NCBI GenBank assembly: GCA_022843745.1 | Contig: JALHNB010000034.1 | Coordinates: 1 to 64,000 of the forward strand | Source: Anaerolineae bacterium | GTDB lineage: Bacteria > Chloroflexota > Anaerolineae > Aggregatilineales > Phototrophicaceae | DNA: 64,000 nt | Reading direction: 5' to 3' | In this document: piece after piece, positions 1 to 64,000 of the stretch | How positions within the stretch are numbered: position 1 is the first letter of the stretch | Layout of the letters: the number at the start of each line of letters is the position of its first letter | Notes under the pieces: generated by a model | Seen by the model: only the letters and a program-made list of their open reading frames with translations | Database searches by the model: none | Told to the model about the DNA's origin: nothing | Position numbers and translations under genes: made by a program

Positions 1-14
1 TGCTCTTCCGATCT
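1..14. other. Sequencing adapter remnant at contig edge
   Basis: The first 14 bases equal the 3' end of an Illumina TruSeq adapter; the reverse complement begins AGATCGGAAGAGC. They interrupt the reading frame of the adjoining dehydrogenase and are not genomic. The window therefore starts at a contig end that was not fully trimmed. Confidence 0.9.
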
Positions 15-185
15 ATAGGCGATTTCGCGGTCTTCGAGCAGGTCAAAGATACGCCCGACGCGCTCCGGCTGGCTGCCTGTGACGACGAGGGCGCGTTTGC
101 CCAGGCCTGCCGCCAACGCACCGATCTCTTTTAACATGCCCGCGCCTACGATAATCCGAGTTGCCGTCGCAAATTCAAAGCGCAT
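15..185 (-). CDS. Iron-containing alcohol dehydrogenase, N-terminal fragment (cut by contig end)
   Basis: From the ATG at 185 the minus strand reads 57 codons to the adapter boundary. The start MRFEFATATRIIVGAG followed by LVVTGSQPERV is the usual N-terminus of group III Fe-dependent alcohol dehydrogenases. These are NAD(P)-dependent enzymes that interconvert alcohols and aldehydes or ketones. Only the beginning of the Rossmann-like nucleotide-binding domain is present. The metal-binding histidines would lie beyond the contig edge, so the substrate cannot be judged. The gene is truncated by the end of the assembly, not by mutation. Confidence 0.8.
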
Positions 186-240
186 TTTTTTGACCTTTTG
201 GTGTGTAATCGTGACCTGTTTAGAACGCATCTGAATATTC

Positions 241-291
241 ATCCCCTATCCCCCAACCCCTTTCCCCATTGCATGGAGAAAGGGGAGCAAG
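241..291. repeat. CCCCT palindromic element, copy 1
   Basis: A C-rich left arm and GGAGAAAGGGGAGCAA right arm form a hairpin. This is the subfamily with a GC(A)TGGAGA...GGGGAGCAA right half. It lies in the 289-base gene-free stretch 186-474, where nothing else is recognisable. Confidence 0.8.
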
Positions 292-474
292 ATAGTCTTA
301 GGATGTGTGAACGAAGCCATCAATGTCTCATTTGGAAGCCTACAAAGCATCGTAAAGCAAAATTCAGATTGGTTCTTATTGTAGCGCGTTTTGTGGGGGA
401 GGTGAGTGTCGTAATCGCAAGCTGCCAGAAGGTTTTGGTAATAAACCATTCTCACCATCCGGCGCACCGCTGGA

Positions 475-1098
475 TTATTGGGGTTTAATATCATTTTTGC
501 TTACTCGTGATCCCAGCCACCAACTGCCAACCAGGGCTACAAACCCTCCCAAAACAGCAAGAATGATGTGTATTGTCCCGAAGGAAGTCGTTTCTGGTTC
601 ACGGTTTGAGGGAGCAACGAACGAAACATCAACCTCTTCAACGGTCAGTAAAATTCCATCTGGCATTCCAATGTCAGCATGATTTTCATCGCCCATGGAT
701 ACACAAACGCGCCAGGTACCCACTGGAATCGAGATCGTGGCTGTACTGTTATAGCCCATAACCCACATGACGTTATTCAACCACAAATGCCAGTGACGGC
801 TATTCTCATTTCCCGTATAAGAGGACAGATCAAAGTTTTTTGTTTCAACGGCAAAGGCTACCTCTACCCCTGTTGTATCGTTAACAGGTACTGCCGGACC
901 TCGCGCAACTGTCCCTGAAATGGGTGAAACAATCCGAATAGAAGGGGCATCTGGGCCTGTAGGGATTGGGCGATCTGGACGCAGCGTTTTATTACAATCC
1001 TCCAGGATGGTATCAGGATTCAGAGTTGGTGTCTGTGCCAATGCAGGTACAGCCTGGAGACAAAAGAGCAGATAAATAATTCCCAGAAAAATACGCAT
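475..1098 (-). CDS. Secreted protein with C-terminal membrane anchor (DUF4399-like)
   Basis: The protein is 207 residues from the ATG at 1098, which has an AGGT ribosome site; a longer TTG-started reading to 1260 would put residues before the signal peptide. A hydrophobic signal (MRIFLGIIYLLFCLQ) ends near PALAQ. The middle is beta-rich with HWHLWLNN, GTWRVCVSMGDENHAD and a closing strand, resembling the small DUF4399 fold in which histidines bind a ligand; that match is by eye only. Near the end a hydrophobic stretch (HIILAVLGGFVALVGSWW) and a basic tail would anchor it outside the cell. Function unknown. Confidence 0.65.
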   Translation of the reverse strand: MRIFLGIIYLLFCLQAVPALAQTPTLNPDTILEDCNKTLRPDRPIPTGPDAPSIRIVSPISGTVARGPAVPVNDTTGVEVAFAVETKNFDLSSYTGNENSRHWHLWLNNVMWVMGYNSTATISIPVGTWRVCVSMGDENHADIGMPDGILLTVEEVDVSFVAPSNREPETTSFGTIHIILAVLGGFVALVGSWWLGSRVSKNDIKPQ

Positions 1099-1184
1099 AA
1101 AATACCTCGTGACAATCCCCACACCTACAGCAGCGAAGATCAGGCGTATATTCGTGAGCGTGCGCGAGCCTGATGTTTGTCCCA

Positions 1185-1517
1185 TCATAGAAATTCCAGA
1201 CGATTTTGCATTTCTTCGGCTGTATAAACAGCATGATACAGTGTCAGACCTCGGACCCAATCACCAATCAAGTGTCTATCCTGCTGACCAATAATGATTC
1301 CGGCGTGTTCAATTCCGCTGGACGCTAATTGAGCATAATCCGTATCGTGACTACATAAAACAAAGCCCATACGAGCAGCACGTTCCAGATGGCTGGCATC
1401 GTCATCGCCCAACAGACCTAAATCACGCACTGTGACCGCTTCTATACCCCGGCGTTTTAATTGTTCAGCAATGACAACCTGGATATTCTCATCAAGGTAA
1501 AATCGGAGTGCCGCCAT
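1185..1517 (-). CDS. DUF5615 PIN-like protein (toxin-like partner)
   Basis: The 110-residue protein starts MAALRFYLDENIQ and carries VRDLGLLGDDDASHLE and LCSHDTDYAQLA. This spacing of acidic residues (LDEN, D-D, HDTDY) is that of the DUF5615 family, a short PIN-like fold with a probable metal-dependent nuclease site. In many genomes it lies directly after a DUF433 gene, as here, with a 26-base overlap. The pair is thought to act as a toxin-antitoxin-like module; toxicity is inferred, not shown by the sequence. Confidence 0.8.
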   Translation of the reverse strand: MAALRFYLDENIQVVIAEQLKRRGIEAVTVRDLGLLGDDDASHLERAARMGFVLCSHDTDYAQLASSGIEHAGIIIGQQDRHLIGDWVRGLTLYHAVYTAEEMQNRLEFL

Positions 1518-1794
1518 GTGCGATCCAATTGTCTTTTAATTTGCGGGCTTTTTCGATCTGTTCGCGAATATCGGTGTCGATTTCGGCTTTATGTTCGTAG
1601 TAGTAGGCAAGCGCGGCATAAACACCCGATAGCGAAACTGCATAGCCCGCCGCGATTTCGTCCGGCGACTGGTTATGATAGAGGTGCGCCATCACCACAT
1701 CACTCACGCGCAGGCCTGTTCCGGCAATGCAGGGATGTCCGCCGCGCACTTTAGGGTTGGAGCTAATCAGATTGATTGCCAATGTGGTTTCCAT
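1492..1794 (-). CDS. DUF433 antitoxin-like DNA-binding protein
   Basis: A 100-residue protein with the DUF433 hallmarks: SNPKVRGGHPCIAGTGLRV near the N-terminus, then DVVMAHLYHNQSPDEIAAGY, a winged-helix-like segment, and a helical tail rich in Glu and Lys. DUF433 proteins are presumed DNA-binding antitoxins for DUF5615 partners. Its stop overlaps the start of the DUF5615 gene by 26 bases, which implies translational coupling. It would bind its own promoter in the short gap 1795-1879, but no clear operator is visible there. Confidence 0.8.
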   Translation of the reverse strand: METTLAINLISSNPKVRGGHPCIAGTGLRVSDVVMAHLYHNQSPDEIAAGYAVSLSGVYAALAYYYEHKAEIDTDIREQIEKARKLKDNWIAHGGTPILP

Positions 1795-1879
1795 AGAATC
1801 CGCTTTTATAAATTACTGGCCTCAGAAATCACTTTTATTGATTATTAGCCTCATTATATCGAATACTTGAAAAAGATCG

Positions 1880-3715
1880 TCAGGTCTGTGGCAGCGGCGG
1901 TAGAGCGCTCCGTTTGATCGGCAGCGTGAAATAAAAGGTCGCGCCGTTTCCCGCTGTCGATTCGACCCAGATGCGCCCGCGATGGCGTTCGACCACTTTT
2001 TTGGCGATAGTCAGGCCGATGCCCGTGCCGGGGTATTCGTTGCGGTGGTGAAGCCGTTGAAACAACACAAAAATACGTTCCTGATATTCCGGCGCGATGC
2101 CGATGCCGCTGTCGCGGACGCTGAACTGCCACTCCGCGCCTTTTCGTTCCGCGCCGATGTGGATGCGAAGCGGCTGTTCGCTATGGAATTTGATCGCATT
2201 CGCCAGTAGATTCTGGAAAAGCTGCGTCATTTGCACCGGATCGGCCTGAATCTCCGGCAGGGGATCGTGGGTGATAACGGCGCTGCTCTCGGCAATCGAC
2301 ACCGACAAATTCGTCAGCACCCTCTCCAGGACTTCTTCCAGCGGTGTCTGTTGATTCATCTCCTGTTCTGGGGAATCAAGACGCGCAAAGGCCAGCAAAC
2401 CCGTAATCAATTCTTTCATCCGCATCGCGCCATCAACCGCATAGCCGATAAATTCGCGCGTTTCCTCGTTGACCGAATCGGCGTAGCGTTGTTCCAGAAG
2501 CTGTAAATAGCTGACGACCATCCTGAGTGGTTCTTGCAGATCGTGCGAGGCGGCATAGGCAAAGCGCTGAAGCTGCTCGTTGGAATGGCGCAGCAATTTG
2601 GCGTAATGCGCCTGCGATTCGATGAGCGCGATGCGTTCCTGCTCGATCTGGTTACGGCGGGTGACATCGCGAAACACGACTACGGTGCCGACGGGCTTGC
2701 CCTGTGTATCTTTAATCGAGGCGATGCTGTCATTGATAGCAATATCCTTGCCGTCGCGCGAGATCAGGTATTTTGACGGCGTTATCTGAAGCGCTCTTTC
2801 CTGTCCCATAGGGAGTGTGGCATCTTCCTCAATTGTTTTGTAAACGAGGCCGAGCGGCTTACCAACCGCTTCTTTAGCAGGCCAACCGGTAAGCTGCTCG
2901 GTGATCCTGTTCATAAAGGCGACATTTCCCACAATATCCGCCGCGATGACCGCATCGCCCATGCTGGATAACACGCCGCGCAGCCATTCCTGCTGGACAG
3001 AAACTTCTTGTGTCTGGTGCTGTGCAAACAGCAGGGTTTGGGTATAGGCCTGGGAAAGCCGAATAAGCTGCTGGCGCGTGGACAAGGCCAGCGATGCGCC
3101 GACGATCAGACCGCCGATAATAACGCTGATGATGACAAATTGTGAAGTTTGCTGGGTAACACGAATCCGCTCACTGCGCAAAAATTCTTCGGTATCCACA
3201 AAATCGGCAAGCTGCGTCCGAATGCTATCCATTTGCTGTTTACCGACAAGTTGCGCTGCCGAGTCATTTGCACCATCGCCGCTGTCTCTTGCCGTCAGCA
3301 TGTCGGTTGCAAACTGCTGCCAATCCATGATGTCCGTACGCAGAATCGTCAGGTTTTCCTGCTGCGATTGGTTATCAGACACCAGATTTTGTAAAACCTG
3401 AAAATTTGCGTCAAAGGTCGCTTCTGCCTGTTGATAGGGTTCGAGAAACAGCGCGTCATCGGTGAGGAGGTAGCCACGCAGCCCGGTTTCCATATCGACC
3501 AGCAGATTCAGGACAATCGACGATTGGGTGATAACGTTATTGCTGTGTTCGACCCGCTGTGTCGTCGCCAGCACACTGCTCAACTGCCACAAAAACAGGA
3601 CGATCACGAGCAGCATAAGCAGCACGGGATAGGCCACCGAGCGAACGAGCGTGTTGCGAAATATTCTGCGGGCGAGTGGGTGATTTGCCAGGATTTCTTC
3701 GATGCTTCCAGTCAT
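1880..3715 (-). CDS. Membrane sensor histidine kinase (CHASE3-PAS-HisKA-HATPase)
   Basis: The 611-residue protein has a transmembrane helix near 27-47, an extracytoplasmic helical domain with METGLRGYLLT typical of CHASE3, and a second helix near 195-215. A PAS domain (about 245-360) contains MNRITEQLTGW and ends in GTVVVFRDVTRR. The phosphorylation box reads ASHDLQEPLRMV. The ATP-binding domain shows NLLANAIKF (N), DSGIGIAP (G1), FVLFQRLH (F) and GTGIGLTIAKK (G2). The H-box with DLQEPLR is usual for phytochrome-like kinases. No response regulator gene is adjacent, so the partner lies elsewhere. Start ATG has an AAAGGT site. The signal sensed is unknown. Confidence 0.93.
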   Translation of the reverse strand: MTGSIEEILANHPLARRIFRNTLVRSVAYPVLLMLLVIVLFLWQLSSVLATTQRVEHSNNVITQSSIVLNLLVDMETGLRGYLLTDDALFLEPYQQAEATFDANFQVLQNLVSDNQSQQENLTILRTDIMDWQQFATDMLTARDSGDGANDSAAQLVGKQQMDSIRTQLADFVDTEEFLRSERIRVTQQTSQFVIISVIIGGLIVGASLALSTRQQLIRLSQAYTQTLLFAQHQTQEVSVQQEWLRGVLSSMGDAVIAADIVGNVAFMNRITEQLTGWPAKEAVGKPLGLVYKTIEEDATLPMGQERALQITPSKYLISRDGKDIAINDSIASIKDTQGKPVGTVVVFRDVTRRNQIEQERIALIESQAHYAKLLRHSNEQLQRFAYAASHDLQEPLRMVVSYLQLLEQRYADSVNEETREFIGYAVDGAMRMKELITGLLAFARLDSPEQEMNQQTPLEEVLERVLTNLSVSIAESSAVITHDPLPEIQADPVQMTQLFQNLLANAIKFHSEQPLRIHIGAERKGAEWQFSVRDSGIGIAPEYQERIFVLFQRLHHRNEYPGTGIGLTIAKKVVERHRGRIWVESTAGNGATFYFTLPIKRSALPPLPQT

Positions 3716-3822
3716 AGATTACCTTTGTTTCGGCGCAGCGTAATAGCCGAATGCTGCGCCTGCTGGCTTTTACGTTGGGAGTTTGCCAATCGCGGGTTTA
3801 CCTTGATCGCTAGTTACTATTC

Positions 3823-3857
3823 AAACCCCTTCTCCCCTGAGTTCGGGGAGGTTTAGG
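3823..3857. repeat. CCCCT palindromic element, copy 2 (short)
   Basis: AAACCCCTTCTCCCC is followed by TTCGGGGAGGTTTAGGG, a short hairpin-forming member of the family. It lies with copy 3 in the 338-base gene-free stretch 3716-4053; nothing else is visible there. Confidence 0.65.
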
Positions 3858-3862
3858 GTCTT

Positions 3863-3930
3863 CCAAGGATAGGTATTTCATGCAACCCCTCACCCCCGAC
3901 CCCTCTCCCACAAGGGGCGAGGGAGAAAAA
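3863..3930. repeat. CCCCT palindromic element, copy 3 (extended unit)
   Basis: The unit begins with AAGGATAGGTATTTCATGCA and continues into the CCCCTCACCCCC...CTCTCCCACAAGGGGCGAGGG hairpin. Almost the same unit, including the left flank, occurs at 56568-56640. This shows that the repeated unit is longer than the hairpin. Confidence 0.85.
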
Positions 3931-4053
3931 CAGACACCTTGAGATGAGAAACAGCGTCAAAAACTAAAAACCTACCCCTGAAAGAAGGTTAGCGTGGATC
4001 AAAAAGGTCAAATCTCGAACTAGCAAACAAAGCAGGTCTATTTTACCGAAAAT

Positions 4054-6258
4054 CTAGCGATTCAGCGCCATGAGTTCGCGGTTGGCGGCGGCGAGGCGTT
4101 CGGCGATGACTGCCAGCATCAGTTCGTTGAATGCAATCGCCAGTTCGGGGTCTTTGGCTTTCATCTCCGCCACAGCCTTCTGCGTGAGGCGATACGCCAT
4201 GACGTTGGTATCGGCCACAACCGAAGCGGTACGGGGAGCATCGAGATAAAATCCCAATTCGCCAATAAAAGTACCCATATTGTGCGCCTGCACCCTCACA
4301 GGTTTACCATCTGGCATCTCCAGAAAAACGGATACATGTCCGGCTTCAATGAAGTACAAATCCGGCGACGGATCATCCTGGTGCAGCAAATATTCACCTT
4401 TTGCCCGCTGAACAACCTCAAGATAAGACCTGAGCTTATCGGTGTTCGCTTTCGCAAAACCAAGCTCAAAAAGCTGATTGCGGATGTTCGCGATGGCGAT
4501 CCGCATGGTGATCTCATGCTTTTCGAGCATCTGGTCTTCGCACCACTCCATGCCATGATCCAAATCCTCAAAAAATCGAACCGCTTCACCCATTTCCAGC
4601 CCATTGCGCGCCATTTGATGCTTTGTAGATTCTGCCACATGCGTAAAAACCAGCGTAAAACCGTGACTCTCCGCCAGATATTGCAGCTTGGTGAAGCCGA
4701 AAACGGCGGATGAATCCAGCCCGGTTACACGGCGGAAGTCAAGTATCAGGAATGCCAGATTTTGGTCTTCGGGGATGCTCTGTTGATTACGAATCTGTTC
4801 CAACACCTTATTGGCTGTGCCAAAAAAGATAAACCCACGCAGTTCTAAAACCAGAATGCGCGTACCCATCTGTAGCAATTCGCGCTGATGATGGGCGCTG
4901 CGGATGACCTTGCTGCTGACTTCTGAGCCGGACAGCACATGATGAAAAATATTGGTGCGGCTGTAATTGACGACGAACTTAATCACCGTCAGAACCAGAC
5001 CCAGGCTGACACCCACCAGAAAATCCGACAGCGCGATGACGACGGTCATCAACACGACGACGCCGTAGTCCAGCGGTTCGAGTTTTTTGCGGCCTTCGAA
5101 CAACCATTCGTCCCAGAATTCGAGTCCCATAAACAGCAGGATGCCGCCGAGCATGGCTTTGGGGATATAGGCGAAAAGGGAAAGGCCAGCAAAGAGCATG
5201 ATGAGGATAATCGCGCCGGAAATGATGCCCGCGATACGACCACGCGCACCGACACGATGATTGAGGACGGTATAGCTGAGGTCTTGAAAGGCGATCAGAC
5301 CGCCGCCCAAACCCGTCAGAAGATTAGTGATCCCGGCGGTTCGCAGTTCGTGATTCAGGTCGATGTCTTTGCGGAGGGACAGTTCCAGACCAGAAATATC
5401 CAGTAGCAGGGTGACGGCGCTCACCAGCAAAATGATGGCAATATTTGCGGCCTGACCCAAAATCGCACGCCAATCGGCCTGAGCGATTTCGCCAAGCGGC
5501 AAAGGATGCCAGACAGCATCGCTGCCCATCTGACCGAGTACCAGACCACGCTCGGCGGCCTGCTCAAAGGATGTGCCGCTGAAAAGCAAGAACAGGATGA
5601 ACAAAATTTGTGCGCCGATGAGGACAACGGGCATGACCAGAAAATGGTCAATCTCGCGGATAGCGAAAAACAGCACCAAGCCGAAAATTACACCTGGCAG
5701 CCAGATGATGAGTTGGTCAGGCTGGAACAGGGAAGAGAGGCTTTCGAAATCGAGTGAAAAATTGACCATTGATTCAATCGAGCCGTAGACGAGCAGCCAG
5801 CCCGTACCCGCCAGAAAACCGCCGATGACCGGGAAGGGGATGTAACGCATCAACCCGCCGAGGCCGAACGTCCCCATGAGGAACAGAAATGCGGCGGCGA
5901 GCAGGGTGGTGACGAAGATGAGGGCGATGGCGGTTGGGAAAAGCTGCGGCCCCGCGCTCATCGCGCCGATCATCGAGGCGATGGCGACGGCGAACAGCGC
6001 CGAGGGGTTATCCTGAATGCCGGATATGCAGCCTTCGATGGACGAAAAAACGGCGAGGAAAATGATGCTCACCGCCGAGGTGATGAGCACCATCGCGATG
6101 CCACGCGGGAGATAAGTTTCCAATGGGCCGGAGAAGATGAGGCTGGCGAGCGAAAGCGAAAAAACGACTTCGGTGAAGCCGAGTACCAGCCCCGCCGACA
6201 GATTCGATGTCCAGTTTTGCAGGCGAGAAGGCTGTGCGGCGATGGTTGTCTGTGTCAA
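4054..6258 (-). CDS. SulP/SLC26-type anion transporter with STAS and cyclic-nucleotide-binding domains
   Basis: The 734-residue protein has a SulP membrane region (about 15-430) of around a dozen hydrophobic helices, including IQDNPSALFAVAIASMIGAM. A STAS domain (about 460-560) carries LAFLILDFRRVTGLDSSAVF, with the buried Asp and Ser of that fold. A C-terminal Crp-like cNMP-binding domain (about 600-715) contains GTFIGELGFYLDAPRTASVV, the phosphate-binding cassette. SulP proteins move anions such as sulfate or bicarbonate, or act as sensors; the cNMP module suggests nucleotide-gated transport. Start is TTG at 6258 with an AGGA site about 10 bases upstream. Substrate not deducible. Flanking genes are unrelated. 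Confidence 0.92.
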   Translation of the reverse strand: MTQTTIAAQPSRLQNWTSNLSAGLVLGFTEVVFSLSLASLIFSGPLETYLPRGIAMVLITSAVSIIFLAVFSSIEGCISGIQDNPSALFAVAIASMIGAMSAGPQLFPTAIALIFVTTLLAAAFLFLMGTFGLGGLMRYIPFPVIGGFLAGTGWLLVYGSIESMVNFSLDFESLSSLFQPDQLIIWLPGVIFGLVLFFAIREIDHFLVMPVVLIGAQILFILFLLFSGTSFEQAAERGLVLGQMGSDAVWHPLPLGEIAQADWRAILGQAANIAIILLVSAVTLLLDISGLELSLRKDIDLNHELRTAGITNLLTGLGGGLIAFQDLSYTVLNHRVGARGRIAGIISGAIILIMLFAGLSLFAYIPKAMLGGILLFMGLEFWDEWLFEGRKKLEPLDYGVVVLMTVVIALSDFLVGVSLGLVLTVIKFVVNYSRTNIFHHVLSGSEVSSKVIRSAHHQRELLQMGTRILVLELRGFIFFGTANKVLEQIRNQQSIPEDQNLAFLILDFRRVTGLDSSAVFGFTKLQYLAESHGFTLVFTHVAESTKHQMARNGLEMGEAVRFFEDLDHGMEWCEDQMLEKHEITMRIAIANIRNQLFELGFAKANTDKLRSYLEVVQRAKGEYLLHQDDPSPDLYFIEAGHVSVFLEMPDGKPVRVQAHNMGTFIGELGFYLDAPRTASVVADTNVMAYRLTQKAVAEMKAKDPELAIAFNELMLAVIAERLAAANRELMALNR

Positions 6259-6312
6259 TTCAACGGCTTCCTGAGTCGATTAGGATAATATCCAAGTTTA
6301 CCCAAAGTCGGC

Positions 6313-8991
6313 TCACGGCGCATCGACTATGAAACTATCCCAGCGACTCCACGCTCCCCAACCACCATTCGTTCGGTTCGCACGGACACGCCAGCAGTAG
6401 AGGCCGTCGCTATAGGAACGAGTAAATGACGTGTCGTTTACCACTGTTTCGAACTCGTTGTTAATCTGTAGCTGATAATTCGCTGTTGGGCGCACTGGAT
6501 TCCAGGTCAGCGAAAATGTTGATTCGTCATAGTGGTTGCGGGAGGGCGCTGCGCGGTCAGGCGCTTCGATGGTGAAGTGATGCGGCTGCGTCCAGGGTGA
6601 CTGGTGTCCGGCAGCATCAATCCCGCGCACCCGCCAGAACCATTCGCCCTCTTTGAGTGGTGCGCAGGGTGTAAAACGATTCGCGCTGCCCTCATAGATC
6701 AGCACATCCGGCGGATTAGTCAACCCTAACTGCACCTCGTAACGCCGCGCACCCGGAAGCGGCTCCCATCGGAACTGAGGGCGCAGATTCTCGACGACGC
6801 TGCCATCCCCAGGCGACAGACCCGTGAGGAGCGAATTCCAGCGGACGAAACTGACATCATCGACCAACATATCGTAGGGGTCTGCGGCCAGATTTGCGTC
6901 GAGTTGAAAGGCGGCAGCGAGATGATCCTGTTCATCGGTATCTTCAGGCAAAATCGGCGCAATTGTCAGGAGATGTTCTGTGCCGTCGATGCTAAAATTC
7001 CGATACTCAACCATATCATTTACAATCGCGCCTTCCAGCCGAAACGTGTGCCAGTTATCAACGCTTTCACTCAAATCTCCGGTGAGACAGGCGCCAATGG
7101 GTGCGGGAAGTGGAAGCCAATCGCTGCCGTCCCAATAGCGCCATTGTTCCCCGCTGCTGCCTGCATCGGACTGCACATTTTCCCACTGCATGGCGTATTC
7201 GTAACGTTTACCCAAACGCCAGGACGACATGCTGAATTCCAGCGCTTGAACCGTTGAAGGGCTACCTTGATTATTGCAGGTGGTGGGCGAAAATTTGAAG
7301 TTCATATCCAATGTAAACATGGCGGCGTTAAGCTCTGGTCTCAAATTGACGTAGCAATGCAGGCGACCATAACTTTCACCACCGGATTCAATCGAACAGC
7401 GTAGAGCCTGGTTGTCGCCAGAGGGAGTCGGCGGTGTCTCATTGGCTTTCGTCCAGCGCGGGTCGAATTCGTCACAGAACACGCCCCAGCGAACAACTTC
7501 ATTTTCCAGGTTGTCGGTTGTCGATAATGGTGAGGTGCTTGGTCCCAGGCTGCAACTGACCTGCGCTTCCTGGTGGGCAAGCTGAACTTCGGGATCGTGA
7601 TAAAAATACTTCCAGATAAACCCGGTGCGGTGTTCGGCAATCGCCAACAACGTATAGGCCTGCGCCAGAGCGCTGTAGAGACAGCTTGCATCGCCATATT
7701 GGGGATTGCTGCGCAAAGCCATCAGGCTATCTTTAAAGCCGTAAGTCGCATTATAAAGCTGGCGAAAACCAGACATATGTCGCAGCGCTGCGACGGCTTC
7801 GTCGGCATAATTGTTGGCGGTATCGGGGGCATAAGACGTAATGAGGGCTAAAGCGGCGGCGTGCGGCGTGACCAGCCCTGGGTGCTGCTCCGGTGGGTCT
7901 GGATTGGTCGGCGCGAGAGGGGGCGCGCCCTGGTGCAGATAATCCGGTGGGGTAGAGCCGCCGCACAGATCGTAGGCATCTGACAATCCCCATACGCTGT
8001 AATTTTCGTCAGTTGCATAGGCCATTTGCGCGTGAATTGCTGGCGCTATTGTTCCGGCAAGATAGTCACTTTCGATTTCGCGCAGAAAGAGGGCGGGTGC
8101 CAGATAGGTGAACAGAGACCCATCCCAGGCGACTCGGTTCACCATGATTTCATCACCGCCACCGGGTGTACCGGGGTCATAAGTCGCGGATGGTTTGGCA
8201 AGCACGTCAATACTGGCCTGAAATTCCTGTGTGGATAAATCGCCATTTGCCCGTGCGACGAAATTGATGAGGCGATTTTCGTTTGAATAATAATCCGCCG
8301 GGCCGCCGAGCATCGGGTCTGAAATATCGCCGAGCTGAAATTGATCCGTTGTGTCGTTATACCACAGTGTAAAATCCATGTCGTTCAAAATATCGCTGGA
8401 AATTTTCACCAGCGTAAGTTCACCACCCGTTTCCGTCCGGTGGCTGTTCAGCCGCGCCCACTCGCGAATGGTCATCAACGAGGCCGCCAGAAAAGCGTTG
8501 TCGATTGAAGGGATTTCGTGATTGTCGTCTGTTGTGGAGCTACCACCTACTCGCGGTGGATTCTGGTTAATCCAATATCCTCTAAAAAATACGCTGTTCT
8601 GGAACGCATTTGGCCCGGCATTCGGATCGGGTGGTTGCGAACCATCCTGCCAGCGGCGCAATTGGCCTAAAACGGCAGCGAGTTCGTTATCGACAGCGTT
8701 GAGCGAGGGACTCCATGACTTGCGCATCTCATAAGCGCCAATATAAGACAGCATATACAGGCCAATCTCGGTAGGATTGGCATAATCGCCATTTGGAAAT
8801 TGACTCGAGCGCCAACTCCAGGGCAGATGATTGTCTGTCGCCCAGTTGGAGCGCAAGTAGTTCCAGGTTTTTTGTGCAACGGCATCCAGGAAAACCTCCT
8901 GGTTTGGGGGCAGCGGTGAGGCGTGAGTGGTGGGTTGTATCGCACAAAGAAGCACAAACAGGAAGGTACTCAGAATTCCAAAGCGCTTCAT
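6313..8991 (-). CDS. Secreted DUF3131/glycoamylase-like protein with FN3-type C-terminus
   Basis: The 892-residue protein starts with a signal peptide ending near THASP. Residues about 35-470 form an (alpha/alpha) toroid-like region with NPTEIGLYMLSYIGAYEM, DNHEIPSIDNAFLAASLM and YSNENRLINFVARANGD, the order of motifs in DUF3131 and related glucoamylase-like proteins. The middle (about 490-740) is beta-rich, like a lectin/laminin-G-like sandwich. The end has two FN3-like repeats with WFWRVRGIDAAG and YCWRVRANRTNGG. This repeat type recurs in the genes at 31647 and 44969. Role: probably extracellular polysaccharide binding or cleavage; no catalytic pair can be assigned with certainty. Confidence 0.8.
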   Translation of the reverse strand: MKRFGILSTFLFVLLCAIQPTTHASPLPPNQEVFLDAVAQKTWNYLRSNWATDNHLPWSWRSSQFPNGDYANPTEIGLYMLSYIGAYEMRKSWSPSLNAVDNELAAVLGQLRRWQDGSQPPDPNAGPNAFQNSVFFRGYWINQNPPRVGGSSTTDDNHEIPSIDNAFLAASLMTIREWARLNSHRTETGGELTLVKISSDILNDMDFTLWYNDTTDQFQLGDISDPMLGGPADYYSNENRLINFVARANGDLSTQEFQASIDVLAKPSATYDPGTPGGGDEIMVNRVAWDGSLFTYLAPALFLREIESDYLAGTIAPAIHAQMAYATDENYSVWGLSDAYDLCGGSTPPDYLHQGAPPLAPTNPDPPEQHPGLVTPHAAALALITSYAPDTANNYADEAVAALRHMSGFRQLYNATYGFKDSLMALRSNPQYGDASCLYSALAQAYTLLAIAEHRTGFIWKYFYHDPEVQLAHQEAQVSCSLGPSTSPLSTTDNLENEVVRWGVFCDEFDPRWTKANETPPTPSGDNQALRCSIESGGESYGRLHCYVNLRPELNAAMFTLDMNFKFSPTTCNNQGSPSTVQALEFSMSSWRLGKRYEYAMQWENVQSDAGSSGEQWRYWDGSDWLPLPAPIGACLTGDLSESVDNWHTFRLEGAIVNDMVEYRNFSIDGTEHLLTIAPILPEDTDEQDHLAAAFQLDANLAADPYDMLVDDVSFVRWNSLLTGLSPGDGSVVENLRPQFRWEPLPGARRYEVQLGLTNPPDVLIYEGSANRFTPCAPLKEGEWFWRVRGIDAAGHQSPWTQPHHFTIEAPDRAAPSRNHYDESTFSLTWNPVRPTANYQLQINNEFETVVNDTSFTRSYSDGLYCWRVRANRTNGGWGAWSRWDSFIVDAP

Positions 8992-9255
8992 GATATTTTC
9001 TCAAAAATCATAACTTCTTGTTATATAAAGGATAGCACAATTCATACCAGCTAAAAAATAGCCGCTGATTTTGTCATGGTTAGCCTGACGGCGCTCATTC
9101 CTCAGTGGATATACTCTCCGGTAGATCAATATCACTGTTTTCTCATGACGTAATAATTTGTCATTTGAAAGCGGGTGATGTATGCTCAAATCGCGCTGGC
9201 CGATGTGGATGAATATCCAGGCCCTCCATTGCTGCAATTCACCTGCATAACGGTT

Positions 9256-9266
9256 ACACGCGATAC
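9256..9266. promoter_or_regulatory. ACACGCGATAC motif upstream of importer A
   Basis: The 11-mer ACACGCGATAC lies 38 bases before the ATG of the importer A binding protein and recurs exactly at 28592-28602 between lacI and the divergent phyH gene. Sharing between two sugar-importer control regions suggests a common LacI-type operator half-site. The rest of the gene-free stretch 8992-9303 shows no clear promoter. Confidence 0.4.
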
Positions 9267-9303
9267 TTATCCTGTGGTTTATGTTATTTGAGGAGAATCT
9301 GTC

Positions 9304-10608
9304 ATGGCAAAGAGAACCCTTTCCCGCCGAGATTTTCTACGGGCAGCCATCGCCAGCGGCACCGCAGCCGCGATGATGAGTGGCGCACTCCCGGCCTTCG
9401 GCAAACCAAACGCGGAGCAGGCCTTCCTGAATTACTGGACGGGCTGGAGCGGCTTCGAGTTTGATGTGCTGCAAGGTCTGGTCGATAAATTTAACACCGA
9501 AAATCCCGATACTTTTGTCAATATGACCACCGTTTTTGGACAATACGATAAGGTACTGACAGCTATCGCAGGCGGTAACGCGCCGGATATTGTCTCGGCT
9601 GTGTGGCTGCACGAACTGGTTTCGATGGCGGCGCGTGGTGCGCTGACTCCGCTGACCGCATTTGCCGAGTCCTCTGGAATTGACGGCAGCGCGTATTTCC
9701 CGCAGCTCTGGGATAACTGGCAGTGGAACGGCGAACTGTGGGGCATCATGTGTACCTCGAACGCTAATGTGCTGGCCTATTCGCCATCACGCTTTGAAGC
9801 GGCGGGGATCAGCGCACCGCCCACGACCATCGCCGAACTGGATGAAGTCAACATGAAGCTGGAAAAGCTTGATGCCGATGGCAATATCGAGCAGGTCGGT
9901 TTGCTGCCAGATAATCTGCGCTGGTGGGGTCTTGTGTTCGGCGGCACGTTCTATGACGAAGCCACGCAGAAGATCACTGCTAACGACCCGAAAGTTGTTG
10001 CCGCGCTGGAATGGATGTCGAGCTACTGGTCGCGCCTGGGGCCGGAGAAAGTCGCGGCATTCACCAGCGGCTTTGGCGATTATATGAGTACACAGAACTC
10101 ATTCTTCGCTGGAAAAGAAGGCTTCAAGTCAGTGGGCGAGTGGTTTATCCAGTTCCAGAAGCAGTTCGCGCCTGACCTGGATATGGAATTCATCTCCGCC
10201 CCCGTGCCGGAAGGTGGACGCGCCAACTGCACCACATTCGGCGGCAGCGTGTTCACGATTCCGGCGGGTGTCCGTAACCCGGAAGCCTCCTGGTCATTCA
10301 TCGAGTGGTTGAGCCGCGATGAAAATATTGGCGAGTTCTGCTACGGCATCCAGAATATCCCGCCGAAAGCCGCGCCCGCCAGCGAAGAACGCTTCGTCAG
10401 CGATCATCGCTTCCAGTTGGCACTCGATCTGCTGAATGGTGAGAATGCTTTTGGCCCGGACAAGATGCCGGTGATGGGATTCTATAACACCCGTCTCGCC
10501 GAAGCTGAAACCGCGGTGAAGGCCGGGCAGATGAGCGCCCAGGAAGCGCTGGATCGCGTTACGGAAGAAGTGCAGGCCGAACTCGACTCGGTGCTGGCAA
10601 GCATGTAG
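9304..10608 (+). CDS. Sugar ABC transporter substrate-binding protein (importer A), Tat signal
   Basis: The 434-residue protein has a twin-arginine leader: TLSRRDFLRAAIASG, then a hydrophobic stretch to ALPAFG. The rest follows the family 1 extracellular solute-binding fold, with FNTENPDTFVNM, AGGNAPDIVSAVW and a C-terminal domain ending in a coiled helix. It would bind a carbohydrate outside the membrane and deliver it to the permeases at 11509 and 12448. A strong GAGGAGA site precedes the ATG. Between it and its permeases sit repeats and a toxin-antitoxin pair, so the operon is interrupted. No MalK-type ATPase is nearby. Confidence 0.92.
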   Translation: MAKRTLSRRDFLRAAIASGTAAAMMSGALPAFGKPNAEQAFLNYWTGWSGFEFDVLQGLVDKFNTENPDTFVNMTTVFGQYDKVLTAIAGGNAPDIVSAVWLHELVSMAARGALTPLTAFAESSGIDGSAYFPQLWDNWQWNGELWGIMCTSNANVLAYSPSRFEAAGISAPPTTIAELDEVNMKLEKLDADGNIEQVGLLPDNLRWWGLVFGGTFYDEATQKITANDPKVVAALEWMSSYWSRLGPEKVAAFTSGFGDYMSTQNSFFAGKEGFKSVGEWFIQFQKQFAPDLDMEFISAPVPEGGRANCTTFGGSVFTIPAGVRNPEASWSFIEWLSRDENIGEFCYGIQNIPPKAAPASEERFVSDHRFQLALDLLNGENAFGPDKMPVMGFYNTRLAEAETAVKAGQMSAQEALDRVTEEVQAELDSVLASM

Positions 10609-10616
10609 GGGAGAAG

Positions 10617-10660
10617 GCTGGTTAGCTGGTCAGCTAGTCAGCTAGTCAGCTAGTCAGAAA
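10617..10660. repeat. CAGCTAGT short tandem repeat
   Basis: The unit (T)CAGCTAGT is repeated about four times directly after the binding-protein gene. The same kind of degenerate CAGC-rich tract occurs at 47411-47500 and, weakly, near 22085 and 48650. Confidence 0.8.
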
Positions 10661-10662
10661 CA

Positions 10663-10841
10663 GTAGGGGCGCATGGTGGTGGGGGCAACCTCACCCCCAA
10701 CCCCCTCTCCGCAAGCGAGAGAGGGGGCTTTCCAGACTTGTTACGATCTTTTGTAAGCCTTACGGGAGAATGTGGCAAATCCGAAAAATGTGACCACGCT
10801 GTTGTGTAGTGTGTCATAGCCATGCGCCCTTATAGGCATAG
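10663..10841. repeat. Composite repeat: CCCCT hairpin (copy 4) plus CGTGT/GCGCCC tail
   Basis: AACCTCACCCCCAACCCC and GAGAGAGGGGGCTTT (10686-10731) form the hairpin. About 60 bases on, a tail reads CCACGCTGTTGTGTAG...ATAGCCATGCGCCCTTA. A GTAGGGGCGCATGG piece at 10663 pairs with CCATGCGCCCTTA at the far end. Similar hairpin-plus-tail units occur at 36854-37015, 46091-46184 (minus) and 62723-62872. Confidence 0.7.
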
Positions 10842-10850
10842 GAGGGCAAG

Positions 10851-11108
10851 ATGTCTGCCGTCGAACAGGAAATCATGGAAAAAATCCGTAAGCTGGATGA
10901 AGAGACGCAGAAGCGTGTTTTGACGTTCATTGAGGAGTTGGAAATCTCAGAGGAGATCCCTCCACAAAAATTCTATACCGCTCTTGAATTGCTCCAATTA
11001 CCAGAGGAAGAACGAAATCGTCTGGTAGCAGAGGCGTTTGAACGAGCAGCGGACGAGGATTTCGAGATTTTCGAAGCCTACAGTGAGGAAGATTTTGACA
11101 ACGAATAA
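10851..11108 (+). CDS. Putative antitoxin of MazF-type module
   Basis: A small acidic 85-residue protein (MSAVEQEIMEKIRKLDEETQ) with an AGGAGG ribosome site. The N-terminal helices resemble DUF2281-type antitoxins. The C-terminal half (LPEEERNRLVAEAFERAADE) is highly charged and probably unfolded until it wraps the toxin. It overlaps the following MazF/PemK-like gene, the normal order for such pairs. The pair sits between the binding-protein gene and the permease genes of importer A. The assignment relies mainly on the neighbour, as the sequence itself is not diagnostic. Confidence 0.65.
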   Translation: MSAVEQEIMEKIRKLDEETQKRVLTFIEELEISEEIPPQKFYTALELLQLPEEERNRLVAEAFERAADEDFEIFEAYSEEDFDNE

Positions 11109-11472
11109 ATCGCCTCTGATTGTATCAAGAGGCGAGATATGGGAAGTGCGCTTCGATCCAAGCGAAGGGGATGAAATCAGGAAAATAAGGCCCGCTGTGG
11201 TGATGAATATACCCAGCGCCGGACGGATGGCATTACAGATTGTCGTGCCGATTACAGGTTGGCAGCCTCAATTTGCTGGGTATTTCTGGATGGTTCATCT
11301 TTCTTCGACTAACAATAGTGGCCTTTCGAAAGAATCTGCGGCGGACGCTTTTCAGATTAAGTCCGTTTCTACAAACCGATTTCGGCGCAAAATTGGCAGC
11401 TTAAATCCTTTTGAAATTGATCAAATTGCCGCAGCAATTGTAATCTGCATTGGCTACAAGCTGCCGCGATAG
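11095..11472 (+). CDS. MazF/PemK-family mRNA interferase toxin
   Basis: The protein contains SRGEIWEVRFDPSEGDEIRK, the N-terminal signature of the MazF/PemK/CcdB-like barrel, then RPAVVMN, VVPITGW and a C-terminal IAAAIVICIG strand-helix. MazF enzymes cut mRNA at short motifs and are held inactive by the antitoxin. The reading frame is open from a TTG at 11038; I prefer the TTG at 11095 because a GAGGAAG site precedes it and the domain begins soon after. It overlaps the antitoxin stop by 14 bases. The usual conserved arginine (RPAVV) is present, so it is probably active. Confidence 0.85.
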   Translation: MTTNKSPLIVSRGEIWEVRFDPSEGDEIRKIRPAVVMNIPSAGRMALQIVVPITGWQPQFAGYFWMVHLSSTNNSGLSKESAADAFQIKSVSTNRFRRKIGSLNPFEIDQIAAAIVICIGYKLPR

Positions 11473-11508
11473 CATGAACAAATCCCGATGGGTTAGCAGG
11501 TAAAAACT

Positions 11509-12444
11509 ATGGCTACGATCTCTATCCCTAAACGTCGATTCGAATTTACCCGGACGCAGCGCCGCGCGTTAATCACGGGGCTGGTGTTCATCTCCCCAGC
11601 GTTGATCGGCCTGGCGTTTTTTACCATCTGGCCGATCATCCAATCCGCGTATTACAGCTTCACCAATTACGACATTCTGCGCCCGCCGCGCTGGATCGGG
11701 CTGCAAAATTACGAGCGCCTCCTGAATGACCGCGTCTTCGTGCTGGCGTTGAGCAACACGCTCATTATGGTCGTCGTCGGCCTGCCGATTCACCTGCTTT
11801 TCGACCTGGGCATGGCGTTTTTGCTCAACTCAAAAATTCGCGGTTTGTCGATTTACCGCACGATTTTTTACATTCCGTCGATCACGCCTGTCGTGGCATC
11901 GGCGATTGTGTGGATGTGGCTGTTCAACGGGCAGTACGGCATCCTCAACGTGATCCTGGGTTGGTTCGGCATTGCGCCCATCGGCTGGCTGACCGACCCG
12001 AACTGGATCAAAACCTCGCTGATTTTTATGGGTTTGTGGTTCGGCGGCAACACAATTCTGGTGTATCTGGCGGGGTTGCAGGAAGTACCGACACATCTGA
12101 TCGAAGCGGCGGAACTGGACGGCGCGAATGCGTGGCAAAAGACCCGCAATATCACGCTGCCGATGATTAGCCCGATCATTTTTTACACGATCATCATCAA
12201 CATCATCGGCTATTTTCAATATTTCACTGAAGGCTGGGTGCTGACAGCCACGCGCGAAGGGGCAGCGGGCGGGCCAGCGAACTCGGCGCTGTTTTATTCG
12301 ATGTACCTGTACCAGAACGCTTTCCAGCAGTTCAAGATGGGCTACGCCAGCGCACAGGCGTGGATTTTGTTTGTGATCGTGCTGATCGCAACCGTGATCG
12401 TCTTTCGCACGTCCGGCTGGGTTTATTATCACGCGGAGGAATAG
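11509..12444 (+). CDS. Sugar ABC transporter permease, MalF type (importer A)
   Basis: A 311-residue inner-membrane protein with six predicted helices (for example GLVFISPALIGLAFFTIWP). The cytoplasmic EAA loop reads EAAELDGANAWQKTRNITLP, through which the ATPase subunit would couple. It forms the translocation pore with the permease encoded three bases downstream. Between helices 1 and 2 lies the typical NYDILRPPRWIGLQNYERLL segment. It belongs with the binding protein at 9304 despite the intervening toxin-antitoxin genes, because no other binding protein is on this strand nearby. Confidence 0.93.
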   Translation: MATISIPKRRFEFTRTQRRALITGLVFISPALIGLAFFTIWPIIQSAYYSFTNYDILRPPRWIGLQNYERLLNDRVFVLALSNTLIMVVVGLPIHLLFDLGMAFLLNSKIRGLSIYRTIFYIPSITPVVASAIVWMWLFNGQYGILNVILGWFGIAPIGWLTDPNWIKTSLIFMGLWFGGNTILVYLAGLQEVPTHLIEAAELDGANAWQKTRNITLPMISPIIFYTIIINIIGYFQYFTEGWVLTATREGAAGGPANSALFYSMYLYQNAFQQFKMGYASAQAWILFVIVLIATVIVFRTSGWVYYHAEE

Positions 12445-12447
12445 CGC

Positions 12448-13344
12448 ATGGCTGCACCACAAACGATCCGAACAGCAGTACCCGCCCCGGTGGCGATTGA
12501 TTGGCGACAAAATCGCATCATTATCGAGCGCATCAAGCAGGGTGTCGCATACGTTATCTGTACCGCGATGGCGCTGGCGTTCGTTTTCCCGCTGTACTGG
12601 CTGGTCGTCACGGCGCTGAAAACCGATCTCGAAATTTTCCTCGTGCCGCCAAGCATTCTACCGGTGAATCCACAGTGGCAGAATTTTTATCAGGCGACGA
12701 TTTATATCGACTTCTGGCGCTTTATGTTCAACACGTTCGCTATCGCTGCGCTGTCGATCATTGGCACGGTCACATCGTGTACGGTGATCGCGTATGGATT
12801 CGCGCGGATACGCTGGCCGGGACGCAACATTATTTTTCTGATCTATCTCAGCACGATCATGCTGCCCGCCCAAGTGACGCTGATCCCGCTGTATATCACC
12901 TATCGTTCGATGGGGTGGGTGGGAACGATTTTGCCGCTGGTCGTGCCGTCATTTTTCGGCAATCCATTTTTCGTATTTTTGCTGCGCCAATTTCTGATGA
13001 CGATCCCACATGAACTGACGGACGCGGCGCGGATCGACGGCGCGAGTGAAGTGGGCATTTTGCGCTACGTGGTTTTGCCGCTGGTGCGTCCGGCGCTGGC
13101 AACAGTGGCGCTGTTTACGTTCGTGAACGTGTATCGCGATTATCTCGCGCCGCTGATTTACCTTCAGAATCAGGATCAATGGACGATCTCGCTGGGCCTG
13201 AAAATGTTCCAGAATATGTACGGTGCGCAGTGGCAGTTGATGATGGCGGCCTCGACGCTGGCGATGCTGCCGATGCTGATTCTGTTCTTCCTGACGCAGC
13301 GGACGTTCATCAAAGGCATCGCGCTGACGGGGTTGAAGGAGTAG
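12448..13344 (+). CDS. Sugar ABC transporter permease, MalG type (importer A)
   Basis: A 298-residue protein with six membrane helices and the EAA loop DAARIDGASEVGILRYVVLP. It starts at an ATG three bases after the stop of the MalF-type gene, with GGAGG inside the end of that gene, so the two are translationally coupled. The C-terminal TQRTFIKGIALTGLKE is the usual MalG-family end. Together they form the pore of importer A. A shared ATPase from elsewhere in the genome must energise it. Confidence 0.93.
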   Translation: MAAPQTIRTAVPAPVAIDWRQNRIIIERIKQGVAYVICTAMALAFVFPLYWLVVTALKTDLEIFLVPPSILPVNPQWQNFYQATIYIDFWRFMFNTFAIAALSIIGTVTSCTVIAYGFARIRWPGRNIIFLIYLSTIMLPAQVTLIPLYITYRSMGWVGTILPLVVPSFFGNPFFVFLLRQFLMTIPHELTDAARIDGASEVGILRYVVLPLVRPALATVALFTFVNVYRDYLAPLIYLQNQDQWTISLGLKMFQNMYGAQWQLMMAASTLAMLPMLILFFLTQRTFIKGIALTGLKE

Positions 13345-13369
13345 GATTAAAAGCGCAACAAATATTTAA

Positions 13370-13415
13370 AAGCGCAACGCAGAGACGCAGAGGAGCAAAG
13401 GCGCAGAGAAATTGG
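13370..13415. repeat. CGCAGAG/CACAGAG-type dispersed repeat, copy 1
   Basis: CAACGCAGAGACGCAGAGG and AAAGGCGCAGAGAA form a purine-rich repeat seen again at 39268-39310 and 50336-50366. The rest of the gap 13345-13633 holds only GGCTGAAGCCC-like inverted motifs and a TATAAT-like box near 13614 before the next gene. Confidence 0.75.
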
Positions 13416-13633
13416 AAATGGTTGCAAGAAGTCGTCGGGTCTAAAAGCCGCCCGGCTAATTGATTCGGCGGGAAGCAGGCTGAAGCCCGCTCAAACCCGC
13501 CGAGAGGCGCAGCGTTGGTGGTGAAGGTTCGCTTCTATCTTGACAAGAGGATAAAATCGCTGGCATCAATCACTAACGTGTTCGAGTTTCAAATAATTGC
13601 AACGGGTAGCTGTATATAATTAGGATATCAATC

Positions 13634-14389
13634 ATGCAAAACAATAAACGAAGCCGTTATTCGCAATTTCTAAGTATTTTTCTTGTATTTAGCTTTCTTC
13701 TCTCAGTTGCCGTTTTTCAAGTACAGGCACAAGAGATATACGGTCCTGTGACTACTGGTTATGATTGCTTAAATGAAAGTGGCAATCTCATAGGGGCAAG
13801 CACGGTGTTTCCTGAAGGAATAGAGAATGTAGCAATTTTATTTAGTTTCCAAGATGTACCTACTAACACATCTCTAGCTATACGGAAATATAAGGACAAT
13901 GTAAATCAAGGTAATGATGCTCAAATTACTATAGAGGGCGACAGAAACTTCTGCTTCGGTACAGGCAGTAACACTGCTGGACAGTGGAGCATCGAATTCA
14001 TCATCAACGGAAATATAGTAGCTGAAGCTGAATGGCAGGTTACTAATGATCCCATAGTATCTAAAATTCAAACAGGCACAGATGTAAGACGGATAAGTCG
14101 AACCGTTGAAGGTGAATCAACCTCTTTTCCATCTGGTACGGATGTAGTTTATGTGACATTTACCGTGTGGAATATGCCAGAGACAATTGTACGTATCAAA
14201 CATAATGGCGAAGAGGTCAGAGTGATTACTAATCAGGGAGAAGGTAATGCATGGGTGGCTATTCGAAATGAGTGGATTGGGAATGCTGTTCCAACTGAGA
14301 AAAGCCCACTTCCTGATGGAAGCTATGTGGTTGAGTTTGAGTACAACGGTGTTGCGATTGAACAGTATGAGTTTTCAGTAGGTGAATGA
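13634..14389 (+). CDS. Secreted protein of unknown function, two related halves, AT-rich
   Basis: A 251-residue protein with a clear signal peptide (FLSIFLVFSFLLSVAVFQVQA). The mature part appears to be two beta-sandwich halves: one with TTGYDCLNESGNLIGASTVF and one with QTGTDVRRISRTVEGESTSF, each followed by a VxxVxxxFxxxxMP-type strand pattern. This resembles small Ig-like domains such as those in DUF3859/PKD-like proteins, but I recognise no family. The gene is visibly richer in A and T than its neighbours, suggesting recent acquisition or relaxed codon use. It has an AGGATATCAATC-ATG start. Confidence 0.65.
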   Translation: MQNNKRSRYSQFLSIFLVFSFLLSVAVFQVQAQEIYGPVTTGYDCLNESGNLIGASTVFPEGIENVAILFSFQDVPTNTSLAIRKYKDNVNQGNDAQITIEGDRNFCFGTGSNTAGQWSIEFIINGNIVAEAEWQVTNDPIVSKIQTGTDVRRISRTVEGESTSFPSGTDVVYVTFTVWNMPETIVRIKHNGEEVRVITNQGEGNAWVAIRNEWIGNAVPTEKSPLPDGSYVVEFEYNGVAIEQYEFSVGE

Positions 14390-14411
14390 CCATTAGTATT
14401 TGAAAAACCTC

Positions 14412-14870
14412 GTGTCCGAAGTCACTCTGGAAGTCGTTAGGCCGAATCGCACGGATGCCGTGCAGTTGATCGCTGAACTGGATGCGTATCTCAACAGCCT
14501 GTATCCACCGGAGAGCAATTATCTGCTCGACATTGGAGCGCTCATGCAGCCTTCAATTCGCTTTGTGATGGCGTTTGTGGATGGCGAGGCGGTGGGCTGC
14601 GGCGCGATCTGGCTTAAGGGCGAGTATGCCGAAGTCAAGCGCATGTACGTCCGGCCATCGTGCCGGGGGATGGGAATCGGCTACAAGCTGCTGAATAAAG
14701 TCGAAACGCTTGCCAGGGAAGCCGGAATTATGCGTCTGCGGCTGGAAACAGGCGATCAGCAGCCGGAAGCACTTCGCCTCTATGAGCGAAATGGCTACCA
14801 ACCGTGCGAACAATTTGGCGACTACCTCGTCAACGGGGAGAATCTGTTTATGGAGAAGCGTCTTGAGTAA
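14412..14870 (+). CDS. GNAT-family N-acetyltransferase
   Basis: A roughly 152-residue GNAT enzyme. Residues around 80-95 read VKRMYVRPSCRGMGIGYKLL, the acetyl-CoA-binding motif A with R-x-x-G-x-G/A. Motif B follows (MRLRLETGDQQPEALRLYER), and NGYQ is typical of motif B ends. It transfers acetyl from acetyl-CoA to an unknown amine. The GTG at 14412 is my chosen start; a TTG at 14400 is also in frame. A hairpin terminator follows the stop directly (14879-14922), so it is a single-gene unit. Confidence 0.9.
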   Translation: MSEVTLEVVRPNRTDAVQLIAELDAYLNSLYPPESNYLLDIGALMQPSIRFVMAFVDGEAVGCGAIWLKGEYAEVKRMYVRPSCRGMGIGYKLLNKVETLAREAGIMRLRLETGDQQPEALRLYERNGYQPCEQFGDYLVNGENLFMEKRLE

Positions 14871-14878
14871 GCTATAAT

Positions 14879-14922
14879 CGCCCTCGATCATTTACATTCT
14901 TCAGAAATCGAGGCGTTTTTTT
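14879..14922 (+). terminator. Rho-independent terminator abutting next start codon
   Basis: CGCCCTCGAT pairs with ATCGAGGCG (one bulged C) across a loop of about 18 bases, followed by seven T residues that end exactly at the ATG of the next gene (14923). The GAGG in the right arm is also the only ribosome-site-like sequence for that gene. Confidence 0.75.
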
Positions 14923-15936
14923 ATGGCGCAGGAGACATCACGGCGCGGTTGTCTGTTTTATATTGTGCGTGGGCTGCTGACGCTGATCGTCCTCGTCGTG
15001 GTGGTGTTGATCGGCGCTTCGATCTATCAGTCTCAGGCGACTCAGGCTGATGCGCAAGCCTATCCTCCGCCGGGTCAATTGATTGACATTGGCGGCTATA
15101 AACTCCACATTCATTGCACAGGCGAAGGCACTCCCACCGTTATTCTCGACGCGGGTGGCGGATTCACGTCGAGCAGTTGGGCATGGGTGCAACCGGAAAT
15201 CGCAAAAACGACGCGCGTTTGTGCCTATGATCGGGCAGGGTGGGGCTGGAGCGATCCGAGTCCACAGGGTTATTCGGCGGTGCAAAATGCCGCCGAACTG
15301 CGCACCTTACTCGCCAATTCGGGCATTCCCGCCCCGTATGTTCTGGTCGGACATTCGCTCGGCGGTTTATACGCGCGGGTGTATGCGGTGCAGTATCCGC
15401 AGGACGTGATCGGCATGGTGCAGATTGACGCTTCGCACCCGGATGCGTGGCGACGGCTCGGCCTGCGGGAAGCCTCAAGCGCTGATCCATCCATACTAAA
15501 AATGGGGCCAACCGCGTCGCGATTTGGGCTGCTGCGGCTGATGGGGTTTCCCCCGATTGACACCGATTTACCGGAGCGCCAGCAGCAGGAAATGCGCGCT
15601 TTCTTCGTGACCACGAAATTTGCCGAGTCCGCGCTGGCGTTTGACAAGGCGTTCCCCACGATTCTTGAAGATGCGCGGCACATCACGGGATTGGAGGACA
15701 TCCCGCTGGCGGTGCTGACTTTGGGGAGTGTAGATGCCGCGCTGACCGATGAAAGTGTGAATCTAAAAGGGATGCAGCTTGAACTCGCCACGTTGTCAGT
15801 GGACAGTGTTTACCGCGCGATAGAAGGCGCGACTCATAATTCGCTGGTACACAATCAGCAAATCGCGCAGGCGAGCATTCAGGCCATTCTAGATGTGATC
15901 GAGGCGGTGCGGAGTGGGCGGCCTTTGTCGGAATAA
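14923..15936 (+). CDS. Membrane-anchored alpha/beta hydrolase
   Basis: A 337-residue protein with a single N-terminal helix (LLTLIVLVVVVLIGASIY) and then an alpha/beta hydrolase domain. Landmarks are HIHCTGEGTPTVILDAGGGF (oxyanion region), YDRAGWGWSDPS, and the nucleophile elbow VGHSLGGLYAR with Ser; the catalytic His is probably in GATHNSLV near the C-terminus. The arrangement LIDIGGYKLHIHC matches the hydrolase at 52401, a paralogue in which the nucleophile is Asp. Substrate unknown. Its start lies immediately behind a terminator T-tract. Confidence 0.9.
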   Translation: MAQETSRRGCLFYIVRGLLTLIVLVVVVLIGASIYQSQATQADAQAYPPPGQLIDIGGYKLHIHCTGEGTPTVILDAGGGFTSSSWAWVQPEIAKTTRVCAYDRAGWGWSDPSPQGYSAVQNAAELRTLLANSGIPAPYVLVGHSLGGLYARVYAVQYPQDVIGMVQIDASHPDAWRRLGLREASSADPSILKMGPTASRFGLLRLMGFPPIDTDLPERQQQEMRAFFVTTKFAESALAFDKAFPTILEDARHITGLEDIPLAVLTLGSVDAALTDESVNLKGMQLELATLSVDSVYRAIEGATHNSLVHNQQIAQASIQAILDVIEAVRSGRPLSE

Positions 15937-15942
15937 AATAGT

Positions 15943-15990
15943 AACCTCACCCCCCAGCCCCCTCTCCAATGCGTTGGAGAGGGGGAGCAA
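15943..15990. repeat. CCCCT palindromic element, copy 5
   Basis: AACCTCACCCCCCAGCCCCC and TTGGAGAGGGGGAGCAA flank a short loop right behind the hydrolase stop. It could serve as a terminator hairpin, but no T-run follows. Confidence 0.85.
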
Positions 15991-16109
15991 ATACCAGCGT
16001 ATAAGGGGGTGGAATGTGCTTGAAGAATAAAATACCTGCCTTTGTGAAAGAGTTTGGTGTGGGGATCGCATTTTGATGCGATTGCCCTGACTAAAATAAT
16101 GGTCACATT

Positions 16110-16121
16110 GCCAGCGCTGGC
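16110..16121. promoter_or_regulatory. Perfect palindrome GCCAGCGCTGGC upstream of PhyH gene
   Basis: A 12-base perfect dyad lies 52 bases before the phyH-like ATG. The nearby ATCGCAT/GATGCGAT inverted repeat (16062-16080) is a second candidate. Such dyads are typical operator shapes, but the regulator is not known. Confidence 0.35.
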
Positions 16122-16172
16122 CGAAACGCGCTATATTCAGGCCATCATGTTTTTGAGTAACAGGAGTGCCAC

Positions 16173-17027
16173 ATGCACACATTAACGGCTGAAGATTGGG
16201 CGTTCTGGCAGGAAAACGGCTATGTGATCGTCCACAACGCCGTGCCGCAGGAAAATCTCGACGCGCTGGTGGATACGATCTGGGCGTTCACGGGGCTGGA
16301 TCGCGATAATCCAGCTACCTGGGACGAGCAGGCCACGCCAGAAAATGGCCTCGCGAAACGCAGCAGCGCGGGTATGGTCGAAATGTACCAACATCAGGCT
16401 ATCTGGAACAACCGCCAACACCCCCGTATTTACGGCGCGTTTGCCGACATCTGGGGGAACGAAAAGCTGTGGGTGTCGATTGATCGCGTGAACCTGAACA
16501 CGCCCGCACCGCCCGATGCCGAATTTGGCGGCTTCGTTCACTGGGATATGGACACGAAGAAACGTCCGCTGCCGTTTCAGGTGCAGGGCGTTCTCAGCCT
16601 GACCGACACCGCGCTCGACCAGGGCGGGTTTCAATGTGTGCCGGGATTTGTCAATATTTTTGAAGAATGGGTCAAGACTCAGCCGGAAGATCGTGATCCC
16701 TGGCACCCCGATTTGACCGGATTCGAGGTCGTGCCAATTGAAACGAAAGCGGGCGATCTCATTATTTGGCACAGCCTGCTTCCGCACGGCACACGCCGCA
16801 ACAACTCCAATATCCCCCGGATGGCGCAGTACATCAGCATGTCACCCGCGCAGGAAGATGACGAAGAAGCTCGCCAGCATCGTATCAACATATGGCGCAA
16901 TCGTCTGCCGCCCGGTGGCAAACCCTTCCCCGGTGACGCACGACGGCTGGAAGAAGATCATGGCACGACAGCCGAACTGACATCGCTGGGGCGCAAGTTG
17001 TTGGGGCTGGATCGCTGGGACGCATAG
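16173..17027 (+). CDS. Phytanoyl-CoA dioxygenase (PhyH) family enzyme
   Basis: A 284-residue Fe(II)/2-oxoglutarate-type oxygenase. It begins with WAFWQENGYVIVHNAVPQ, the usual PhyH opening. The iron ligands are His and Asp in FVHWDMDT and a distal His in WHSLLPHGTRRN, followed by Arg for the cosubstrate. GVLSLTDTALDQGGFQCVPG is the conserved core strand. The substrate is unknown; in Chloroflexota and Planctomycetota such genes often sit with sugar importers and glycosidases, as here with DUF2961. Start ATG has a CAGGAG site. Two other PhyH genes lie in the window (28674 and 56783). Confidence 0.9.
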   Translation: MHTLTAEDWAFWQENGYVIVHNAVPQENLDALVDTIWAFTGLDRDNPATWDEQATPENGLAKRSSAGMVEMYQHQAIWNNRQHPRIYGAFADIWGNEKLWVSIDRVNLNTPAPPDAEFGGFVHWDMDTKKRPLPFQVQGVLSLTDTALDQGGFQCVPGFVNIFEEWVKTQPEDRDPWHPDLTGFEVVPIETKAGDLIIWHSLLPHGTRRNNSNIPRMAQYISMSPAQEDDEEARQHRINIWRNRLPPGGKPFPGDARRLEEDHGTTAELTSLGRKLLGLDRWDA

Positions 17028-17104
17028 GACGCATACGAAGTCTCGGTAACCTGTATAATATGTTTCAATTCGAATATTAAAACCTTGCAATGGGGATTTT
17101 TCGT

Positions 17105-17365
17105 ATGGTTATCCAGCTAACCGATGAACAGCTAAAATATATTGAAGACATGGCAAAAGAGCATGGCTATGTCAATCCTGTTGATTTCATGATGGCGGCG
17201 ATTGAAGCCTTTGACGAGGTTGATGAGGATGAAGTCGATTTAAAAGCCGAATTTCGCGAAGCATGGCACGCAGCGATGACCGAAGAAGGACTTGAGGATG
17301 CCAGACAGGTTGTAGCTGACATTCGCCGCGAATCATCAAAGAGGGTAACACATGGCATCATTTAA
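17105..17365 (+). CDS. Small antitoxin-like protein (orphan)
   Basis: An 86-residue acidic protein: MVIQLTDEQLKYIEDMAKEH resembles ribbon-helix-helix antitoxin openings, followed by an acidic linker (DEVDEDEVDLKAEF) and a helical C-terminus. I chose the ATG at 17105 because GGGGA precedes it; ATG 17090 is also in frame. The expected toxin gene is missing: the next reading frame, overlapping by 14 bases, is the DUF2961 glycosidase. It may be a solitary antitoxin left after toxin loss. Confidence 0.6.
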   Translation: MVIQLTDEQLKYIEDMAKEHGYVNPVDFMMAAIEAFDEVDEDEVDLKAEFREAWHAAMTEEGLEDARQVVADIRRESSKRVTHGII

Positions 17366-18437
17366 CGGTTTAGGGGTGTCGATCAGCAATTTATATCGGC
17401 TGTCCAGCGCGAAAACTCGCTCGATCAGCCCAGAAAATTTCACCGGGGAAAAAGGCAAAGGCGGCATGGCAACCGAAGGCACAGGCAAACATGCCGCCCG
17501 TGACCTCGGTCATGGCTGGAAAATCTCGCCGTCGATTGTGGTCAAAGCGGGCGAAACCTTCACGCTGGCGGACATTGAAGGCCCCGGCGCGATCCAGCAA
17601 ATCTGGATGACCCCGACAGGCAATTGGCGACATTCGATTTTGCGCTTTTATTGGGATGACTCGCCCACGCCGTCGGTTGAATGTCCGTTAGGCGATTTTT
17701 TCGCGTCAGGTTGGGGGGAGTACGCGCAGATCAGTTCGCTGGCGGTGTGCGTGAACCCCGGCTCGGCGTTCAATTGTTACTGGGAAATGCCGTTCCGCCA
17801 GAAATGCCGGATCACTGTCACCAATATCGGTGAAAATGACACGACGCTGTATTATCAGATCAACTATACGTTAACCGATGTGCCAGACGACGCTGCCTAT
17901 TTCCATGCCCAGTTTCGCCGCGTCAATCCGCTACCGCTGAAAGAGGTCTACACGATTCTGGACGGGGTCAATGGGCAGGGGCATTACGTCGGGACGTATA
18001 TGGCGTGGGGATCCAACAATAATTTGTGGTGGGGCGAGGGCGAGATCAAGTTTTATCTCGATAACGACGAATATCCGACCATTTGCGGCACTGGAACCGA
18101 AGATTATTTTTGCGGCTCGTATAATTTTGACCCCAGCCCGAAACACGACCAGGGTTATGTGACCTATACCACGCCGTATGCGGGCTTTCATCAGGTCGTC
18201 CGCCCGAACACGGATTATCGCACCCAAATGCGGATGGGGATGTATCGCTGGCACATCACCGACCCGATTCGTTTTGAACAGGATTTGCGGGTGACGATGC
18301 AGGCGCTCGGTTGGGGACGCAACGGACGCTATCTGCCGCTGCAAGACGATATTGCTTCGGTGGCGTTCTGGTATCAGACGATCCCTCACGCGCCTTTCCC
18401 AACGCTGCCGGATCGGGATTATCTGGATGTGATTTGA
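17352..18437 (+). CDS. DUF2961 protein (GH172 glycoside hydrolase family)
   Basis: A 361-residue protein with DUF2961 landmarks in order: RSISPENFTGEKGKGGMA, ADIEGPGAIQQIWMT, SVECPLGDFFASGWG, the hallmark ICGTGTEDYFCGSYNF (probable active-site Glu in TEDYF), and FHQVVRPNTDYRTQMRMGMY. DUF2961 corresponds to CAZy family GH172, whose members act on fructofuranose or arabinofuranose anhydrides and glycosides. No signal peptide is seen, so it probably works inside on an imported oligosaccharide. It may pair with the upstream PhyH gene and importer A or B. Exact substrate unknown. Confidence 0.9.
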   Translation: MASFNGLGVSISNLYRLSSAKTRSISPENFTGEKGKGGMATEGTGKHAARDLGHGWKISPSIVVKAGETFTLADIEGPGAIQQIWMTPTGNWRHSILRFYWDDSPTPSVECPLGDFFASGWGEYAQISSLAVCVNPGSAFNCYWEMPFRQKCRITVTNIGENDTTLYYQINYTLTDVPDDAAYFHAQFRRVNPLPLKEVYTILDGVNGQGHYVGTYMAWGSNNNLWWGEGEIKFYLDNDEYPTICGTGTEDYFCGSYNFDPSPKHDQGYVTYTTPYAGFHQVVRPNTDYRTQMRMGMYRWHITDPIRFEQDLRVTMQALGWGRNGRYLPLQDDIASVAFWYQTIPHAPFPTLPDRDYLDVI

Positions 18438-18607
18438 TGCGGATCGCTGGGAAGTCAGGATGCTGAGGATAGAGAGCAATTCAATGCATAAGGGGCGCAA
18501 CAGACTGTCGCGCCCCTGGTGTGAATATTATTCAACCTCAGTTTTGGACAACCATTCCAACCCTCACCCGCAATAGCGTTGTCCGGCACTGGGAATGGCA
18601 TTTCATA

Positions 18608-18662
18608 CAACCCCTCCCCCAGCCCCTCCCCATTTCGCAAGCTCATGGAGAGGGGAGCAAAA
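18608..18662. repeat. CCCCT palindromic element, copy 6
   Basis: A full-length type A copy: AACCCCTCCCCCAGCCCCTC then CATTTCGCAAGCTCATGGAG and AGGGGAGCAAAA. The left flank GGCATTTCATACAA resembles the flank GGTATTTCATGCAA of copies 3 and 15b. It lies between two converging genes. Confidence 0.9.
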
Positions 18663-18692
18663 GGCGGCGGAGGGTTCCTAAACTCACATTAT

Positions 18693-19943
18693 TTACTGAA
18701 ACAGTGTGCCTTCGATTTGTTCGCAGAACGAATCGGCTGCTTCCTGCGCCGTCATATCGCCTAGCAGAGCGGATTGGAAAACATTCCGTACAACCTCTGC
18801 CTGTTCCGGCAAGCCCGGATTCAGCGGAATCGGATGCCGGGTGTTGGGCTGTGCCATCAGATCCTTGAATGGCGTATAGAATTCATCTTCCAGCGTAATC
18901 AGCGTTGCTGCTTCAGTTGACGGCATGATATTGGTGAATTGCACAAGATTTTCGGCTTCGCCAAGCACCCAGGCAATGAAATCCATTGTTTCCTGGGGGT
19001 GCGCGGCATCACGACTAATCGTGAAAATCCAGCCGCCTGTCGAGCTGGCCGTGCTGCCGTCGCTGCCTTCCAGCGAAATTACACCGTAATCATCGGGAAA
19101 GGTCATGCCGTAGTCCGCTTCAAGCGTATCAGCGGACCAGTGTCCACCCAGGTACATCGCGGCGACGTTGTTGCCAAACGACTGCTCGCGTTCGCCACCC
19201 GTGCCAGTCAGGAGGATGTCCTGTGACATCGCGCCAGAGTTGAAGAGATCAACCCAGTATTGAATGATCTGAACATTATCGCCCTGATTCAATACACACT
19301 CAGTCGCTTCCGCATTGACAAAGTCAAGACCATTTGCCAGCGCGTACATGCCGAGGTGTTCATACAGCGCCACCCATCGCTCGCCGGTAGTTGCCACGAG
19401 ACCATAGATACCATTCTCAGCATCGGTCATTTCAAGGGCGACGGCAGGCAGTTCTTCCCAGGTGGTCGGCGGCTCAAGACCTGCTTCTTCGAACATCGCC
19501 TTATTCCAGTAGAGCATACGTGTGCCGGTGTCAATTGGCAGTCCCCAAACCTGACCCGCCATGAGTGCTGACGAATACATGCCAGGGTAGAACATAGTCG
19601 TGTCCAGCCCATTGTTGGCGAGCAGGTCGTCCATCGGCAGCAGGTAACCGCGATCAATGAACGAACCAACCGTCACCGAGTTGACGATCATGATGTCTGG
19701 CCCCTGGCCGGATTCCATAGTGGCGAGTTGGGTACTGTCGAGTTCCGGGAACGGCACGCCCCGGATGTCGAACTCAATTTCGGGATGTTCTTCCTGATAA
19801 GCTTGTAAAAGCGCTGCGCCCGGGCTGTCCTCTGCGAACCACCATTCACCGACAACCATCGAAATCACGATTTTGTCCTGCGCCCTGACACCTGTCGCAA
19901 TTACGAGAAGCGCCAGAACCAATAGCAAAGAAAGCTTTCTCAT
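18693..19943 (-). CDS. Sugar ABC transporter substrate-binding protein (importer B)
   Basis: A 416-residue family 1 solute-binding protein with a Sec signal (LLLVLALLVIATGVRAQ). Landmarks are EEHPEIEFDIRGVPF, SGQGPDIMIVNSVTV, VWGLPIDTGTRMLYWNKAMF and AHPQETMDFIAWVL. It binds a sugar or sugar-like ligand in the extracytoplasmic space. A GGAGG site precedes the ATG. It lies 275 bases downstream of the two permease genes on the same strand; the gap is filled with repeats, so the gene may have its own promoter. Confidence 0.92.
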   Translation of the reverse strand: MRKLSLLLVLALLVIATGVRAQDKIVISMVVGEWWFAEDSPGAALLQAYQEEHPEIEFDIRGVPFPELDSTQLATMESGQGPDIMIVNSVTVGSFIDRGYLLPMDDLLANNGLDTTMFYPGMYSSALMAGQVWGLPIDTGTRMLYWNKAMFEEAGLEPPTTWEELPAVALEMTDAENGIYGLVATTGERWVALYEHLGMYALANGLDFVNAEATECVLNQGDNVQIIQYWVDLFNSGAMSQDILLTGTGGEREQSFGNNVAAMYLGGHWSADTLEADYGMTFPDDYGVISLEGSDGSTASSTGGWIFTISRDAAHPQETMDFIAWVLGEAENLVQFTNIMPSTEAATLITLEDEFYTPFKDLMAQPNTRHPIPLNPGLPEQAEVVRNVFQSALLGDMTAQEAADSFCEQIEGTLFQ

Positions 19944-20056
19944 TTTTCCTCCAAGATGACTGATATAAATTCTTAAACTTCTATTCTTGTCTTGAGGCGG
20001 ATTATGTGGTGGGTGATCTCCTTTCTAGCTCAATGCTCCAGAAGATATTATGCACT

Positions 20057-20166
20057 TTCCCCCTCACCCCCAGCCCCTCTCCCACAAGGGGCGAGGGGAG
20101 CGAAATCACGATTTCAAGTCCCTCTACCCTGAGTGGGAGAGGGACGCTTCGCGAGGGTGAAGGGTG
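20057..20166. repeat. Two adjacent CCCCT elements, copies 7a and 7b
   Basis: Copy 7a (20057-20103) has CCCCTCACCCCCAGCCCCTC and CCCACAAGGGGCGAGGGGAG. Copy 7b (20118-20166) is a divergent hairpin, CCCTCTACCC...GGGAGAGGGACGCTTCGCGA. They occupy the gap between importer B permeases and its binding protein. Confidence 0.8.
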
Positions 20167-20218
20167 CTGATTTTTAGCCGAGAAGTTCATAATACGCTCT
20201 AGACATCATGACTTTCTA

Positions 20219-21088
20219 TTATTTCAACGCGCCAGACATAATGCCGTCCACGATGTAACGCTGGACAAGGCCGAATATGATAATTGTGGGAACTGACACG
20301 GCCACCGAAGCGGCAATCAGCAGATTCCAGGCGATGCGATGTTCGGCAATAAAGCCGTACAGGCCGACCATGACGGTGCGCAGTTCCGGGTCGCCAATCA
20401 GGGTCACGGCAAGCAAAAACTCCTGCCATACGCCGATAAACACAAAGGCCGCGCTTGCCAACAAACCTGGGACAGACAGAGGCAGCACGATGCTCCACAG
20501 GAGGCCGAGTTTGCCACAGCCATCAATGACGGCGGCATCCAGCACCTCATCAGGGATCGAACGGTAGAAGCCGATGAGCAGCCAGGAGCACAGGGAAAGG
20601 GAGGTGGCGGTGTAAGTGGCGATCAGAGAAATATAGGTATCAAACAAGCCCAACTGCGCCCACATGCGGAACAGCGGCAGGAGCAAAATCGCAGCCGGGA
20701 AAAACTGAGTCCCGACGATGATGCTCAACCAGAAGCGGCGGCCATAAAATTTCAGGAAGGTCAGCGCAAACGCCCCCAGCGCACTGCACGTCACGCAGAC
20801 GATGGTCGCGGTGGTGGTGACAAAGACGCTGTTGAGCAGGTAGCGCGAGAAATTGCCCGTACTCAGCGCTTCCTGATAATTGTTCAGCGTAAAGGGATTG
20901 GGTAACAGTTGCGGCGGGAAGCGAAAGATATTTTCGTTGGTTTTAAATGAACTGAGCACAAGCCACAGGGCAGGCGTAATGAGGATGAAAATTGATGTAA
21001 ACGCCAGTGCAGCCAGCAGCCATGAGCGATTGCGATAAATCCATTCCTGGATCGGATGTGATTTCGTCGTTGTTGTGTAGGTGGTCAT
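20219..21088 (-). CDS. Sugar ABC transporter permease, MalG type (importer B)
   Basis: An integral membrane protein of about 289 residues with six helices and the EAA loop DAAVIDGCGKLGLLWSIVLP, which contacts the ATPase. The ATG at 21088 overlaps the TGA of the upstream permease by one base (TGATG), so translation is coupled. The C-terminal RYIVDGIMSGALK matches MalG-like ends. It forms the pore with the MalF-type partner. Confidence 0.92.
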   Translation of the reverse strand: MTTYTTTTKSHPIQEWIYRNRSWLLAALAFTSIFILITPALWLVLSSFKTNENIFRFPPQLLPNPFTLNNYQEALSTGNFSRYLLNSVFVTTTATIVCVTCSALGAFALTFLKFYGRRFWLSIIVGTQFFPAAILLLPLFRMWAQLGLFDTYISLIATYTATSLSLCSWLLIGFYRSIPDEVLDAAVIDGCGKLGLLWSIVLPLSVPGLLASAAFVFIGVWQEFLLAVTLIGDPELRTVMVGLYGFIAEHRIAWNLLIAASVAVSVPTIIIFGLVQRYIVDGIMSGALK

Positions 21089-22080
21089 CAAACAGCATCC
21101 TCAGTTTTCTTCTGCATTGCTCCACGATTGACAACCAGCAGGTAAAACGCCAGCAGCAGGAGCACGATCACCATCAGAATATTTGAACCCGCCATCGCTT
21201 CCTCGGTGCGGTAGTAGCTGAAGGCGGTGTTATAGATGAACATCGGCAGCGTTTCGGTAGCACGCGCCGGGCCGCCTCCGGTCAGCACGAAAATCGCGTC
21301 AAAATAATTACTCGTCCAGATCAGACCCAAGACTGTTGAGGTGATCGCGACGGGTTTTAACAAGGGTATGGTGATAAAGCGCATTTGATGACGCTCGCCC
21401 GCGCCATCGATACGCGCCGCTTCGTAAAGCTCGGTGGGGATGGTCTGCAACCCGGCGAGGAACATCAGGGCGTAGAAGCCAAAACCTTTCCAGATACCTA
21501 CCACGATGACAGCGGGCATGGCGGTTTGCGCGTTGCCCAGCCACGATTGCGCCAGACTTTCCAGGCCGATACTGCGAAGGACAAGATTAATCATCCCGAA
21601 ATCCTGGCTGTACATAAAGCGCCAGGTGATGGCGACCACGATACCGGGGAGTACCCAGGGTACGACGACCAGCATCCGCGCCAGCCACCGCCCCGGAAAG
21701 CGGCGATGCAATATGAGCGCGAAGTAAAAACCCAGAAGCACCTGACCGAGTGTGACGCCAAATGTCCAGAGAACCGTATTTTTGAGCGCTTGCCCAAAGA
21801 TTGGGTCGTTGATGACTTCCAGATAATTCTCGATGCCGATAAACACCGATGGGCGTGTCAGCGTGGGGCGGCTGTAAAAACTGGTAATGACCATATTGAT
21901 GATCGGGTAAAAAAGTACCAGCACAATGGCAAGGATGGTCGGTGCCAGGAACAGATAGGCCAGCACGTTCTCGCGCATCATGCGCTTGCGCACGACCTGA
22001 GTCTTCTCAACGGCTATTGGGGTTGTCATGGTACGCTGCGCCAAATTTATTTTCCTCTCTACTCTAATGCTGTTCGCCAT
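21088..22080 (-). CDS. Sugar ABC transporter permease, MalF type (importer B)
   Basis: A 330-residue six-helix permease (VLAYLFLAPTILAIVLVLFY) with the EAA loop YEAARIDGAGERHQMRFITI. It is the first gene of the importer B block. The ATG at 22080 lacks a good ribosome site; the in-frame ATG at 22029 (MTTPIAVEKTQ) is an alternative start. It is preceded by 734 bases of repeat-rich gene-free DNA. Confidence 0.92.
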   Translation of the reverse strand: MANSIRVERKINLAQRTMTTPIAVEKTQVVRKRMMRENVLAYLFLAPTILAIVLVLFYPIINMVITSFYSRPTLTRPSVFIGIENYLEVINDPIFGQALKNTVLWTFGVTLGQVLLGFYFALILHRRFPGRWLARMLVVVPWVLPGIVVAITWRFMYSQDFGMINLVLRSIGLESLAQSWLGNAQTAMPAVIVVGIWKGFGFYALMFLAGLQTIPTELYEAARIDGAGERHQMRFITIPLLKPVAITSTVLGLIWTSNYFDAIFVLTGGGPARATETLPMFIYNTAFSYYRTEEAMAGSNILMVIVLLLLAFYLLVVNRGAMQKKTEDAV

Positions 22081-22255
22081 TAGCTTTTAGTCGTTAGCTT
22101 TTAGCTGCTCTGTTGCAAAAATTGTCTTTCGCCGCCGTAGGCTTGAAGCCATACGGCTAGGGGTAGAAAGCCGCCTGAAGGCGACTGTTAGCAATTCTTG
22201 ATGCTTTCGCAGTCCGCTTATGCAAATTAACAATCGAATACGGATCGCCGTGTTC

Positions 22256-22279
22256 GTAGGGGTTTGATGTATCAAACCC
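22256..22279. repeat. GTAGGGG palindrome family, copy 1
   Basis: GTAGGGGTTTGATGTATCAAACCC is a dyad: GGGTTTGAT pairs with ATCAAACCC around a two-base loop. It shares the GTAGGGG edge with the other family members, but the inner arms differ. Confidence 0.7.
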
Positions 22280-22348
22280 TTTTCGTCGCTCGGCTTACCT
22301 GCACATGATGATGTAAATTAACAAATTAGGACGGATACCGATTTAAGA

Positions 22349-22372
22349 GGGCACGATACATCGTGCCCCTAC
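22349..22372. repeat. GTAGGGG palindrome family, copy 2
   Basis: GGGCACGATACATCGTGCCC followed by CTAC: a near-perfect dyad with arms GGGCACGAT and ATCGTGCCC. The same core with AT changes occurs at 61261-61285. Confidence 0.85.
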
Positions 22373-22440
22373 GAACACGGGCAGTTATCCATATTTAATT
22401 TTTAAACCGCATTATTGCTCTGTCCCATAATTAGTTCGGT

Positions 22441-22495
22441 TTAACCCCTCCCCCAACCCCTCCCCATTTCGCAAGCTCATGGAGAGGGAAGCAAG
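22441..22495. repeat. CCCCT palindromic element, copy 8
   Basis: A full-length type A copy, almost identical to copies 6 and 16: AACCCCTCCCCCAACCCCTC then CATTTCGCAAGCTCATGGAG and AGGGAAGCAAG. Confidence 0.9.
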
Positions 22496-22814
22496 GCAGG
22501 TCTTAAACCCCTATGCGGCAGAATCCGCAGGGATCGAAGAACGGAATCACCGATTTTTGAACATAGCGTGAGGAGGTTCAGCCAAGATACTTGCCAACAA
22601 AAAGTCACCGACATATTCCGATGACTGCGCAATGCTTGTTCGGCAGGTGTTTTGAGCAAAGAGGCTGCGATGAATTTAAGTATCTTTGATAAACTAATAA
22701 CGATAACGATCTTGTATGATATTTTGTGTTGCTTTTAAAGGCTGTTTATCCTCATTACGCAAATTATAACTTATATTTTGTATCAGCCAAGTGGTATACC
22801 CAGATGGATATGAA

Positions 22815-23834
22815 ATGAAGGATGCAAACGAACATCTCAGGCACATTCGCCATGTGTATCCTGATCTCGCGATCACGTTATCGCGGCTGCACGCCAAAGA
22901 GGGGCAGTTCAGCGACATCGTGGTCGTCAACGAGTCGCTGATTTTTCGCTTTCCGCGCACACCGGACGTGGCGAAAGATATGAGTTACGAGGTCGCGCTG
23001 CTGAAGAAATTGCAGGGTCGTCTGCCGCTGCCGATTCCGAATCCGATTTACGAGTATTTTGAAGCCGAAAATTTGACTTTGCCATTTCCGAATCCAGCAA
23101 CCCCTCCCCCAACCTTTCCTTCGGTCACCCATTTCGCTTCGCTCATAGAGAGGGGAGAAAAACGCAATAAAGGGGAGGGCATACAGGATTTCGGTACGAA
23201 TATTGAACATTCACCAACAAAACCCTTGATTTTTATGGGCTATCCGATGATTCCTGGCGCACCCTTGTGGCGCGAAACGCTGGCGGCGATCAAGGATGAG
23301 AAAATATTGGATCGACTCGCGGTGCAGCTTGCGGGATTTTTGAAGGCGCTGCACAGCACTCCTGCCGCTGAGATCACGGATCGTCCGGCAGGAGAGACGC
23401 ACGAGTCATGGTCAGCGATGTATACGGCGATGCGCGATCAGCTTTATCCGCATATGCGGCCTGATGCGCGGCAAAAAGTCAGCGAAAATTTCGAGACGTT
23501 TTTAAGCGATCCGGCCAATTTCGCCTACGAACCTGTGCTGCGGCATGGCGATTTCGGGACAGGGAACATTCTCTATGATGCCGAAAAGGGCGAGATCAGC
23601 GGCGTGATTGATTTTTCGTTCTCCGGGGCAGGGGACATGGCACAGGATGTCGGGGCGCTGCTCGGTTACGGCGAGTCGTTCATGGAGCGCTGCTACGCTG
23701 TCTACCCGGAGATGCGCGAGACGCTCAAGCGGGTGCGTTTTTTCCGCACGACGTATGCGCTGCAACAGGCGCTCTATGCGCTGCGCGATGGGAATCGGGA
23801 GGATTTTGAGGATGGGATGCGGGAATATGTGTAA
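22815..23834 (+). CDS. APH-family phosphotransferase with in-frame repeat insertion
   Basis: The 339-residue protein (ATG 22815; a GTG at 22791 is also in frame) has the APH/ChoK kinase-like fold: YPDLAITLSRLHAKEGQFSD, the ATP-lobe strand VVVNESLIFRFPRT, the catalytic loop LRHGDFGTGNILYD (Asp and Asn) and the metal motif VIDFSFSGAGD. Such enzymes phosphorylate antibiotics, sugars or small alcohols; the substrate here is unknown. Residues about 94-117 (ATPPPTFPSVTHFASLIERG) are encoded by a CCCCT element inserted between LPIPNPIYEYFE and LIFMGYPMIPG. The insertion keeps the frame and falls in the loop between lobes. The last codons and 3' flank are duplicated at 31551-31665. Confidence 0.88.
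   Translation: MKDANEHLRHIRHVYPDLAITLSRLHAKEGQFSDIVVVNESLIFRFPRTPDVAKDMSYEVALLKKLQGRLPLPIPNPIYEYFEAENLTLPFPNPATPPPTFPSVTHFASLIERGEKRNKGEGIQDFGTNIEHSPTKPLIFMGYPMIPGAPLWRETLAAIKDEKILDRLAVQLAGFLKALHSTPAAEITDRPAGETHESWSAMYTAMRDQLYPHMRPDARQKVSENFETFLSDPANFAYEPVLRHGDFGTGNILYDAEKGEISGVIDFSFSGAGDMAQDVGALLGYGESFMERCYAVYPEMRETLKRVRFFRTTYALQQALYALRDGNREDFEDGMREYV
23097..23162. repeat. CCCCT palindromic element, copy 9, inside a coding sequence
   Basis: AACCCCTCCCCCAACCTTTC, TTCGGTCACCCATTTCGCTT and CTCATAGAGAGGGGAGAAAA form a type A copy of the longer form also seen at 36743-36806. It lies wholly within the phosphotransferase frame and adds a proline-rich then basic peptide. Confidence 0.92.
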
Positions 23835-23869
23835 GCATGTGTAAATCATCCCAATTCGAGAAAAGCATT

Positions 23870-23947
23870 ATGCGGCGACTCTGTATTTGTACCCAGCAAT
23901 TTTCTTGCCATGATCTTTCATTAAGCGTTGGTATGCGTTTGCCATAG
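23870..23947 (+). pseudogene. Remnant start of a gene like that at 31647
   Basis: Behind the phosphotransferase stop the sequence ATTCGAGAAAAGCATTATGC is shared with the region ahead of the secreted-protein gene at 31647. The start MRRL is kept, but the frame then departs (CICTQQFSC) and stops after 25 codons. It looks like the stub of a deleted copy of that gene. The match covers only its leader and first codons. Confidence 0.6.
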
Positions 23948-23976
23948 TACACATCGGCGGAAATTCATAATCAGTT

Positions 23977-24000
23977 GGGCACAGCACGCTGTGCCCCTAC
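23977..24000. repeat. GTAGGGG palindrome family, copy 3
   Basis: GGGCACAGCACGCTGTGCCC followed by CTAC; arms GGGCACAGC and GCTGTGCCC. The gap 23948-24301 holds this, copy 4 and a short CCCCT copy; no gene is seen. Confidence 0.85.
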
Positions 24001-24110
24001 AAACAAGTATCTCGTAAGAGTGCCCGGCGGGTCGCCCAATGTTTAGAAATCAGTGTGGTGGAAAATTAGGTTGTGTTGACATTTCAGCCTGATGATCTCA
24101 TTCCCTGGCA

Positions 24111-24142
24111 TCCCCACCCCAAACCCCTCCCCATTTCTATGG
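24111..24142. repeat. CCCCT palindromic element, copy 10 (truncated)
   Basis: Only the left half is present (TCCCCACCCCAAACCCCTCC then CCATTTCTATGG); the GGGGAGCAA arm is lost. It is a degraded type A copy. Confidence 0.65.
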
Positions 24143-24187
24143 TTTACGACACGACACTTTTAGGGAATCGGCGGTATTTTTGCACAT

Positions 24188-24212
24188 GGGCAGGTCTCAG
24201 ACCTGCCCCTAC
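24188..24212. repeat. GTAGGGG palindrome family, copy 4
   Basis: GGGCAGGTCTCAGACCTGCC followed by CCTAC; arms GGGCAGGTCT and AGACCTGCCC. Same architecture as copies 2 and 3 with different inner bases, so arm pairing is conserved while sequence varies. Confidence 0.85.
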
Positions 24213-24301
24213 AGAAAAACATCCCGCATGATTTGTGTGGTTGTACTTAGTCCCAAACCTCTTTGGCGAAGTGTTTCTCGTTATATAAGCAGGACAAGAT
24301 T

Positions 24302-25156
24302 TCAGCCTTTAACGCCTGTGACGGAGACGCCTTTAATCAGATACTGCTGACCGAAGTAAAACATAATCAGCATCGGGATCAGCATGAGTACCGAAAACGT
24401 CATCATCACATTGAGTGAATTTTCGTTGCCTTCAAAGCCTTTAAGCGCGTTAAGACCGAGGGAGAGCGTCCAGTTCTGCTGGTTTGATCCCAGGTAAATC
24501 AGCGGATACAGGAAGTCGTTCCACGCGAACTGAAAGGCGAAGATCGACACTGCCGCCAACACGGGCTTGGAGATGGGCATGGCGATGCGCCACCAGACGC
24601 CGAACTCGGATGCGCCGTCGATACGGGCTGCGTCGAACAGTTCTTCGGGAATGCCCTTAAAGAACTGCCGAATCAGGAAGATGTAGAAGGCGTTATGCCC
24701 CAATACACGCGGCAAAATCAGCGGCCAGAAGGTATTCACCCAGCCGATGCGGTCAAAGAAGATGTAAAGCGGGATTAACTGCACGACATAGGGCAGCATC
24801 ATCGTCGCCAGCAGGAGGCCGAAAAACAGCTTTCGCCCTGGAAATGGAATACGCGCGAAGGCAAATGCCGCCAATGGGCAGGGAACGAGCGCGCCGAACA
24901 CCGATGCCACCACGAGAATCAGCGTATTGCGAGTGTAGCGAAGCATCGGTTGATTGGTGAAAATGTCGGTATAATTTTCCAGCGCAATCGGGTCGGGGAT
25001 GAGTTCAATCGTGCGCAGCGTGACTTTGTCTTTCGTTTTCAGCGAGGTCGAAACCGTCCAGATCAGCGGGAAGATCATGACGAGTGCGCCGAGACTGAGG
25101 ATAAAATAGAGTGCCGACTGCCGCAGAATTTTGCTGTTTGGATTTTCAATCATCAT
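24302..25156 (-). CDS. Sugar ABC transporter permease, MalG type (importer C)
   Basis: About 284 residues with six helices and the EAA loop DAARIDGASEFGVWWRIAMP. The ATG at 25156 is preceded by GGAG at a good distance; the C-terminus YLIKGVSVTGVKG is typical. It is the last gene of the importer C operon, starting 11 bases after the MalF-type gene. No ATPase gene follows. Confidence 0.93.
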   Translation of the reverse strand: MMIENPNSKILRQSALYFILSLGALVMIFPLIWTVSTSLKTKDKVTLRTIELIPDPIALENYTDIFTNQPMLRYTRNTLILVVASVFGALVPCPLAAFAFARIPFPGRKLFFGLLLATMMLPYVVQLIPLYIFFDRIGWVNTFWPLILPRVLGHNAFYIFLIRQFFKGIPEELFDAARIDGASEFGVWWRIAMPISKPVLAAVSIFAFQFAWNDFLYPLIYLGSNQQNWTLSLGLNALKGFEGNENSLNVMMTFSVLMLIPMLIMFYFGQQYLIKGVSVTGVKG

Positions 25157-25167
25157 CAACGCTCCTT

Positions 25168-26121
25168 TTATTCTTCATCACCGGCATAAAACACCCAGCG
25201 GTTCGAGGTGCGAAGCATGATGAGCGTGAACACCATGATAATCAAAAACAGGATGACCGAAAGCGCGGCGGCATAGCCTTTGCGGAAGTAGCGGAAGGCG
25301 TTGTTATAGATATTCATCATAAAAACCAGCCCGGCCTGCAACGGCCCACCATCGGAATCGATGAGGACAAACACCTGTGTAAAGACCTGGAAGCTGCCGA
25401 TGATGCCGATAATGAGGTTAAAGAAAATCGTCGGTGTCATCAGCGGGATGGTAATATTTCGAAGGCGATGCCAGCCATTCCCGCCATCAATTGCGACGGC
25501 CTCATAGAGTTCCTGGGGGATACTTTGCAACCCCGCCAGAAAAATGACCATCTGTGCGCCAAAGCCCCAGAGACTCATGATAATCAGTGACGGCTTAATC
25601 CATTCAGGCCGCGAAAGCCAGCGTACCGGGTCCAGGCCAAAAGCCATCAGCAGTTGATTGATGACCCCGTAGCGCGTGTTGAGCAGGCCAGAGAAGATGA
25701 TCGCCGCCGCGACAACCGGTACAATCGCAGGCAGATAGTAAATCGTGCGGAAGAGGGGCATTCCCCGCACGCGCGTGTTCAGCAACAGCGCAACGGCAAA
25801 CGCTACTGCCAGACCCAACGGGACGCTGAACACCATATAATAGAGTGTGTTGCCGACGCTTTTACTAAAAATCTCGTCTTCTGTAAAAATTTCGATGTAA
25901 TTATCCAGACCGATCCAGTTGGGTTGAACTGGCCCAATGGAATAGTCGGTGAAGCTCAGATATAAGTTGGCGGTGAATGGCATCAGGTCAAACAGCAGGA
26001 ACGACAGGAACCAGGGCGCGATAAACACAAAGCCGATCCAACTGCGGTGTTTGAACCAGAAATCGGAGAGCCGGGGCCGTGCCCGACCCTCCGATTGTGC
26101 CAGAATCCTGGCATTAGCCAT
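25168..26121 (-). CDS. Sugar ABC transporter permease, MalF type (importer C)
   Basis: A 317-residue six-helix permease (WIGFVFIAPWFLSFLLFDLM) with the EAA loop YEAVAIDGGNGWHRLRNITI. I chose the ATG at 26121, which has GGAG eight bases upstream and overlaps the end of the binding-protein gene by eight bases; a GTG at 26127 is also open. The overlap implies coupled translation from the binding-protein gene. Confidence 0.93.
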   Translation of the reverse strand: MANARILAQSEGRARPRLSDFWFKHRSWIGFVFIAPWFLSFLLFDLMPFTANLYLSFTDYSIGPVQPNWIGLDNYIEIFTEDEIFSKSVGNTLYYMVFSVPLGLAVAFAVALLLNTRVRGMPLFRTIYYLPAIVPVVAAAIIFSGLLNTRYGVINQLLMAFGLDPVRWLSRPEWIKPSLIIMSLWGFGAQMVIFLAGLQSIPQELYEAVAIDGGNGWHRLRNITIPLMTPTIFFNLIIGIIGSFQVFTQVFVLIDSDGGPLQAGLVFMMNIYNNAFRYFRKGYAAALSVILFLIIMVFTLIMLRTSNRWVFYAGDEE

Positions 26122-27457
26122 CGACACTGCTCCAGTAGGTGTCCAGAATCGCCTGGCCTTCTGCTGCCGCTTCGTTCAGTGCATCTTCGGCGGTCAAGAC
26201 TCCGAAGAACGCTTCCTCAATTTTGGCATTCAGAATATCAGCGATCTGGCCCTGGACGGGTGTAATCGGCACGGCGACATCAATCGACAGGCCTTCGAGT
26301 ACCGTATCCCAATACGGATTGGCTTCGTAATAAGCCGGGTCTTCGTTACAGGATTTTACAGGTGAGGGACGGCTCTGGGCAAAGAGGAATACGCAGCCAC
26401 CCTCTGGACTCGACCCCAGGAATTCGGCGAATTTATAAGCCGCTTCAATCACTTCCGGTGAATTGGCCGTGGGGATGGTATAGCCCCAACCGCCAACAGG
26501 TGAATAACCGACAACACCCGCATGTTTTGCATCCGGGTTATCACCGTTGTAGGGCCGCAGCATCACGCCCCAACGATCCGTATCCGCATACATTTCCGGG
26601 TCATTGGCGTTCAAGTGACCGAAGTTCGAGGTATTGATCCCCATGATCGCCAGTTCGTTGGTGTAGAAGGGGTGATCGCCAGCGGTGAAATCGCTCCCCT
26701 GGAAGAAATCGGTCATATTCTCCACGCCGCCGTTGACATCGTTGGTGAAGCTCAACATCCATTCCAGCGTTTCGATACCATGCGGGCTGTTAAATTCCAG
26801 TGTACGTCCATCATCGCTGACGAATTTGCCGCCATTGGTGTACAGCCAGCTCACGAATTCCTCGCCGGAAGTGCCAACATTCACGCCCAATGTTTCGACA
26901 CCCGCCGCATCGCCAATCGTGATGGCTTCGGCAACCGCGCGCAGTTCCTGCCAGGTTTGCGGTGGGTTTTCGAACCCGGCCTCCGCCAGCATCTGCTTAT
27001 TGTAGAAGTACATTCCGGTCAGGCCGCCAGCAGTCGGCATCGGCAGCGCATACAATTGACCCTGGAAATATTGATTGCCAATTTCGCCTTCATAGAACAC
27101 GCTCAGGTCGAGGCCGGATTGTGCGATGAAGTCATCAATCGGCGTCAGCAGCCCCAGGCCAGCAAACTGGAACGTTTCCAGGCGGTTGGTCATGATAATG
27201 CTGGGGGGTGTACTGCTGGATATGGCTGTTGAAACCAGCTCATTGCGGTTGTCCCAGGGTTGAATTTCATTAATGACCTTGATACCGGGGTTCTCGGCTT
27301 CAAACCGGGCGATCAGGTCTAACATCAACGGTTCGCGGGAGGCATCCCACCAGTTCATGAAATGGATTTCGATCACATCATCCTGAGCCGCAGCAGGCAC
27401 CAGGCTAAGTGCCAGCACGACGACTAGCAGTAACAATAAACTAAACGATTTTTTCAT
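26114..27457 (-). CDS. Sugar ABC transporter substrate-binding protein (importer C)
   Basis: A 447-residue family 1 binding protein with a Sec signal (SLLLLLVVVLALSLVPAAA). Landmarks include EAENPGIKVINEIQPWDNRN, SSTPPSIIMTNRLETF and LYALPMPTAGGLTGMYFYNK. ATG 27457 has AGGAG seven bases upstream. It lies 59 bases behind the LacI-type regulator gene on the same strand, so regulator, binding protein and permeases probably form one operon. Two Cys residues in the C-terminal domain (EGGCVFL, VKSCNEDP) may form a disulfide. Confidence 0.93.
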   Translation of the reverse strand: MKKSFSLLLLLVVVLALSLVPAAAQDDVIEIHFMNWWDASREPLMLDLIARFEAENPGIKVINEIQPWDNRNELVSTAISSSTPPSIIMTNRLETFQFAGLGLLTPIDDFIAQSGLDLSVFYEGEIGNQYFQGQLYALPMPTAGGLTGMYFYNKQMLAEAGFENPPQTWQELRAVAEAITIGDAAGVETLGVNVGTSGEEFVSWLYTNGGKFVSDDGRTLEFNSPHGIETLEWMLSFTNDVNGGVENMTDFFQGSDFTAGDHPFYTNELAIMGINTSNFGHLNANDPEMYADTDRWGVMLRPYNGDNPDAKHAGVVGYSPVGGWGYTIPTANSPEVIEAAYKFAEFLGSSPEGGCVFLFAQSRPSPVKSCNEDPAYYEANPYWDTVLEGLSIDVAVPITPVQGQIADILNAKIEEAFFGVLTAEDALNEAAAEGQAILDTYWSSVDG

Positions 27458-27516
27458 GTTCAATCTCCTAAATATCTATTTGGCCAAAATCTCTAACGGC
27501 ACAATAGCCGGCAGAT

Positions 27517-28545
27517 TCATCGTTTGAGTGGCCCGGTGGTTGCGCCAGGCACAAACTGACAGGGCAGCTTCACCTGCTGTGGATGATCTATTTCGCCATG
27601 AATACGCTGGACCAGAATGCGGGTCGCTGTCACGCCAACCGCACGCTGGTTAAGCTGAATATGCGATGGTTTGAGCATATACGGCAGACTGTTGGTCGCT
27701 GTCGTCATCGAAAGAACCGATATGTCTTGCGGTAAGCGCATCCCGGCCTGATACAAAAGTTGCAGGATTTCTTCAAATAAAATGCTGTAGTCACACAGAA
27801 TTGCGGTGATGCCCTGCGCCATGATTTCGTCCAGGAAAAGCTTCGATGGCACAAAATCGGAGAACTGATAGCGTATCAGACGCGCATCGGGATATTCAAT
27901 CATAGCCTGCTCGCACCCCGCTAGCTTGTCCTGCTGCGGCTCATGCGTGGCGTCAGTGCTTACGAATGCCATACGACGGTGGCCCAGTTCCAGCAAATGC
28001 TCCATCGCCTCGGCAGCGCCCGTTTCATAATCGTGTGCCACCCAATTAATCTGGCAGCCGGGGATTTCGCGCCGCCCGATATACACAAACGGGTAGCCTT
28101 CATCAAACAAACGCCGGAGTTCCTCGCGGTTGGGGTTCCCGCCCAAGAGGATCGATCCATCCGCCAGCAGCAGTGAGTTCATCGAGTTATTGTAAATGCC
28201 CGCTTTTTCCGTGTTCTGGTAGCGCGTGAATAACAGGACATTGTACTTCTGCTCGCTGGCCTCGCGCTGGATACCGGTCAGGTAGGGGAAGAAAAAATCA
28301 TCGGTCTCATAGGGAAATACCCGATGATAGGCAAACACCCCGACCAGATAGTTATTTCCCTGTGCCAGCATTTTGCCAACTGGATTTGGCGCATAGCCCA
28401 GATCTGCCGCTGCTGCCAGCACGCGCGAACGGGTATCCTCGCTAATCGCAATGCGTCCGTTGGTGAAATCGTTCAACACCATCGACACGGTTCCGCGCGA
28501 GACTCCGGCACGTTTGGCAACATCCGCCTGGGTAGGTCTTTTCAA
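27517..28545 (-). CDS. LacI-family transcriptional regulator
   Basis: A 342-residue protein with an N-terminal helix-turn-helix (TQADVAKRAGVSRGTVSMVL), the hinge helix region GYAPNPVGKMLAQG, and a periplasmic-binding-protein-like sensor domain (YLVGVFAY, ADGSILLGG, MAFVSTDATHEPQQDKLAG). It would bind operator DNA unless its sugar ligand is present. No ATG or GTG precedes the HTH in frame, so the start is the TTG at 28545. It faces the phyH/FAD-oxidoreductase genes; the operator-like repeat at 28589-28614 lies between them. Confidence 0.9.
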   Translation of the reverse strand: MKRPTQADVAKRAGVSRGTVSMVLNDFTNGRIAISEDTRSRVLAAAADLGYAPNPVGKMLAQGNNYLVGVFAYHRVFPYETDDFFFPYLTGIQREASEQKYNVLLFTRYQNTEKAGIYNNSMNSLLLADGSILLGGNPNREELRRLFDEGYPFVYIGRREIPGCQINWVAHDYETGAAEAMEHLLELGHRRMAFVSTDATHEPQQDKLAGCEQAMIEYPDARLIRYQFSDFVPSKLFLDEIMAQGITAILCDYSILFEEILQLLYQAGMRLPQDISVLSMTTATNSLPYMLKPSHIQLNQRAVGVTATRILVQRIHGEIDHPQQVKLPCQFVPGATTGPLKR

Positions 28546-28584
28546 AACAATCTTAACTTTCTGGCAGAAAAAATTAATCTGATT

Positions 28585-28616
28585 TATACTAACACGCGAT
28601 ACCTAACACGTGTCAA
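28585..28616. promoter_or_regulatory. Candidate LacI operator in divergent control region
   Basis: Two direct CTAACACGYG half-sites begin at 28589 and 28603; the second is the centre of the dyad TAACACGTGTCA. A plus-strand -10-like TATACT (28585-28590) with a weak CTGGCA -35 (28561) would be covered by a bound repressor. The minus strand reads TTGACA at 28616-28611. The first half-site shares ACACGCGATAC with 9256-9266. Confidence 0.5.
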
Positions 28617-28673
28617 AATATAACCTTGAATCTATTCCCTTGTCAAGCAATCAAATTTATGTGAGGAATGAAC

Positions 28674-29552
28674 ATGCCAGAATTTGTCCCCATTTTGCCG
28701 GAGCAAAAACAACAATTTGATGATGAAGGTTATCTGATCGTCCGCAACGTGCTGGACTCTGATACGATTGAACGCCTCACCGAAGTGAGTGATCGCCTGA
28801 TCAGCAGCGATCAACGCGAAAATCGACAGCAAAGCAACGGCGGCCTGTATGATGGTTTCCGCAACTGTATTTCGATGGACGAGGCTTATCAGTCGCTGCT
28901 GATGCACCCGACAACCTTTCCAATGGTCGTACAACTGCTTGGCCCGAACATCAATTTGCTGACCAGCCACCTGATTTATCGTCATCCCGACCCGAAGGAT
29001 GCGCCTATCACCAATCGTATCCCCGGCTGGCATCGCGATCATTATGCTTCGATGGCTGACCTCGGCCACGCCCGTATCTTGCGCCACTCCCTGAAAGTCG
29101 CTTTCTATCTGACTGACCTGAGCGAACCTAATAGCGGCGCGACCCTGCTGGCTCCCGGCACGAATCAACTCAAAGAGCCAATGGAAATTCCCGAAGGACA
29201 GCCCGACCCTGTCAATGTGCTTGAACCGCTGTTGCAGCCAGGTGACTGTGTGATTTTCGAAAATCGCACCTATCACGCTGGGGCTGCTAACCGTGTCGGA
29301 CGGCTGCGCAAGGCCGTGATGATCGGCTACGCCTACCAATGGATGCGCCCTTACGATTATCGCCAGCAGCCGCCGGAGATGGTCGAAAAACTGGATGCGA
29401 TGGGTCGTTATCTGGTGGGGGAGCCTGTCGATTCGACCAAAGAATTTCGCTTTGATCTGGGGCCAAACCCGATTAAAAGCTGGGCGGAAGCGGGCGGCTT
29501 TACCTATTCGCCTTATCAGGAAGGCCCGCGAGTCTTCACAGCGCGGCATTAA
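28674..29552 (+). CDS. Phytanoyl-CoA dioxygenase (PhyH) family enzyme
   Basis: A 292-residue PhyH-type oxygenase opening with FDDEGYLIVRNVLDSDTIER. Iron ligands are His and Asp in GWHRDHYA and the distal His in RTYHAGAANRVGRLRKAV, with the Arg that holds 2-oxoglutarate following. VAFYLTDLSEPNSGATLLAP is the core strand. ATG 28674 has GAGG seven bases upstream; ATG 28668 is an alternative. It is the first gene of the unit divergent from lacI, followed 33 bases later by the FAD oxidoreductase, so it probably oxidises the compound brought in by importer C. Confidence 0.92.
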   Translation: MPEFVPILPEQKQQFDDEGYLIVRNVLDSDTIERLTEVSDRLISSDQRENRQQSNGGLYDGFRNCISMDEAYQSLLMHPTTFPMVVQLLGPNINLLTSHLIYRHPDPKDAPITNRIPGWHRDHYASMADLGHARILRHSLKVAFYLTDLSEPNSGATLLAPGTNQLKEPMEIPEGQPDPVNVLEPLLQPGDCVIFENRTYHAGAANRVGRLRKAVMIGYAYQWMRPYDYRQQPPEMVEKLDAMGRYLVGEPVDSTKEFRFDLGPNPIKSWAEAGGFTYSPYQEGPRVFTARH

Positions 29553-29585
29553 ATATCCTCCCATTACTGGAACAGGACGTGACTC

Positions 29586-31193
29586 ATGAACGAACGTGCA
29601 ACAGATATTCTCATTATTGGCGGTGGAACGGGCGGCGTCGCGGCGGCACTGGCAGCGCTGCGAATGGGCAAAAAGGTCATCATGACCGAAGAAACCGACT
29701 GGATTGGTGGGCAGTTGACCGCGCAGGCTGTCCCGCCGGATGAACATCCCTGGATCGAACGCTACAGCGCGACCAACAGCTACCGCCAGTTCGCCGAAGG
29801 CGTGCGCGATTATTACCGCCGCAATTATCCGATGACGAACGCCGCGCGGGGCATCATCAACCTGAATCCTGGCAATGGGTATGTCAGCCGTCTGTGTCAT
29901 GAGCCGCGTGTCGCCCTGGCGGTCATAGAGTCCATGCTTGCGCCTTATCGCAGCAGCCAGCAGCTTGACATCCTCCTGAACACACGCCCAACGGCTGCCG
30001 AAACCGATGGCGACAAAATTACAGCCGTGACGGTACGCAGCGCAGAAACGGGAATTGAAACCGTTTTGACCGCGCCCTATATTATCGACGCCACTGAACT
30101 GGGCGATCTGTTGGAATTGGCGAAGGTCGAGCATATTATCGGCGCAGAGAGCAAAGACCAGACGGGCGAACTCCACGCCGTCGAGGGTGACCCGCAGCCG
30201 ATGGATCAACAGGCGGTGACGTGGTGCTTCGCGGTGGATTGGCTGCCGGGGGAAGATCACACCATTGAAAAACCGCAGGATTATGATTTTTGGAAAGGCT
30301 ATCAGGCGGATTTCTGGCCGGGGCCGCAGCTTGGCTGGCAGGATGTTAACCCTATCACGCTGGCGTCACGTTATCGCGCGATTTTTGATGGCGACGGCCC
30401 GCCAACCAAAAGTGGGCGTCCGGCGGATTTCTGGCATTATCGCCGCATTTTTAATAAGGATTACTATCCTGAAGGCGCTTATGCCAGTGACATCACGCTC
30501 GTAAACTGGCCGCAAATTGACTATTGGTTGGGGCCGATCCTGGGCGTTTCTGATGAGGCAGCACAGGAAAATCTGCGACAATGCCGCCAGTTGAGTTATT
30601 CGTTTCTCTATTGGATGCAGACCGAAGCCCCGCGCCACGATGGGGGTACTGGTTATCCTGGCCTGCGTTTGCGCGGCGATATTGTCGGTACGGAAGATGG
30701 GCTGGCGAAATATGTCTATGTTCGCGAAGCGCGGCGGATGCTGGCGGAATTCACCGTTAGCGAACAGCATGTCGGCGTGGAGCAGCGCGGCGATCTGGTG
30801 GGCGCAGAAATATTCCACGATACCGTTGGGACGGGCAGCTATCGCATCGACCTGCACCCCAGTACTGCCCTGCGCACCTATGTGGACATCAGCAGCTATC
30901 CGTTCCAGATTCCGCTGGGCGCACTGATTCCGGTTCGCATGGAGAATCTGCTGCCGGCCTGCAAAAATCTCGGCGTCACGCATATCACTAATGGCTGTTA
31001 TAGGCTGCATCCGGTGGAATGGAATATTGGCGAGGCGGCGGGTGCGCTGGCGGCCTACTGCCTGACTCATCAGCTCACACCGCGACAGGTGCGTAATACC
31101 GAAAGCCATCTCAGTGATTTCCAGGCGCTGCTGGCAGACGATCTCGATTTCGCGTTGGAGTGGCCGGAGTTCGCCCGCATCACGCCGCGCTAG
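29586..31193 (+). CDS. FAD-dependent oxidoreductase
   Basis: A 535-residue flavoprotein of the FAD_oxidored/xanthan-lyase-associated group. The dinucleotide-binding motif IIGGGTGGVAAALAAL is followed by EETDWIGGQLTAQ, and a second FAD contact region ends in PVEWNIGEAAGALAAYC. The acid-rich VYVREARRML segment is conserved in this family. No signal peptide, so cytoplasmic. It follows the PhyH gene closely with an AGGA site. In related clusters such enzymes oxidise sugar derivatives or cyclitols; the precise substrate is unknown. Confidence 0.9.
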   Translation: MNERATDILIIGGGTGGVAAALAALRMGKKVIMTEETDWIGGQLTAQAVPPDEHPWIERYSATNSYRQFAEGVRDYYRRNYPMTNAARGIINLNPGNGYVSRLCHEPRVALAVIESMLAPYRSSQQLDILLNTRPTAAETDGDKITAVTVRSAETGIETVLTAPYIIDATELGDLLELAKVEHIIGAESKDQTGELHAVEGDPQPMDQQAVTWCFAVDWLPGEDHTIEKPQDYDFWKGYQADFWPGPQLGWQDVNPITLASRYRAIFDGDGPPTKSGRPADFWHYRRIFNKDYYPEGAYASDITLVNWPQIDYWLGPILGVSDEAAQENLRQCRQLSYSFLYWMQTEAPRHDGGTGYPGLRLRGDIVGTEDGLAKYVYVREARRMLAEFTVSEQHVGVEQRGDLVGAEIFHDTVGTGSYRIDLHPSTALRTYVDISSYPFQIPLGALIPVRMENLLPACKNLGVTHITNGCYRLHPVEWNIGEAAGALAAYCLTHQLTPRQVRNTESHLSDFQALLADDLDFALEWPEFARITPR

Positions 31194-31282
31194 CGTCTGG
31201 CTGACTCTGCAAAACGCTCATTTCCGCACTGAAATGCATAATGAGAATTCAGACCCTGGAATCAAAAAAAGGATCAATTCGG

Positions 31283-31516
31283 ATGAACCAAAAGAATCAA
31301 AAACAGAACATGGAAGACTTTGTGAAGGCTCAGAATTTTGACAGACTGAAGGCCGCCCAACTCAACGGATCCATATCGGAAGACATCACCGACGAGCAGT
31401 TAGAAGCCTTTGTGAAATACAAGATCACGAGGACATCAACTCAGATTATGAACGAGCCAATGGTCGATCAGTTGCGTGATTTTATGGCTTCCTGGAACGC
31501 ATCCAGCAGAACTTAG
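31283..31516 (+). CDS. Small hypothetical protein
   Basis: A 77-residue reading frame with an AGGA site and ATG at 31283; an in-frame ATG at 31241 also exists. The middle (FDRLKAAQLNGSISEDITDE) is helical with a Ser-rich turn, faintly like small VbhA-type antitoxins, but the match is too weak to name. It lies just ahead of the phosphotransferase tail remnant and may be a degraded gene. Confidence 0.35.
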   Translation: MNQKNQKQNMEDFVKAQNFDRLKAAQLNGSISEDITDEQLEAFVKYKITRTSTQIMNEPMVDQLRDFMASWNASSRT

Positions 31517-31527
31517 GCCGTGCCACC

Positions 31528-31611
31528 ATGGAGATGACAGCCCGCACGGCGTATGCGCTGCGCGATGGGAATAGGGACGATTTTGAGGATGGGATGCGGG
31601 ATTATGTGTAA
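31528..31611 (+). pseudogene. 3' remnant of a second phosphotransferase copy
   Basis: The frame ends YALRDGNRDDFEDGMRDYV and a stop, against YALRDGNREDFEDGMREYV in the intact gene at 22815-23834. The DNA identity runs on past the stop to about 31665. The remnant lacks the QQALYAL stretch and everything upstream, so it is the tail of a deleted paralogue. Confidence 0.85.
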
Positions 31612-31646
31612 TAATATGTAAATCGTCCCAATTCGAGAAAAGCATT

Positions 31647-32636
31647 ATGCGACGACTCAATATTCTTATTCTTTCCCTGATGTGCCTGATGATATGGAAT
31701 CAGGCAACGAAGGCGGATTTCGGCACAAACTGGACGGCTATATTTTACAACAACACCAACTTTAGCGGCGCACCAGCAGCGAACATTAATGGGGTGAATG
31801 CCATTAATTTCAATTGGCCGCACGTGCCTATCATCAACGGTGTTCCAGTAAATGGAGTCAATGAAGATAATTTTTCAGTACGTTTTACATCGACGCAAAA
31901 TATTGCGCAGGGAAGTTATCAGTTCACTGTTACATATGATGAGCATGTGCGAGTAGTGATTGATGGAAATGTGGAGTTCGAAGATTACGTAAATGACTCT
32001 ATCAGAACGTATTCATTTTCTCGTGCCCTGACCGCAGGCCAACATTCATTACAGGTCGAACTTATTGACTTCACCTCACAAGCAGTCATTCAGCTTCAAT
32101 GGAATCCTGTATTATCCGGCCCACAGCTTATCGCGCCATCCAATGGGGCAAGTATGGAGGATACCACGCCGACATTCTCGTGGAGCGCTGTGCCTACCGC
32201 CGTAGAATATCAAATCCAGATTGATAATAGCAATAACTTTTTCAGTCCTGAGCGAGAGGCAACAGCGACTAATCGCCAGTACACGCCGATCACACCTCTA
32301 CCTCTGGGGTCATATTACTGGCGAGTCCGCGCAACCAACAGCGCATGGAGTGCGGTGCGGCAATTTACGCTTGAGTTGCTCCGACCCAGACTCAACTACT
32401 TTATAACTTCCGATGTCCTGATTACCTGGAATCCGATTAGCTGGGCAGAGAGTTATGTGGTGCAAATCTCTCGGAATTTGGCGTTCACTGATCTGGTGAA
32501 CACTATCCCAAGCGCGGACATTTTCGTTGAATATACGCTTTCAAACGGCACGTATTATTGGCGGGTACGCGCAGTCGCAACCGATCAAACCGGAAAATGG
32601 AGCGCATCAGAGTTAATCACCGTCGATATGCCGTAA
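31647..32636 (+). CDS. Secreted PA14-like domain plus FN3-like repeats
   Basis: A 329-residue protein with a signal peptide (MRRLNILILSLMCLMIW). Residues about 24-155 resemble a PA14 sugar-binding domain: GTNWTAIFYNNTNFSGAP, DNFSVRFTSTQNI, YDEHVRVVIDGN, LTAGQHSLQVELIDFTSQAV. Two FN3-like repeats follow, each ending in the motif YYWRVRA. The same architecture is found at 44969 (minus) and the FN3 type at 6313. It probably binds polysaccharide on the cell surface. Its leader region is copied behind the phosphotransferase gene at 23870. Confidence 0.82.
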   Translation: MRRLNILILSLMCLMIWNQATKADFGTNWTAIFYNNTNFSGAPAANINGVNAINFNWPHVPIINGVPVNGVNEDNFSVRFTSTQNIAQGSYQFTVTYDEHVRVVIDGNVEFEDYVNDSIRTYSFSRALTAGQHSLQVELIDFTSQAVIQLQWNPVLSGPQLIAPSNGASMEDTTPTFSWSAVPTAVEYQIQIDNSNNFFSPEREATATNRQYTPITPLPLGSYYWRVRATNSAWSAVRQFTLELLRPRLNYFITSDVLITWNPISWAESYVVQISRNLAFTDLVNTIPSADIFVEYTLSNGTYYWRVRAVATDQTGKWSASELITVDMP

Positions 32637-32645
32637 ATTTGTAGG

Positions 32646-33419
32646 CTAGTTTCCAGGCATCTTGACCACGATCACGCTGATGTTGTCCGCGCCGCCGCGA
32701 CTATTGGCTAAGGAAACAAGCTTATCGCAGGCATCCTGCGGATTCTCCAAACCCATCACGATTTCGCCAATTTCCGCGTCCGCCACATAATTCCACAGGC
32801 CATCGCAGCACAAAAGCAGGCGCGAATCGGGTGGGAGGCGGCGGGTGAGGGTATCGACTTCGAGCGTTTCGCTCTGACCGATGACACGGTAAAGTACGCT
32901 GCGCTGATCGTGTTCGAGCGCTTCTTCCGGCGTGAGCTGACCGAGTTCGATGAGACGCTGCACCAGCGAATGATCGCGCGTGATCTGCTCCGCGCCATTC
33001 TGGGTAATCAGATAGCAGCGGCTGTCGCCCACGTGGGTGATGTAGGCCAGCCCGCCGACGATGGTCGCCGTTGTGAGGGTGGTGGCGCTCTCCGGCACTT
33101 TTTTGATGACTTCCGCGTTGGCCTTTTGCGCGGCATCCGCCAAAGCCTCGATAATGGGTGGGCGATCATCATCGTCTGCCAGAAGCGGCGCATAAATTTG
33201 CCCCATAATCTGCGTCGCGAAAACGCTCACCGCCACCGCCGACGCTTTTTCACCGTCGTTATGTCCGCCCGCGCCATCCGCCACAATAAACAGGCCACAA
33301 TTGGGCCTTTGGTCAACGCTGCTGCTCATCAGCACAAGCGATAAGAGTGAATCCTGGTTATTGTCGCGAACCATCCCGACATCAGAAGACTGTCCATAGA
33401 TAAGGTGTGTGAGTGGCAC
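32646..33419 (-). CDS. PP2C-type serine/threonine protein phosphatase
   Basis: About 257 residues from a GTG at 33419 (the frame is open to a TTG at 33488, but that adds a hydrophobic stretch unlike the family). PP2C motifs in order: GMVRDNNQD, VADGAGGHNDGEKAS (metal-binding Asp and the usual G-G-H), THVGDSRCYL, ITRDHSLVQRLIELG, LLCCDGLWN and GGADNISVIVV. It is a metal-dependent phosphatase that would oppose a Ser/Thr kinase. No kinase or FHA gene is adjacent, unlike typical clusters. Cytoplasmic. Confidence 0.92.
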   Translation of the reverse strand: MPLTHLIYGQSSDVGMVRDNNQDSLLSLVLMSSSVDQRPNCGLFIVADGAGGHNDGEKASAVAVSVFATQIMGQIYAPLLADDDDRPPIIEALADAAQKANAEVIKKVPESATTLTTATIVGGLAYITHVGDSRCYLITQNGAEQITRDHSLVQRLIELGQLTPEEALEHDQRSVLYRVIGQSETLEVDTLTRRLPPDSRLLLCCDGLWNYVADAEIGEIVMGLENPQDACDKLVSLANSRGGADNISVIVVKMPGN

Positions 33420-33887
33420 AGGTGTTATATCCCAAATTATTCTTACACAATGTATGACGATTATCAGGTAGGTGGCAGGCAATGTCAACTTTGTGGCTTC
33501 AAATCTGTCAAGTGGAGCGATATATATCCAAAATCAGACTTCCTAACTCATCAATCATTCATTTTTGCAGGCGATTAAACCCCCAATTATGAGGGGGCGT
33601 GTTCATTGACCTGCTGATCGACTTCACGCTATGATTGCATGAATGAATAAAATTCACGCCAATTGTCAAATTTAGGGCGCACTGCCCTGTAACCAACACT
33701 CACTTTTCGGAAAGAATAAGCGTCATTTAGTGATGCGTGCAGCCAGCAATGATGCACGGTAGGCTTTGATTTGCCTCATCACCGAGAACAGCAACTAAAC
33801 AGCAACAAAATAGCAACAACCAGTACAGCAAATCGCCAAGCGCAGCAGACAGCAAAGAAACATAACCAACTAGGGATAGCGAACAAC
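33420..33887. other. Gene-free region before the P-type ATPase
   Basis: No gene is supported. It holds short hairpins: CCCCCAATTATGAGGGGG near 33581-33598 and AGGGCGCACTGCCCT near 33673. From 33785 it becomes a repetitive A- and CAGCAA-rich tract that runs into the ATPase leader. Confidence 0.5.
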
Positions 33888-36737
33888 ATGCAGCAAGTAA
33901 AGCAAAACCAGCAAAAGCAGGAATACCACCAGCAAAACCAGCAAAACAATTGGCACGTGATGGACATCGGAACGATCACGCCAAAACTTAAAACCAGCCA
34001 GGAAGCCGGACTGAACGAGGCTGATATTGCAGGGCGCATCGCCGAATACGGACAGAACGAATTGGTCGAGCGCGGCGGCAGAAGCCCTCTCTCGATTTTA
34101 TGGGAGCAGTTGACCAATCCGCTGGTGCTGCTGCTGATTCTGGCGGCGGTGATCTCGGCGTTTCTGGGCAAGGTGGACAGCGTGATCGCGATTATGGCGA
34201 TTGTGATCCTCAACTCGATCCTGGGTGTTGTTCAGGAGTATCGCGCGGAGCAGGCGATGGCAGCGCTGAAAAAGATGGCGGCTCCGCTGGTGAGAGTACG
34301 GCGTGGGGGCAAAACACAGGATATTCAGGCGCGTGATCTTGTCCCTGGCGATGTGGTTTTGCTGGAAGCGGGGAGTATTGTCCCGGCAGATTCACGGCTT
34401 TTTGAGTCGGCCAATCTGAGCGTGGCGGAAGCGGCCTTAACGGGTGAATCGCAGCCTGTCGAAAAATCGACGGAAGCCTTAAAAGAAGTCGACGCGCCGC
34501 TGGGTGATCGTAGCAATATGGTTTACATGGGTACGGCAGTGACCTATGGACGCGGCAGCGCGATTGTCGTCGAAACAGGGATGCGGACGCAGCTTGGTCG
34601 GATCGCGGAATTGATCCAGGCGGTAGACAGCGACCCAACCCCGCTGCAACGGCGCATGAATGAACTGGGCAAGGTACTGCTAATCGTCGCGCTGGCGGTG
34701 ATGGCGCTGGCATTCCTGGTCGGGCTGACAACGGGACACCCGCTGCAAGAAGTGATGCTGAACGCCGTCGCGATTGCCGTCGCTGTCGTACCAGAGGGTT
34801 TGCCCGCCGTCGTGACGATTGCGCTGGCGTTGGGCGCACAGCGGATGTTGAAACGCAACGCGCTGATCCGCAAATTACCCGCTGTCGAAACGCTCGGCTC
34901 AGTGACGACGATCTGCTCAGATAAAACTGGCACACTGACGAAAAATGAAATGACCGTGACGGTGATCGACGTGGCCGGAAAAACCGAAGCGCTGGTCGAG
35001 GTGGTCAGCCGGGGTGGTTTGAGCGCGTTGATGGCCGCCAGCAATGGCCGCTCAAATGGTGAGGTCAAACCGCATGATCTGGCGGAAGCGCTGCTGCTTA
35101 CCGGAAGCGCACTGTGTAATGACGCTGTTTTGCAGCCTACCGAGTCTGATCCGAAAGCGCTGCACGCGATTGGCGATCCGACAGAAGGGGCGTTGGTGAT
35201 CGCGGCGGCGCATTATGGCATGTACAAGCCGGTGCTTGACCGCGTGTTCCCGCGCGTGGGCGAAGTGCCATTTTCATCGGAACGCAAGCGCATGACCACT
35301 GTGCATCATCTGAATAAAGCGGTCAAACCCGAAGAAGGCTCGGAGGGTGCGCAATATCTGCTCAATCTGCTGGCGGAACTGAAGCGCGAATATATCGGCA
35401 TCACCAAAGGCGCGGTGGACAGCCTGCTGGACGTGTGTGATCGCGTCTGGGTGGATGGAAATATCGTGCCACTGGACGCTGCATGGCGCAAAAACATTGA
35501 AGGAACCAACAACAGGCTGGCGCAGGATGGGCTGCGAGTGCTGGGCATGGCGCTGCATCGCTGGGAGACGCTGCCGACGGATTGGAAGCCGGAAACCGTC
35601 GAAAAAGGGCTGGTTTTCATGGGCATGGTCAGCATTATCGACCCGCCGCGTGTCGAGGTGAAAGAGGCAGTGCGGGTCGCTCGTGGGGCAGGCATTCGCC
35701 CAGTGATGATTACAGGCGATCACCCGCTGACGGCGTTCAATATCGCCAAGCAGCTTGATATCGCCACCGATCAGGACACGGTGCTGACCGGGCATGAACT
35801 GGGCAAAATGTCGCAGGCGGAGTTGGAAGGCGTTGTCGAAAAAGTTGCGGTTTATGCGCGAGTCTCGCCGGAACACAAGCTCAATATCGTGCAAGCGCTG
35901 CAAAATAAAGGCCATATCGTGGCGATGACGGGCGACGGCGTGAATGATGCGCCCGCGCTCAAACGCGCCGATATTGGCGTGGCGATGGGCATCACCGGGA
36001 CGGCGGTCTCGAAAGAAGCGTCGGACATGGTGATCGTGGACGACAATTTCGCGACGATTGTGAGCGCTGTCGAAGAAGGGCGCACGATTTATGACAATGT
36101 GCGGCGTTTTGTCAAATATCTGCTGGCGAGCAATACGGGCGAGTTGATCGTGCTGCTGTTCACGCAGTTGATCGCGGGGATGACGCTGCCGCTGACGACG
36201 CTGCAAATTCTGTGGATGAACCTGATTACCGACGGTATCCCGGCGCTGGCGTTGGGCATCGAAGAATCGGAACAGGGCAGCATGAAACGCCCGCCGTATG
36301 CCCCGAACGAGAGCATTTTTGGGCGCGGCATGGCGCGGCATATTCTGCTGGTCGGCGCGGCGCTGGGTGGCACAGGTCTGGCGCTCGGCTATTGGGCATG
36401 GTCGAACGGGATCACGGCGGCGGACGGCGGCCCGGCCTGGAATACGCTGGTATTCATGTTTTTGACGATGGCGCAGATGGGACATGCACTAGGCCTGCGT
36501 TCGCACCGCGAGTCTCTGTTTTCGATGAATATTTTCGGCAACCGCTTCCTCGTGTGGGCGGTGGTGGCAACACTTGCACTGCAATTGGTGGCGATTTACG
36601 CACCATTTTTCAACAACCTCTTTAACACGCATCCGCTGACGCTGGGGCAGCTTGCGCTGTGTCTGGTCATCAGCACGGTGGTGTTCTGGGTGGTGGAGTT
36701 GGAAAAACTGCTGATTAGACGGGGTGTGTTGAAGTAA
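33888..36737 (+). CDS. Cation-transporting P-type ATPase (Ca2+/SERCA-like, P2A)
   Basis: A 949-residue pump from ATG 33888. P-type landmarks: LTGESQPVEK (actuator), PEGLPAVVTIALALG (helix 4 ion site), CSDKTGTLTKNEMTV (phosphorylated Asp), MITGDHPLTA, TGDGVNDAPALKRADIGVAM, and helix 6 MNLITDGIPALALG with Asn and Asp ion ligands as in SERCA. It exports Ca2+ or another cation with ATP. The first about 25 residues are Gln/Asn-rich (MQQVKQNQQKQEYHQQNQQN), unusual for the family; the domain proper starts at NNWHVMDIG. The open frame continues upstream to a TTG at 33771 with more Gln/Asn/Thr. Confidence 0.93.
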   Translation: MQQVKQNQQKQEYHQQNQQNNWHVMDIGTITPKLKTSQEAGLNEADIAGRIAEYGQNELVERGGRSPLSILWEQLTNPLVLLLILAAVISAFLGKVDSVIAIMAIVILNSILGVVQEYRAEQAMAALKKMAAPLVRVRRGGKTQDIQARDLVPGDVVLLEAGSIVPADSRLFESANLSVAEAALTGESQPVEKSTEALKEVDAPLGDRSNMVYMGTAVTYGRGSAIVVETGMRTQLGRIAELIQAVDSDPTPLQRRMNELGKVLLIVALAVMALAFLVGLTTGHPLQEVMLNAVAIAVAVVPEGLPAVVTIALALGAQRMLKRNALIRKLPAVETLGSVTTICSDKTGTLTKNEMTVTVIDVAGKTEALVEVVSRGGLSALMAASNGRSNGEVKPHDLAEALLLTGSALCNDAVLQPTESDPKALHAIGDPTEGALVIAAAHYGMYKPVLDRVFPRVGEVPFSSERKRMTTVHHLNKAVKPEEGSEGAQYLLNLLAELKREYIGITKGAVDSLLDVCDRVWVDGNIVPLDAAWRKNIEGTNNRLAQDGLRVLGMALHRWETLPTDWKPETVEKGLVFMGMVSIIDPPRVEVKEAVRVARGAGIRPVMITGDHPLTAFNIAKQLDIATDQDTVLTGHELGKMSQAELEGVVEKVAVYARVSPEHKLNIVQALQNKGHIVAMTGDGVNDAPALKRADIGVAMGITGTAVSKEASDMVIVDDNFATIVSAVEEGRTIYDNVRRFVKYLLASNTGELIVLLFTQLIAGMTLPLTTLQILWMNLITDGIPALALGIEESEQGSMKRPPYAPNESIFGRGMARHILLVGAALGGTGLALGYWAWSNGITAADGGPAWNTLVFMFLTMAQMGHALGLRSHRESLFSMNIFGNRFLVWAVVATLALQLVAIYAPFFNNLFNTHPLTLGQLALCLVISTVVFWVVELEKLLIRRGVLK

Positions 36738-36742
36738 TTCGT

Positions 36743-36806
36743 ACCCAACGCCTCCCCAACCTTTCCTTCGGTCACCCATTTCGCAAGCTCATGGAGAGGG
36801 GCTTTT
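36743..36806. repeat. CCCCT palindromic element, copy 11 (long form)
   Basis: CCTCCCCAACCTTTCCTTCG then GTCACCCATTTCGCAAGCTC and ATGGAGAGGGGCTTTTA. It shares the CTTTCCTTCGGTCACCC insert with in-gene copy 9 at 23097. A short T-run follows the hairpin directly behind the ATPase stop. Confidence 0.9.
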
Positions 36807-36853
36807 ATAAGGGCATGCGACTGCATTAGCACCATATGATGGCTTGGTAAAGG

Positions 36854-37015
36854 CAACCTCACCCCAACCCCTCTCCGAATTCAGAGAGGGGCTTTTTTTA
36901 GACCTGTTGCGACATTTTGTGTCCGTCTAATCGGGGTAAGACCAGTGATCGCATGAGGGGTAGAAATTCGTTACCACACTATCGTGTAGCCATATCACCG
37001 CGATGCGCCCGCGAT
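36854..37015. repeat. Composite repeat: CCCCT hairpin (copy 12) plus tail
   Basis: The hairpin is followed, about 75 bases on, by the tail CCACACTATCGTGTAGCCAT...CACCGCGATGCGCCC. The tail closely matches those at 10790-10841, 46091-46134 (minus) and, partly, 62830-62872. Together with copy 11 it fills the gap between two converging genes. Confidence 0.75.
36868..36899. terminator. Terminator formed by a CCCCT element
   Basis: CCCCTCTC and GAGAGGGG pair perfectly across the loop CGAATTCA, followed by CTTTTTTT. It sits between the converging ATPase and tetR genes and has all features of an intrinsic terminator on the plus strand. Confidence 0.7.
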
Positions 37016-37044
37016 CATTACGCCAGTTACCCCCATCAATATGA

Positions 37045-37671
37045 CTAATCGACAGATGGCATTGTCCAATTCGGCTGCGGGAAATCAACGCCTGTCGCCC
37101 AACCCGCGCCGAGCAAGCACAAAAATTCCAGCATTTGTGCCATCTGTTTGGGCGAATGGCGCATTCCATCCTTGAGCCACCAGCGAATCGCGTTGATTTG
37201 CATACCGACGAGACAGTGAGCCAGAAAATCCGGCGGAACGCGCGGCTGAATGTCTGACTCCGCCGAGACAGCGCCGATGATGTCCTTTTCAAAAAGTTCC
37301 GCCAGATAATCCGTTACCTGCCAGATAAATGCGATTGAGCCTTTGTCGCTCAACATGATCTTATAGAAATCGGCGTGGTCGGCGACATGCTTGAAATCGC
37401 TGCTGTCGATCTCGTCCGGATTCTGCAAATCGGCGATAAACATATCGGCGGGGCGTTGAAGCTGCGCCAGTTCCTCATACATCTCTCGCAGGCTGCTGAA
37501 CAGCAGTTCATCCTTGTCTTTATAATGGAGATAGAAAGTGGGGCGGGCGACATCCGCACGCTGAGTGATGTCCTGCACCTGAATATTTTCGTAGCCTTTT
37601 TCGACGATCAAGGCCATGAGCGAGTCGCGAAGAAGCTGGCGAGTGCGTATTTTGCGGCGATCTTCGGGCAT
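37045..37671 (-). CDS. TetR-family transcriptional regulator
   Basis: About 208 residues from ATG 37671 (AGGTG site; a GTG at 37680 is in frame). The N-terminal HTH reads MALIVEKGYENIQVQDITQR then ADVARPTFYLHYKDKDELL, the classic TetR pattern. The C-terminal helical part is the ligand domain. It is divergent from the P450 gene and would repress it; repeated GTCAATTA boxes lie in the shared control region. Confidence 0.92.
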   Translation of the reverse strand: MPEDRRKIRTRQLLRDSLMALIVEKGYENIQVQDITQRADVARPTFYLHYKDKDELLFSSLREMYEELAQLQRPADMFIADLQNPDEIDSSDFKHVADHADFYKIMLSDKGSIAFIWQVTDYLAELFEKDIIGAVSAESDIQPRVPPDFLAHCLVGMQINAIRWWLKDGMRHSPKQMAQMLEFLCLLGAGWATGVDFPQPNWTMPSVD

Positions 37672-37715
37672 AATGGACACCTGTCTGTTAAATAACGCGG
37701 GTCATAAATTGCTTG

Positions 37716-37743
37716 TTGACAGCCCTCCGAATTGCCATATGAT
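37716..37743 (+). promoter_or_regulatory. Sigma-70-type promoter of the P450 gene
   Basis: TTGACA (37716-37721) and TATGAT (37738-37743) are separated by 16 bases. Transcription would start near 37750 and run into the P450 gene at 37805. Confidence 0.7.
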
Positions 37744-37753
37744 GAGGACATGC

Positions 37754-37779
37754 GTCAATTATGCGACACGAGTCAATTA
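37754..37779. promoter_or_regulatory. Paired GTCAATTA boxes, candidate TetR operator
   Basis: GTCAATTA occurs at 37754 and again at 37772, 18 bases apart, just downstream of the promoter. Repression from here by the divergent TetR protein is plausible. Confidence 0.4.
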
Positions 37780-37804
37780 AAGTCAAAGAGACGAGGGATT
37801 TACG

Positions 37805-39271
37805 ATGATAAACGAGCGAAAAATGCCGCCAGCGACGCGGCCTGTGAAAAATATTCTGGATTTGCTGGAACTTTTCCGCAATATGCGCGACGATTTATTG
37901 GGGATCATGGTGGATGGCTTCAAGGAATATGGCGACCTGTTCATGTTCGAGGTCAAGGGACAGCCGCTGCAATATATGATGGCGCACCCGGATCATATCC
38001 AGGAAGTGACCGTGAAGCAGGCGGACAAATTCATCAAAAATTCTGACTACACCGACAGGCACAAGGGAATCGCGCGATTTTTGGGCAACGGTTTGCTGAC
38101 GAGCAACGGCGAATTCTGGAAACGCCAGCGCAAACTGGTCGCGCCAGCACTGCACGCCCGACGGATCGAAAGCTACGCGCAGACGATGGTCGATAGCACG
38201 CTGAAGATGCTTGAGGGCTGGCAGGGTCAACGCGAGGTCGATATTGACGAGGAGATGATGAAGACGACATTGGCAATCGTCGCCAGGTCGCTTTTTAACG
38301 TCGATGTTTCCGGTGAATCGCGCAAAATCGGCGATGCGATGGCGGTCATGCAGGATATGTTCGGCGCGACCAGCGGGGTGGAGGCGCTGCTGCCCTGGTG
38401 GATTCCGACTCCAGGGCGGTTTGCTTCGCGGCGGGCGGTGCGCGATCTGAACGAGATTGTATATCGCATCATCCGCGAACGGCGACAAACGAACGAGGAT
38501 TTGGGCGATTTACTCTCCATGCTGCTGCTGGCGCAGGACGACGCGGGGCAGGGGATGACTGACGAGCAGGTGCGCGACGAGGCCGTGACGATGTTCCTGG
38601 CGGGGCATGACACGACGGCGAATACGCTCAACTGGACGTGGGTTTTGCTGGCGCAGCACCCGGAAATCGAGGCGAAACTGCACGACGAAATTGACCGAGT
38701 TTTAGAGGGTCGTGCGCCCACACTGGCGGATTTGAAACGGCTGCCCTATGTGGAAATGGTCATCAAGGAGTCGATGCGGCTGTACCCGCCTGCGTTCACG
38801 TTCAGCCGGGCGGCGGCAGTGGACACAGAAATCGGCGGCTACCATGTGCCGAAGGGTACGGTGATTACGGTGGTGTCGTATTACACGCATCGCCATGCGG
38901 ACTGGTGGGACGAGCCGGAAGCGTTCAAGCCGGAGCGATTTGGCGAACAGGTTTATGACCCCTCACCCCCGTCCCCTCTCCCCTTGCAAGGGGAGAGAGG
39001 GGTAGATGCGGAAGGTGAGCGATCATTCACCAGTGGAATCAAGCATCGGTATGCGTACATTCCGTTTGGGGCAGGGCCGCGCGTGTGCATCGGCAACAGT
39101 TTCGCGATGATGGAAGCGCAGTTGATGCTGGCGACGATTGCGCAGCGTTATCAGTTGCGACTCGCGCCGGGGCAGGTGGTCGAGCCGGAACCGCTGCTCA
39201 CGCTGAGGCCGAAGGGTGGTCTGAAAATGCGGGTCGAGGAAAGAGTGAGAGAAAGAGAGAAATTCATTTAA
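37805..39271 (+). CDS. Cytochrome P450 with in-frame repeat insertion
   Basis: A 488-residue soluble P450. Landmarks: I-helix FLAGHDTTANTLNW (Asp-Thr pair for oxygen activation), K-helix KESMRLYPP (E-x-x-R), FKPERFG, and the heme loop FGAGPRVCIGNSFAMMEAQL with the axial Cys near residue 428. N-terminal NILDLLELFRNMRDDLLGIM suits the CYP102-like bacterial group. Residues about 385-400 (PSPPSPLPLQGERGV) come from a CCCCT element inserted between FKPERFGEQVY and KHRYAYIPFG, in the meander before the heme loop. Redox partner genes are absent nearby. Start ATG has GAGGGA. Confidence 0.93.
   Translation: MINERKMPPATRPVKNILDLLELFRNMRDDLLGIMVDGFKEYGDLFMFEVKGQPLQYMMAHPDHIQEVTVKQADKFIKNSDYTDRHKGIARFLGNGLLTSNGEFWKRQRKLVAPALHARRIESYAQTMVDSTLKMLEGWQGQREVDIDEEMMKTTLAIVARSLFNVDVSGESRKIGDAMAVMQDMFGATSGVEALLPWWIPTPGRFASRRAVRDLNEIVYRIIRERRQTNEDLGDLLSMLLLAQDDAGQGMTDEQVRDEAVTMFLAGHDTTANTLNWTWVLLAQHPEIEAKLHDEIDRVLEGRAPTLADLKRLPYVEMVIKESMRLYPPAFTFSRAAAVDTEIGGYHVPKGTVITVVSYYTHRHADWWDEPEAFKPERFGEQVYDPSPPSPLPLQGERGVDAEGERSFTSGIKHRYAYIPFGAGPRVCIGNSFAMMEAQLMLATIAQRYQLRLAPGQVVEPEPLLTLRPKGGLKMRVEERVREREKFI
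38958..39003. repeat. CCCCT palindromic element, copy 13, inside a coding sequence
   Basis: CCCCTCACCCCCGTCCCCTC and CCCTTGCAAGGGGAGAGAGG form a type B hairpin in frame within the P450 gene. It codes for PSPPSPLPLQGERG. Confidence 0.92.
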
Positions 39272-39310
39272 CGCAAAGGCGCAAAGAACGCAGAGAAAAA
39301 CGCAAAGAGT
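39268..39310. repeat. CGCAAAG/CGCAGAG-type dispersed repeat, copy 2
   Basis: TTAACGCAAAGGCGCAAAGA and ACGCAGAGAAAAACGCAAAG lie between the P450 stop and the end of the primase remnant. Related to 13370-13415 and 50336-50366. Confidence 0.75.
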
Positions 39311-39579
39311 CACAGCAGCACTTTCGCCAGTTCGGTCACGGCGGCCTTGAATTCCATATCAGACCATTTCATATAAAAGTGGATGATGCTGCCGCCCGTC
39401 TCGCAGACGAAACAGTAGCAGTAATTTTCGCGCTGATTGACGTTAAAGCTCTCGCGGTGGTCGTCGTGGAAGGGGCAGAGTCCGCGACCACCGCGGTCAA
39501 GCTAGACGAACTGGCTGACAAAATCGTAAACCGAGATCGCGCTTTTGACTCGCTCGGCTTCGGTTTCGCCCCATGCACG
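39310..39579 (-). pseudogene. CHC2 zinc-finger primase-like fragment with in-frame TAG
   Basis: Reading the minus strand from behind the TAA at 39582, the frame gives AERVKSAISVYDFVSQFV, a TAG at 39502-39504, then LDRGGRGLCPFHDDHRESFN, YCYCFVCETGGSIIHFYMKW and FKAAVTELAKVL before TGA. This is the DnaG/CHC2 zinc domain: C-P-F-H and C-F-V-C supply four metal ligands. The stop falls exactly where V-x-L is expected, and no start codon lies between it and CPFH. The catalytic TOPRIM part is absent. It looks like a relic of a phage or plasmid primase, or a short CHC2 gene with one nonsense change. Confidence 0.82.
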
Positions 39580-39730
39580 TTAGTTGATTTGGAATTTGCG
39601 TAAGCACTCTCAGAGATATGACATTTGTCACTCTATAACCAGAAAAACATCATCCTACAATTATAAATAAGGATAAGATCGCAGATCACATAGCAGCAAA
39701 AAATAAATAAAGCTGTTAGGAGATTAGATC

Positions 39731-40582
39731 ATGAAACACACGCGGATTATCTTGATAATGATATTGGCACTGGCACTGACGAGTGTGCTGCCAGTGATGT
39801 CACAGGACGAAACAACAACCGTTGAGTATACCTTCAACGGCACTGAACTTCAAAGAATCGAAAATGGCGTAATCGTCCAGGTTTGGACGCTCACAAATAC
39901 CTTGGAGACGCAGCAGATTGTGGGTATCTTGAACGCTCAGGCGCGGAGCACTGATCCGACTATCAACTATGCTTTCGATAATGACCGGATGTACCATCTG
40001 CGTGGCGATCAGGTTGTTGGCCTTTCGGAACTGCGTGGCGGAAGCTGGGTTGAGGAGCCAGCGTTGATCGTGCGTTATGAGTATGATGGTCAGGATATGC
40101 GCCGCTTTGTGAATGACAGAGTCCAGGAAGAATGGGCGCTGCCCCCCGGCGTACAAACCTATGGCTTTATGACAATGATGCAGGCTCAAGCGAATGAACT
40201 GGTTGCGATGCATGTCAGTGAAGAGTTGTATGCCGAACAACCTATTGAGCATCTGCCGACGCTGTTGGCGGACAAGTTTACCCTTCACTATACCCCAAGC
40301 GATCAGTCAATTGATATGACCTGGTACACGCCTGAATTTGCAGACAGTCTGGCGAGTGTGCTATCGGCGAACACGACTGATCCAGTGGTGATGGCTATGG
40401 AAGACCTGGTTGTTCTCCATGAGCCAGTAATCACAGAACCCCGATATGATTTGATGAACATGCCTCAGTTTTCTTATGAACCGCCTGCCAACCTGTACGA
40501 TCTGTATCGCTTCGAGGATGGCAAGTTGACAGAAATGTGGCTGGGGTTTGATCTGGCAACACTCACTCAAACCGCCAACTAA
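39731..40582 (+). CDS. Secreted protein of unknown function
   Basis: A 283-residue protein with a signal peptide (IILIMILALALTSVLPVMS) and an AGGAG site. The mature protein begins with repeat-like pairs: TVEYTFNGTELQRIENGVIV and LIVRYEYDGQDMRRFVNDRV, each followed by a W-x-L segment, which suggests an internal duplication. The C-terminal third contains DLYRFEDGKLTEMWLGFD, reminiscent of SnoaL-like/NTF2 ends. No catalytic motif is recognised. It is a single-gene unit closed by a strong terminator. Confidence 0.6.
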   Translation: MKHTRIILIMILALALTSVLPVMSQDETTTVEYTFNGTELQRIENGVIVQVWTLTNTLETQQIVGILNAQARSTDPTINYAFDNDRMYHLRGDQVVGLSELRGGSWVEEPALIVRYEYDGQDMRRFVNDRVQEEWALPPGVQTYGFMTMMQAQANELVAMHVSEELYAEQPIEHLPTLLADKFTLHYTPSDQSIDMTWYTPEFADSLASVLSANTTDPVVMAMEDLVVLHEPVITEPRYDLMNMPQFSYEPPANLYDLYRFEDGKLTEMWLGFDLATLTQTAN

Positions 40583-40606
40583 GACGATTTGCTAACTGAG
40601 TTCAAC

Positions 40607-40641
40607 AGAGGCGGGATAATCTCCCGCCTCTTTTTATTTTT
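40607..40641 (+). terminator. Rho-independent terminator
   Basis: AGAGGCGGGA and TCCCGCCTCT form a perfect 10-base stem with loop TAATC, followed by TTTTATTTTT. It ends the transcript of the secreted-protein gene at 39731. Confidence 0.93.
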
Positions 40642-40702
40642 GGTGATTGCGTTGTATTACATTCGCTGTGCTTTTTTAGTGACTGTTGGCAAGGCGGCGT
40701 GA

Positions 40703-40789
40703 ACGGGCTTCAACCTGGAAACGTGGCCATCTCCGGTAAAGGCGATGCAGCTCGAAGAAGCACTAGAACGAATTCAGGAGGGTGAATAA
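40703..40789 (+). pseudogene. Possible 3' tail of a lost gene
   Basis: The frame TGFNLETWPSPVKAMQLEEA then LERIQEGE and a stop is protein-like, but has a TGA just upstream and no good start except ATG 40745. It may be the tail of a deleted gene. The rest of the stretch 40642-40891 shows nothing clear. Confidence 0.3.
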
Positions 40790-40891
40790 TTACGGTGGGT
40801 ATCATCAAAAATGATCGGGTTCGCCCACTGAGAACCTATCATGCCCTATCGGAGTAATTATAGAGATTAAACACTTCAATAGGGCTTATCG

Positions 40892-41767
40892 ATGATGAAA
40901 AAATTCGTGCTTTTGATGATTGTCGTGCTGGCTGTCTCGCTTAGTGCTGCCGCAGAGGAAAATAGCGAGAAGAGCGAGTTTCTTTTTGTCTCCAACCGCG
41001 ACGGTAATTTCGAAATTTACCGTATGGACGGCGAGGAAATTCAACGTTTAACCGAGACAGAGGCCGACGAATATTTACCGTTCTGGTCGCCGAACGGGGA
41101 GCAAATCGCGTTCGGCCCGGTAGTCGATAATGTGATTGAGATCGCGCTGATGGATGCTGATGGTAGCAAAGTGCGCACACTGGTTAGTAATGGCGCATTT
41201 GTCCAGATGTCGGCGTGGTCGCCGGACGGCAGCGAAATTATTTTCGAGCAGGACACTGACGGCGAAATGGCGGTGTTTGCGCTGGATGTTGAGTCTGGCG
41301 AGATTCGCAAAATTTTAGAAGATGAAAGTGGCACTTCGGGTGTGATGTGGTCTCCGGACGGGGAACAAATCGCGTTCAGCAGCGCCATTGAAGGCAGCGT
41401 TGATATTTATGTTGTCGATAGCGATGGGCAAAATCGCCGCCGCCTGACCGAGGGCCGCAGCAATGAAACCAATCCTATCTGGTCACCGGACGGCACACAA
41501 ATTCTATATATCAGCGGCAGTCGCGGGAACACCGATATTTTTGTGATGGATACTGATGGGCAAAATGTACGTCAATTGACTGATGAGCCAGGGTTCGATC
41601 ACGCCGCGGTGTGGTCGCCGGACGGCAGCGAGATTTTATTCATGTCTGATCGCGAGGGAAATAACGAAATTTACGTGATGGATGCGGACGGCACAAATAT
41701 CCGCAACCTGACGAATCACCCCGCCGATGATGGCTCACCAGCACCGCGCCCAGTGGCAGTTCCTTAA
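40892..41767 (+). CDS. Secreted TolB/PD40-type beta-propeller protein
   Basis: A 291-residue protein with signal peptide (MMKKFVLLMIVVLAVSLSAA). At least five PD40 repeats follow, each with a WSPDG-like turn: FWSPNGEQIAF, AWSPDGSEIIF, MWSPDGEQIAF, IWSPDGTQILY and VWSPDGSEILF, alternating with IYVVDSDGQNRRRLT-type strands. This is the WD40-like propeller found in TolB. Without Tol partners in Chloroflexota it probably acts in extracellular binding or envelope interactions. A relative lies at 47581. Confidence 0.88.
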   Translation: MMKKFVLLMIVVLAVSLSAAAEENSEKSEFLFVSNRDGNFEIYRMDGEEIQRLTETEADEYLPFWSPNGEQIAFGPVVDNVIEIALMDADGSKVRTLVSNGAFVQMSAWSPDGSEIIFEQDTDGEMAVFALDVESGEIRKILEDESGTSGVMWSPDGEQIAFSSAIEGSVDIYVVDSDGQNRRRLTEGRSNETNPIWSPDGTQILYISGSRGNTDIFVMDTDGQNVRQLTDEPGFDHAAVWSPDGSEILFMSDREGNNEIYVMDADGTNIRNLTNHPADDGSPAPRPVAVP

Positions 41768-41773
41768 TGGGGA

Positions 41774-42397
41774 TCAGTTACAAACTGAAGCCGCCGAACC
41801 CGATTCGGAAAATCCGCGCGATTCGGGGCGGAAGCTGACGCGCACGGGCAGGTGGTAGGTGTTTCGGGTGGGGCAAAACCCCTCGGCGCTGATGAGCATT
41901 CCCTGATTGGCGTACCAAGCGATATAGACGAAACGTCGATTATTAGAGGCGACATACAGCGATTGATCAGGAAAGCCGAATGCTAAAAATATGTCGCCTA
42001 CCGAGAGATAGGTGTCGACGGTGATGTCGAGAACTTTAAGGCCTTCGACCCTGATACTGCCAGCGTGCGTATCATCAATCCAGTTGGGATGCGCGGCACT
42101 CCATCGCCAGTTCATCGTCGTTCGCGGTAAAACAGCGTCGTACATAACGGCGTACCTGGCCTGTGCGGGAAAATCATCGCTCGTGGTGGACGACCATTCA
42201 TGCATACTGAAAATGTGCAACGCAACGTCTACCGTCGTCACACCGGGGCGGATGCCCATGAAACAGGGCATGGGACACTCCTGGCTGATGAGCGCATGCA
42301 ATACACGATCCTCGTAGGGCTGGGCGCGAACGATCAAAATCGGAAGGGTGAAAATGATCGTCAAAAACAGCGTCGATTTGAGCCAAAATTTAATCAC
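41774..42397 (-). CDS. Secreted Cys-containing protein, paralogue of the protein at 44316
   Basis: About 207 residues from GTG 42397, which overlaps the end of the methyltransferase gene by eight bases; this start aligns with the paralogue's signal peptide. The leader (FWLKSTLFLTIIFTLPILIV) is followed by the shared motif QECPMPCFMGIRPGVTTVDV, then LAFGFPDQSLYVASNN, a WYANQGMLI strand and FCPTRN. Spaced Cys residues (CPMPC) suggest a disulfide or metal site. I recognise no named family. The converging gene at 40892 ends six bases away. Confidence 0.7.
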   Translation of the reverse strand: MIKFWLKSTLFLTIIFTLPILIVRAQPYEDRVLHALISQECPMPCFMGIRPGVTTVDVALHIFSMHEWSSTTSDDFPAQARYAVMYDAVLPRTTMNWRWSAAHPNWIDDTHAGSIRVEGLKVLDITVDTYLSVGDIFLAFGFPDQSLYVASNNRRFVYIAWYANQGMLISAEGFCPTRNTYHLPVRVSFRPESRGFSESGSAASVCN

Positions 42398-43082
42398 GAT
42401 GCCAGACCATCGCAAAGCTGACCGGAGTCCCACGATAAATGTGCCACTTCGGTTTTTTCTGCAACCAGGCATCGTCGATCACGCCTTCGTCCATTTCCAG
42501 CAGCGTCCAGCCCGCCGCGTGAGCTGCTTTTACGTGGTCACTGAGAAGGTGAACATAGCTGCGAATGGTGACGGTTTCGCCGGATGCGCGGTCAAAATGC
42601 GTGGGTACACCCGCCATTAAAAATTGGGGATGAAAACCGACGATGACAAAATGACCGCCTTTCTGGGTGACACGGGCGACTTCGTGGTACAGCGGCTTGA
42701 TGTCCGGCATGTGTTCGTCGGCGAGCGACTGGGTGCAAAGGTCGTAGGCCTCGGCGGGGAGTCCGGTGTTGAAAACGTCGGCGATATGCAGCGAGCGATA
42801 AATATTTTTAGCGCGGGCGACTTCGACCATTTCCGGCGTTATATCGACCCCATCAATCGGCGCGGCGGTGCGCGTTTTTAACCATGTGCCGATGCGCCCT
42901 GTACCGCAGGCGAGATCGAGAATCGACTGCGCGGCAGACCAATCGACGCTTTGCAACCGTTCAAAGAGGCGCACATCCATCTCGTCCTGCACGATCTGCT
43001 CATAATTACGCACCCATTCGCCGTAGCCTTCGCGGACATCGACGATGGGATATTTGCGCTTGTCGAAGTGAGAGTGATCCAT
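42390..43082 (-). CDS. Class I SAM-dependent methyltransferase
   Basis: A 230-residue enzyme with motif I ILDLACGTGRIG for S-adenosylmethionine binding, acidic strand 2 end GVDITPEMVEVAR, and motif VTQKGGHFVIVGFHP after helix D. The N-terminus (YGEWVRNYEQIVQDEMDVRL) forms the usual cap. It methylates an unknown small molecule or quinone-like substrate. It is followed by, and overlaps, the secreted Cys protein gene. Confidence 0.9.
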   Translation of the reverse strand: MDHSHFDKRKYPIVDVREGYGEWVRNYEQIVQDEMDVRLFERLQSVDWSAAQSILDLACGTGRIGTWLKTRTAAPIDGVDITPEMVEVARAKNIYRSLHIADVFNTGLPAEAYDLCTQSLADEHMPDIKPLYHEVARVTQKGGHFVIVGFHPQFLMAGVPTHFDRASGETVTIRSYVHLLSDHVKAAHAAGWTLLEMDEGVIDDAWLQKKPKWHIYRGTPVSFAMVWHRD

Positions 43083-43147
43083 GATTTATCCAGAGTGAAC
43101 TCTAAAACGTCCTGTGAAATTTTCTCTTTTTCACCTTCATCCTACTT

Positions 43148-43192
43148 TTAACCCAATATGCGCTGCAAGACCCACTGAGTCAGCCAGATCAT
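43148..43192 (-). repeat. Tail echo of the membrane-protein gene at 43200
   Basis: Directly behind the stop of that gene, the minus strand repeats its last codons with their own stop: IWLTQWVLQRILG against VWLTQWVLQRLLE. The DNA differs at few positions, one of them silent. It is a short duplication or the end of a decayed tandem copy. Confidence 0.85.
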
Positions 43193-43199
43193 TAAATGA

Positions 43200-44267
43200 T
43201 TATTCCAACAAGCGCTGCAAGACCCACTGGGTCAGCCAGACGATGACCGGGAAAAAGAGTGCAGCGGCAACACCACGCAGGGTTTCCGGCTTCCAGGGCC
43301 AGGTGGAAATGCGATCCAGCACGGTATGTTCGAGTTCCAGGCTTGATATCGTTTTATTGAGGTTATCCATATCGACCATTTCGCCGGAATCGACACGGTG
43401 GTGCAGTTCGGTGAGAGCGATGCGCTGGCGTTCGCCGTTTTCGCTCATCTGCTGATCTTTGGCTTCCACGAGCAGGCGACGCGCCCCTTCCAGCGGGAGC
43501 ACAAACGTCAACAGCGAAAGCACGGTGAAAAAGATGAGTCCGGCGATACCGATATTAAACAGCAGCGGCGCACAGAGATACCAGAGATAGACAATAAGGG
43601 CGATGCCGACGGCTGTGCGCGCACTGAGCGACGAAAAAGCATACAGCGGCCCCAGCTTGTACAGATTAATGCCGGAGCAGCGTTTGTAAATTTGCTGCAC
43701 CACGCGCAGTTGGTGGAGTGTATGATAGAGCAGCACACCCATGATCGCCCAAATGACGAGCGAAATCGCGTGGTTAAAATTTATGGAAAGTGCTGTCGCG
43801 GCAAAATGAAGCTCGGATATTTTCAGCGGGTAAGGTATCCAACTCAGCACGGAGATGCCATTGAGTGCACCGAGAGCGACAGCCAGCAAAGTCGGGCGCG
43901 TGGGTAGTGTGGTGAGGCGGTAGAGCAGGTCGTCGTATTCGGCATCGCTGATCGACAGCAGGGGACGAAAACGCGCTAAGGATTGGGCGGCAACCTGATC
44001 GAGGTGGTGCATAAGAGCCAGGGCGTAGGGAATGGCAATGATATAGACCAGCGGAAAAGCATATACGCCGCCGTTCCATTGGGTAGCGATCTGAATGATG
44101 ACCAGAATCGCGGCGAAAACTGCGTAAAACAAGGCAGCGGGGATCGTGAGCGCATCCACCCAATCGGTAAAACGATCAAACCAACTGGGCGCATAAGTTG
44201 GTGACAACGTGCTGATTTCAGACATCAGATTATATTCCTGCATAGCGTTGGCGTGATTATAACTCAT
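43200..44267 (-). CDS. Polytopic membrane protein of unknown function
   Basis: A 355-residue protein with about six to seven hydrophobic helices, for example ALFYAVFAAILVIIQIAT, PLVYIIAIPYALALM and LLFNIGIAGLIFFTVLSLLT. After helix five a long charged helical segment (EGARRLLVEAKDQQMSENGE, IALTELHHRVDSGEMVDMDN) lies in the cytoplasm before a final helix. No transport signature is recognised. ATG 44225 (MSEISTLS), which has AGGA 10 bases upstream, is an alternative start. Its last codons are duplicated downstream (43148-43192). It belongs to a minus-strand block with 44316 and 44969. Confidence 0.7.
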   Translation of the reverse strand: MSYNHANAMQEYNLMSEISTLSPTYAPSWFDRFTDWVDALTIPAALFYAVFAAILVIIQIATQWNGGVYAFPLVYIIAIPYALALMHHLDQVAAQSLARFRPLLSISDAEYDDLLYRLTTLPTRPTLLAVALGALNGISVLSWIPYPLKISELHFAATALSINFNHAISLVIWAIMGVLLYHTLHQLRVVQQIYKRCSGINLYKLGPLYAFSSLSARTAVGIALIVYLWYLCAPLLFNIGIAGLIFFTVLSLLTFVLPLEGARRLLVEAKDQQMSENGERQRIALTELHHRVDSGEMVDMDNLNKTISSLELEHTVLDRISTWPWKPETLRGVAAALFFPVIVWLTQWVLQRLLE

Positions 44268-44315
44268 TCTTTCAATCGCGCACGGCAGGCTTAAAGCAAA
44301 ATTTTCAACGCCACA

Positions 44316-44942
44316 TCACCCACATACAGAACTCCTCGCGACCCCATTCGAAATCTGAGGTTGAGACGACACGAAAATGGCCTGCACCGGTAAATAATAG
44401 GATTGCGACAAGGGACAATTCCCCTGAGTGATGACCACGATTCCGTGCTGCTCGTACCAACCCGCGTACTGGAAACGCTGACCATCCTTGCTGGTGGAGA
44501 AATAGACCTGTGTCGGGCTGCCGAACGCCAGAATGATCTCGCCGAGGGTGAGGCGGGTGGCGATGCTCATATCTGTAACCAGCACATCCCGTATGGTCAT
44601 GCTGCCGCGCTGGTCGCCAACAATCCAATCGGGCAGCGTGTCGCTCCAGTACCAGTTGACAATGGCTTTCCGCAGTACCGTATCAAATAGCGGGGCATCG
44701 CGAATTTCTTTCGGGAAATCGGCTCGACCATTGGCGACCCATTCATGGTTATCCAGAATTTCGCCGGACTCGCGCATGGGTGTCACTCCGGGGCGGATAC
44801 CCATGAAGCATGGAGTCGGGCAGTCATCGTTAATCAAAATCGGCGTGACACGATCCTCATATTGCTGCGCGCGGATGGCGATGATGGGCAAGGTGAACAG
44901 GATGGTGAGGAGCAGGGCGGGTTTGAGGCAAAAATTCAGCAT
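44316..44942 (-). CDS. Secreted Cys-containing protein, paralogue of the protein at 41774
   Basis: A 208-residue protein with signal peptide (LLLTILFTLPIIAIRA). The shared core reads YEDRVTPILINDDCPTPCFM then GIRPGVTPMRESGEIL; later ILAFGSPTQVYFSTSKDG and the terminal VARSSVCG also match the paralogue. The CPTPC pair and two later Cys are conserved. Two copies within 3 kb on the same strand point to local duplication. Function unknown; it starts 26 bases after the PA14/FN3 gene. Confidence 0.7.
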   Translation of the reverse strand: MLNFCLKPALLLTILFTLPIIAIRAQQYEDRVTPILINDDCPTPCFMGIRPGVTPMRESGEILDNHEWVANGRADFPKEIRDAPLFDTVLRKAIVNWYWSDTLPDWIVGDQRGSMTIRDVLVTDMSIATRLTLGEIILAFGSPTQVYFSTSKDGQRFQYAGWYEQHGIVVITQGNCPLSQSYYLPVQAIFVSSQPQISNGVARSSVCG

Positions 44943-44968
44943 TATTCACACGCACGAAAAACGCTTTT

Positions 44969-46060
44969 TCAAGGCAAGTCAACCGTAAAAGTTTCCAGCA
45001 CACTCCAATCCGACCATCGTCCGGCTTGATTTTTAGCCTGAACTCGCCAGTTATAGCGTCCTTCAGGCAGATCGACGTTCAGGCTGGTATCGGGTGTCAG
45101 AACGACGAGTTCCGGGATTACACCTGTTGTCATCCAATGCTCCAACTCCGAAATACGGCTGATCTGGGCATGATAAAGGGTTGAATTAGCAATACCCTGC
45201 CATGTGAGTGTGACAGAATTGGAAGTCATAAGATTGAGGTCTGGCGCAGCATCGGCAATCGTAAATTGGCGCACTTCGCTCCAATCGCCCGTCTGGGATG
45301 TGTTTGAACGCCTGACGCGCCAGTAATATACGCCGTCAGCCAACGGCGGCAAGACCACCGTATCGTGAGGCAGCAATGCAAAAGACAGGTTATTAAGCCA
45401 TTGAAGCTGATGGATCGAGTCACCAATGATTTCAGACCGTTCCAGGGTCAATGTATGCGTACCTGGTGGAAGCATCACAATTAAGGGATATGTGGCTAGA
45501 TTAGTCTGCATAGCGCTAAAGACTTCAACGCCATCGACTAGAAAGCGCCCGAAATCATCATAAGAAATATAAAACTCACTGATCGCTTCTAAATTTTGCT
45601 GGCTCGTAAAGCGCACTGAAAAATAATCAGCGCCGATTCCAGGTACAGGATTGGCGGCATGGTTAGGAATACGGGGCGGGCCGCTTCCCCAATTGAAGTT
45701 AATGCCATTCACATTGCGAATTATCTGTGTTGGCGAACCGCTGAACGACATATTGTTATAGATCGTTGCGGTCCAATTTGATCCGAAAGTAACGTTATCA
45801 GCAGTGGGGTAAGTAGGTGTTGAAATCAAATTTTCATAAACAGGGCTGGAAAAATCTGTATCGTCGTCAACCTGTACTTCCACGTCATAGCCGTACCAAT
45901 GGAGGCTTGGAGTGGAGGTATGAAGAACGTCGCCATCATTTGGGGTAAAAATATAGGGTGGGGGAAGTGGTTGTTGGGCGTGGACGGGAATCGCAACTAT
46001 AAGCGCGAATGCTAAAGCGATGAAACTACTCAAACGAAGTGCGATTGCTGAGAAATTCAA
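44969..46060 (-). CDS. Secreted PA14-like domain flanked by FN3-like segments
   Basis: A 363-residue protein with signal peptide (LSSFIALAFALIVAIPVHA). A short FN3-like strand pair comes first (STPSLHWYGYDVEVQVDD), then a PA14-like domain: FGSNWTATIYNNMSFSGSP, FSVRFTSQQNLEA, YDDFGRFLVDGVEVF, LPPGTHTLTLE. FN3-like repeats follow, ending in VYYWRVRRSN and YNWRVQAKNQAGRWSDW. It matches 31647 closely in order and motifs, so the two are paralogues. Likely a cell-surface carbohydrate-binding protein. First gene of a minus-strand block. Confidence 0.82.
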   Translation of the reverse strand: MNFSAIALRLSSFIALAFALIVAIPVHAQQPLPPPYIFTPNDGDVLHTSTPSLHWYGYDVEVQVDDDTDFSSPVYENLISTPTYPTADNVTFGSNWTATIYNNMSFSGSPTQIIRNVNGINFNWGSGPPRIPNHAANPVPGIGADYFSVRFTSQQNLEAISEFYISYDDFGRFLVDGVEVFSAMQTNLATYPLIVMLPPGTHTLTLERSEIIGDSIHQLQWLNNLSFALLPHDTVVLPPLADGVYYWRVRRSNTSQTGDWSEVRQFTIADAAPDLNLMTSNSVTLTWQGIANSTLYHAQISRISELEHWMTTGVIPELVVLTPDTSLNVDLPEGRYNWRVQAKNQAGRWSDWSVLETFTVDLP

Positions 46061-46090
46061 TTTTACATCCTAACAATAGGATTGACGATC

Positions 46091-46184
46091 TAAAAGGGCA
46101 CATCGCGGTGATATTGGGACACGATGGCGTGGTGAATTCTAAACCCCTCACCCCAAACCCCTCTCCCACAAGGGGCGAGGGGCT
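46091..46184 (-). repeat. Composite repeat: CCCCT hairpin (copy 14) plus tail, minus orientation
   Basis: The hairpin at 46141-46184 has AAACCCCTCACCCCAAACCC and CCCACAAGGGGCGAGGGGCT. Its left neighbour reads on the minus strand CCACGCCATCGTGTCCCAAT and ATCACCGCGATGTGCCC, the tail seen at 36972-37014 and near 10790. Confidence 0.7.
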
Positions 46185-46241
46185 TATAAATCGGGACAAA
46201 ATCGGCGCAATTTGTAGAGAGGGCGGCAGTCTAAATGTTAA

Positions 46242-47405
46242 TTACTTCTTCACGGTATCACGTTTTTCCCAGCCCTCGCGGAACAAATTGAAATGGATTT
46301 TCTGGCGCGGGTGTTCGCGGATCAGGTCTTCGTTGACGGTCACGCCGAGGCCGGGGCCGTTCGGCAGCGCGAAATAGCCGTCGATGACTTCCGGGCAGCC
46401 CGGAGCGACTTCTTTGACGAACGAATCGGCGAAGTCGTTGAAATGCTCCTGAATCTTGAAGTTGGGCATTCCGGCGACGAGATGCAGGTTAGCGGCTGTC
46501 GAAACTGGCCCGCCGACGTTATGCGGCGCGACGAGGATGTAATAGGCTTCCGCCCAGGCCGCCAATTTTTTCAGGTTCAAAATGCCGCCAAAATGGGTCA
46601 CGTCCGGCTGGATGATGTCGGCGGCTTCAAGCTCAAATAATTCGCGATAGTCGTAGGTCGTGTGCAGGCGTTCACCTGTCGCGACGGGGATACCAAGCGG
46701 CGCGATGGCATCGGCGGCTTTTTTGAGCGCGGCGAGATTTTCCGGCGGGACGGGTTCTTCGACCCAGCTTGGCTTGAACGGCGCAAGCTCACGGGCGAAC
46801 TCGACGGCGGTCACGGGGTTAAAGCGTCCGTGCATCTCGATCAGGATTTCCGCGTCCGGGCCGACGGCATCGCGGACGGCATCGACCAGCCCGACGACCT
46901 TGATTTTTTCGGCACGATCCATCTCGTAAAAACCCGCGCCGAAGGGGTCGAATTTCAGAGCACGGTAGCCTTTTTCGACGACTTTCAAGGCTGCGGCGTG
47001 AAATTCTTCCGGCGTGCGCTCGACGGTGTACCAGCCGTTGGCGTAGGCTTTGATCTTATCGCGCACCGCACCGCCGAGCAGTTTGTAAACGGGCTGGTTG
47101 AGCGCCTTGCCGATGATGTCCCAGCAGGCGATCTCGATGAGGGCGATGCCGGTCATTGTGACTTCGCCCGCGCGGGCATAATCCTCACGCTGCATCCGCA
47201 TGACGAGCTTTTCGATGTCAAACGGGTCTGCGCCGAGGACGTAATTTGGCACGGCCTCGCTCAGATAGCCGAGAACGGCATCGGTGCGGTTGACGGGACG
47301 CGCCTCGCCCCAGCCGATCAGCCCTTCATCAGTTTCGACTTTGACAAAGACAAGATTGCGCCAGACTGTGCCTAGCACCATTGGGGTGACATTGGTAATT
47401 TTCAT
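46242..47405 (-). CDS. Enolase-superfamily acid-sugar dehydratase (MR/MLE family, galactonate dehydratase-like)
   Basis: A 387-residue enzyme with the N-terminal capping domain (MKITNVTPMVLGTVWRNLVF) and a (beta/alpha) barrel. Barrel motifs in order: ALKFDPFG, LIEMHGRFNPV (metal ligand and His), WVEEPVPPENL (Glu ligand), VATGERLHTTYDYRELFE (Glu ligand), IIQPDVTHFGG, APHNVGGPVST (catalytic His) and IQEHF. The His pair and EEP/GER spacing fit sugar-acid dehydratases such as D-galactonate or D-arabinonate dehydratase. The first metal position is Glu rather than the common Asp. No transport or aldolase genes are adjacent, so the substrate stays open. Confidence 0.9.
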   Translation of the reverse strand: MKITNVTPMVLGTVWRNLVFVKVETDEGLIGWGEARPVNRTDAVLGYLSEAVPNYVLGADPFDIEKLVMRMQREDYARAGEVTMTGIALIEIACWDIIGKALNQPVYKLLGGAVRDKIKAYANGWYTVERTPEEFHAAALKVVEKGYRALKFDPFGAGFYEMDRAEKIKVVGLVDAVRDAVGPDAEILIEMHGRFNPVTAVEFARELAPFKPSWVEEPVPPENLAALKKAADAIAPLGIPVATGERLHTTYDYRELFELEAADIIQPDVTHFGGILNLKKLAAWAEAYYILVAPHNVGGPVSTAANLHLVAGMPNFKIQEHFNDFADSFVKEVAPGCPEVIDGYFALPNGPGLGVTVNEDLIREHPRQKIHFNLFREGWEKRDTVKK

Positions 47406-47410
47406 GTTTT

Positions 47411-47500
47411 TAGCTCTCAGCTTTCAGCAATCAGCGATCAGCTTGTTAGCGTCTCAGCTTGTCAGCATTTCAGCATCTTAGCCAGTCCGCTTGTCAGTGA
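47411..47500. repeat. Degenerate TCAGC tandem tract
   Basis: CTCAGCTTTCAGCAATCAGC is followed by about eight further TCAGC/TTAGC units. Similar to the tract at 10617-10660; it lies in the gap between the dehydratase start and the end of the propeller gene. Confidence 0.8.
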
Positions 47501-47580
47501 TCGGCGAAAAAATATTGCGCGTGATTATAGACGATGGATGCGAAATTCGCTTGTCAGCGGTACGCATCAATGCTGCGGGG

Positions 47581-48642
47581 TTAGGGCAGCCAGATCAGGC
47601 CATCCAGCACGCGATAACCAATGTCAGGCAGGAGAAGCCGTTTATCCGATCCATCCGCGCGCATGAGCATCAAATCTGGCTCGTCGGTTTCATTGCCCGC
47701 CGTCATCGCGATCCAATTGCCGTCCGGCGACCAGACCGGGCCAAGATAAAACCCAGGGGCATCTGTCAACTGGTGAAGCGTATCCTCGGTTAAATCATAG
47801 ACGAAAATGTCCCAATCCGCGCTGGGGCTGAAGGTGCGTTTCGAGCTAAACGCAATTCGGGTGCTATCCGGCGACCAGATCGGGAGGTGATCGTAACGGT
47901 CATTATTAGTCAGGCGGCGTTGGTCACTGCCATCAGCGTTCATCACCCAAATCTCGCTGGACTGGTCGCCAACAGAGCGATTGGTGATGTAAGCAATTTT
48001 ATCCCCATCCGGCGAATAGACCCCTTGCAGGTCGTTGATGCCCTCATTCTCAGTCAAACGTTTTAAATCGCTGCCGTCCGGTGACATGGTATAAAGTTCC
48101 TGGAAACCGTCTCGCGAAGTCGTGAAGACAATGCGCGTGCCGTCCGGCGACCAGTTTGGTTCCAGATCGTTGGCATAATCCGTTAACTGAAATTCCTCGT
48201 CCGTTTCGATATTGACGCGAAAAATCGCCGAGCGCGGGCTGATTGTGCGGGTAAATACGATTTGCTGGCTGTCTGGCGACCACTGCGGCTGCATATCGAC
48301 GGGGCCACTGGTCAATGGCCTTGCCTGCGAACCGTCGAGTGCCGCAATGTACAAGCGGGTCTGGACTTCCTCATCAGCCGCTGCAAAAGCGATCCATCTT
48401 TTATCCGGCGAGATGACCATTTGCAGGCTGCGGCGGATACCTGGCTTGTCCATTGAGAGAATCTCGACCTTGCCGGAGACCACATTGACGCGCTGGAGCT
48501 GTTGACTGTCGGGAAAGAGGAGTGATCCTGATGGTTGGGGCGGTGTCAGCACATCACGAATGAGGACAATCAGGAATAGGGCTGCAATAACCAGAAGGGC
48601 AATGCCAATGATAAGAAAAGTTCGGCGGGAACGAGTTTGCAT
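47581..48642 (-). CDS. Membrane-anchored TolB/PD40-type beta-propeller
   Basis: A 353-residue protein with an uncleaved N-terminal helix (TFLIIGIALLVIAALFLIVL) and an external propeller. PD40 repeats include PQWSPDSQQIVFTR, PNWSPDGTRIVFTT, VYSPDGDKIAYI, PIWSPDSTRIAFSS and PVWSPDGNWIAMTA, alternating with MSPDGSDLKRLTENE-type strands. It is related to the secreted propeller at 40892 but anchored instead of released. Ligand unknown. Confidence 0.88.
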   Translation of the reverse strand: MQTRSRRTFLIIGIALLVIAALFLIVLIRDVLTPPQPSGSLLFPDSQQLQRVNVVSGKVEILSMDKPGIRRSLQMVISPDKRWIAFAAADEEVQTRLYIAALDGSQARPLTSGPVDMQPQWSPDSQQIVFTRTISPRSAIFRVNIETDEEFQLTDYANDLEPNWSPDGTRIVFTTSRDGFQELYTMSPDGSDLKRLTENEGINDLQGVYSPDGDKIAYITNRSVGDQSSEIWVMNADGSDQRRLTNNDRYDHLPIWSPDSTRIAFSSKRTFSPSADWDIFVYDLTEDTLHQLTDAPGFYLGPVWSPDGNWIAMTAGNETDEPDLMLMRADGSDKRLLLPDIGYRVLDGLIWLP

Positions 48643-48812
48643 AAGTGGCAGCGTTTCAGCCTGTCAGTAAATGTATTGACGGGAATTATAGACGACTCGG
48701 CCCAAATTCGCATTCCAGCTATCAGCGAATTGGGTATCTGGAAATACAGCGAGTCTCGGAAAAGCGCATGATAAATCCAGCAAGATTGACAAAGCCATAG
48801 TATCGTCGTAAC

Positions 48813-48832
48813 CTATGTTTATAGGAACATAG
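48813..48832. promoter_or_regulatory. PadR-type operator
   Basis: CTATGTT and AACATAG flank a six-base centre. The inner ATGT and ACAT are eight bases apart, the spacing known for PadR operators. It lies 41 bases before the padR start codon, consistent with self-control. Confidence 0.65.
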
Positions 48833-48873
48833 ATTCACGGTAGCCTGAACTACTCGGTAGTTTGCGAGGAATG

Positions 48874-49422
48874 ATGTCCATTCGATATGCGATTCTCGGC
48901 TTTTTAAGTGCAAATCCCTTAAGCGGCTATGACCTGAAAAAGCTGTTTGAAGAGTCCTCTGTTTTCCACTGGTCAGGGAATAACAATCAGGTCTATAGGA
49001 CGCTGGTGGAGCTGCACAACGAGGGGTTAGTGACACAGGAAGTGCAGCAGCAGGCCGATTATCCCGCCCGCAAAATCTACACGATTACTGAAAAAGGGTT
49101 AGCGGAACTCCGCCAATGGGTGCTTTCCGAGCCGGAACTGCCGCAAATCAAAAGTTCATTTCTGGTGCAGCTTGCGTGGGCGGATCAGCTTGAGGCCGAT
49201 GCGCTCGACGATTTGCTGCGGAAATATGACGCAGAAATTCACGACCAGCTCATCGTCGTGCAGGAACACAAACGGCGAAGTAAAACGTCGCCACAACGGA
49301 CACCGCGCGAAGCCTATCTGTGGGAGGCGATCATGGATAACAAGATTTTGTACTACGAAACCGAACTGAATTGGGTACGCACTGTGCGCGAAACGCTCAA
49401 TGAAATGGGAAAGGACAAATAA
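48874..49422 (+). CDS. PadR-family transcriptional regulator
   Basis: About 182 residues. The winged helix reads MSIRYAILGFLSANPLSGYD, LKKLFEESSVFHWSGNNNQV, YRTLVELHNEGLV and IYTITEKGLAELRQW, all PadR hallmarks; the C-terminal helices mediate dimer contact. GAGGA precedes two adjacent ATG codons (48871, 48874); a TTG at 48862 is also in frame. It is two bases ahead of the hydrolase gene, so both are co-transcribed, and an operator-like dyad lies upstream. Confidence 0.92.
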   Translation: MSIRYAILGFLSANPLSGYDLKKLFEESSVFHWSGNNNQVYRTLVELHNEGLVTQEVQQQADYPARKIYTITEKGLAELRQWVLSEPELPQIKSSFLVQLAWADQLEADALDDLLRKYDAEIHDQLIVVQEHKRRSKTSPQRTPREAYLWEAIMDNKILYYETELNWVRTVRETLNEMGKDK

Positions 49423-49424
49423 TC

Positions 49425-50285
49425 ATGACAACCAATCCGTCGATCTATAAGACACCAGATGGTGAAAAAGTCGTCATGGCGATTTACGAGAAGGCGTTGG
49501 CGAATTGGCCTGTGCCTTATGAAAGGCTGAATTTTTCGGCACGGCATGGCGAAACATTCGTGATCGCCTGCGGCCCTATCTCCGCGCCGCCGCTGATTCT
49601 GCTGCACGGGGCAGGCACCAATTCGGCTATCTGGGGCGCAGACATTGCCGATTACAGCCGATATTTTCGCGTTTATGCGGTTGATCTACTCGGCGAGGCC
49701 GGGAAAAGTGCGCCGAATCGCCCCGCATGGGACAGCCCAGCCTATGCTGAATGGCTTGAAGATGTGTTCACTGCACTCCGCATCGAAAAAGCCGTGCTGG
49801 TGGGCATCTCTCAAGGCGGGTGGACGGCTTTGAAATTTGCGGTGTCCAGGCCGGAGCGCGTGGAAAAACTGGTTCTGATGTGCCCTGGCGGGATTATTCC
49901 TGACCGCGTATCGTTTATTTTCCGCGCCATTGGATTATCGCTGCTCGGCGAGTGGGGAACGAAACAGCTTGTACGGATGCTTTACGGTGGGGAGCCGATA
50001 CCGGAAGGCGTCGAGGAAATTATCGTCCAGATGACGCGCAATTTTAATCCGCGTATGGGCGTGCTGCCGATATTTTCGGATGAAGAACTGCGACGGCTGA
50101 CTATGCCGACTTTACTGATCGGCGGCACAAAAGATGCGCTGCGTGATATTCCAAAAATTGCCGCGCGACTGGAAACGTTTCTGCCACAGCTTGAGGTGAT
50201 GATTATTCCAGGGGCAGGGCATGTGTTGATGAATACCATGAGTCGCATCCTGGCATTTCTGGAGGTTGAGGAAAAGGTTGTTTAA
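49425..50285 (+). CDS. Alpha/beta hydrolase
   Basis: A 286-residue cytoplasmic enzyme. Motifs: LILLHGAGTNSAIWG (oxyanion hole), VYAVDLLGEAGKSAPNRP, the nucleophile elbow LVGISQGGWTALKFA (Ser), TLLIGGTKDALRD (acid region) and IIPGAGHVLM (catalytic His). The full triad is present. It is coupled to padR, which suggests inducible hydrolysis of an ester or similar compound. Substrate unknown. Confidence 0.92.
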   Translation: MTTNPSIYKTPDGEKVVMAIYEKALANWPVPYERLNFSARHGETFVIACGPISAPPLILLHGAGTNSAIWGADIADYSRYFRVYAVDLLGEAGKSAPNRPAWDSPAYAEWLEDVFTALRIEKAVLVGISQGGWTALKFAVSRPERVEKLVLMCPGGIIPDRVSFIFRAIGLSLLGEWGTKQLVRMLYGGEPIPEGVEEIIVQMTRNFNPRMGVLPIFSDEELRRLTMPTLLIGGTKDALRDIPKIAARLETFLPQLEVMIIPGAGHVLMNTMSRILAFLEVEEKVV

Positions 50286-50335
50286 CTGGACTTTTTGCCA
50301 GTGGTGAGGTGGCGATAATTCGAGAAGAATATTGA

Positions 50336-50366
50336 ACCACAGAGACACAAAGGACACAGAGAGGTT
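50336..50366. repeat. CACAGAG-type dispersed repeat, copy 3
   Basis: ACCACAGAGACACAAAGGAC followed by ACAGAGAGG. Its final GAGAGG lies seven bases before the next ATG and serves as the ribosome site of that gene. Confidence 0.75.
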
Positions 50367-50372
50367 TAGACA

Positions 50373-50747
50373 ATGCAAACCTATGAAGTGGTTGAGGCGT
50401 GGCAGGAAGCCGTCAACGCGCAGGATGTTAAGCACCTGCTGGAACTTTCGGACGAAAAAATCGAGCTTGTGGGGCCGCGCGGGTCAGCCTATGGGCATCC
50501 GGTGTTGAAGGAATGGCTGGCGCGGGCGGGGTTGACGCTGGAAACGCTGCAAATTTTCGCGCATGGCGATGTGGTGGTTGTCGCGCAGCATGGCGTATGG
50601 AATTCGCAGATGGGCGCAGGTGAGGCCGATATTGCGTCGATTTTCGAAATTCACGGTGGGCGAGTGGCGCGGTTTAAGCGATTCGATCATCTTGAGGATG
50701 CGCTGAGGGAGGCGGGGTTGAGCGAGGCAGATGCAATTGAAGGTTAG
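50373..50747 (+). CDS. SnoaL-like/NTF2-fold protein
   Basis: A 124-residue protein: VVEAWQEAVNAQDVKHLLEL, IELVGPRGSAYGHPVLKEWL, FAHGDVVVVAQHGVWN and IFEIHGGRVARFKRFDHLED. This is the cone-shaped SnoaL/NTF2 pattern of small ligand-binding or isomerase-like proteins. The ribosome site is donated by the repeat upstream. No clear catalytic Asp-His pair can be assigned, so the role is unknown. Confidence 0.8.
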   Translation: MQTYEVVEAWQEAVNAQDVKHLLELSDEKIELVGPRGSAYGHPVLKEWLARAGLTLETLQIFAHGDVVVVAQHGVWNSQMGAGEADIASIFEIHGGRVARFKRFDHLEDALREAGLSEADAIEG

Positions 50748-50859
50748 CAAAGCTGCTGTCGATGGCGGTGATTGTACAGGCGATGGGCCGAAACACGTGG
50801 ATTGAGAGGGTTATGGAATCGGCCACCTGACAAGCGTACAATGAGAATCAGGAGGCAAA

Positions 50860-51585
50860 ATGTCTCAAATATCTACACCTCAGATCGAGAGTAAAATCAA
50901 TCGCTACAGTCTAAACGCTGTTGCCAGGCATCAGGTCGGCGCGATTTTCGTTGCGGGATTGGTCTTTTTGGGCGCGGGAACGCTGAACTGGACGTGGGGA
51001 TGGGTGTTTGGCGTTGTTTATTTCCTGTGCTGGCTTGTGGTAAGTGCTGCCCTCTGGCGCTATAACCCCGAACTGCTCACCGTGCGCGGCAAAAGTACCA
51101 GCCAATTGAGCGGGGGGAAGTGGTGGGACTGGGTGCTGCTGACGCTGTACACGCTGGTTTTCATCGGGCAGCCGTTCGTCGCCGGGCTGGATTTTCGCTA
51201 TAGGTGGTCAGCACCTTCTGAACCAATTATTTACATCCTCGGAAATCTGTTGATGCTGGCGGCTTATTTCCTGCTGGCATGGTCCATGGTCGTCAACCGA
51301 AATTTTGAAGCAATAGTACGCATCCAGGAAGATCGGGTTCATCGCGTTATTACCTCCGGCCCGTATCGCTTTGTGCGTCATCCAGGGTATGTCAGTGTAA
51401 TTCTGAGCTTTGTCGCACTTCCGATAGCTTTGGGTACGTGGACAGCGCTGATTCCGGGACTTATCGGAATCGTGGTCTTCGTTATTCGCACAGCACTGGA
51501 AGACCGCAGCTTACAGGCTGAACTGCCCGGTTATGCGGATTATGCCCATCAGACACGCTCTCGCCTGCTGCCGGGTGTGTGGTAG
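50860..51585 (+). CDS. Isoprenylcysteine carboxyl methyltransferase-like membrane protein
   Basis: A 241-residue protein with about five hydrophobic helices and the ICMT C-terminal signature: VHRVITSGPYRFVRHPGYVS, then EDRSLQAELPGYADYAHQTR. This segment binds S-adenosylmethionine at the membrane surface. In bacteria such proteins probably methylate lipid-like or small substrates, since prenylated proteins are absent. A strong AGGAGG site precedes the ATG. Single-gene unit. Confidence 0.88.
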   Translation: MSQISTPQIESKINRYSLNAVARHQVGAIFVAGLVFLGAGTLNWTWGWVFGVVYFLCWLVVSAALWRYNPELLTVRGKSTSQLSGGKWWDWVLLTLYTLVFIGQPFVAGLDFRYRWSAPSEPIIYILGNLLMLAAYFLLAWSMVVNRNFEAIVRIQEDRVHRVITSGPYRFVRHPGYVSVILSFVALPIALGTWTALIPGLIGIVVFVIRTALEDRSLQAELPGYADYAHQTRSRLLPGVW

Positions 51586-51594
51586 CACATCGGT

Positions 51595-52407
51595 TCATTT
51601 CAGGCGGCGGTTGATGAGCGCGATAATTTCCTCGGCGCTTTCTTCAATGGGCTTATCGGTGGTGTCGATGATGGCGAATTGACCCCGGCGAAAAACCTCA
51701 CGGGCAAATTCAAGTTCGTCGTAAAGCTCGGCGGGTGCGGTATAGGGCGTATTGGGGGCGATCCCCAGATGATGACTGCGGCGCTGGCGATAGGCGACAA
51801 GCTGCCCTGCCTCGATCATGAGGCCGACAACGCGACGGTGGTCGATCTGAAACAGGGCGGAGGGTGGGCTGATGCCATTGACCAATGGGATATTGGCGAC
51901 TTTCCAGCCCAAAATCGACAGGTACATGCTTAATGGGGTTTTGCCGACCCGCGATACCCCGGTGAGGACTATCTCGGCTTGCGACAGTTCGTAAGCACGT
52001 TTGCCATCGTCATGATTCACGGCAAATTCGATAGCTTCGATGCGTTTGAGGTCACGCTCGCGCATTTTGTGGTACAGGCCGGGCTGTCCAACAGGGGTCT
52101 GCCCCAGAGATCGGGTCAACTGGTCAAGCAGCGGCCCCAAAAGATCGACCTCCGGGACATGATTAATTTTCGCCAGATTCAGCAGTTCGCAGCGCAAATT
52201 CGCATCGACCAGCGTGTGAACGAGCAGGCCGCCAACGGATGCCGCCTGGGCGACTACCTGTTCCAACTGCTCCCGTTGGCGCACCTGCGGCACGATGGTC
52301 ACGGGGATGTCGTTGGTCAGAAACTGCGCCAGCGCCGTCTGCAATATCTGCCAACCGCTGGTTCCCACGCCGCCCGAAACGATGAAAATTGTTGGTTTTG
52401 TCACCAC
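51595..52407 (-). CDS. PEP synthase/pyruvate phosphate dikinase regulatory protein (DUF299)
   Basis: A 270-residue bifunctional kinase/pyrophosphorylase-type regulator. The N-terminus reads IFIVSGGVGTSGWQILQTAL, HTLVDANLR occurs mid-way, and the P-loop-like motif is LTGVSRVGKTPLSMYLS; EAIEFAVNHDDG is also typical. Such proteins (also called PSRP/PDRP) switch PEP synthase or PPDK off and on by phosphorylating a Thr near the catalytic His. It starts at GTG 52407, overlapping the end of the hydrolase gene by seven bases. The target enzyme gene is not in the window. Confidence 0.9.
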   Translation of the reverse strand: MVTKPTIFIVSGGVGTSGWQILQTALAQFLTNDIPVTIVPQVRQREQLEQVVAQAASVGGLLVHTLVDANLRCELLNLAKINHVPEVDLLGPLLDQLTRSLGQTPVGQPGLYHKMRERDLKRIEAIEFAVNHDDGKRAYELSQAEIVLTGVSRVGKTPLSMYLSILGWKVANIPLVNGISPPSALFQIDHRRVVGLMIEAGQLVAYRQRRSHHLGIAPNTPYTAPAELYDELEFAREVFRRGQFAIIDTTDKPIEESAEEIIALINRRLK

Positions 52408-53339
52408 ATTGAGTTTTCCAATGGCTTATGAGAACGCACTGCATCGACTACTAATCGGATGCCTTCTACAACGGTTTCTGGCTCATGCAGTATCACAAGA
52501 TGATCGCTGTAGGATGCCGGAAGCAGCTTGCTATTAGACGAAAACTTCAGGAAATCTGACTGAACGCCTCTCCACTCCGGTATATCCCCTAATGCTTGAG
52601 TCACCACGACCACAGGCTTATCGCCGAGAATATTTTTGATCTCGATATTCGGGTCAAGCAGTTTGATCTCCCGTGAGCCGCTGTAGAGCATGGCGTGCGA
52701 ATGCAAGGCGACACATGCGCCTTTTGCCGCTGGTGACATGGGCAGCTCCATATATCGGAGCCAGGTTTCCAGACGAACCAGCCCGATGAATGACAGCAAA
52801 CGACTGGTCAACATATCCTGCACGATCTTCAACCGCCCCGGCCACATGACCGGGTGGAACGAATCGACCAGAACGATACCCGCTACGAGATCGGGATAAC
52901 GGCGGGCGAATTGGTACACGTACTGACCGCCGATGTCATGACCGACCAGAATGCAGGGCGTGGGAATCTCGGCTTTGACAATAAGATCATGAAGCTCCTG
53001 CACGATGACCTGGTCATTGCGTTCACGATGTTCTGTGGTCTGTGGGTCGTCGCTCCAACCGTAGCCGGCTCGATCATAGGCATAAACAGAGGTGAAGCCG
53101 GCAACTTCGCGCTGCACCATATCCCACTTGGCTGAAAAACCGAGGCTGCCGCCTTCGAGGATCACAGAAGGCACGTTTTTTGCGTCACCCATATGCAGCA
53201 AGTGAAGCCGCAGACCGCCGATGTCGATCAATTTCCCTGGCGGCGGGTATTTGCGGCGATCCCGCAACATCAGCAGATATTCCAGAACCGCCGCGACAGT
53301 CACGATCACAAAAATGAGGATAAAAATATCTGTCGTCAT
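52401..53339 (-). CDS. Membrane-anchored alpha/beta hydrolase with Asp nucleophile
   Basis: A 312-residue protein with an N-terminal helix (IFILIFVIVTVAAVLEYLLM) and a hydrolase domain: GKLIDIGGLRLHLLHMGD, VILEGGSLGFSAKW, YDRAGYGWSDDPQ, and the elbow ILVGHDIGGQYVYQFA. The usual Ser is Asp, as in haloalkane dehalogenases and epoxide hydrolases, which implies a covalent alkyl-ester intermediate. SDHLVILHEPE near the end may carry the catalytic His. It resembles 14923 (Ser version) in overall plan. It lies between a deazaflavin-type reductase and the PEP-synthase regulator, overlapping the latter. Confidence 0.88.
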   Translation of the reverse strand: MTTDIFILIFVIVTVAAVLEYLLMLRDRRKYPPPGKLIDIGGLRLHLLHMGDAKNVPSVILEGGSLGFSAKWDMVQREVAGFTSVYAYDRAGYGWSDDPQTTEHRERNDQVIVQELHDLIVKAEIPTPCILVGHDIGGQYVYQFARRYPDLVAGIVLVDSFHPVMWPGRLKIVQDMLTSRLLSFIGLVRLETWLRYMELPMSPAAKGACVALHSHAMLYSGSREIKLLDPNIEIKNILGDKPVVVVTQALGDIPEWRGVQSDFLKFSSNSKLLPASYSDHLVILHEPETVVEGIRLVVDAVRSHKPLENSMW

Positions 53340-53358
53340 TTGTGCAACCTCGTTTGAT

Positions 53359-53832
53359 TCACTCCACCAGAGTCACGCGGACGGCGACCACTTTGGGGGC
53401 AGTGCGCCGGACATCATCCATATTCGGCTTGTTTTCGTCAGCCAGCCGGATGCCATAAAATGTGGCCTGATTCGGATATTGGGTGATGGCTTCGGCAAGC
53501 AGCGGAACAATTGTCTCTTCATCTATATGGGCTTTGGCCGTGCCGTGATAGGTTCTTCGCTGGATCAGCAGTTCAACCGGGGCAGCATCTGCAAAATTGC
53601 GCCACCAACCGCGAAACCACTTCGTCAATATCGTAACGGTCTGTCCCTCGCGCACATAGCCGACGGGAATGGTATAGCGTTTGCCGGATTTGCGTCCGGT
53701 GTACGTCAGGAGCATGATCTGGTTGCTCATCAGACGATGGAGCAGCGGTGTATGCAGCAGGAATGATACGACAGCGTTGGAGGAGGGCGACGGCGACCAT
53801 TCCCAGGGGCGGGGTGTTGTCGTATTGAACAT
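53359..53832 (-). CDS. Deazaflavin (F420)-dependent nitroreductase-like protein (DDN family)
   Basis: About 157 residues from ATG 53832, which has AAGGGA upstream; the longer frame to 53895 lacks a good site. MLLTYTGRKSGKRYTIPVGY and TILTKWFRGWWRNFADAAPV are the F420-binding motifs of the DDN/split-barrel family. Such enzymes use reduced F420 to reduce unsaturated compounds. It starts a three-gene minus-strand operon with the Asp-type hydrolase 19 bases downstream. Confidence 0.88.
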   Translation of the reverse strand: MFNTTTPRPWEWSPSPSSNAVVSFLLHTPLLHRLMSNQIMLLTYTGRKSGKRYTIPVGYVREGQTVTILTKWFRGWWRNFADAAPVELLIQRRTYHGTAKAHIDEETIVPLLAEAITQYPNQATFYGIRLADENKPNMDDVRRTAPKVVAVRVTLVE

Positions 53833-54070
53833 GAAATTTCCCTTTAGAAGGACATCATTCGACAGGTATTTTTGTTTTGCAGTCCCCCTTATCATGACGT
53901 TAGCGCGAAATTCACTTCACGGCACGTAACGGACATCGGGAATTAAATATGTCGAAGATCACACCTCGAACAGGACAAATTGACTTAAAAGTCGTTAATC
54001 AATTCTAAAATATTTGATGCTATACTTAAAATTGTAATGTTTGTAATCTTGCAAATGGAGTTCTATTTTT

Positions 54071-54484
54071 ATGCCTTACAAGATGAACTGGTATATTGAA
54101 AATGAGGTTGTCTATACCCAATATTGGGGTGTGACCACCGCCGAGGAAATGCAGAATTCGCTCATTCAAGTAAAGGAATTTATTGATCACAGCGAACGTC
54201 AACTGGTACATATGATTATGGATGTCAGCGCTATTACAGAAGCGGTGCCGCTGACAGACTCTATACGGATTACTCGCGAAGTAGGGCCACATGAGCGTGC
54301 AGGCTGGACGGTCACCGTTGGCGAAAAATCCCCTATTTCTAAAATGGCATCTGCAATGGGAGCCTCGCTTTTTAAGCTGCGTCTTAAGGGTGTTGGCACT
54401 CTCGACGAAGCCTTCGATCACCTGAAATTTTTCGACTCGACCCTTAGCTGGGACAAAGCCGAAGAATCCATTCTGAGCCGGTGA
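54071..54484 (+). CDS. STAS/SpoIIAA-like single-domain protein
   Basis: A 137-residue protein with alternating strands and helices: YIENEVVYTQYWGVTTAEEM, LVHMIMDVSAITEAVPL, GWTVTVGEKSPISKMA and GTLDEAFDHLKFFD. The layout (strand-helix-strand with ...HMIMDVS...) resembles SpoIIAA/STAS-like proteins common in Chloroflexota, with no enzyme signature. It could bind a lipid or act as a partner-switch module. The call is from pattern only. Confidence 0.6.
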   Translation: MPYKMNWYIENEVVYTQYWGVTTAEEMQNSLIQVKEFIDHSERQLVHMIMDVSAITEAVPLTDSIRITREVGPHERAGWTVTVGEKSPISKMASAMGASLFKLRLKGVGTLDEAFDHLKFFDSTLSWDKAEESILSR

Positions 54485-54758
54485 AGCCTCGGTATTGCAA
54501 CCATCAATTTTCATGGGGCACCATAGTGTAACGTACAATCACGACGATGATCGCTGGCGGTGTGCTGTGTCAACCTGCTAAAAAACGGGCGGAAAATAAG
54601 GCCTTGCGATAAACCGAACAGGCGAAAATACAGCACATTTGGATAACATTGCTTTTCAGGCGGGTGGAATGTTCATACATATCTGCTATGTTGTTATTGG
54701 GCAAATTCGGCTACAGTGATGACCTATCGTCAACGTAGATGGTGTCAGGCTCAAATGA

Positions 54759-55565
54759 ATGCGCGTTCGTGTCGGTTGTAATATCGTTTATGAAAGTCAG
54801 TATCCCGTTCCGATCCTGATGGCGATAAGGCTCAAGCAAGGCTATAACCATCGCCTCATTGAAGAAAACTGGTTGATTAACCCGACAATTCCTCTGCATG
54901 AATATCGTGACGGCTTTGATAATCACATCTGGCGGCTGAAAGCACCTGTGGGCAGGCTGGACGTGATGTATGACGCGATTGTCGAAGTGCCGCCAACACC
55001 CGACCCGATCTTTGCGACGCTCCCCAAAACACCTGTCGAAGATTTGCCCGATGAAGTCATCATTTATACGCTGCCGAGCCGCCACTGCCCGTCTGACCTG
55101 TTTGTCAACGATGCGTGGCAGTTATTTGGGCATATCGAGGGCGGTTGGGCGCAGGTGCAGGCGGTGTGCGATTGGCTGCACAGCAACATCCTCTATCGCC
55201 AGGGCAGCACCTCGGCGACAAGCGGCTGGGATGCGTACCAGCAGCGTCAGGGTGTCTGCCGGGATTTCGCGCATCTGGGAGTGGCTTTCTGCCGCGCGTT
55301 AAATTTCCCGGCTCGTTACGTTTGTGGCTATTTGCCGGACATCAATGTACCATTTGATCCAGCGCCGATGGATTTTCACGCCTGGTTCGAGGTGTATATC
55401 GACGGCGCGTGGCATACCTTTGACGCACGGCATAACAAGCCGCGTATTGGGCGGGTGGTGATCGCGTGGGGGCGGGACGCGGTTGATGTGGCTTTCGCGA
55501 CCACCTACGGCAGCCCGACACTGGTCAATTTCAAAGTATGGGCTGATGAAGTTGTTAACGGGTGA
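54759..55565 (+). CDS. Transglutaminase-like protease-fold protein
   Basis: A 268-residue protein. The N-terminal half is a beta-domain (MRVRVGCNIVYESQYPVPIL). The catalytic core reads GVCRDFAHLGVAFCRALNFP (nucleophile Cys), ARYVCGYLPD, DFHAWFEVYIDGAWHTFDAR (His and Asp), completing the Cys-His-Asp triad. Bacterial members usually act as proteases or amidases on peptides. It is followed by a second, related gene at 55631. Its last codons recur twice in the short gap behind it. Confidence 0.9.
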   Translation: MRVRVGCNIVYESQYPVPILMAIRLKQGYNHRLIEENWLINPTIPLHEYRDGFDNHIWRLKAPVGRLDVMYDAIVEVPPTPDPIFATLPKTPVEDLPDEVIIYTLPSRHCPSDLFVNDAWQLFGHIEGGWAQVQAVCDWLHSNILYRQGSTSATSGWDAYQQRQGVCRDFAHLGVAFCRALNFPARYVCGYLPDINVPFDPAPMDFHAWFEVYIDGAWHTFDARHNKPRIGRVVIAWGRDAVDVAFATTYGSPTLVNFKVWADEVVNG

Positions 55566-55625
55566 AGCCTGGGCGGATGAAGTCGGTAACGGATAACGAT
55601 CATGAGTGAAGTCGATAAAGGGTAA
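55539..55625 (+). repeat. Three tandem copies of a gene tail
   Basis: The gene ends WADEVVNG and TGA (to 55565). Then AWADEVGNG with TAA (55567-55596) and MSEVDKG with TAA (55602-55625) follow at about 30-base spacing. Each copy keeps its own stop codon. The last stop lies five bases before the next ATG. Confidence 0.85.
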
Positions 55626-55630
55626 ACCTT

Positions 55631-56542
55631 ATGAATGACCTCGATGCGCGGTTTCTTGATGATCGGGCGATTGAGTGGGCGGATGTCCGGCGGGTACGCT
55701 GTCAGCTTTTTCAGCGGTTTCACTACGCCTATCCGGGGCCGATTCAGAATTTGAAGCAGCGCCTGATGGTGATCCCGGCGGATTCCTACGGCTCACAGCA
55801 TCTTCGCAGCCATTCACTCTCCGTCACGCCCTACGCTGATGTTACACGGCAGCACGCCGACCCGTTTGGCAACCGAATTTTTGAGATGGAAATGTTGCAA
55901 GCCGATGATTCGATCTCGTTTGAAGTGCTGATGACGGTTGAGAGCAAACTCGCGACTCATGTCCGACCACTGGTTTCGCGCCGCAGCATCGACCAGCTTT
56001 TAAAGCCGACTCGCCTGACGAAGGCTGATGTAAACATTGAAGACATCGCGAATCAGTTACAGGGTGAAACCTCCGATTCCTACGAACTCGCGCAAGGCAT
56101 CAGCGATTGGGTCTACAGAACGATGCGCTACGAAAGCGCGGTGACGACTGTCGAAACCACCGCGATTGAGGCGTTAAAATTGGGGCGTGGCCTGTGCCAG
56201 GATTATTCGCACCTCATGCTTTCGATTTGTCGTGAGGCGGGTCTGGCAGCGCGGTATGTGTCGGGGCATCTGCTGGGGGAGGGCGGGTCACACGCCTGGG
56301 TCGAAGTGATCCTGCCGACAGCCGATGGCTACAGCGCCTTCGCCTTTGACCCGACCAACAATCGACACCCCGATCTGAGCTATATCACCGTCGCGATTGG
56401 ACGTGATTATCGCGATGTTTCGCCCACGTCCGGCACGTTCGTCGCGCCTTACAGCGGTCAACTGACGTGCAGCAAACGCGCTGGCCTTACGTTGATCGAA
56501 TACCTCAGTGGTGAGATTGTCCAGAGTGAAGTGATGCAGTAG
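55631..56542 (+). CDS. Transglutaminase-like protein with N-terminal beta domain
   Basis: A 303-residue protein of the bacterial transglutaminase-like group. The N-terminal domain shows RCQLFQRFHYAYPGPIQNLK and SLSVTPYADVTRQHADPFGN. The core holds GRGLCQDYSHLMLSICREAG (Cys), RYVSGHLLGEGGSHAWVEVI (His) and FAFDPTNN (Asp), a full triad. It is likely co-transcribed with 54759 and acts as a peptide hydrolase or amidase; substrate unknown. No ribosome site is evident before the ATG, so translation may depend on coupling. Confidence 0.9.
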   Translation: MNDLDARFLDDRAIEWADVRRVRCQLFQRFHYAYPGPIQNLKQRLMVIPADSYGSQHLRSHSLSVTPYADVTRQHADPFGNRIFEMEMLQADDSISFEVLMTVESKLATHVRPLVSRRSIDQLLKPTRLTKADVNIEDIANQLQGETSDSYELAQGISDWVYRTMRYESAVTTVETTAIEALKLGRGLCQDYSHLMLSICREAGLAARYVSGHLLGEGGSHAWVEVILPTADGYSAFAFDPTNNRHPDLSYITVAIGRDYRDVSPTSGTFVAPYSGQLTCSKRAGLTLIEYLSGEIVQSEVMQ

Positions 56543-56544
56543 CA

Positions 56545-56640
56545 CAACCCCTCCCCCGACCCCCTTTCAAGGGTAGGTATTTCATGCAACCCCTCACCCC
56601 CAGCCCCTCTCCCACAAGGGGCGAGGGGAGAAAAAGGCGG
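56545..56640. repeat. CCCCT elements, copies 15a and 15b
   Basis: 15a (56545-56572) is a short hairpin fragment, AACCCCTCCCCCGACCCCCT then TTCAAGGG. 15b (56573-56640) begins TAGGTATTTCATGCAACCCC and is nearly identical to copy 3 at 3863-3930. They lie directly behind the transglutaminase stop. Confidence 0.85.
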
Positions 56641-56742
56641 CGGGGTGGGGTTGAAGACTGCAAACTCTACGGCTGAAATTTCAATGAAGAAATAACCAGT
56701 ACCACAGACATACCACCACGGTAGCAGGCTGCAAAATCATGT

Positions 56743-56759
56743 TAGAATAGTCGATTCTA
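56743..56759. promoter_or_regulatory. Inverted repeat TAGAAT-N5-ATTCTA before PhyH gene
   Basis: Two perfect six-base arms lie 24 bases before the phyH ATG, a position suited to an operator. The regulator is unknown. Confidence 0.4.
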
Positions 56760-56782
56760 TGACCGCATGAAGGAATCGGCTT

Positions 56783-57541
56783 ATGCTCACCAGCGAACAG
56801 ATCGCGCAATTTCACGAAGATGGCTATTTGATGCTCGGCAAGGTGTTGACGGACTCACAGGTCGAAGCGCTCGTCGCCGATGAAAAACGCTTTCGCGAAA
56901 GTCCACTGTGGACTGACAATCAACAGCCGACAGGCAAGACCATATTTCGCAGCCAGCTTGGGCCATACTCCACAGCCGTGCGCGATGCTGGGTTGACGGG
57001 TGCGCATGTCCCTCTTATTCAACAGTTGATCGGCCCGAATGTGATCTACTGGTTTTCGCAGTACGTCACCAAATACCCCGATGCCAACAGCGGCAAAAGC
57101 GATTTCCCCTGGCATCAGGATAATGGATATTCGAAGGGCATTTCCCCGGCGACCAATATCACCGTGTGGGTGGCGCTGGAAGACGTGAATGAGCAAAACG
57201 GCTGTGTTTATGTGATGCCAGGAAGCCACAAGGACGGCCTGCGCGATCATGGCACACGGGCGGAATCGTGGCATTTGACCGTTGCTGTCGAGGGGAATGG
57301 CGTGCCAGCGATTTTGAAGGCCGGGGAAGCGGTGGCTTTTACCGGTCTGACGCTGCACCGTTCACTTCTCAACCACACTGACCAGCCGCGCCGGGGCTTT
57401 TTTATGGAATACGCCGATGCGGATGCTTCGGAGTGCGTCACAACTCCCAACCCGCGCCGGATTGTCGAGCGCATGTGCGTGTATTTCGTGTCCGGTCAGG
57501 CGACGCTCGATCAATTAAGCGCCCCACCGCCGCTGGGATGA
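56783..57541 (+). CDS. Phytanoyl-CoA dioxygenase (PhyH) family enzyme
   Basis: A 252-residue oxygenase starting QIAQFHEDGYLMLGKVLTDS. Iron ligands: FPWHQDNGY (His, Asp) and LTLHRSLLNHTDQPRRGFFM (distal His; Arg for 2-oxoglutarate). TVWVALEDVNEQNGCVYVMP is the conserved core with the Glu-Asn pair. It is the third PhyH gene of the window and shorter than the others. ATG has AAGGA. It converges with the SDR gene. Substrate unknown. Confidence 0.92.
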   Translation: MLTSEQIAQFHEDGYLMLGKVLTDSQVEALVADEKRFRESPLWTDNQQPTGKTIFRSQLGPYSTAVRDAGLTGAHVPLIQQLIGPNVIYWFSQYVTKYPDANSGKSDFPWHQDNGYSKGISPATNITVWVALEDVNEQNGCVYVMPGSHKDGLRDHGTRAESWHLTVAVEGNGVPAILKAGEAVAFTGLTLHRSLLNHTDQPRRGFFMEYADADASECVTTPNPRRIVERMCVYFVSGQATLDQLSAPPPLG

Positions 57542-57549
57542 TGCGAGAA

Positions 57550-58389
57550 TTACGTGCGCAAACGCATCGCATACAGGTCATTTTGCAGAATTTCTTCGAC
57601 GTGCTGGAGCATTTCCGGCAGATTATGTTCCACAGAGATATAGCGCCCAGATAGGCTGTTGGCCTGACCCGATGCCAGAAATGCGACTAAATCGGCAGAC
57701 ATTTCGGGCGGTACGTCACGGCCTCCCGTAAAAATGCCCGCGAACCAGGACACGTATTTTTTCCCCTCATCGGAATCAATGAGATATTGAGCCATGTCGG
57801 TTCGGACCGTGCCGGGGTCGAGGCTGAAAACGGCAATATGATGCTGCCTGACTTCGGTGTGAAGGCAGTCGGTGAAGCGAATAAGCGCGGCTTTTGAGGC
57901 GCAGTAGGACGATCCGTAAGGAATAGTCCCGATACCAGCGGCACTTGCCACATTGATAATCACGCCCTGTTTGCGGCGAATCATGGCAGGCAAGACCGTG
58001 CGGGCGCAGAGAAACGGGCCGCGCACATTCACATCCATGACATGCCACCACACATCGGGATCAGTCTCATGGATGGGGCCGGGTTCTTCCAGCACACCCG
58101 CATTATTCACCAGCACATCGACAGCGCCGAGTTGGTTTTCGACCTCCTGTACCATTCGCTCGACGGCGGCGCGATCCGTTACATCGGCGGCGATGCCGAT
58201 TGCGCTACCGCCAGCCGCGCGGATCGCCTCGATATTTTCCTCAAGTGACTCAACCGTGCGTCCAGTGATGGCGATGGCTGCGCCAGATGCGGCCAATTTC
58301 TGCGCCATGTGCCGCCCCAGGCCGCGTCCGCCACCCGTGACGAGCGCGACTTTTCCGGTGAGATCGACAGAGGGGAGGGTGGAGGTCAT
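57550..58389 (-). CDS. Short-chain dehydrogenase/reductase (SDR)
   Basis: A 279-residue classical SDR: the cofactor motif VTGGGRGLGRHMAQKLA, then NNAGVLEEPGP, and the catalytic Ser-Tyr-Lys in INVASAAG and GSSYCASKAAL. ITGRTVESLE after strand 2 suggests NADP(H) preference (Arg after Gly). It oxidises or reduces an unknown alcohol/ketone. It converges with the PhyH gene; a shared pathway is possible but not shown. Confidence 0.92.
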   Translation of the reverse strand: MTSTLPSVDLTGKVALVTGGGRGLGRHMAQKLAASGAAIAITGRTVESLEENIEAIRAAGGSAIGIAADVTDRAAVERMVQEVENQLGAVDVLVNNAGVLEEPGPIHETDPDVWWHVMDVNVRGPFLCARTVLPAMIRRKQGVIINVASAAGIGTIPYGSSYCASKAALIRFTDCLHTEVRQHHIAVFSLDPGTVRTDMAQYLIDSDEGKKYVSWFAGIFTGGRDVPPEMSADLVAFLASGQANSLSGRYISVEHNLPEMLQHVEEILQNDLYAMRLRT

Positions 58390-58469
58390 TTTGGTTTCCT
58401 TTTGAATTTAGGGTGCGCACGAGGCATCAATTATTATAACTTAAATGCTAGTTGCGAATGTTAGTAAAG

Positions 58470-59405
58470 GGGAGAGTAAAAACAGAAGCAAAGTCTTGAG
58501 GGTAAAGCTAGCATGGGTGCGAGAATAGGCTCTTGAGTACCCATGTGCTCCAATTGGGAGTAAAGGGTTTCAATCTGTTTGCGGTAGGGTCGCAGGTTAC
58601 TAATCGTCAGATCAGGTGTTAGCGGTCATGTTTTTGCGACGAGAATCCCAGACGGACATCATAAACGCGAACTAACAATCAAGGCACTATATGTCTAATT
58701 CAGCTTATCTTATAGTATGCGCGGGAAAATTTAACCAGCTCTGACCCTAAACCAAATATAGGCTTTTCCGAAGACGCTTATTTACGAGAAGAAATAATTG
58801 CTGACCAAAAGATTAGCCATCTATAATCTTACGTAGTTTTAGATATTCTGTTTCGCTTATTTCTCCTAAAGCCAGTCGCTTTTTTAGAACAGCCAATGCT
58901 TCATTATCCGGTGCTGGAGAACTGGTATTTTGTGAAGATATTAAACTCTGTGAAATAACTTTTTCGGTATCTTCAGGAACTTTTTGACCATCTACCCTGA
59001 GGTCATATTGGGGCAGCATAAATCCTGCAAAAAAACTATCTTTTGATCATACTTGTATGTCAATTTTATTGTTAACAGAATCAATGATAATAGGATAGTT
59101 CCCAAAAAGTTCTTTCCATGAAACGGCATTCTTATCACAGATTACCTGCCCATTTATCGAAATTTTTATGTTACCCGTCCAAGCGCCTCTTAACAATTCG
59201 CAAGTTATGATGTATTGTTTACTGTTAACGATTAAGTACCAATTTTTACGATTGTTTGCCACTTTATCCCTCATCTGTTGTACGAGTCACATATTAAGGT
59301 ACTATATCATGTTTTGTACCTTGATTACCAATTGAATATACTCGAAAAAACGAGAGCAAAAACAGAAGCAAAACCCTGTGAGAGCAAAGTCTGCATTGGT
59401 GTGTG
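58470..59405. repeat. AT-rich island bounded by imperfect direct repeats
   Basis: GAGAGTAAAAACAGAAGCAA (from about 58473) and GAGAGCAAAAACAGAAGCAA (from about 59352) are followed by further similar sequence, for about 54 bases each. Between them the DNA is A+T-rich and holds one broken gene (58813-59274). The stretch 58523-58812 shows no gene. Confidence 0.7.
58813..59274 (-). pseudogene. FAIM1-like/SHOCT protein interrupted by TGA
   Basis: Two short frames in the same phase are separated by a single TGA at 59047-59049. The first (75 residues) has WYLIVNSKQYIITCELLRGA, IKISINGQVICDKNAVSWKE and IIDSVNNKIDIQV. After the stop it reads SKDSFFAGFMLPQYDLRVDG, then a linker and a C-terminal SHOCT helix pair (LAVLKKRLALGEISETEYLK). 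Joined, the strands form a repeated beta pattern as in FAIM1-like domains, ending in a SHOCT oligomerisation module. The stop cuts the domain, so the gene is probably dead or misread. Alternatively the second part restarts at ATG 59019. Confidence 0.7.
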
Positions 59406-59492
59406 AACAGAGAGATTGGTTAATTTCACCTGCTGGGCGTCCGTGCTAGAATATGCGTTTCTCACACAATTTTACCCACCAAGAGGCCAAAC

Positions 59493-61068
59493 ATGGACGA
59501 CCTATTCAAGCAGATCGACGCTATTTTTGCCGCGCATAACACGACACATACACCCGGCTGCTCACTCGCCATCCGCAAGGACGGAAAAATCCTCTACGAA
59601 CGCGGTTACGGCATGGCGAATTTCGACTACAACGTTCCCATCAACCCCGACAGTATCTTCCATGTGGCCTCGGTTTCCAAGCAGTTTGCCGCCTTTGCCA
59701 TCCACCTGCTGGCATCTGAGGGCAAAATCTCGCTGGATGACGACATTCGCAAATATCTGCCCGAAATGCCGGATTATGGCGATATTGTCACCGTTCGGCA
59801 TCTGGTTCACCACACCAGCGGCCTGCGCGACCAATGGGATGTGCTGATGCTGGCGGGGTGGGAATATGAGGGCGATGTCATCAGCAACCGCCATGTCCTG
59901 AATGTAGCGCAGCGACAGAAGGGGCTTAATTTTAAGCCGGGTGACGAATACCTGTATTCCAACGCGGGCTACACCCTGATGGCATGGATTGTCGAGCGAG
60001 CCAGCGGTCAAACCTTGCGCCAGTTCACCAACGAGCGTCTCTTTCAGCCGCTGGGCATGACGCGCACCCATTTTCACGAACGACCACAACGAAATCGTCC
60101 CGCAGCGGGCTACCGGCTACGACACGCGAAAAGAGGGTGGCTATCGCATCAGCATTCCCTCATTCGATACCGTCGGCGCGACCAGCCTGTTTACCACCGC
60201 GCAAGACCTGACCCTCTGGGGCGCGAACTATGTTGATCGCAAGGTCGGCGGCGCTGCGATTGAAACGATGCTTGCGCCCTATGCACTCAATAACGGCAAG
60301 GACATGAAATATCGCGGCGGCATTCTGGTGGATGACTATCGCGGTGTGCGGCGCTATCAACACGGCGGCGCGGACGCGGGCTATCGTTCGCAGTTCGCGG
60401 TTTTCCCCGACCATGACCTCTCGATCATCGTCCTGTGCAATTTCGCGAACGCGACCCCCGGCGCACTGGTCGATCAGGTGGCTGACCTCCTGTTAAAAGA
60501 TGCGCTCAAACCTGTCGAAAAAGACAGCGGTGAAGCCTATGAAGTGGCGGCGGACAAACTGAGCGAATACACCGGACTGTATCACCAACCGCAGACCCAC
60601 GAAGTGCGCGATTTCGTGTTGAAGGATGGAAAACTGACGTTCTGGGGGATGCCGTTGAATCCACGCAGCGCGGATCGTTTTCAGCTCGCGGAATTTTCGA
60701 TGTTCATTGTTTTCAAGCGCGATGCCAGCGGCAAGATTATCGGCCACAGCACTGAGCCGAACGAGCAGGCGCACCCCTATTTCGAGAAGGTCGATGCGCC
60801 CTCGCATAACGCCGAGACGCTTGCGGCCTACGTTGGACGCTATGCCAGCGACGAATTGGCGACCTTCTATGATGTGGTGCTGGAAGGCGAAAAGCTCGTC
60901 CTGCGGCATCTGCGCCACGCCGACGCACCCATGAAGCCGACTTATCATGACGCGTTCAAAGCAGACGATTATGCCGAGGTGGTATTTGGGCGAAACGACG
61001 ATGGCGATGTACAAACGCTCACGTTCTATACGTCTCGTGTGCGCGGGATTACGCTGTATCGGGAGTAG
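59493..61068 (+). pseudogene. Serine hydrolase (class C beta-lactamase family) with frameshift
   Basis: The N-terminal frame from ATG 59493 has the catalytic VASVSKQFAAF (S-x-x-K) and YSNAGYTLMAWIV (Y-x-N). It runs to FQPLGMTRTHFH, where one extra G at 60078 shifts the frame; that frame stops at 60236. In the +1 phase, NDHNEIVPQRATGYDTRKEG continues directly into the second frame, with RRYQHGGADAGYRSQFAVFP (H-x-G) and C-terminal beta domains to 61068. Repaired, it gives about 525 residues, a normal length for such peptidases/esterases. It is either a fresh pseudogene or an assembly error. No signal peptide. Confidence 0.85.
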
Positions 61069-61101
61069 GGCTGTCAGATATTGAGAATGCGGCTTCACAT
61101 C

Positions 61102-61155
61102 GAACCCCTCCCCCGACCCCTCCCCATTTCGCAAGCTCATGGAGAGGGGAGCAAG
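61102..61155. repeat. CCCCT palindromic element, copy 16
   Basis: A full-length type A copy: AACCCCTCCCCCGACCCCTC then CATTTCGCAAGCTCATGGAG and AGGGGAGCAAG. It is almost identical to copies 6 and 8. Confidence 0.9.
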
Positions 61156-61225
61156 ACAATTCTCACATCCGAATTATTTGCGGGACGGGGCAATGATACG
61201 TTTTAACAAAACAAGTACAGATTTT

Positions 61226-61285
61226 GTAGGGGCGCAAAGCCGTGCGCCCTTATCACCATTAGGACACGATACATCGTGTCCCTAC
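61226..61285. repeat. GTAGGGG palindrome family, copies 5 and 6
   Basis: GTAGGGGCGCAAAGCCGTGC then GCCCTTA is one dyad-like unit; AGGACACGATACATCGTGTC then CCTAC (61261-61285) is a second, near-perfect dyad. They lie in the 356-base gene-free stretch 61069-61424, where nothing else is evident. Confidence 0.8.
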
Positions 61286-61424
61286 AAAAACGTCGTCGCG
61301 TTCTGCGTATTCATTTCTTAAACTGCACCGTCATGCGCCTAAAATCAAGATATATCCCATTAGGCTATAATAATGTGATCGTGTGGCAATGATGAAGCTG
61401 CGCAAATATAGGGAGGTGAAGTCG

Positions 61425-62306
61425 GTGGATGCGATCCACTACGAGCAATTAGGCCCGCCAGCAGCGCTTGCTGACACGATTCAGTGTTTCTGGCGTTTGC
61501 TCTTGCCATTAGCGGTGTCTCCTGATGATATGATCCCGGCAGAGGGACAGGCGGAAATACTCTTTCAGTTTGAGGGGGAATCACAAGCGATTCTCCCAGG
61601 TTCGGATGTGCCATTTGAATGTGCGTCGAGTTGGTTGGTGCGTCCGTATGCTCACGCCTTACGGGTGAAGCAGATTGGAGTGACCAGTTCCGCAATGATC
61701 GGTGTACGATTTAGCGCGGGAGGTTGGGCGGCATTTCGTCACAGCGACACAACCGACAACCAATCGTATTCCTTGATGCCTCTCAGCGATTTCTACTTGC
61801 CGGGTGAGGTACGTCGGCTGGAGCAGCAGCTTTATGATGCGCTGCGTACGCCCCAGTGGGCATACCCGCTTATCGCTTATTTTCTGCGGCGCAAAGTCGA
61901 ACACACGCATTTTGACCCGATTGCTTATGCTGCAAAACAGCTCAGACAGCGGCAGGTCAATATTGCATCACTGGCAAATGAGGTCAACCTGAGTGAGCGT
62001 CAGTTCGGGCGCGTTTTTCGACAACTGGTTGGCTTATCGCCGAAGCAATTTTCACGCATCGCACGGCTAGATCGCGTTCTCAACTCGCCCGATTACAATG
62101 ATTACGGCGCAACGTTGGAGCAACTGGCGATGCGGCATGGATTTCATGATTCATCCCATCTTGTCCACGAATTTCGCGATTTGGCAGGCATGTCCCCAGT
62201 CGACTATTTTTCCGGTTATCACGACCTGATCGAACTAAAATTCCGAGAACATGACCGATTTTTACAATCTGAACCCGATATGATGAGCTTGTCGTTCAAT
62301 AAATAA
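61425..62306 (+). CDS. AraC-family transcriptional regulator
   Basis: About 293 residues from GTG 61425, preceded by the strong site GGGAGGTGA; the open frame reaches back to 61383. The N-terminus (IHYEQLGPPAALADTIQCFW) is that of AraC proteins with a DUF6597-type sensor. The C-terminal double HTH shows VNIASLANEVNLSERQFGRV, FRQLVGLSPKQFSRIARLDR and LAMRHGFHDSSHLVHEFRDL followed by AGMSPVDY. It sits 30 bases before the glyoxalase-family gene and may control it. Confidence 0.9.
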   Translation: MDAIHYEQLGPPAALADTIQCFWRLLLPLAVSPDDMIPAEGQAEILFQFEGESQAILPGSDVPFECASSWLVRPYAHALRVKQIGVTSSAMIGVRFSAGGWAAFRHSDTTDNQSYSLMPLSDFYLPGEVRRLEQQLYDALRTPQWAYPLIAYFLRRKVEHTHFDPIAYAAKQLRQRQVNIASLANEVNLSERQFGRVFRQLVGLSPKQFSRIARLDRVLNSPDYNDYGATLEQLAMRHGFHDSSHLVHEFRDLAGMSPVDYFSGYHDLIELKFREHDRFLQSEPDMMSLSFNK

Positions 62307-62336
62307 AAAGAACAAAAGAGCAAAAGGAACAACCTC

Positions 62337-62717
62337 ATGAATATCCAATACCTCGATCTTATCGGGATGCCCGTCACCGACCAGAAAGCGTCACTTGAGT
62401 TCTACACCAAAATGCTCGGTTTCGAGGAGCGCGTGAACATGGAGCATTTTGAAATGGAAGACAAAAATGTTCGCTGGATCGAGCTGGTTCCTCCCGGCGC
62501 GGATACCGCAATTGTTCTCTCGACCTGGGAGGATAGCGACAGTCGCGGAACCCTTATCCTGGTCACAACCGACATCGAAGCGGATTATGCCGAATTGCAG
62601 GCGAAGGGTCTTACACTACCGCCGCTGGATCATCAACCCTGGGGTATCTCGGTACTGATAACTGATCCAGACGGCAACAAAATGATCTTGCAGCAAAATA
62701 TGGATATGTCCGCTTAG
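62337..62717 (+). CDS. Glyoxalase/VOC superfamily protein
   Basis: A 126-residue protein with two beta-alpha-beta-beta-beta units: QYLDLIGMPVTDQKASLEFY, TKMLGFEER, WIELVPPGADTAIVLST and SVLITDPDGNKMILQQN. This is the VOC fold of glyoxalases, dioxygenases and resistance proteins. His at the usual first metal position is not evident, but Glu residues of the last strand are partly replaced (ILQQN). It may bind rather than catalyse. It directly follows araC. Confidence 0.85.
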   Translation: MNIQYLDLIGMPVTDQKASLEFYTKMLGFEERVNMEHFEMEDKNVRWIELVPPGADTAIVLSTWEDSDSRGTLILVTTDIEADYAELQAKGLTLPPLDHQPWGISVLITDPDGNKMILQQNMDMSA

Positions 62718-62722
62718 CGTAT

Positions 62723-62872
62723 GAACCTCACCCCCCAGCCCCCTCCCCGAATTCAGGGAGGGGGAGCCAGAGCGTTCGTAAAGGCGCAAATGATCGAATC
62801 AACTGACACATCTGCCTGTAACAATCCGTAAACACGCTATCGTGTGGTGCTACCACGACCATACGCTGTACA
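62723..62872. repeat. Composite repeat: CCCCT hairpin (copy 17) plus tail
   Basis: AACCTCACCCCCCAGCCCCC and TCCCCGAATTCAGGGAGGGG form the hairpin; the AATTC loop matches copy 12. About 60 bases on, ACACGCTATCGTGTGGTGCT matches the beginning of the tail seen at 36972, with a more diverged end. Confidence 0.7.
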
Positions 62873-62887
62873 GGTTGATATTGAAAA

Positions 62888-64000
62888 TCAATCGCCTTCC
62901 TGATCGACGATGCCGGTGGGGGCGGGTTTACGCTTCCACAGCGGCTCGTCGGTTGCCATGCGAACGAGGCGCGGCTGAAATTTGCCGATGATGTCCACGA
63001 GGTCGGACTGCGCCTGGATGACCTGCGCGATCTGCTTGTAAGCTTGCGGCGCTTCGTCCAGCCTACCGCCGATGAGCTTGATGCCGCGCTCTTTCAGAAT
63101 TTTCTGCTGGTCGCGCGGATTGATGGTCTTTTTAGCCTGATTACGGCTCATCATGCGCCCACCGCCATGCGAGGCCGAATTGAGCGAAGCCGCCAGCCCC
63201 TTACCGCTGACCACATACCCCTCATCCGCCATCGTGCCGGGGATGATCCCCAGAACGCCCGCACCCGCCGGGGTCGCGCCCTTGCGATGGACGATGGCTT
63301 CCTGTTTTTTGCCATCAACTTTCACCGTCTCTTTCCAGGCGAAATTGTGATGATTTTCAATCGCGGCCACCGGAGTCAGGCCAGCAGCTTTGGCGACCTG
63401 CTCATGAATGATATGGTGATTCGCCGAGGCAAATTCACCCGCGAGGTGCATGGCGTGCCAATATTCCTGTCCGGCTTCGGAGTCGAGCGAGAGCCAGGCC
63501 AGATGTTTGACCGATTCCGGCAGACCCGGCATCTGCCACATCGCCAGCGTGGAATAATGTTCGGCGATTTTGTAGCCGACTCCGCGCGATCCGCTGTGGG
63601 AGAGCAGCGCGAGATATTTCCCTGGCTTCAAGTTCAGCGGATTATCCGCCGATTGGATCGTCAACGCGCCCCACTCGACAAAGTGGTTGCCCGTGCCGGA
63701 TGTACCGATCTGGTGAATCGCTGTTTCGCGCAGGCTTCGCAGCAGGGAAGTCGCCTGCCAGTTGGATTGGTCGAGCAGGGGATGGTCATATTTGCCGCTG
63801 TGAAGCCCCGCGCCACCCGCACCAAAGGTGGTGTTATCGACCAGCGCGTTTTGCAGGAGCGAATTTTCGTCTTTATCCAGCGCTTCTGCCCCAACCGGAT
63901 AAACCGTGAGCATCATGCGGCAGGCAATATCGACACCGACGGCATAGGGGATTACGGCGTTATCGACAGCCAGCACCCCGCCAATCGGCAAGCCGTAGCC
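62888..64000 (-). CDS. rtcB: RtcB-family RNA ligase (5' end beyond window)
   Basis: The 370 residues present begin with GYGLPIGGVLAVDNAVIPYA, so the start codon lies past the right edge. RtcB hallmarks: GVDIACRM (Cys/Asp metal ligands), GTSGTGNHFVEWG, LLSHSGSRGVGYKIAEH, IENHHNFAW, and HRKGATPAGAGVLGIIPG; the guanylated His is in SASHGGGRMMSR. RtcB joins RNA 3'-phosphate or cyclic phosphate to 5'-OH using GTP and Mn2+, in tRNA splicing or RNA repair. No archease or rtcR-like gene is seen next to it. The C-terminal KRKPAPTGIVDQEGD is a short extension. Confidence 0.93.
   Translation of the reverse strand, partial: GYGLPIGGVLAVDNAVIPYAVGVDIACRMMLTVYPVGAEALDKDENSLLQNALVDNTTFGAGGAGLHSGKYDHPLLDQSNWQATSLLRSLRETAIHQIGTSGTGNHFVEWGALTIQSADNPLNLKPGKYLALLSHSGSRGVGYKIAEHYSTLAMWQMPGLPESVKHLAWLSLDSEAGQEYWHAMHLAGEFASANHHIIHEQVAKAAGLTPVAAIENHHNFAWKETVKVDGKKQEAIVHRKGATPAGAGVLGIIPGTMADEGYVVSGKGLAASLNSASHGGGRMMSRNQAKKTINPRDQQKILKERGIKLIGGRLDEAPQAYKQIAQVIQAQSDLVDIIGKFQPRLVRMATDEPLWKRKPAPTGIVDQEGD

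Follow-up and report, generated by a model that had tools for sequence, protein, structure and literature searches.

In-frame palindromic repeats in protein genes of an Anaerolineae genome: a copy in an APH-family kinase gene and a possible DUF559 nuclease partner

In the literature covered here, palindromes in frame in protein genes are known chiefly from Rickettsia and Wolbachia and from a survey of intragenic REPs. The Rickettsia palindromic elements (RPEs), which also occur in Wolbachia, are dispersed palindromes that lie in frame in unrelated protein genes (PMC2229807, PMC10969869). Intragenic GTAG/CGTC REPs are found in the ORFs of several bacteria, where their dimers code for 20-30 residues, and that survey advances a tolerance argument for them (PMC3733652). 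The same text reports the motif GGGGWSAS for the repeats of TIRYT transposases, says that the CGTC class has no dedicated transposase, and points, through the title of one of its references, to insertion sequences that target REPs.

The locus described here represents a further family of these already known in-frame palindromes, now also in an 8-Mb genome. It lies in a 64,000-nucleotide stretch of an Anaerolineae bacterium (contig JALHNB010000034.1 of assembly GCA_022843745.1, positions 1 to 64,000), which we call the window; all window coordinates below refer to it, and the features listed lie on its forward strand. As with the RPEs, a palindromic repeat sits in frame in protein genes. A preliminary description of the window had drawn this likeness and assigned the element to a family unrelated to the RPEs, and judged by description the two do look different, since the consensus here lacks GTAG/CGTC ends and a search of 60 related genomes did not find the focal subtype. 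The host is another one, with a genome of 8 Mb, and the CGTC end tag of RPE-4 and RPE-6 is not at the ends of our 118-copy profile consensus, although CGTC does occur internally. The copies, as sized by blastn, are mostly 38-60 nt and the focal one 82 nt, compared with 105-146 bp given for RPEs. A DUF559 nuclease flanks palindromes in our data, whereas the sections of PMC2229807 and PMC10969869 considered here do not mention one for RPEs. This partnership looks new, and we found no DUF559-palindrome link in the open-licence literature.

Other described systems share some features with the family and differ in others. Intragenic REPs are likewise small palindromes inside ORFs, but their terminal GTAG/CGTC is absent from the family consensus, and whereas a RAYT gene is bounded by its REP repeat, neither Y1 transposase locus of this genome (L039, L040) holds the repeat. 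The TIR elements of TIRYTs share the hairpin architecture, and GGGGWSAS occurs in 59 of 118 copies here, the focal one not among them; their partner is a Y1 transposase, whereas the flanking partner here is DUF559. Inteins with homing endonucleases resemble our loci in that a nuclease ORF lies in frame at recurrent sites of conserved genes (PriA; MetH by eye), but inteins carry a splicing domain, and none was seen among the matches listed (E 1e-5, and for two proteins the top 25) for the PriA, MetH, PurL and HdrA/GltA-like hosts. MITEs of the ERIC/RU type are also non-autonomous and form in-frame fusions (PMC2229807), and terminal inverted repeats are a MITE feature that the focal copy shares. 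In our searches, however, neither a convincing target-site duplication nor a known transposase turned up.

The focal copy lies within an open reading frame at 22815..23834 that matches the APH phosphotransferase family (PF01636, E=1.6e-26). The frame stays open across the added segment, and the HGD and IDFSF motifs are present, so the preliminary description was right about a palindromic element in frame in a phosphotransferase gene and about the intact motifs of the enzyme. Its dimensions have to be revised. In a MAFFT alignment with 29 homologues (L037, L038 and L120-L146), kinase residues 88-136 are matched by no letter in any of them. The extra segment therefore comprises 49 residues, encoded at 23076..23222, instead of the roughly 22 first proposed, whose coding starts at 23097. 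Comparison with orthologues had been chosen beforehand as the test that could refute an insertion; all 29 lack the segment, and the segment resembles dispersed repeats, which supports an RPE-like insertion of a palindrome in frame.

The protein structure match leads to the same boundary. Aligned to APH(2'')-Id (4dtb), the kinase match splits into query residues 10-87 and 134-337. The break, where the chain positions are 88 and 86, coincides with the gap in the alignment of homologues. The insert precedes the FMGYPMIPG segment. It had been placed between the kinase lobes, but if we name the hinge correctly it lies before it, presumably in an N-lobe hairpin. A structure prediction from two sequences reached a pLDDT of 39 and gave no usable fold, so the alignments are what carries the claim of an extra loop. 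A family search of the kinase ORF gave no match to a DUF559 domain, leaving the focal copy as palindrome only, and a search for a Hint splicing domain found none; 49 residues are in any case far too short for an intein.

The kinase is sporadic. Two of 61 genomes (our own and 60 relatives) match at 1e-20 and 29 of 396 genomes of the class sample at 1e-25, our own being counted in both, and a search of public genome contigs gave one locus; one relative, L038, sits in a record titled Anaerolineae bacterium. Such a distribution would suit a dying or unexpressed gene whose open frame is accidental, but we consider this very improbable. The frame has no stop or frameshift, the coding score is positive on both sides, the catalytic motifs are kept, and copies lie in frame in 11 other genes of the same genome sample, those for RecD2 and a cytochrome P450 among them.

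Within the extra segment, the repeat itself spans about 23099..23180, in place of the 23097-23162 given initially. It belongs to a dispersed C-rich/G-rich palindrome family: 23090-23190 as query has 43 matches in its own genome at E<=0.001, the best of them 90-93% identical over about 59 nt, and the 31 nt at 23107-23137 are identical to 36754-36784. An outer inverted repeat has its left arm at 23091..23109 and its right arm at 23172..23190; these 19-nt arms are 79% complementary and partly paired in the predicted fold. The region folds modestly better than shuffled sequences (z -2.2; 4 of 200 shuffles at least as good), and Rfam at gathering scores has 0 matches over the window.

Further copies are scattered along the window. 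The one that shares the 31 nt (36746..36801) lies outside called genes, another (22443..22494) lies upstream of the kinase gene, and two more are at 18607..18675 and 61103..61157. A second in-frame copy, at 38958..39000, lies in a cytochrome P450 gene (ORF 37844-39271, P450 match 1e-94), whose match to the solved structure 7wzl breaks around the element (query 369/400 against chain 407/412). A related subtype, marked by TCACCCC, is found at 3881..3930, 10685..10730, 15943..15988, 20057..20105, 36853..36891, 46142..46182, 56585..56645 and 62723..62770.

Most simply, the repeat would have entered the kinase gene in this lineage. A recent insertion is suggested by the contrast between its DNA, which is about 90% identical to dispersed copies, and the matched part of the kinase protein, which shares only 37-52% identity with the homologues. 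The 49-residue segment is wider than the repeat copy, however, and about 65 nt of the 147-nt insert lie outside it. Besides themselves, the 53 nt from 23173 onward have just 13-nt chance matches in the sampled 1.58 Mb, so that part of the extra loop may, judging by that sample, have some other origin. These 65 nt might speak for ordinary loop growth or an assembly error with no mobile element involved. We attach almost no probability to that, given that a dispersed family accounts for 82 nt and that other genes and genomes also contain members of this family or its relatives. Candidate target-site duplications amount to matches of 4-5 nt with 3 nt of slack, which chance readily gives; this, like the non-repeat portion of the insert, counts against the mobile-element reading that we favor below.

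To place the focal copy in its genomic setting, we took a census of its own genome (G000; 117 contigs totaling 7.96 Mb, with a completeness of 98.6% and a contamination of 4.0%). The sample of 1.576 Mb comprised contigs C1, C7, C11, C15, C18 and C20 in whole, the window, and 20 kb of each of 16 contigs. Six window copies served as blastn queries, and merging of their hits left 118. A gene caller with a simple codon model predicted 1337 genes covering 86.7% of the sample, yet only 13 hits lie inside genes (12 of them), while 3 run over gene ends and 102 are intergenic. The caller can call only open genes, so open frames follow from its construction. A strict coding test with 240-nt flanks had listed 3 in-frame copies only, without the focal gene; it was superseded by a frame-spanning test, which gives 11 in-frame copies in 10 genes. 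One of the 13 in-gene hits (C1:296021) is just 26 nt long, and the sequence around it reads as family-like.

Many genes of this genome thus carry in-frame family copies, which occur in various frames and in both orientations. The hosts include the APH kinase, the P450, a PfkB kinase, a metallophosphatase, a beta-lactamase-family protein and RecD2, and a TPR/DUF5107 protein carries two copies. Beyond the census sample, in-frame copies occur in GT4 and GT2 glycosyltransferases, an AlkZ-like protein and PriA (L238), and L030, which has no Pfam match, is a further candidate. For RecD2 and the beta-lactamase-family protein, alignment to a solved structure is interrupted around the element. Two others add little: the PfkB alignment runs through the element with gaps, and the GT4 match begins after it.

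Insertions that had split a gene might be expected as close same-strand genes on both sides of a copy, an arrangement seen for 18 census hits (17 gene pairs). Split genes were sought in 15 of the 17 pairs, 5 by eye and 10 by Pfam, and none was seen; Pfam gave nothing for 3 of the 20 proteins submitted to it, which makes two of the pairs weaker evidence. We rejected the idea of a repeat adapted for openness in every frame. Copies of at least 38 nt, 115 in number, are open in a mean of 4.17 of six frames, compared with 4.41 in dinucleotide shuffles, and 200 of 200 shuffled sets were at least as open as the real copies. Hit density is uneven, with 46 in C15 (149 kb) and 4 in C1 (412 kb), about a 30-fold difference. 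Contamination as the source of the repeat-rich contigs was also rejected, as the seven longest pieces are alike in tetranucleotide composition, with correlations of 0.976 or more. Inspection by eye turned up inverted dimers of about 125 bp, BIME-like, at L002, L009 and L013. On contig C18, palindromes lie between phage-tail-like genes at about 49000-57500 (C18:51040 and 56922), and one is in frame in another gene at 34194-36086 (C18:34502), with functions assigned by eye.

As to what moves the copies, one possibility is an IS200/IS605-like tyrosine transposase, a RAYT or a TIRYT, acting in trans on a REP- or TIR-type element. The hairpin, the one-sided tag and the inverted dimers (L009 and L013, by eye) are REP-like, two genome matches exceed the transposase family cut-off (L039 and L040), and the 59 copies with GGGGWSAS compare with a mean of 6.8 and a maximum of 12 in 50 shuffled sets, although the 118 copies are mutually related and their count does not represent 118 independent events. 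Against this, the family profile finds no element at either locus within a flank of about 1.5 kb on each side, L040 is a 28.9-bit match within a 1157-aa frame, and the better match, L039 (G000:C101), has another palindrome at its boundaries, GCCGGATGGCTTTTAGCCTCCGGC on one side and a variant of it on the other (by eye). As neither locus holds a recognizable copy, L039 and L040 are unsupported as partners of the repeat. With the focal copy also lacking the motif, we judge a tyrosine transposase to be an unlikely mover.

For comparison with related genomes we drew 60 relatives, none of the same genus and the nearest of the same family; across these and the genome itself, the 82-nt focal copy matches its own genome only. 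The motif CCTCACCCCCNNCCCCTCTCC is found in 29 of the 61 genomes, at up to 58 sites (the maximum being in our own genome), while its backward reading was never found in the 61. In 20 stretches per genome, 4 of 23 sites in G012 and 4 of 14 non-edge sites in G041 are in genes, 9 sites of G041 having been left out because they were close to where a stretch ends. In G012 the in-gene sites are spread over 3 genes, and one G041 site ends 3 codons before the stop. Hosts in these two genomes include an E2 acyltransferase and Fe-S flavoproteins that look HdrA-like by eye.

One protein of G012, L169, provides a potential clue to the mobility of the palindromes, in that it has a DUF559 endonuclease domain between element peptides. 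DUF559 (PF04480) is a Vsr-like endonuclease of the PD-(D/E)XK type. It matches in 30 of the 61 genomes and, at 1e-20, in 91 of the 301 phylum genomes searched, and it is a testable partner. The repeat-bearing genome itself has two DUF559 genes (contigs C62 and C72), which are among the loci read here (L296 and L220). Many matches lie in frames of 500-1700 aa, some of which may be native architectures. By family search the hosts are MetH (TIGR02082, over cut-off), PurL/PurQ, PriA, MmeI-type and N6 DNA methylases and a DUF1156 protein, and an HdrA2/GltA-like oxidoreductase matches its family below the cut-offs. We name a host only if an alignment, visual inspection or a family search shows it.

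Palindromes of this kind flank DUF559 ORFs above background, both where these are free-standing and where they lie in frame in conserved genes. We examined the 30 best-scoring DUF559 loci of the order, of which 22 were usable (1 cut, 7 without the motif that places the domain), and 29 loci of the phylum, where the removal of 1 cut locus and 2 lacking that motif left 26. A C/T-type hairpin was looked for within a 250-nt flank, with controls at least 700 nt away. It is present on at least one side of 18 of 22 order loci and on both sides of 9, against 5 of 107 controls, and on at least one side of 21 of 26 phylum loci and both sides of 9, against 7 of 138 controls. For the order sample, the counts at 5', 3' and both flanks are 12/15/9 in the test used and were 15/15/12 in a first version. 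Other GC-rich hairpins showed no enrichment.

A profile trained solely on the 118 sampled copies of the own genome gives a corresponding result. It recognizes palindromes in 36 of 98 flank windows and in 5 of 251 controls (odds ratio 29, Fisher 1.4e-17, an optimistic value because the loci are the best-scoring ones and not random, and windows and genomes are non-independent). The order loci contribute 25 hits from 46 flanks and the phylum loci 11 from 52; both flanks are recognized at 9 order loci and 1 of 26 phylum loci. The two DUF559 genes of the own genome lie outside the training sample, and the profile hits L296 on both sides and L220 on its 5' side. By eye, the palindromes at L296 are in inverted arrangement around the nuclease gene.

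The same insertion site can be compared between genomes in PriA, just before the Walker segment LLHGVTGSGKTE, where we read the translations by eye for the best 30 of 59 matches in 57 genomes. DUF559 and palindromes are both present in L237. In L239, a DUF559-like stretch reads VIEIED for VIEVDG, and no clear palindrome peptide is left. Palindromes without a nuclease are seen in L238 (the own genome), L240, L241 and L254, L245 runs off the end of its contig, and in the remaining 23 no element was recognized by eye. The DUF559 search supplied a further PriA with palindrome and nuclease, L212, which is cut by its contig. Palindrome-only and palindrome-plus-nuclease states therefore alternate between genomes at one PriA site. 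At an FGE-type domain (assigned by Pfam for L169 and by eye for L222 and L175), L169 and L222 have the order palindrome-DUF559-palindrome, and L175 has a palindrome alone at the same place. In MetH, DUF559 occupies the same place in L299 (family search) and in L300, L307 and L293 (by eye).

As far as can be told from sequence, the DUF559 insert would stay in the host protein. In L304 (G453), DUF559 lies in an intein-like insert of a DNA methylase, apparently as its nuclease (TIGR01443, the C-terminal signature, above cut-off); L301 (G686) resembles it by eye, but the family search gave no intein match there.

Taken together, these observations lead us to a model in which palindromes and DUF559 form one mobile system and the focal repeat is a nuclease-less copy within it, a reading to which we give about an even chance. 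We infer that DUF559 mobilizes the palindromes. The nuclease, made from few copies, would cut at or near palindromes, perhaps at extruded hairpins, and repair of the break would place further copies of the palindrome elsewhere, sometimes together with the nuclease gene and sometimes alone. Insertions that break a frame would be purged by selection, and in-frame ones in loops would be tolerated. The focal copy could then be one of the members that lack the nuclease, or a scar at a site where it has been lost, and the outcome a kinase with a long extra loop.

Several results weigh against this model. The genome has two DUF559 genes compared with 118 repeat hits in a fifth of its length, the profile recognizes no palindrome on either side of the nuclease in 7 of the 23 loci from the order and 16 of the 26 from the phylum, and GGGGWSAS in half the copies favors the tyrosine transposase instead, although the focal copy is without it. 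The excess of palindromes over nuclease genes would also fit a different relationship, in which some other route spreads the palindromes and DUF559 genes merely home into them as safe landing pads, so that the focal copy has no nuclease history. This accounts for much of the same data, and the intein-like insert of L304 suggests that DUF559 might also serve some other carrier as its homing nuclease. It leaves the mover of the palindromes unnamed, however, and the inverted palindromes on both sides of DUF559 at L296 argue against it. We therefore regard landing pads as a rather doubtful account.

A stronger form of the one-system model would make palindromes and DUF559 a new class of selfish element that homes in frame into genes and is kept unspliced. 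Palindromes of the kinase type would be its nuclease-less forms, and the sites in conserved genes (PriA, MetH, DNA methylases) would be homing sites that pass through empty, nuclease-plus-palindrome, decayed-nuclease and palindrome-only states. We put this forward tentatively, as possible but somewhat less than probable. Should DUF559 prove to be the partner, this would offer a mechanism by which bacterial proteins gain new loops, and would account for Pro-rich inserts in conserved proteins, among them those that PriA has at one place. We also count in favor of the one-system model that VsrA, a DUF559 protein, is reported to be needed for the SOS response in Caulobacter cells lacking a methyltransferase (PMC12907096).

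Some minor observations concern the repeats and the kinase locus. An Fe-S flavoprotein of G041 (L193, contig C143; HdrA-like by eye) has three in-frame peptides of the palindrome type. Many repeat sites of G041 lie within 100 nt of contig ends; assemblies thus seem to break at palindromes, and copy numbers may be underestimates. A second palindromic family, of the GGGCACGATACATCGTGCCCC type, stands beside the kinase gene at 22348-22379 and 23976-24007, and elsewhere at 61261-61292. Finally, the 3' end of the kinase gene and the DNA downstream of it (23775-23887) are repeated 7.8 kb away at 31552-31664 with 91% identity, and this copy again codes for the last ~25 residues of the kinase; it is either a duplication or what is left of a second copy.
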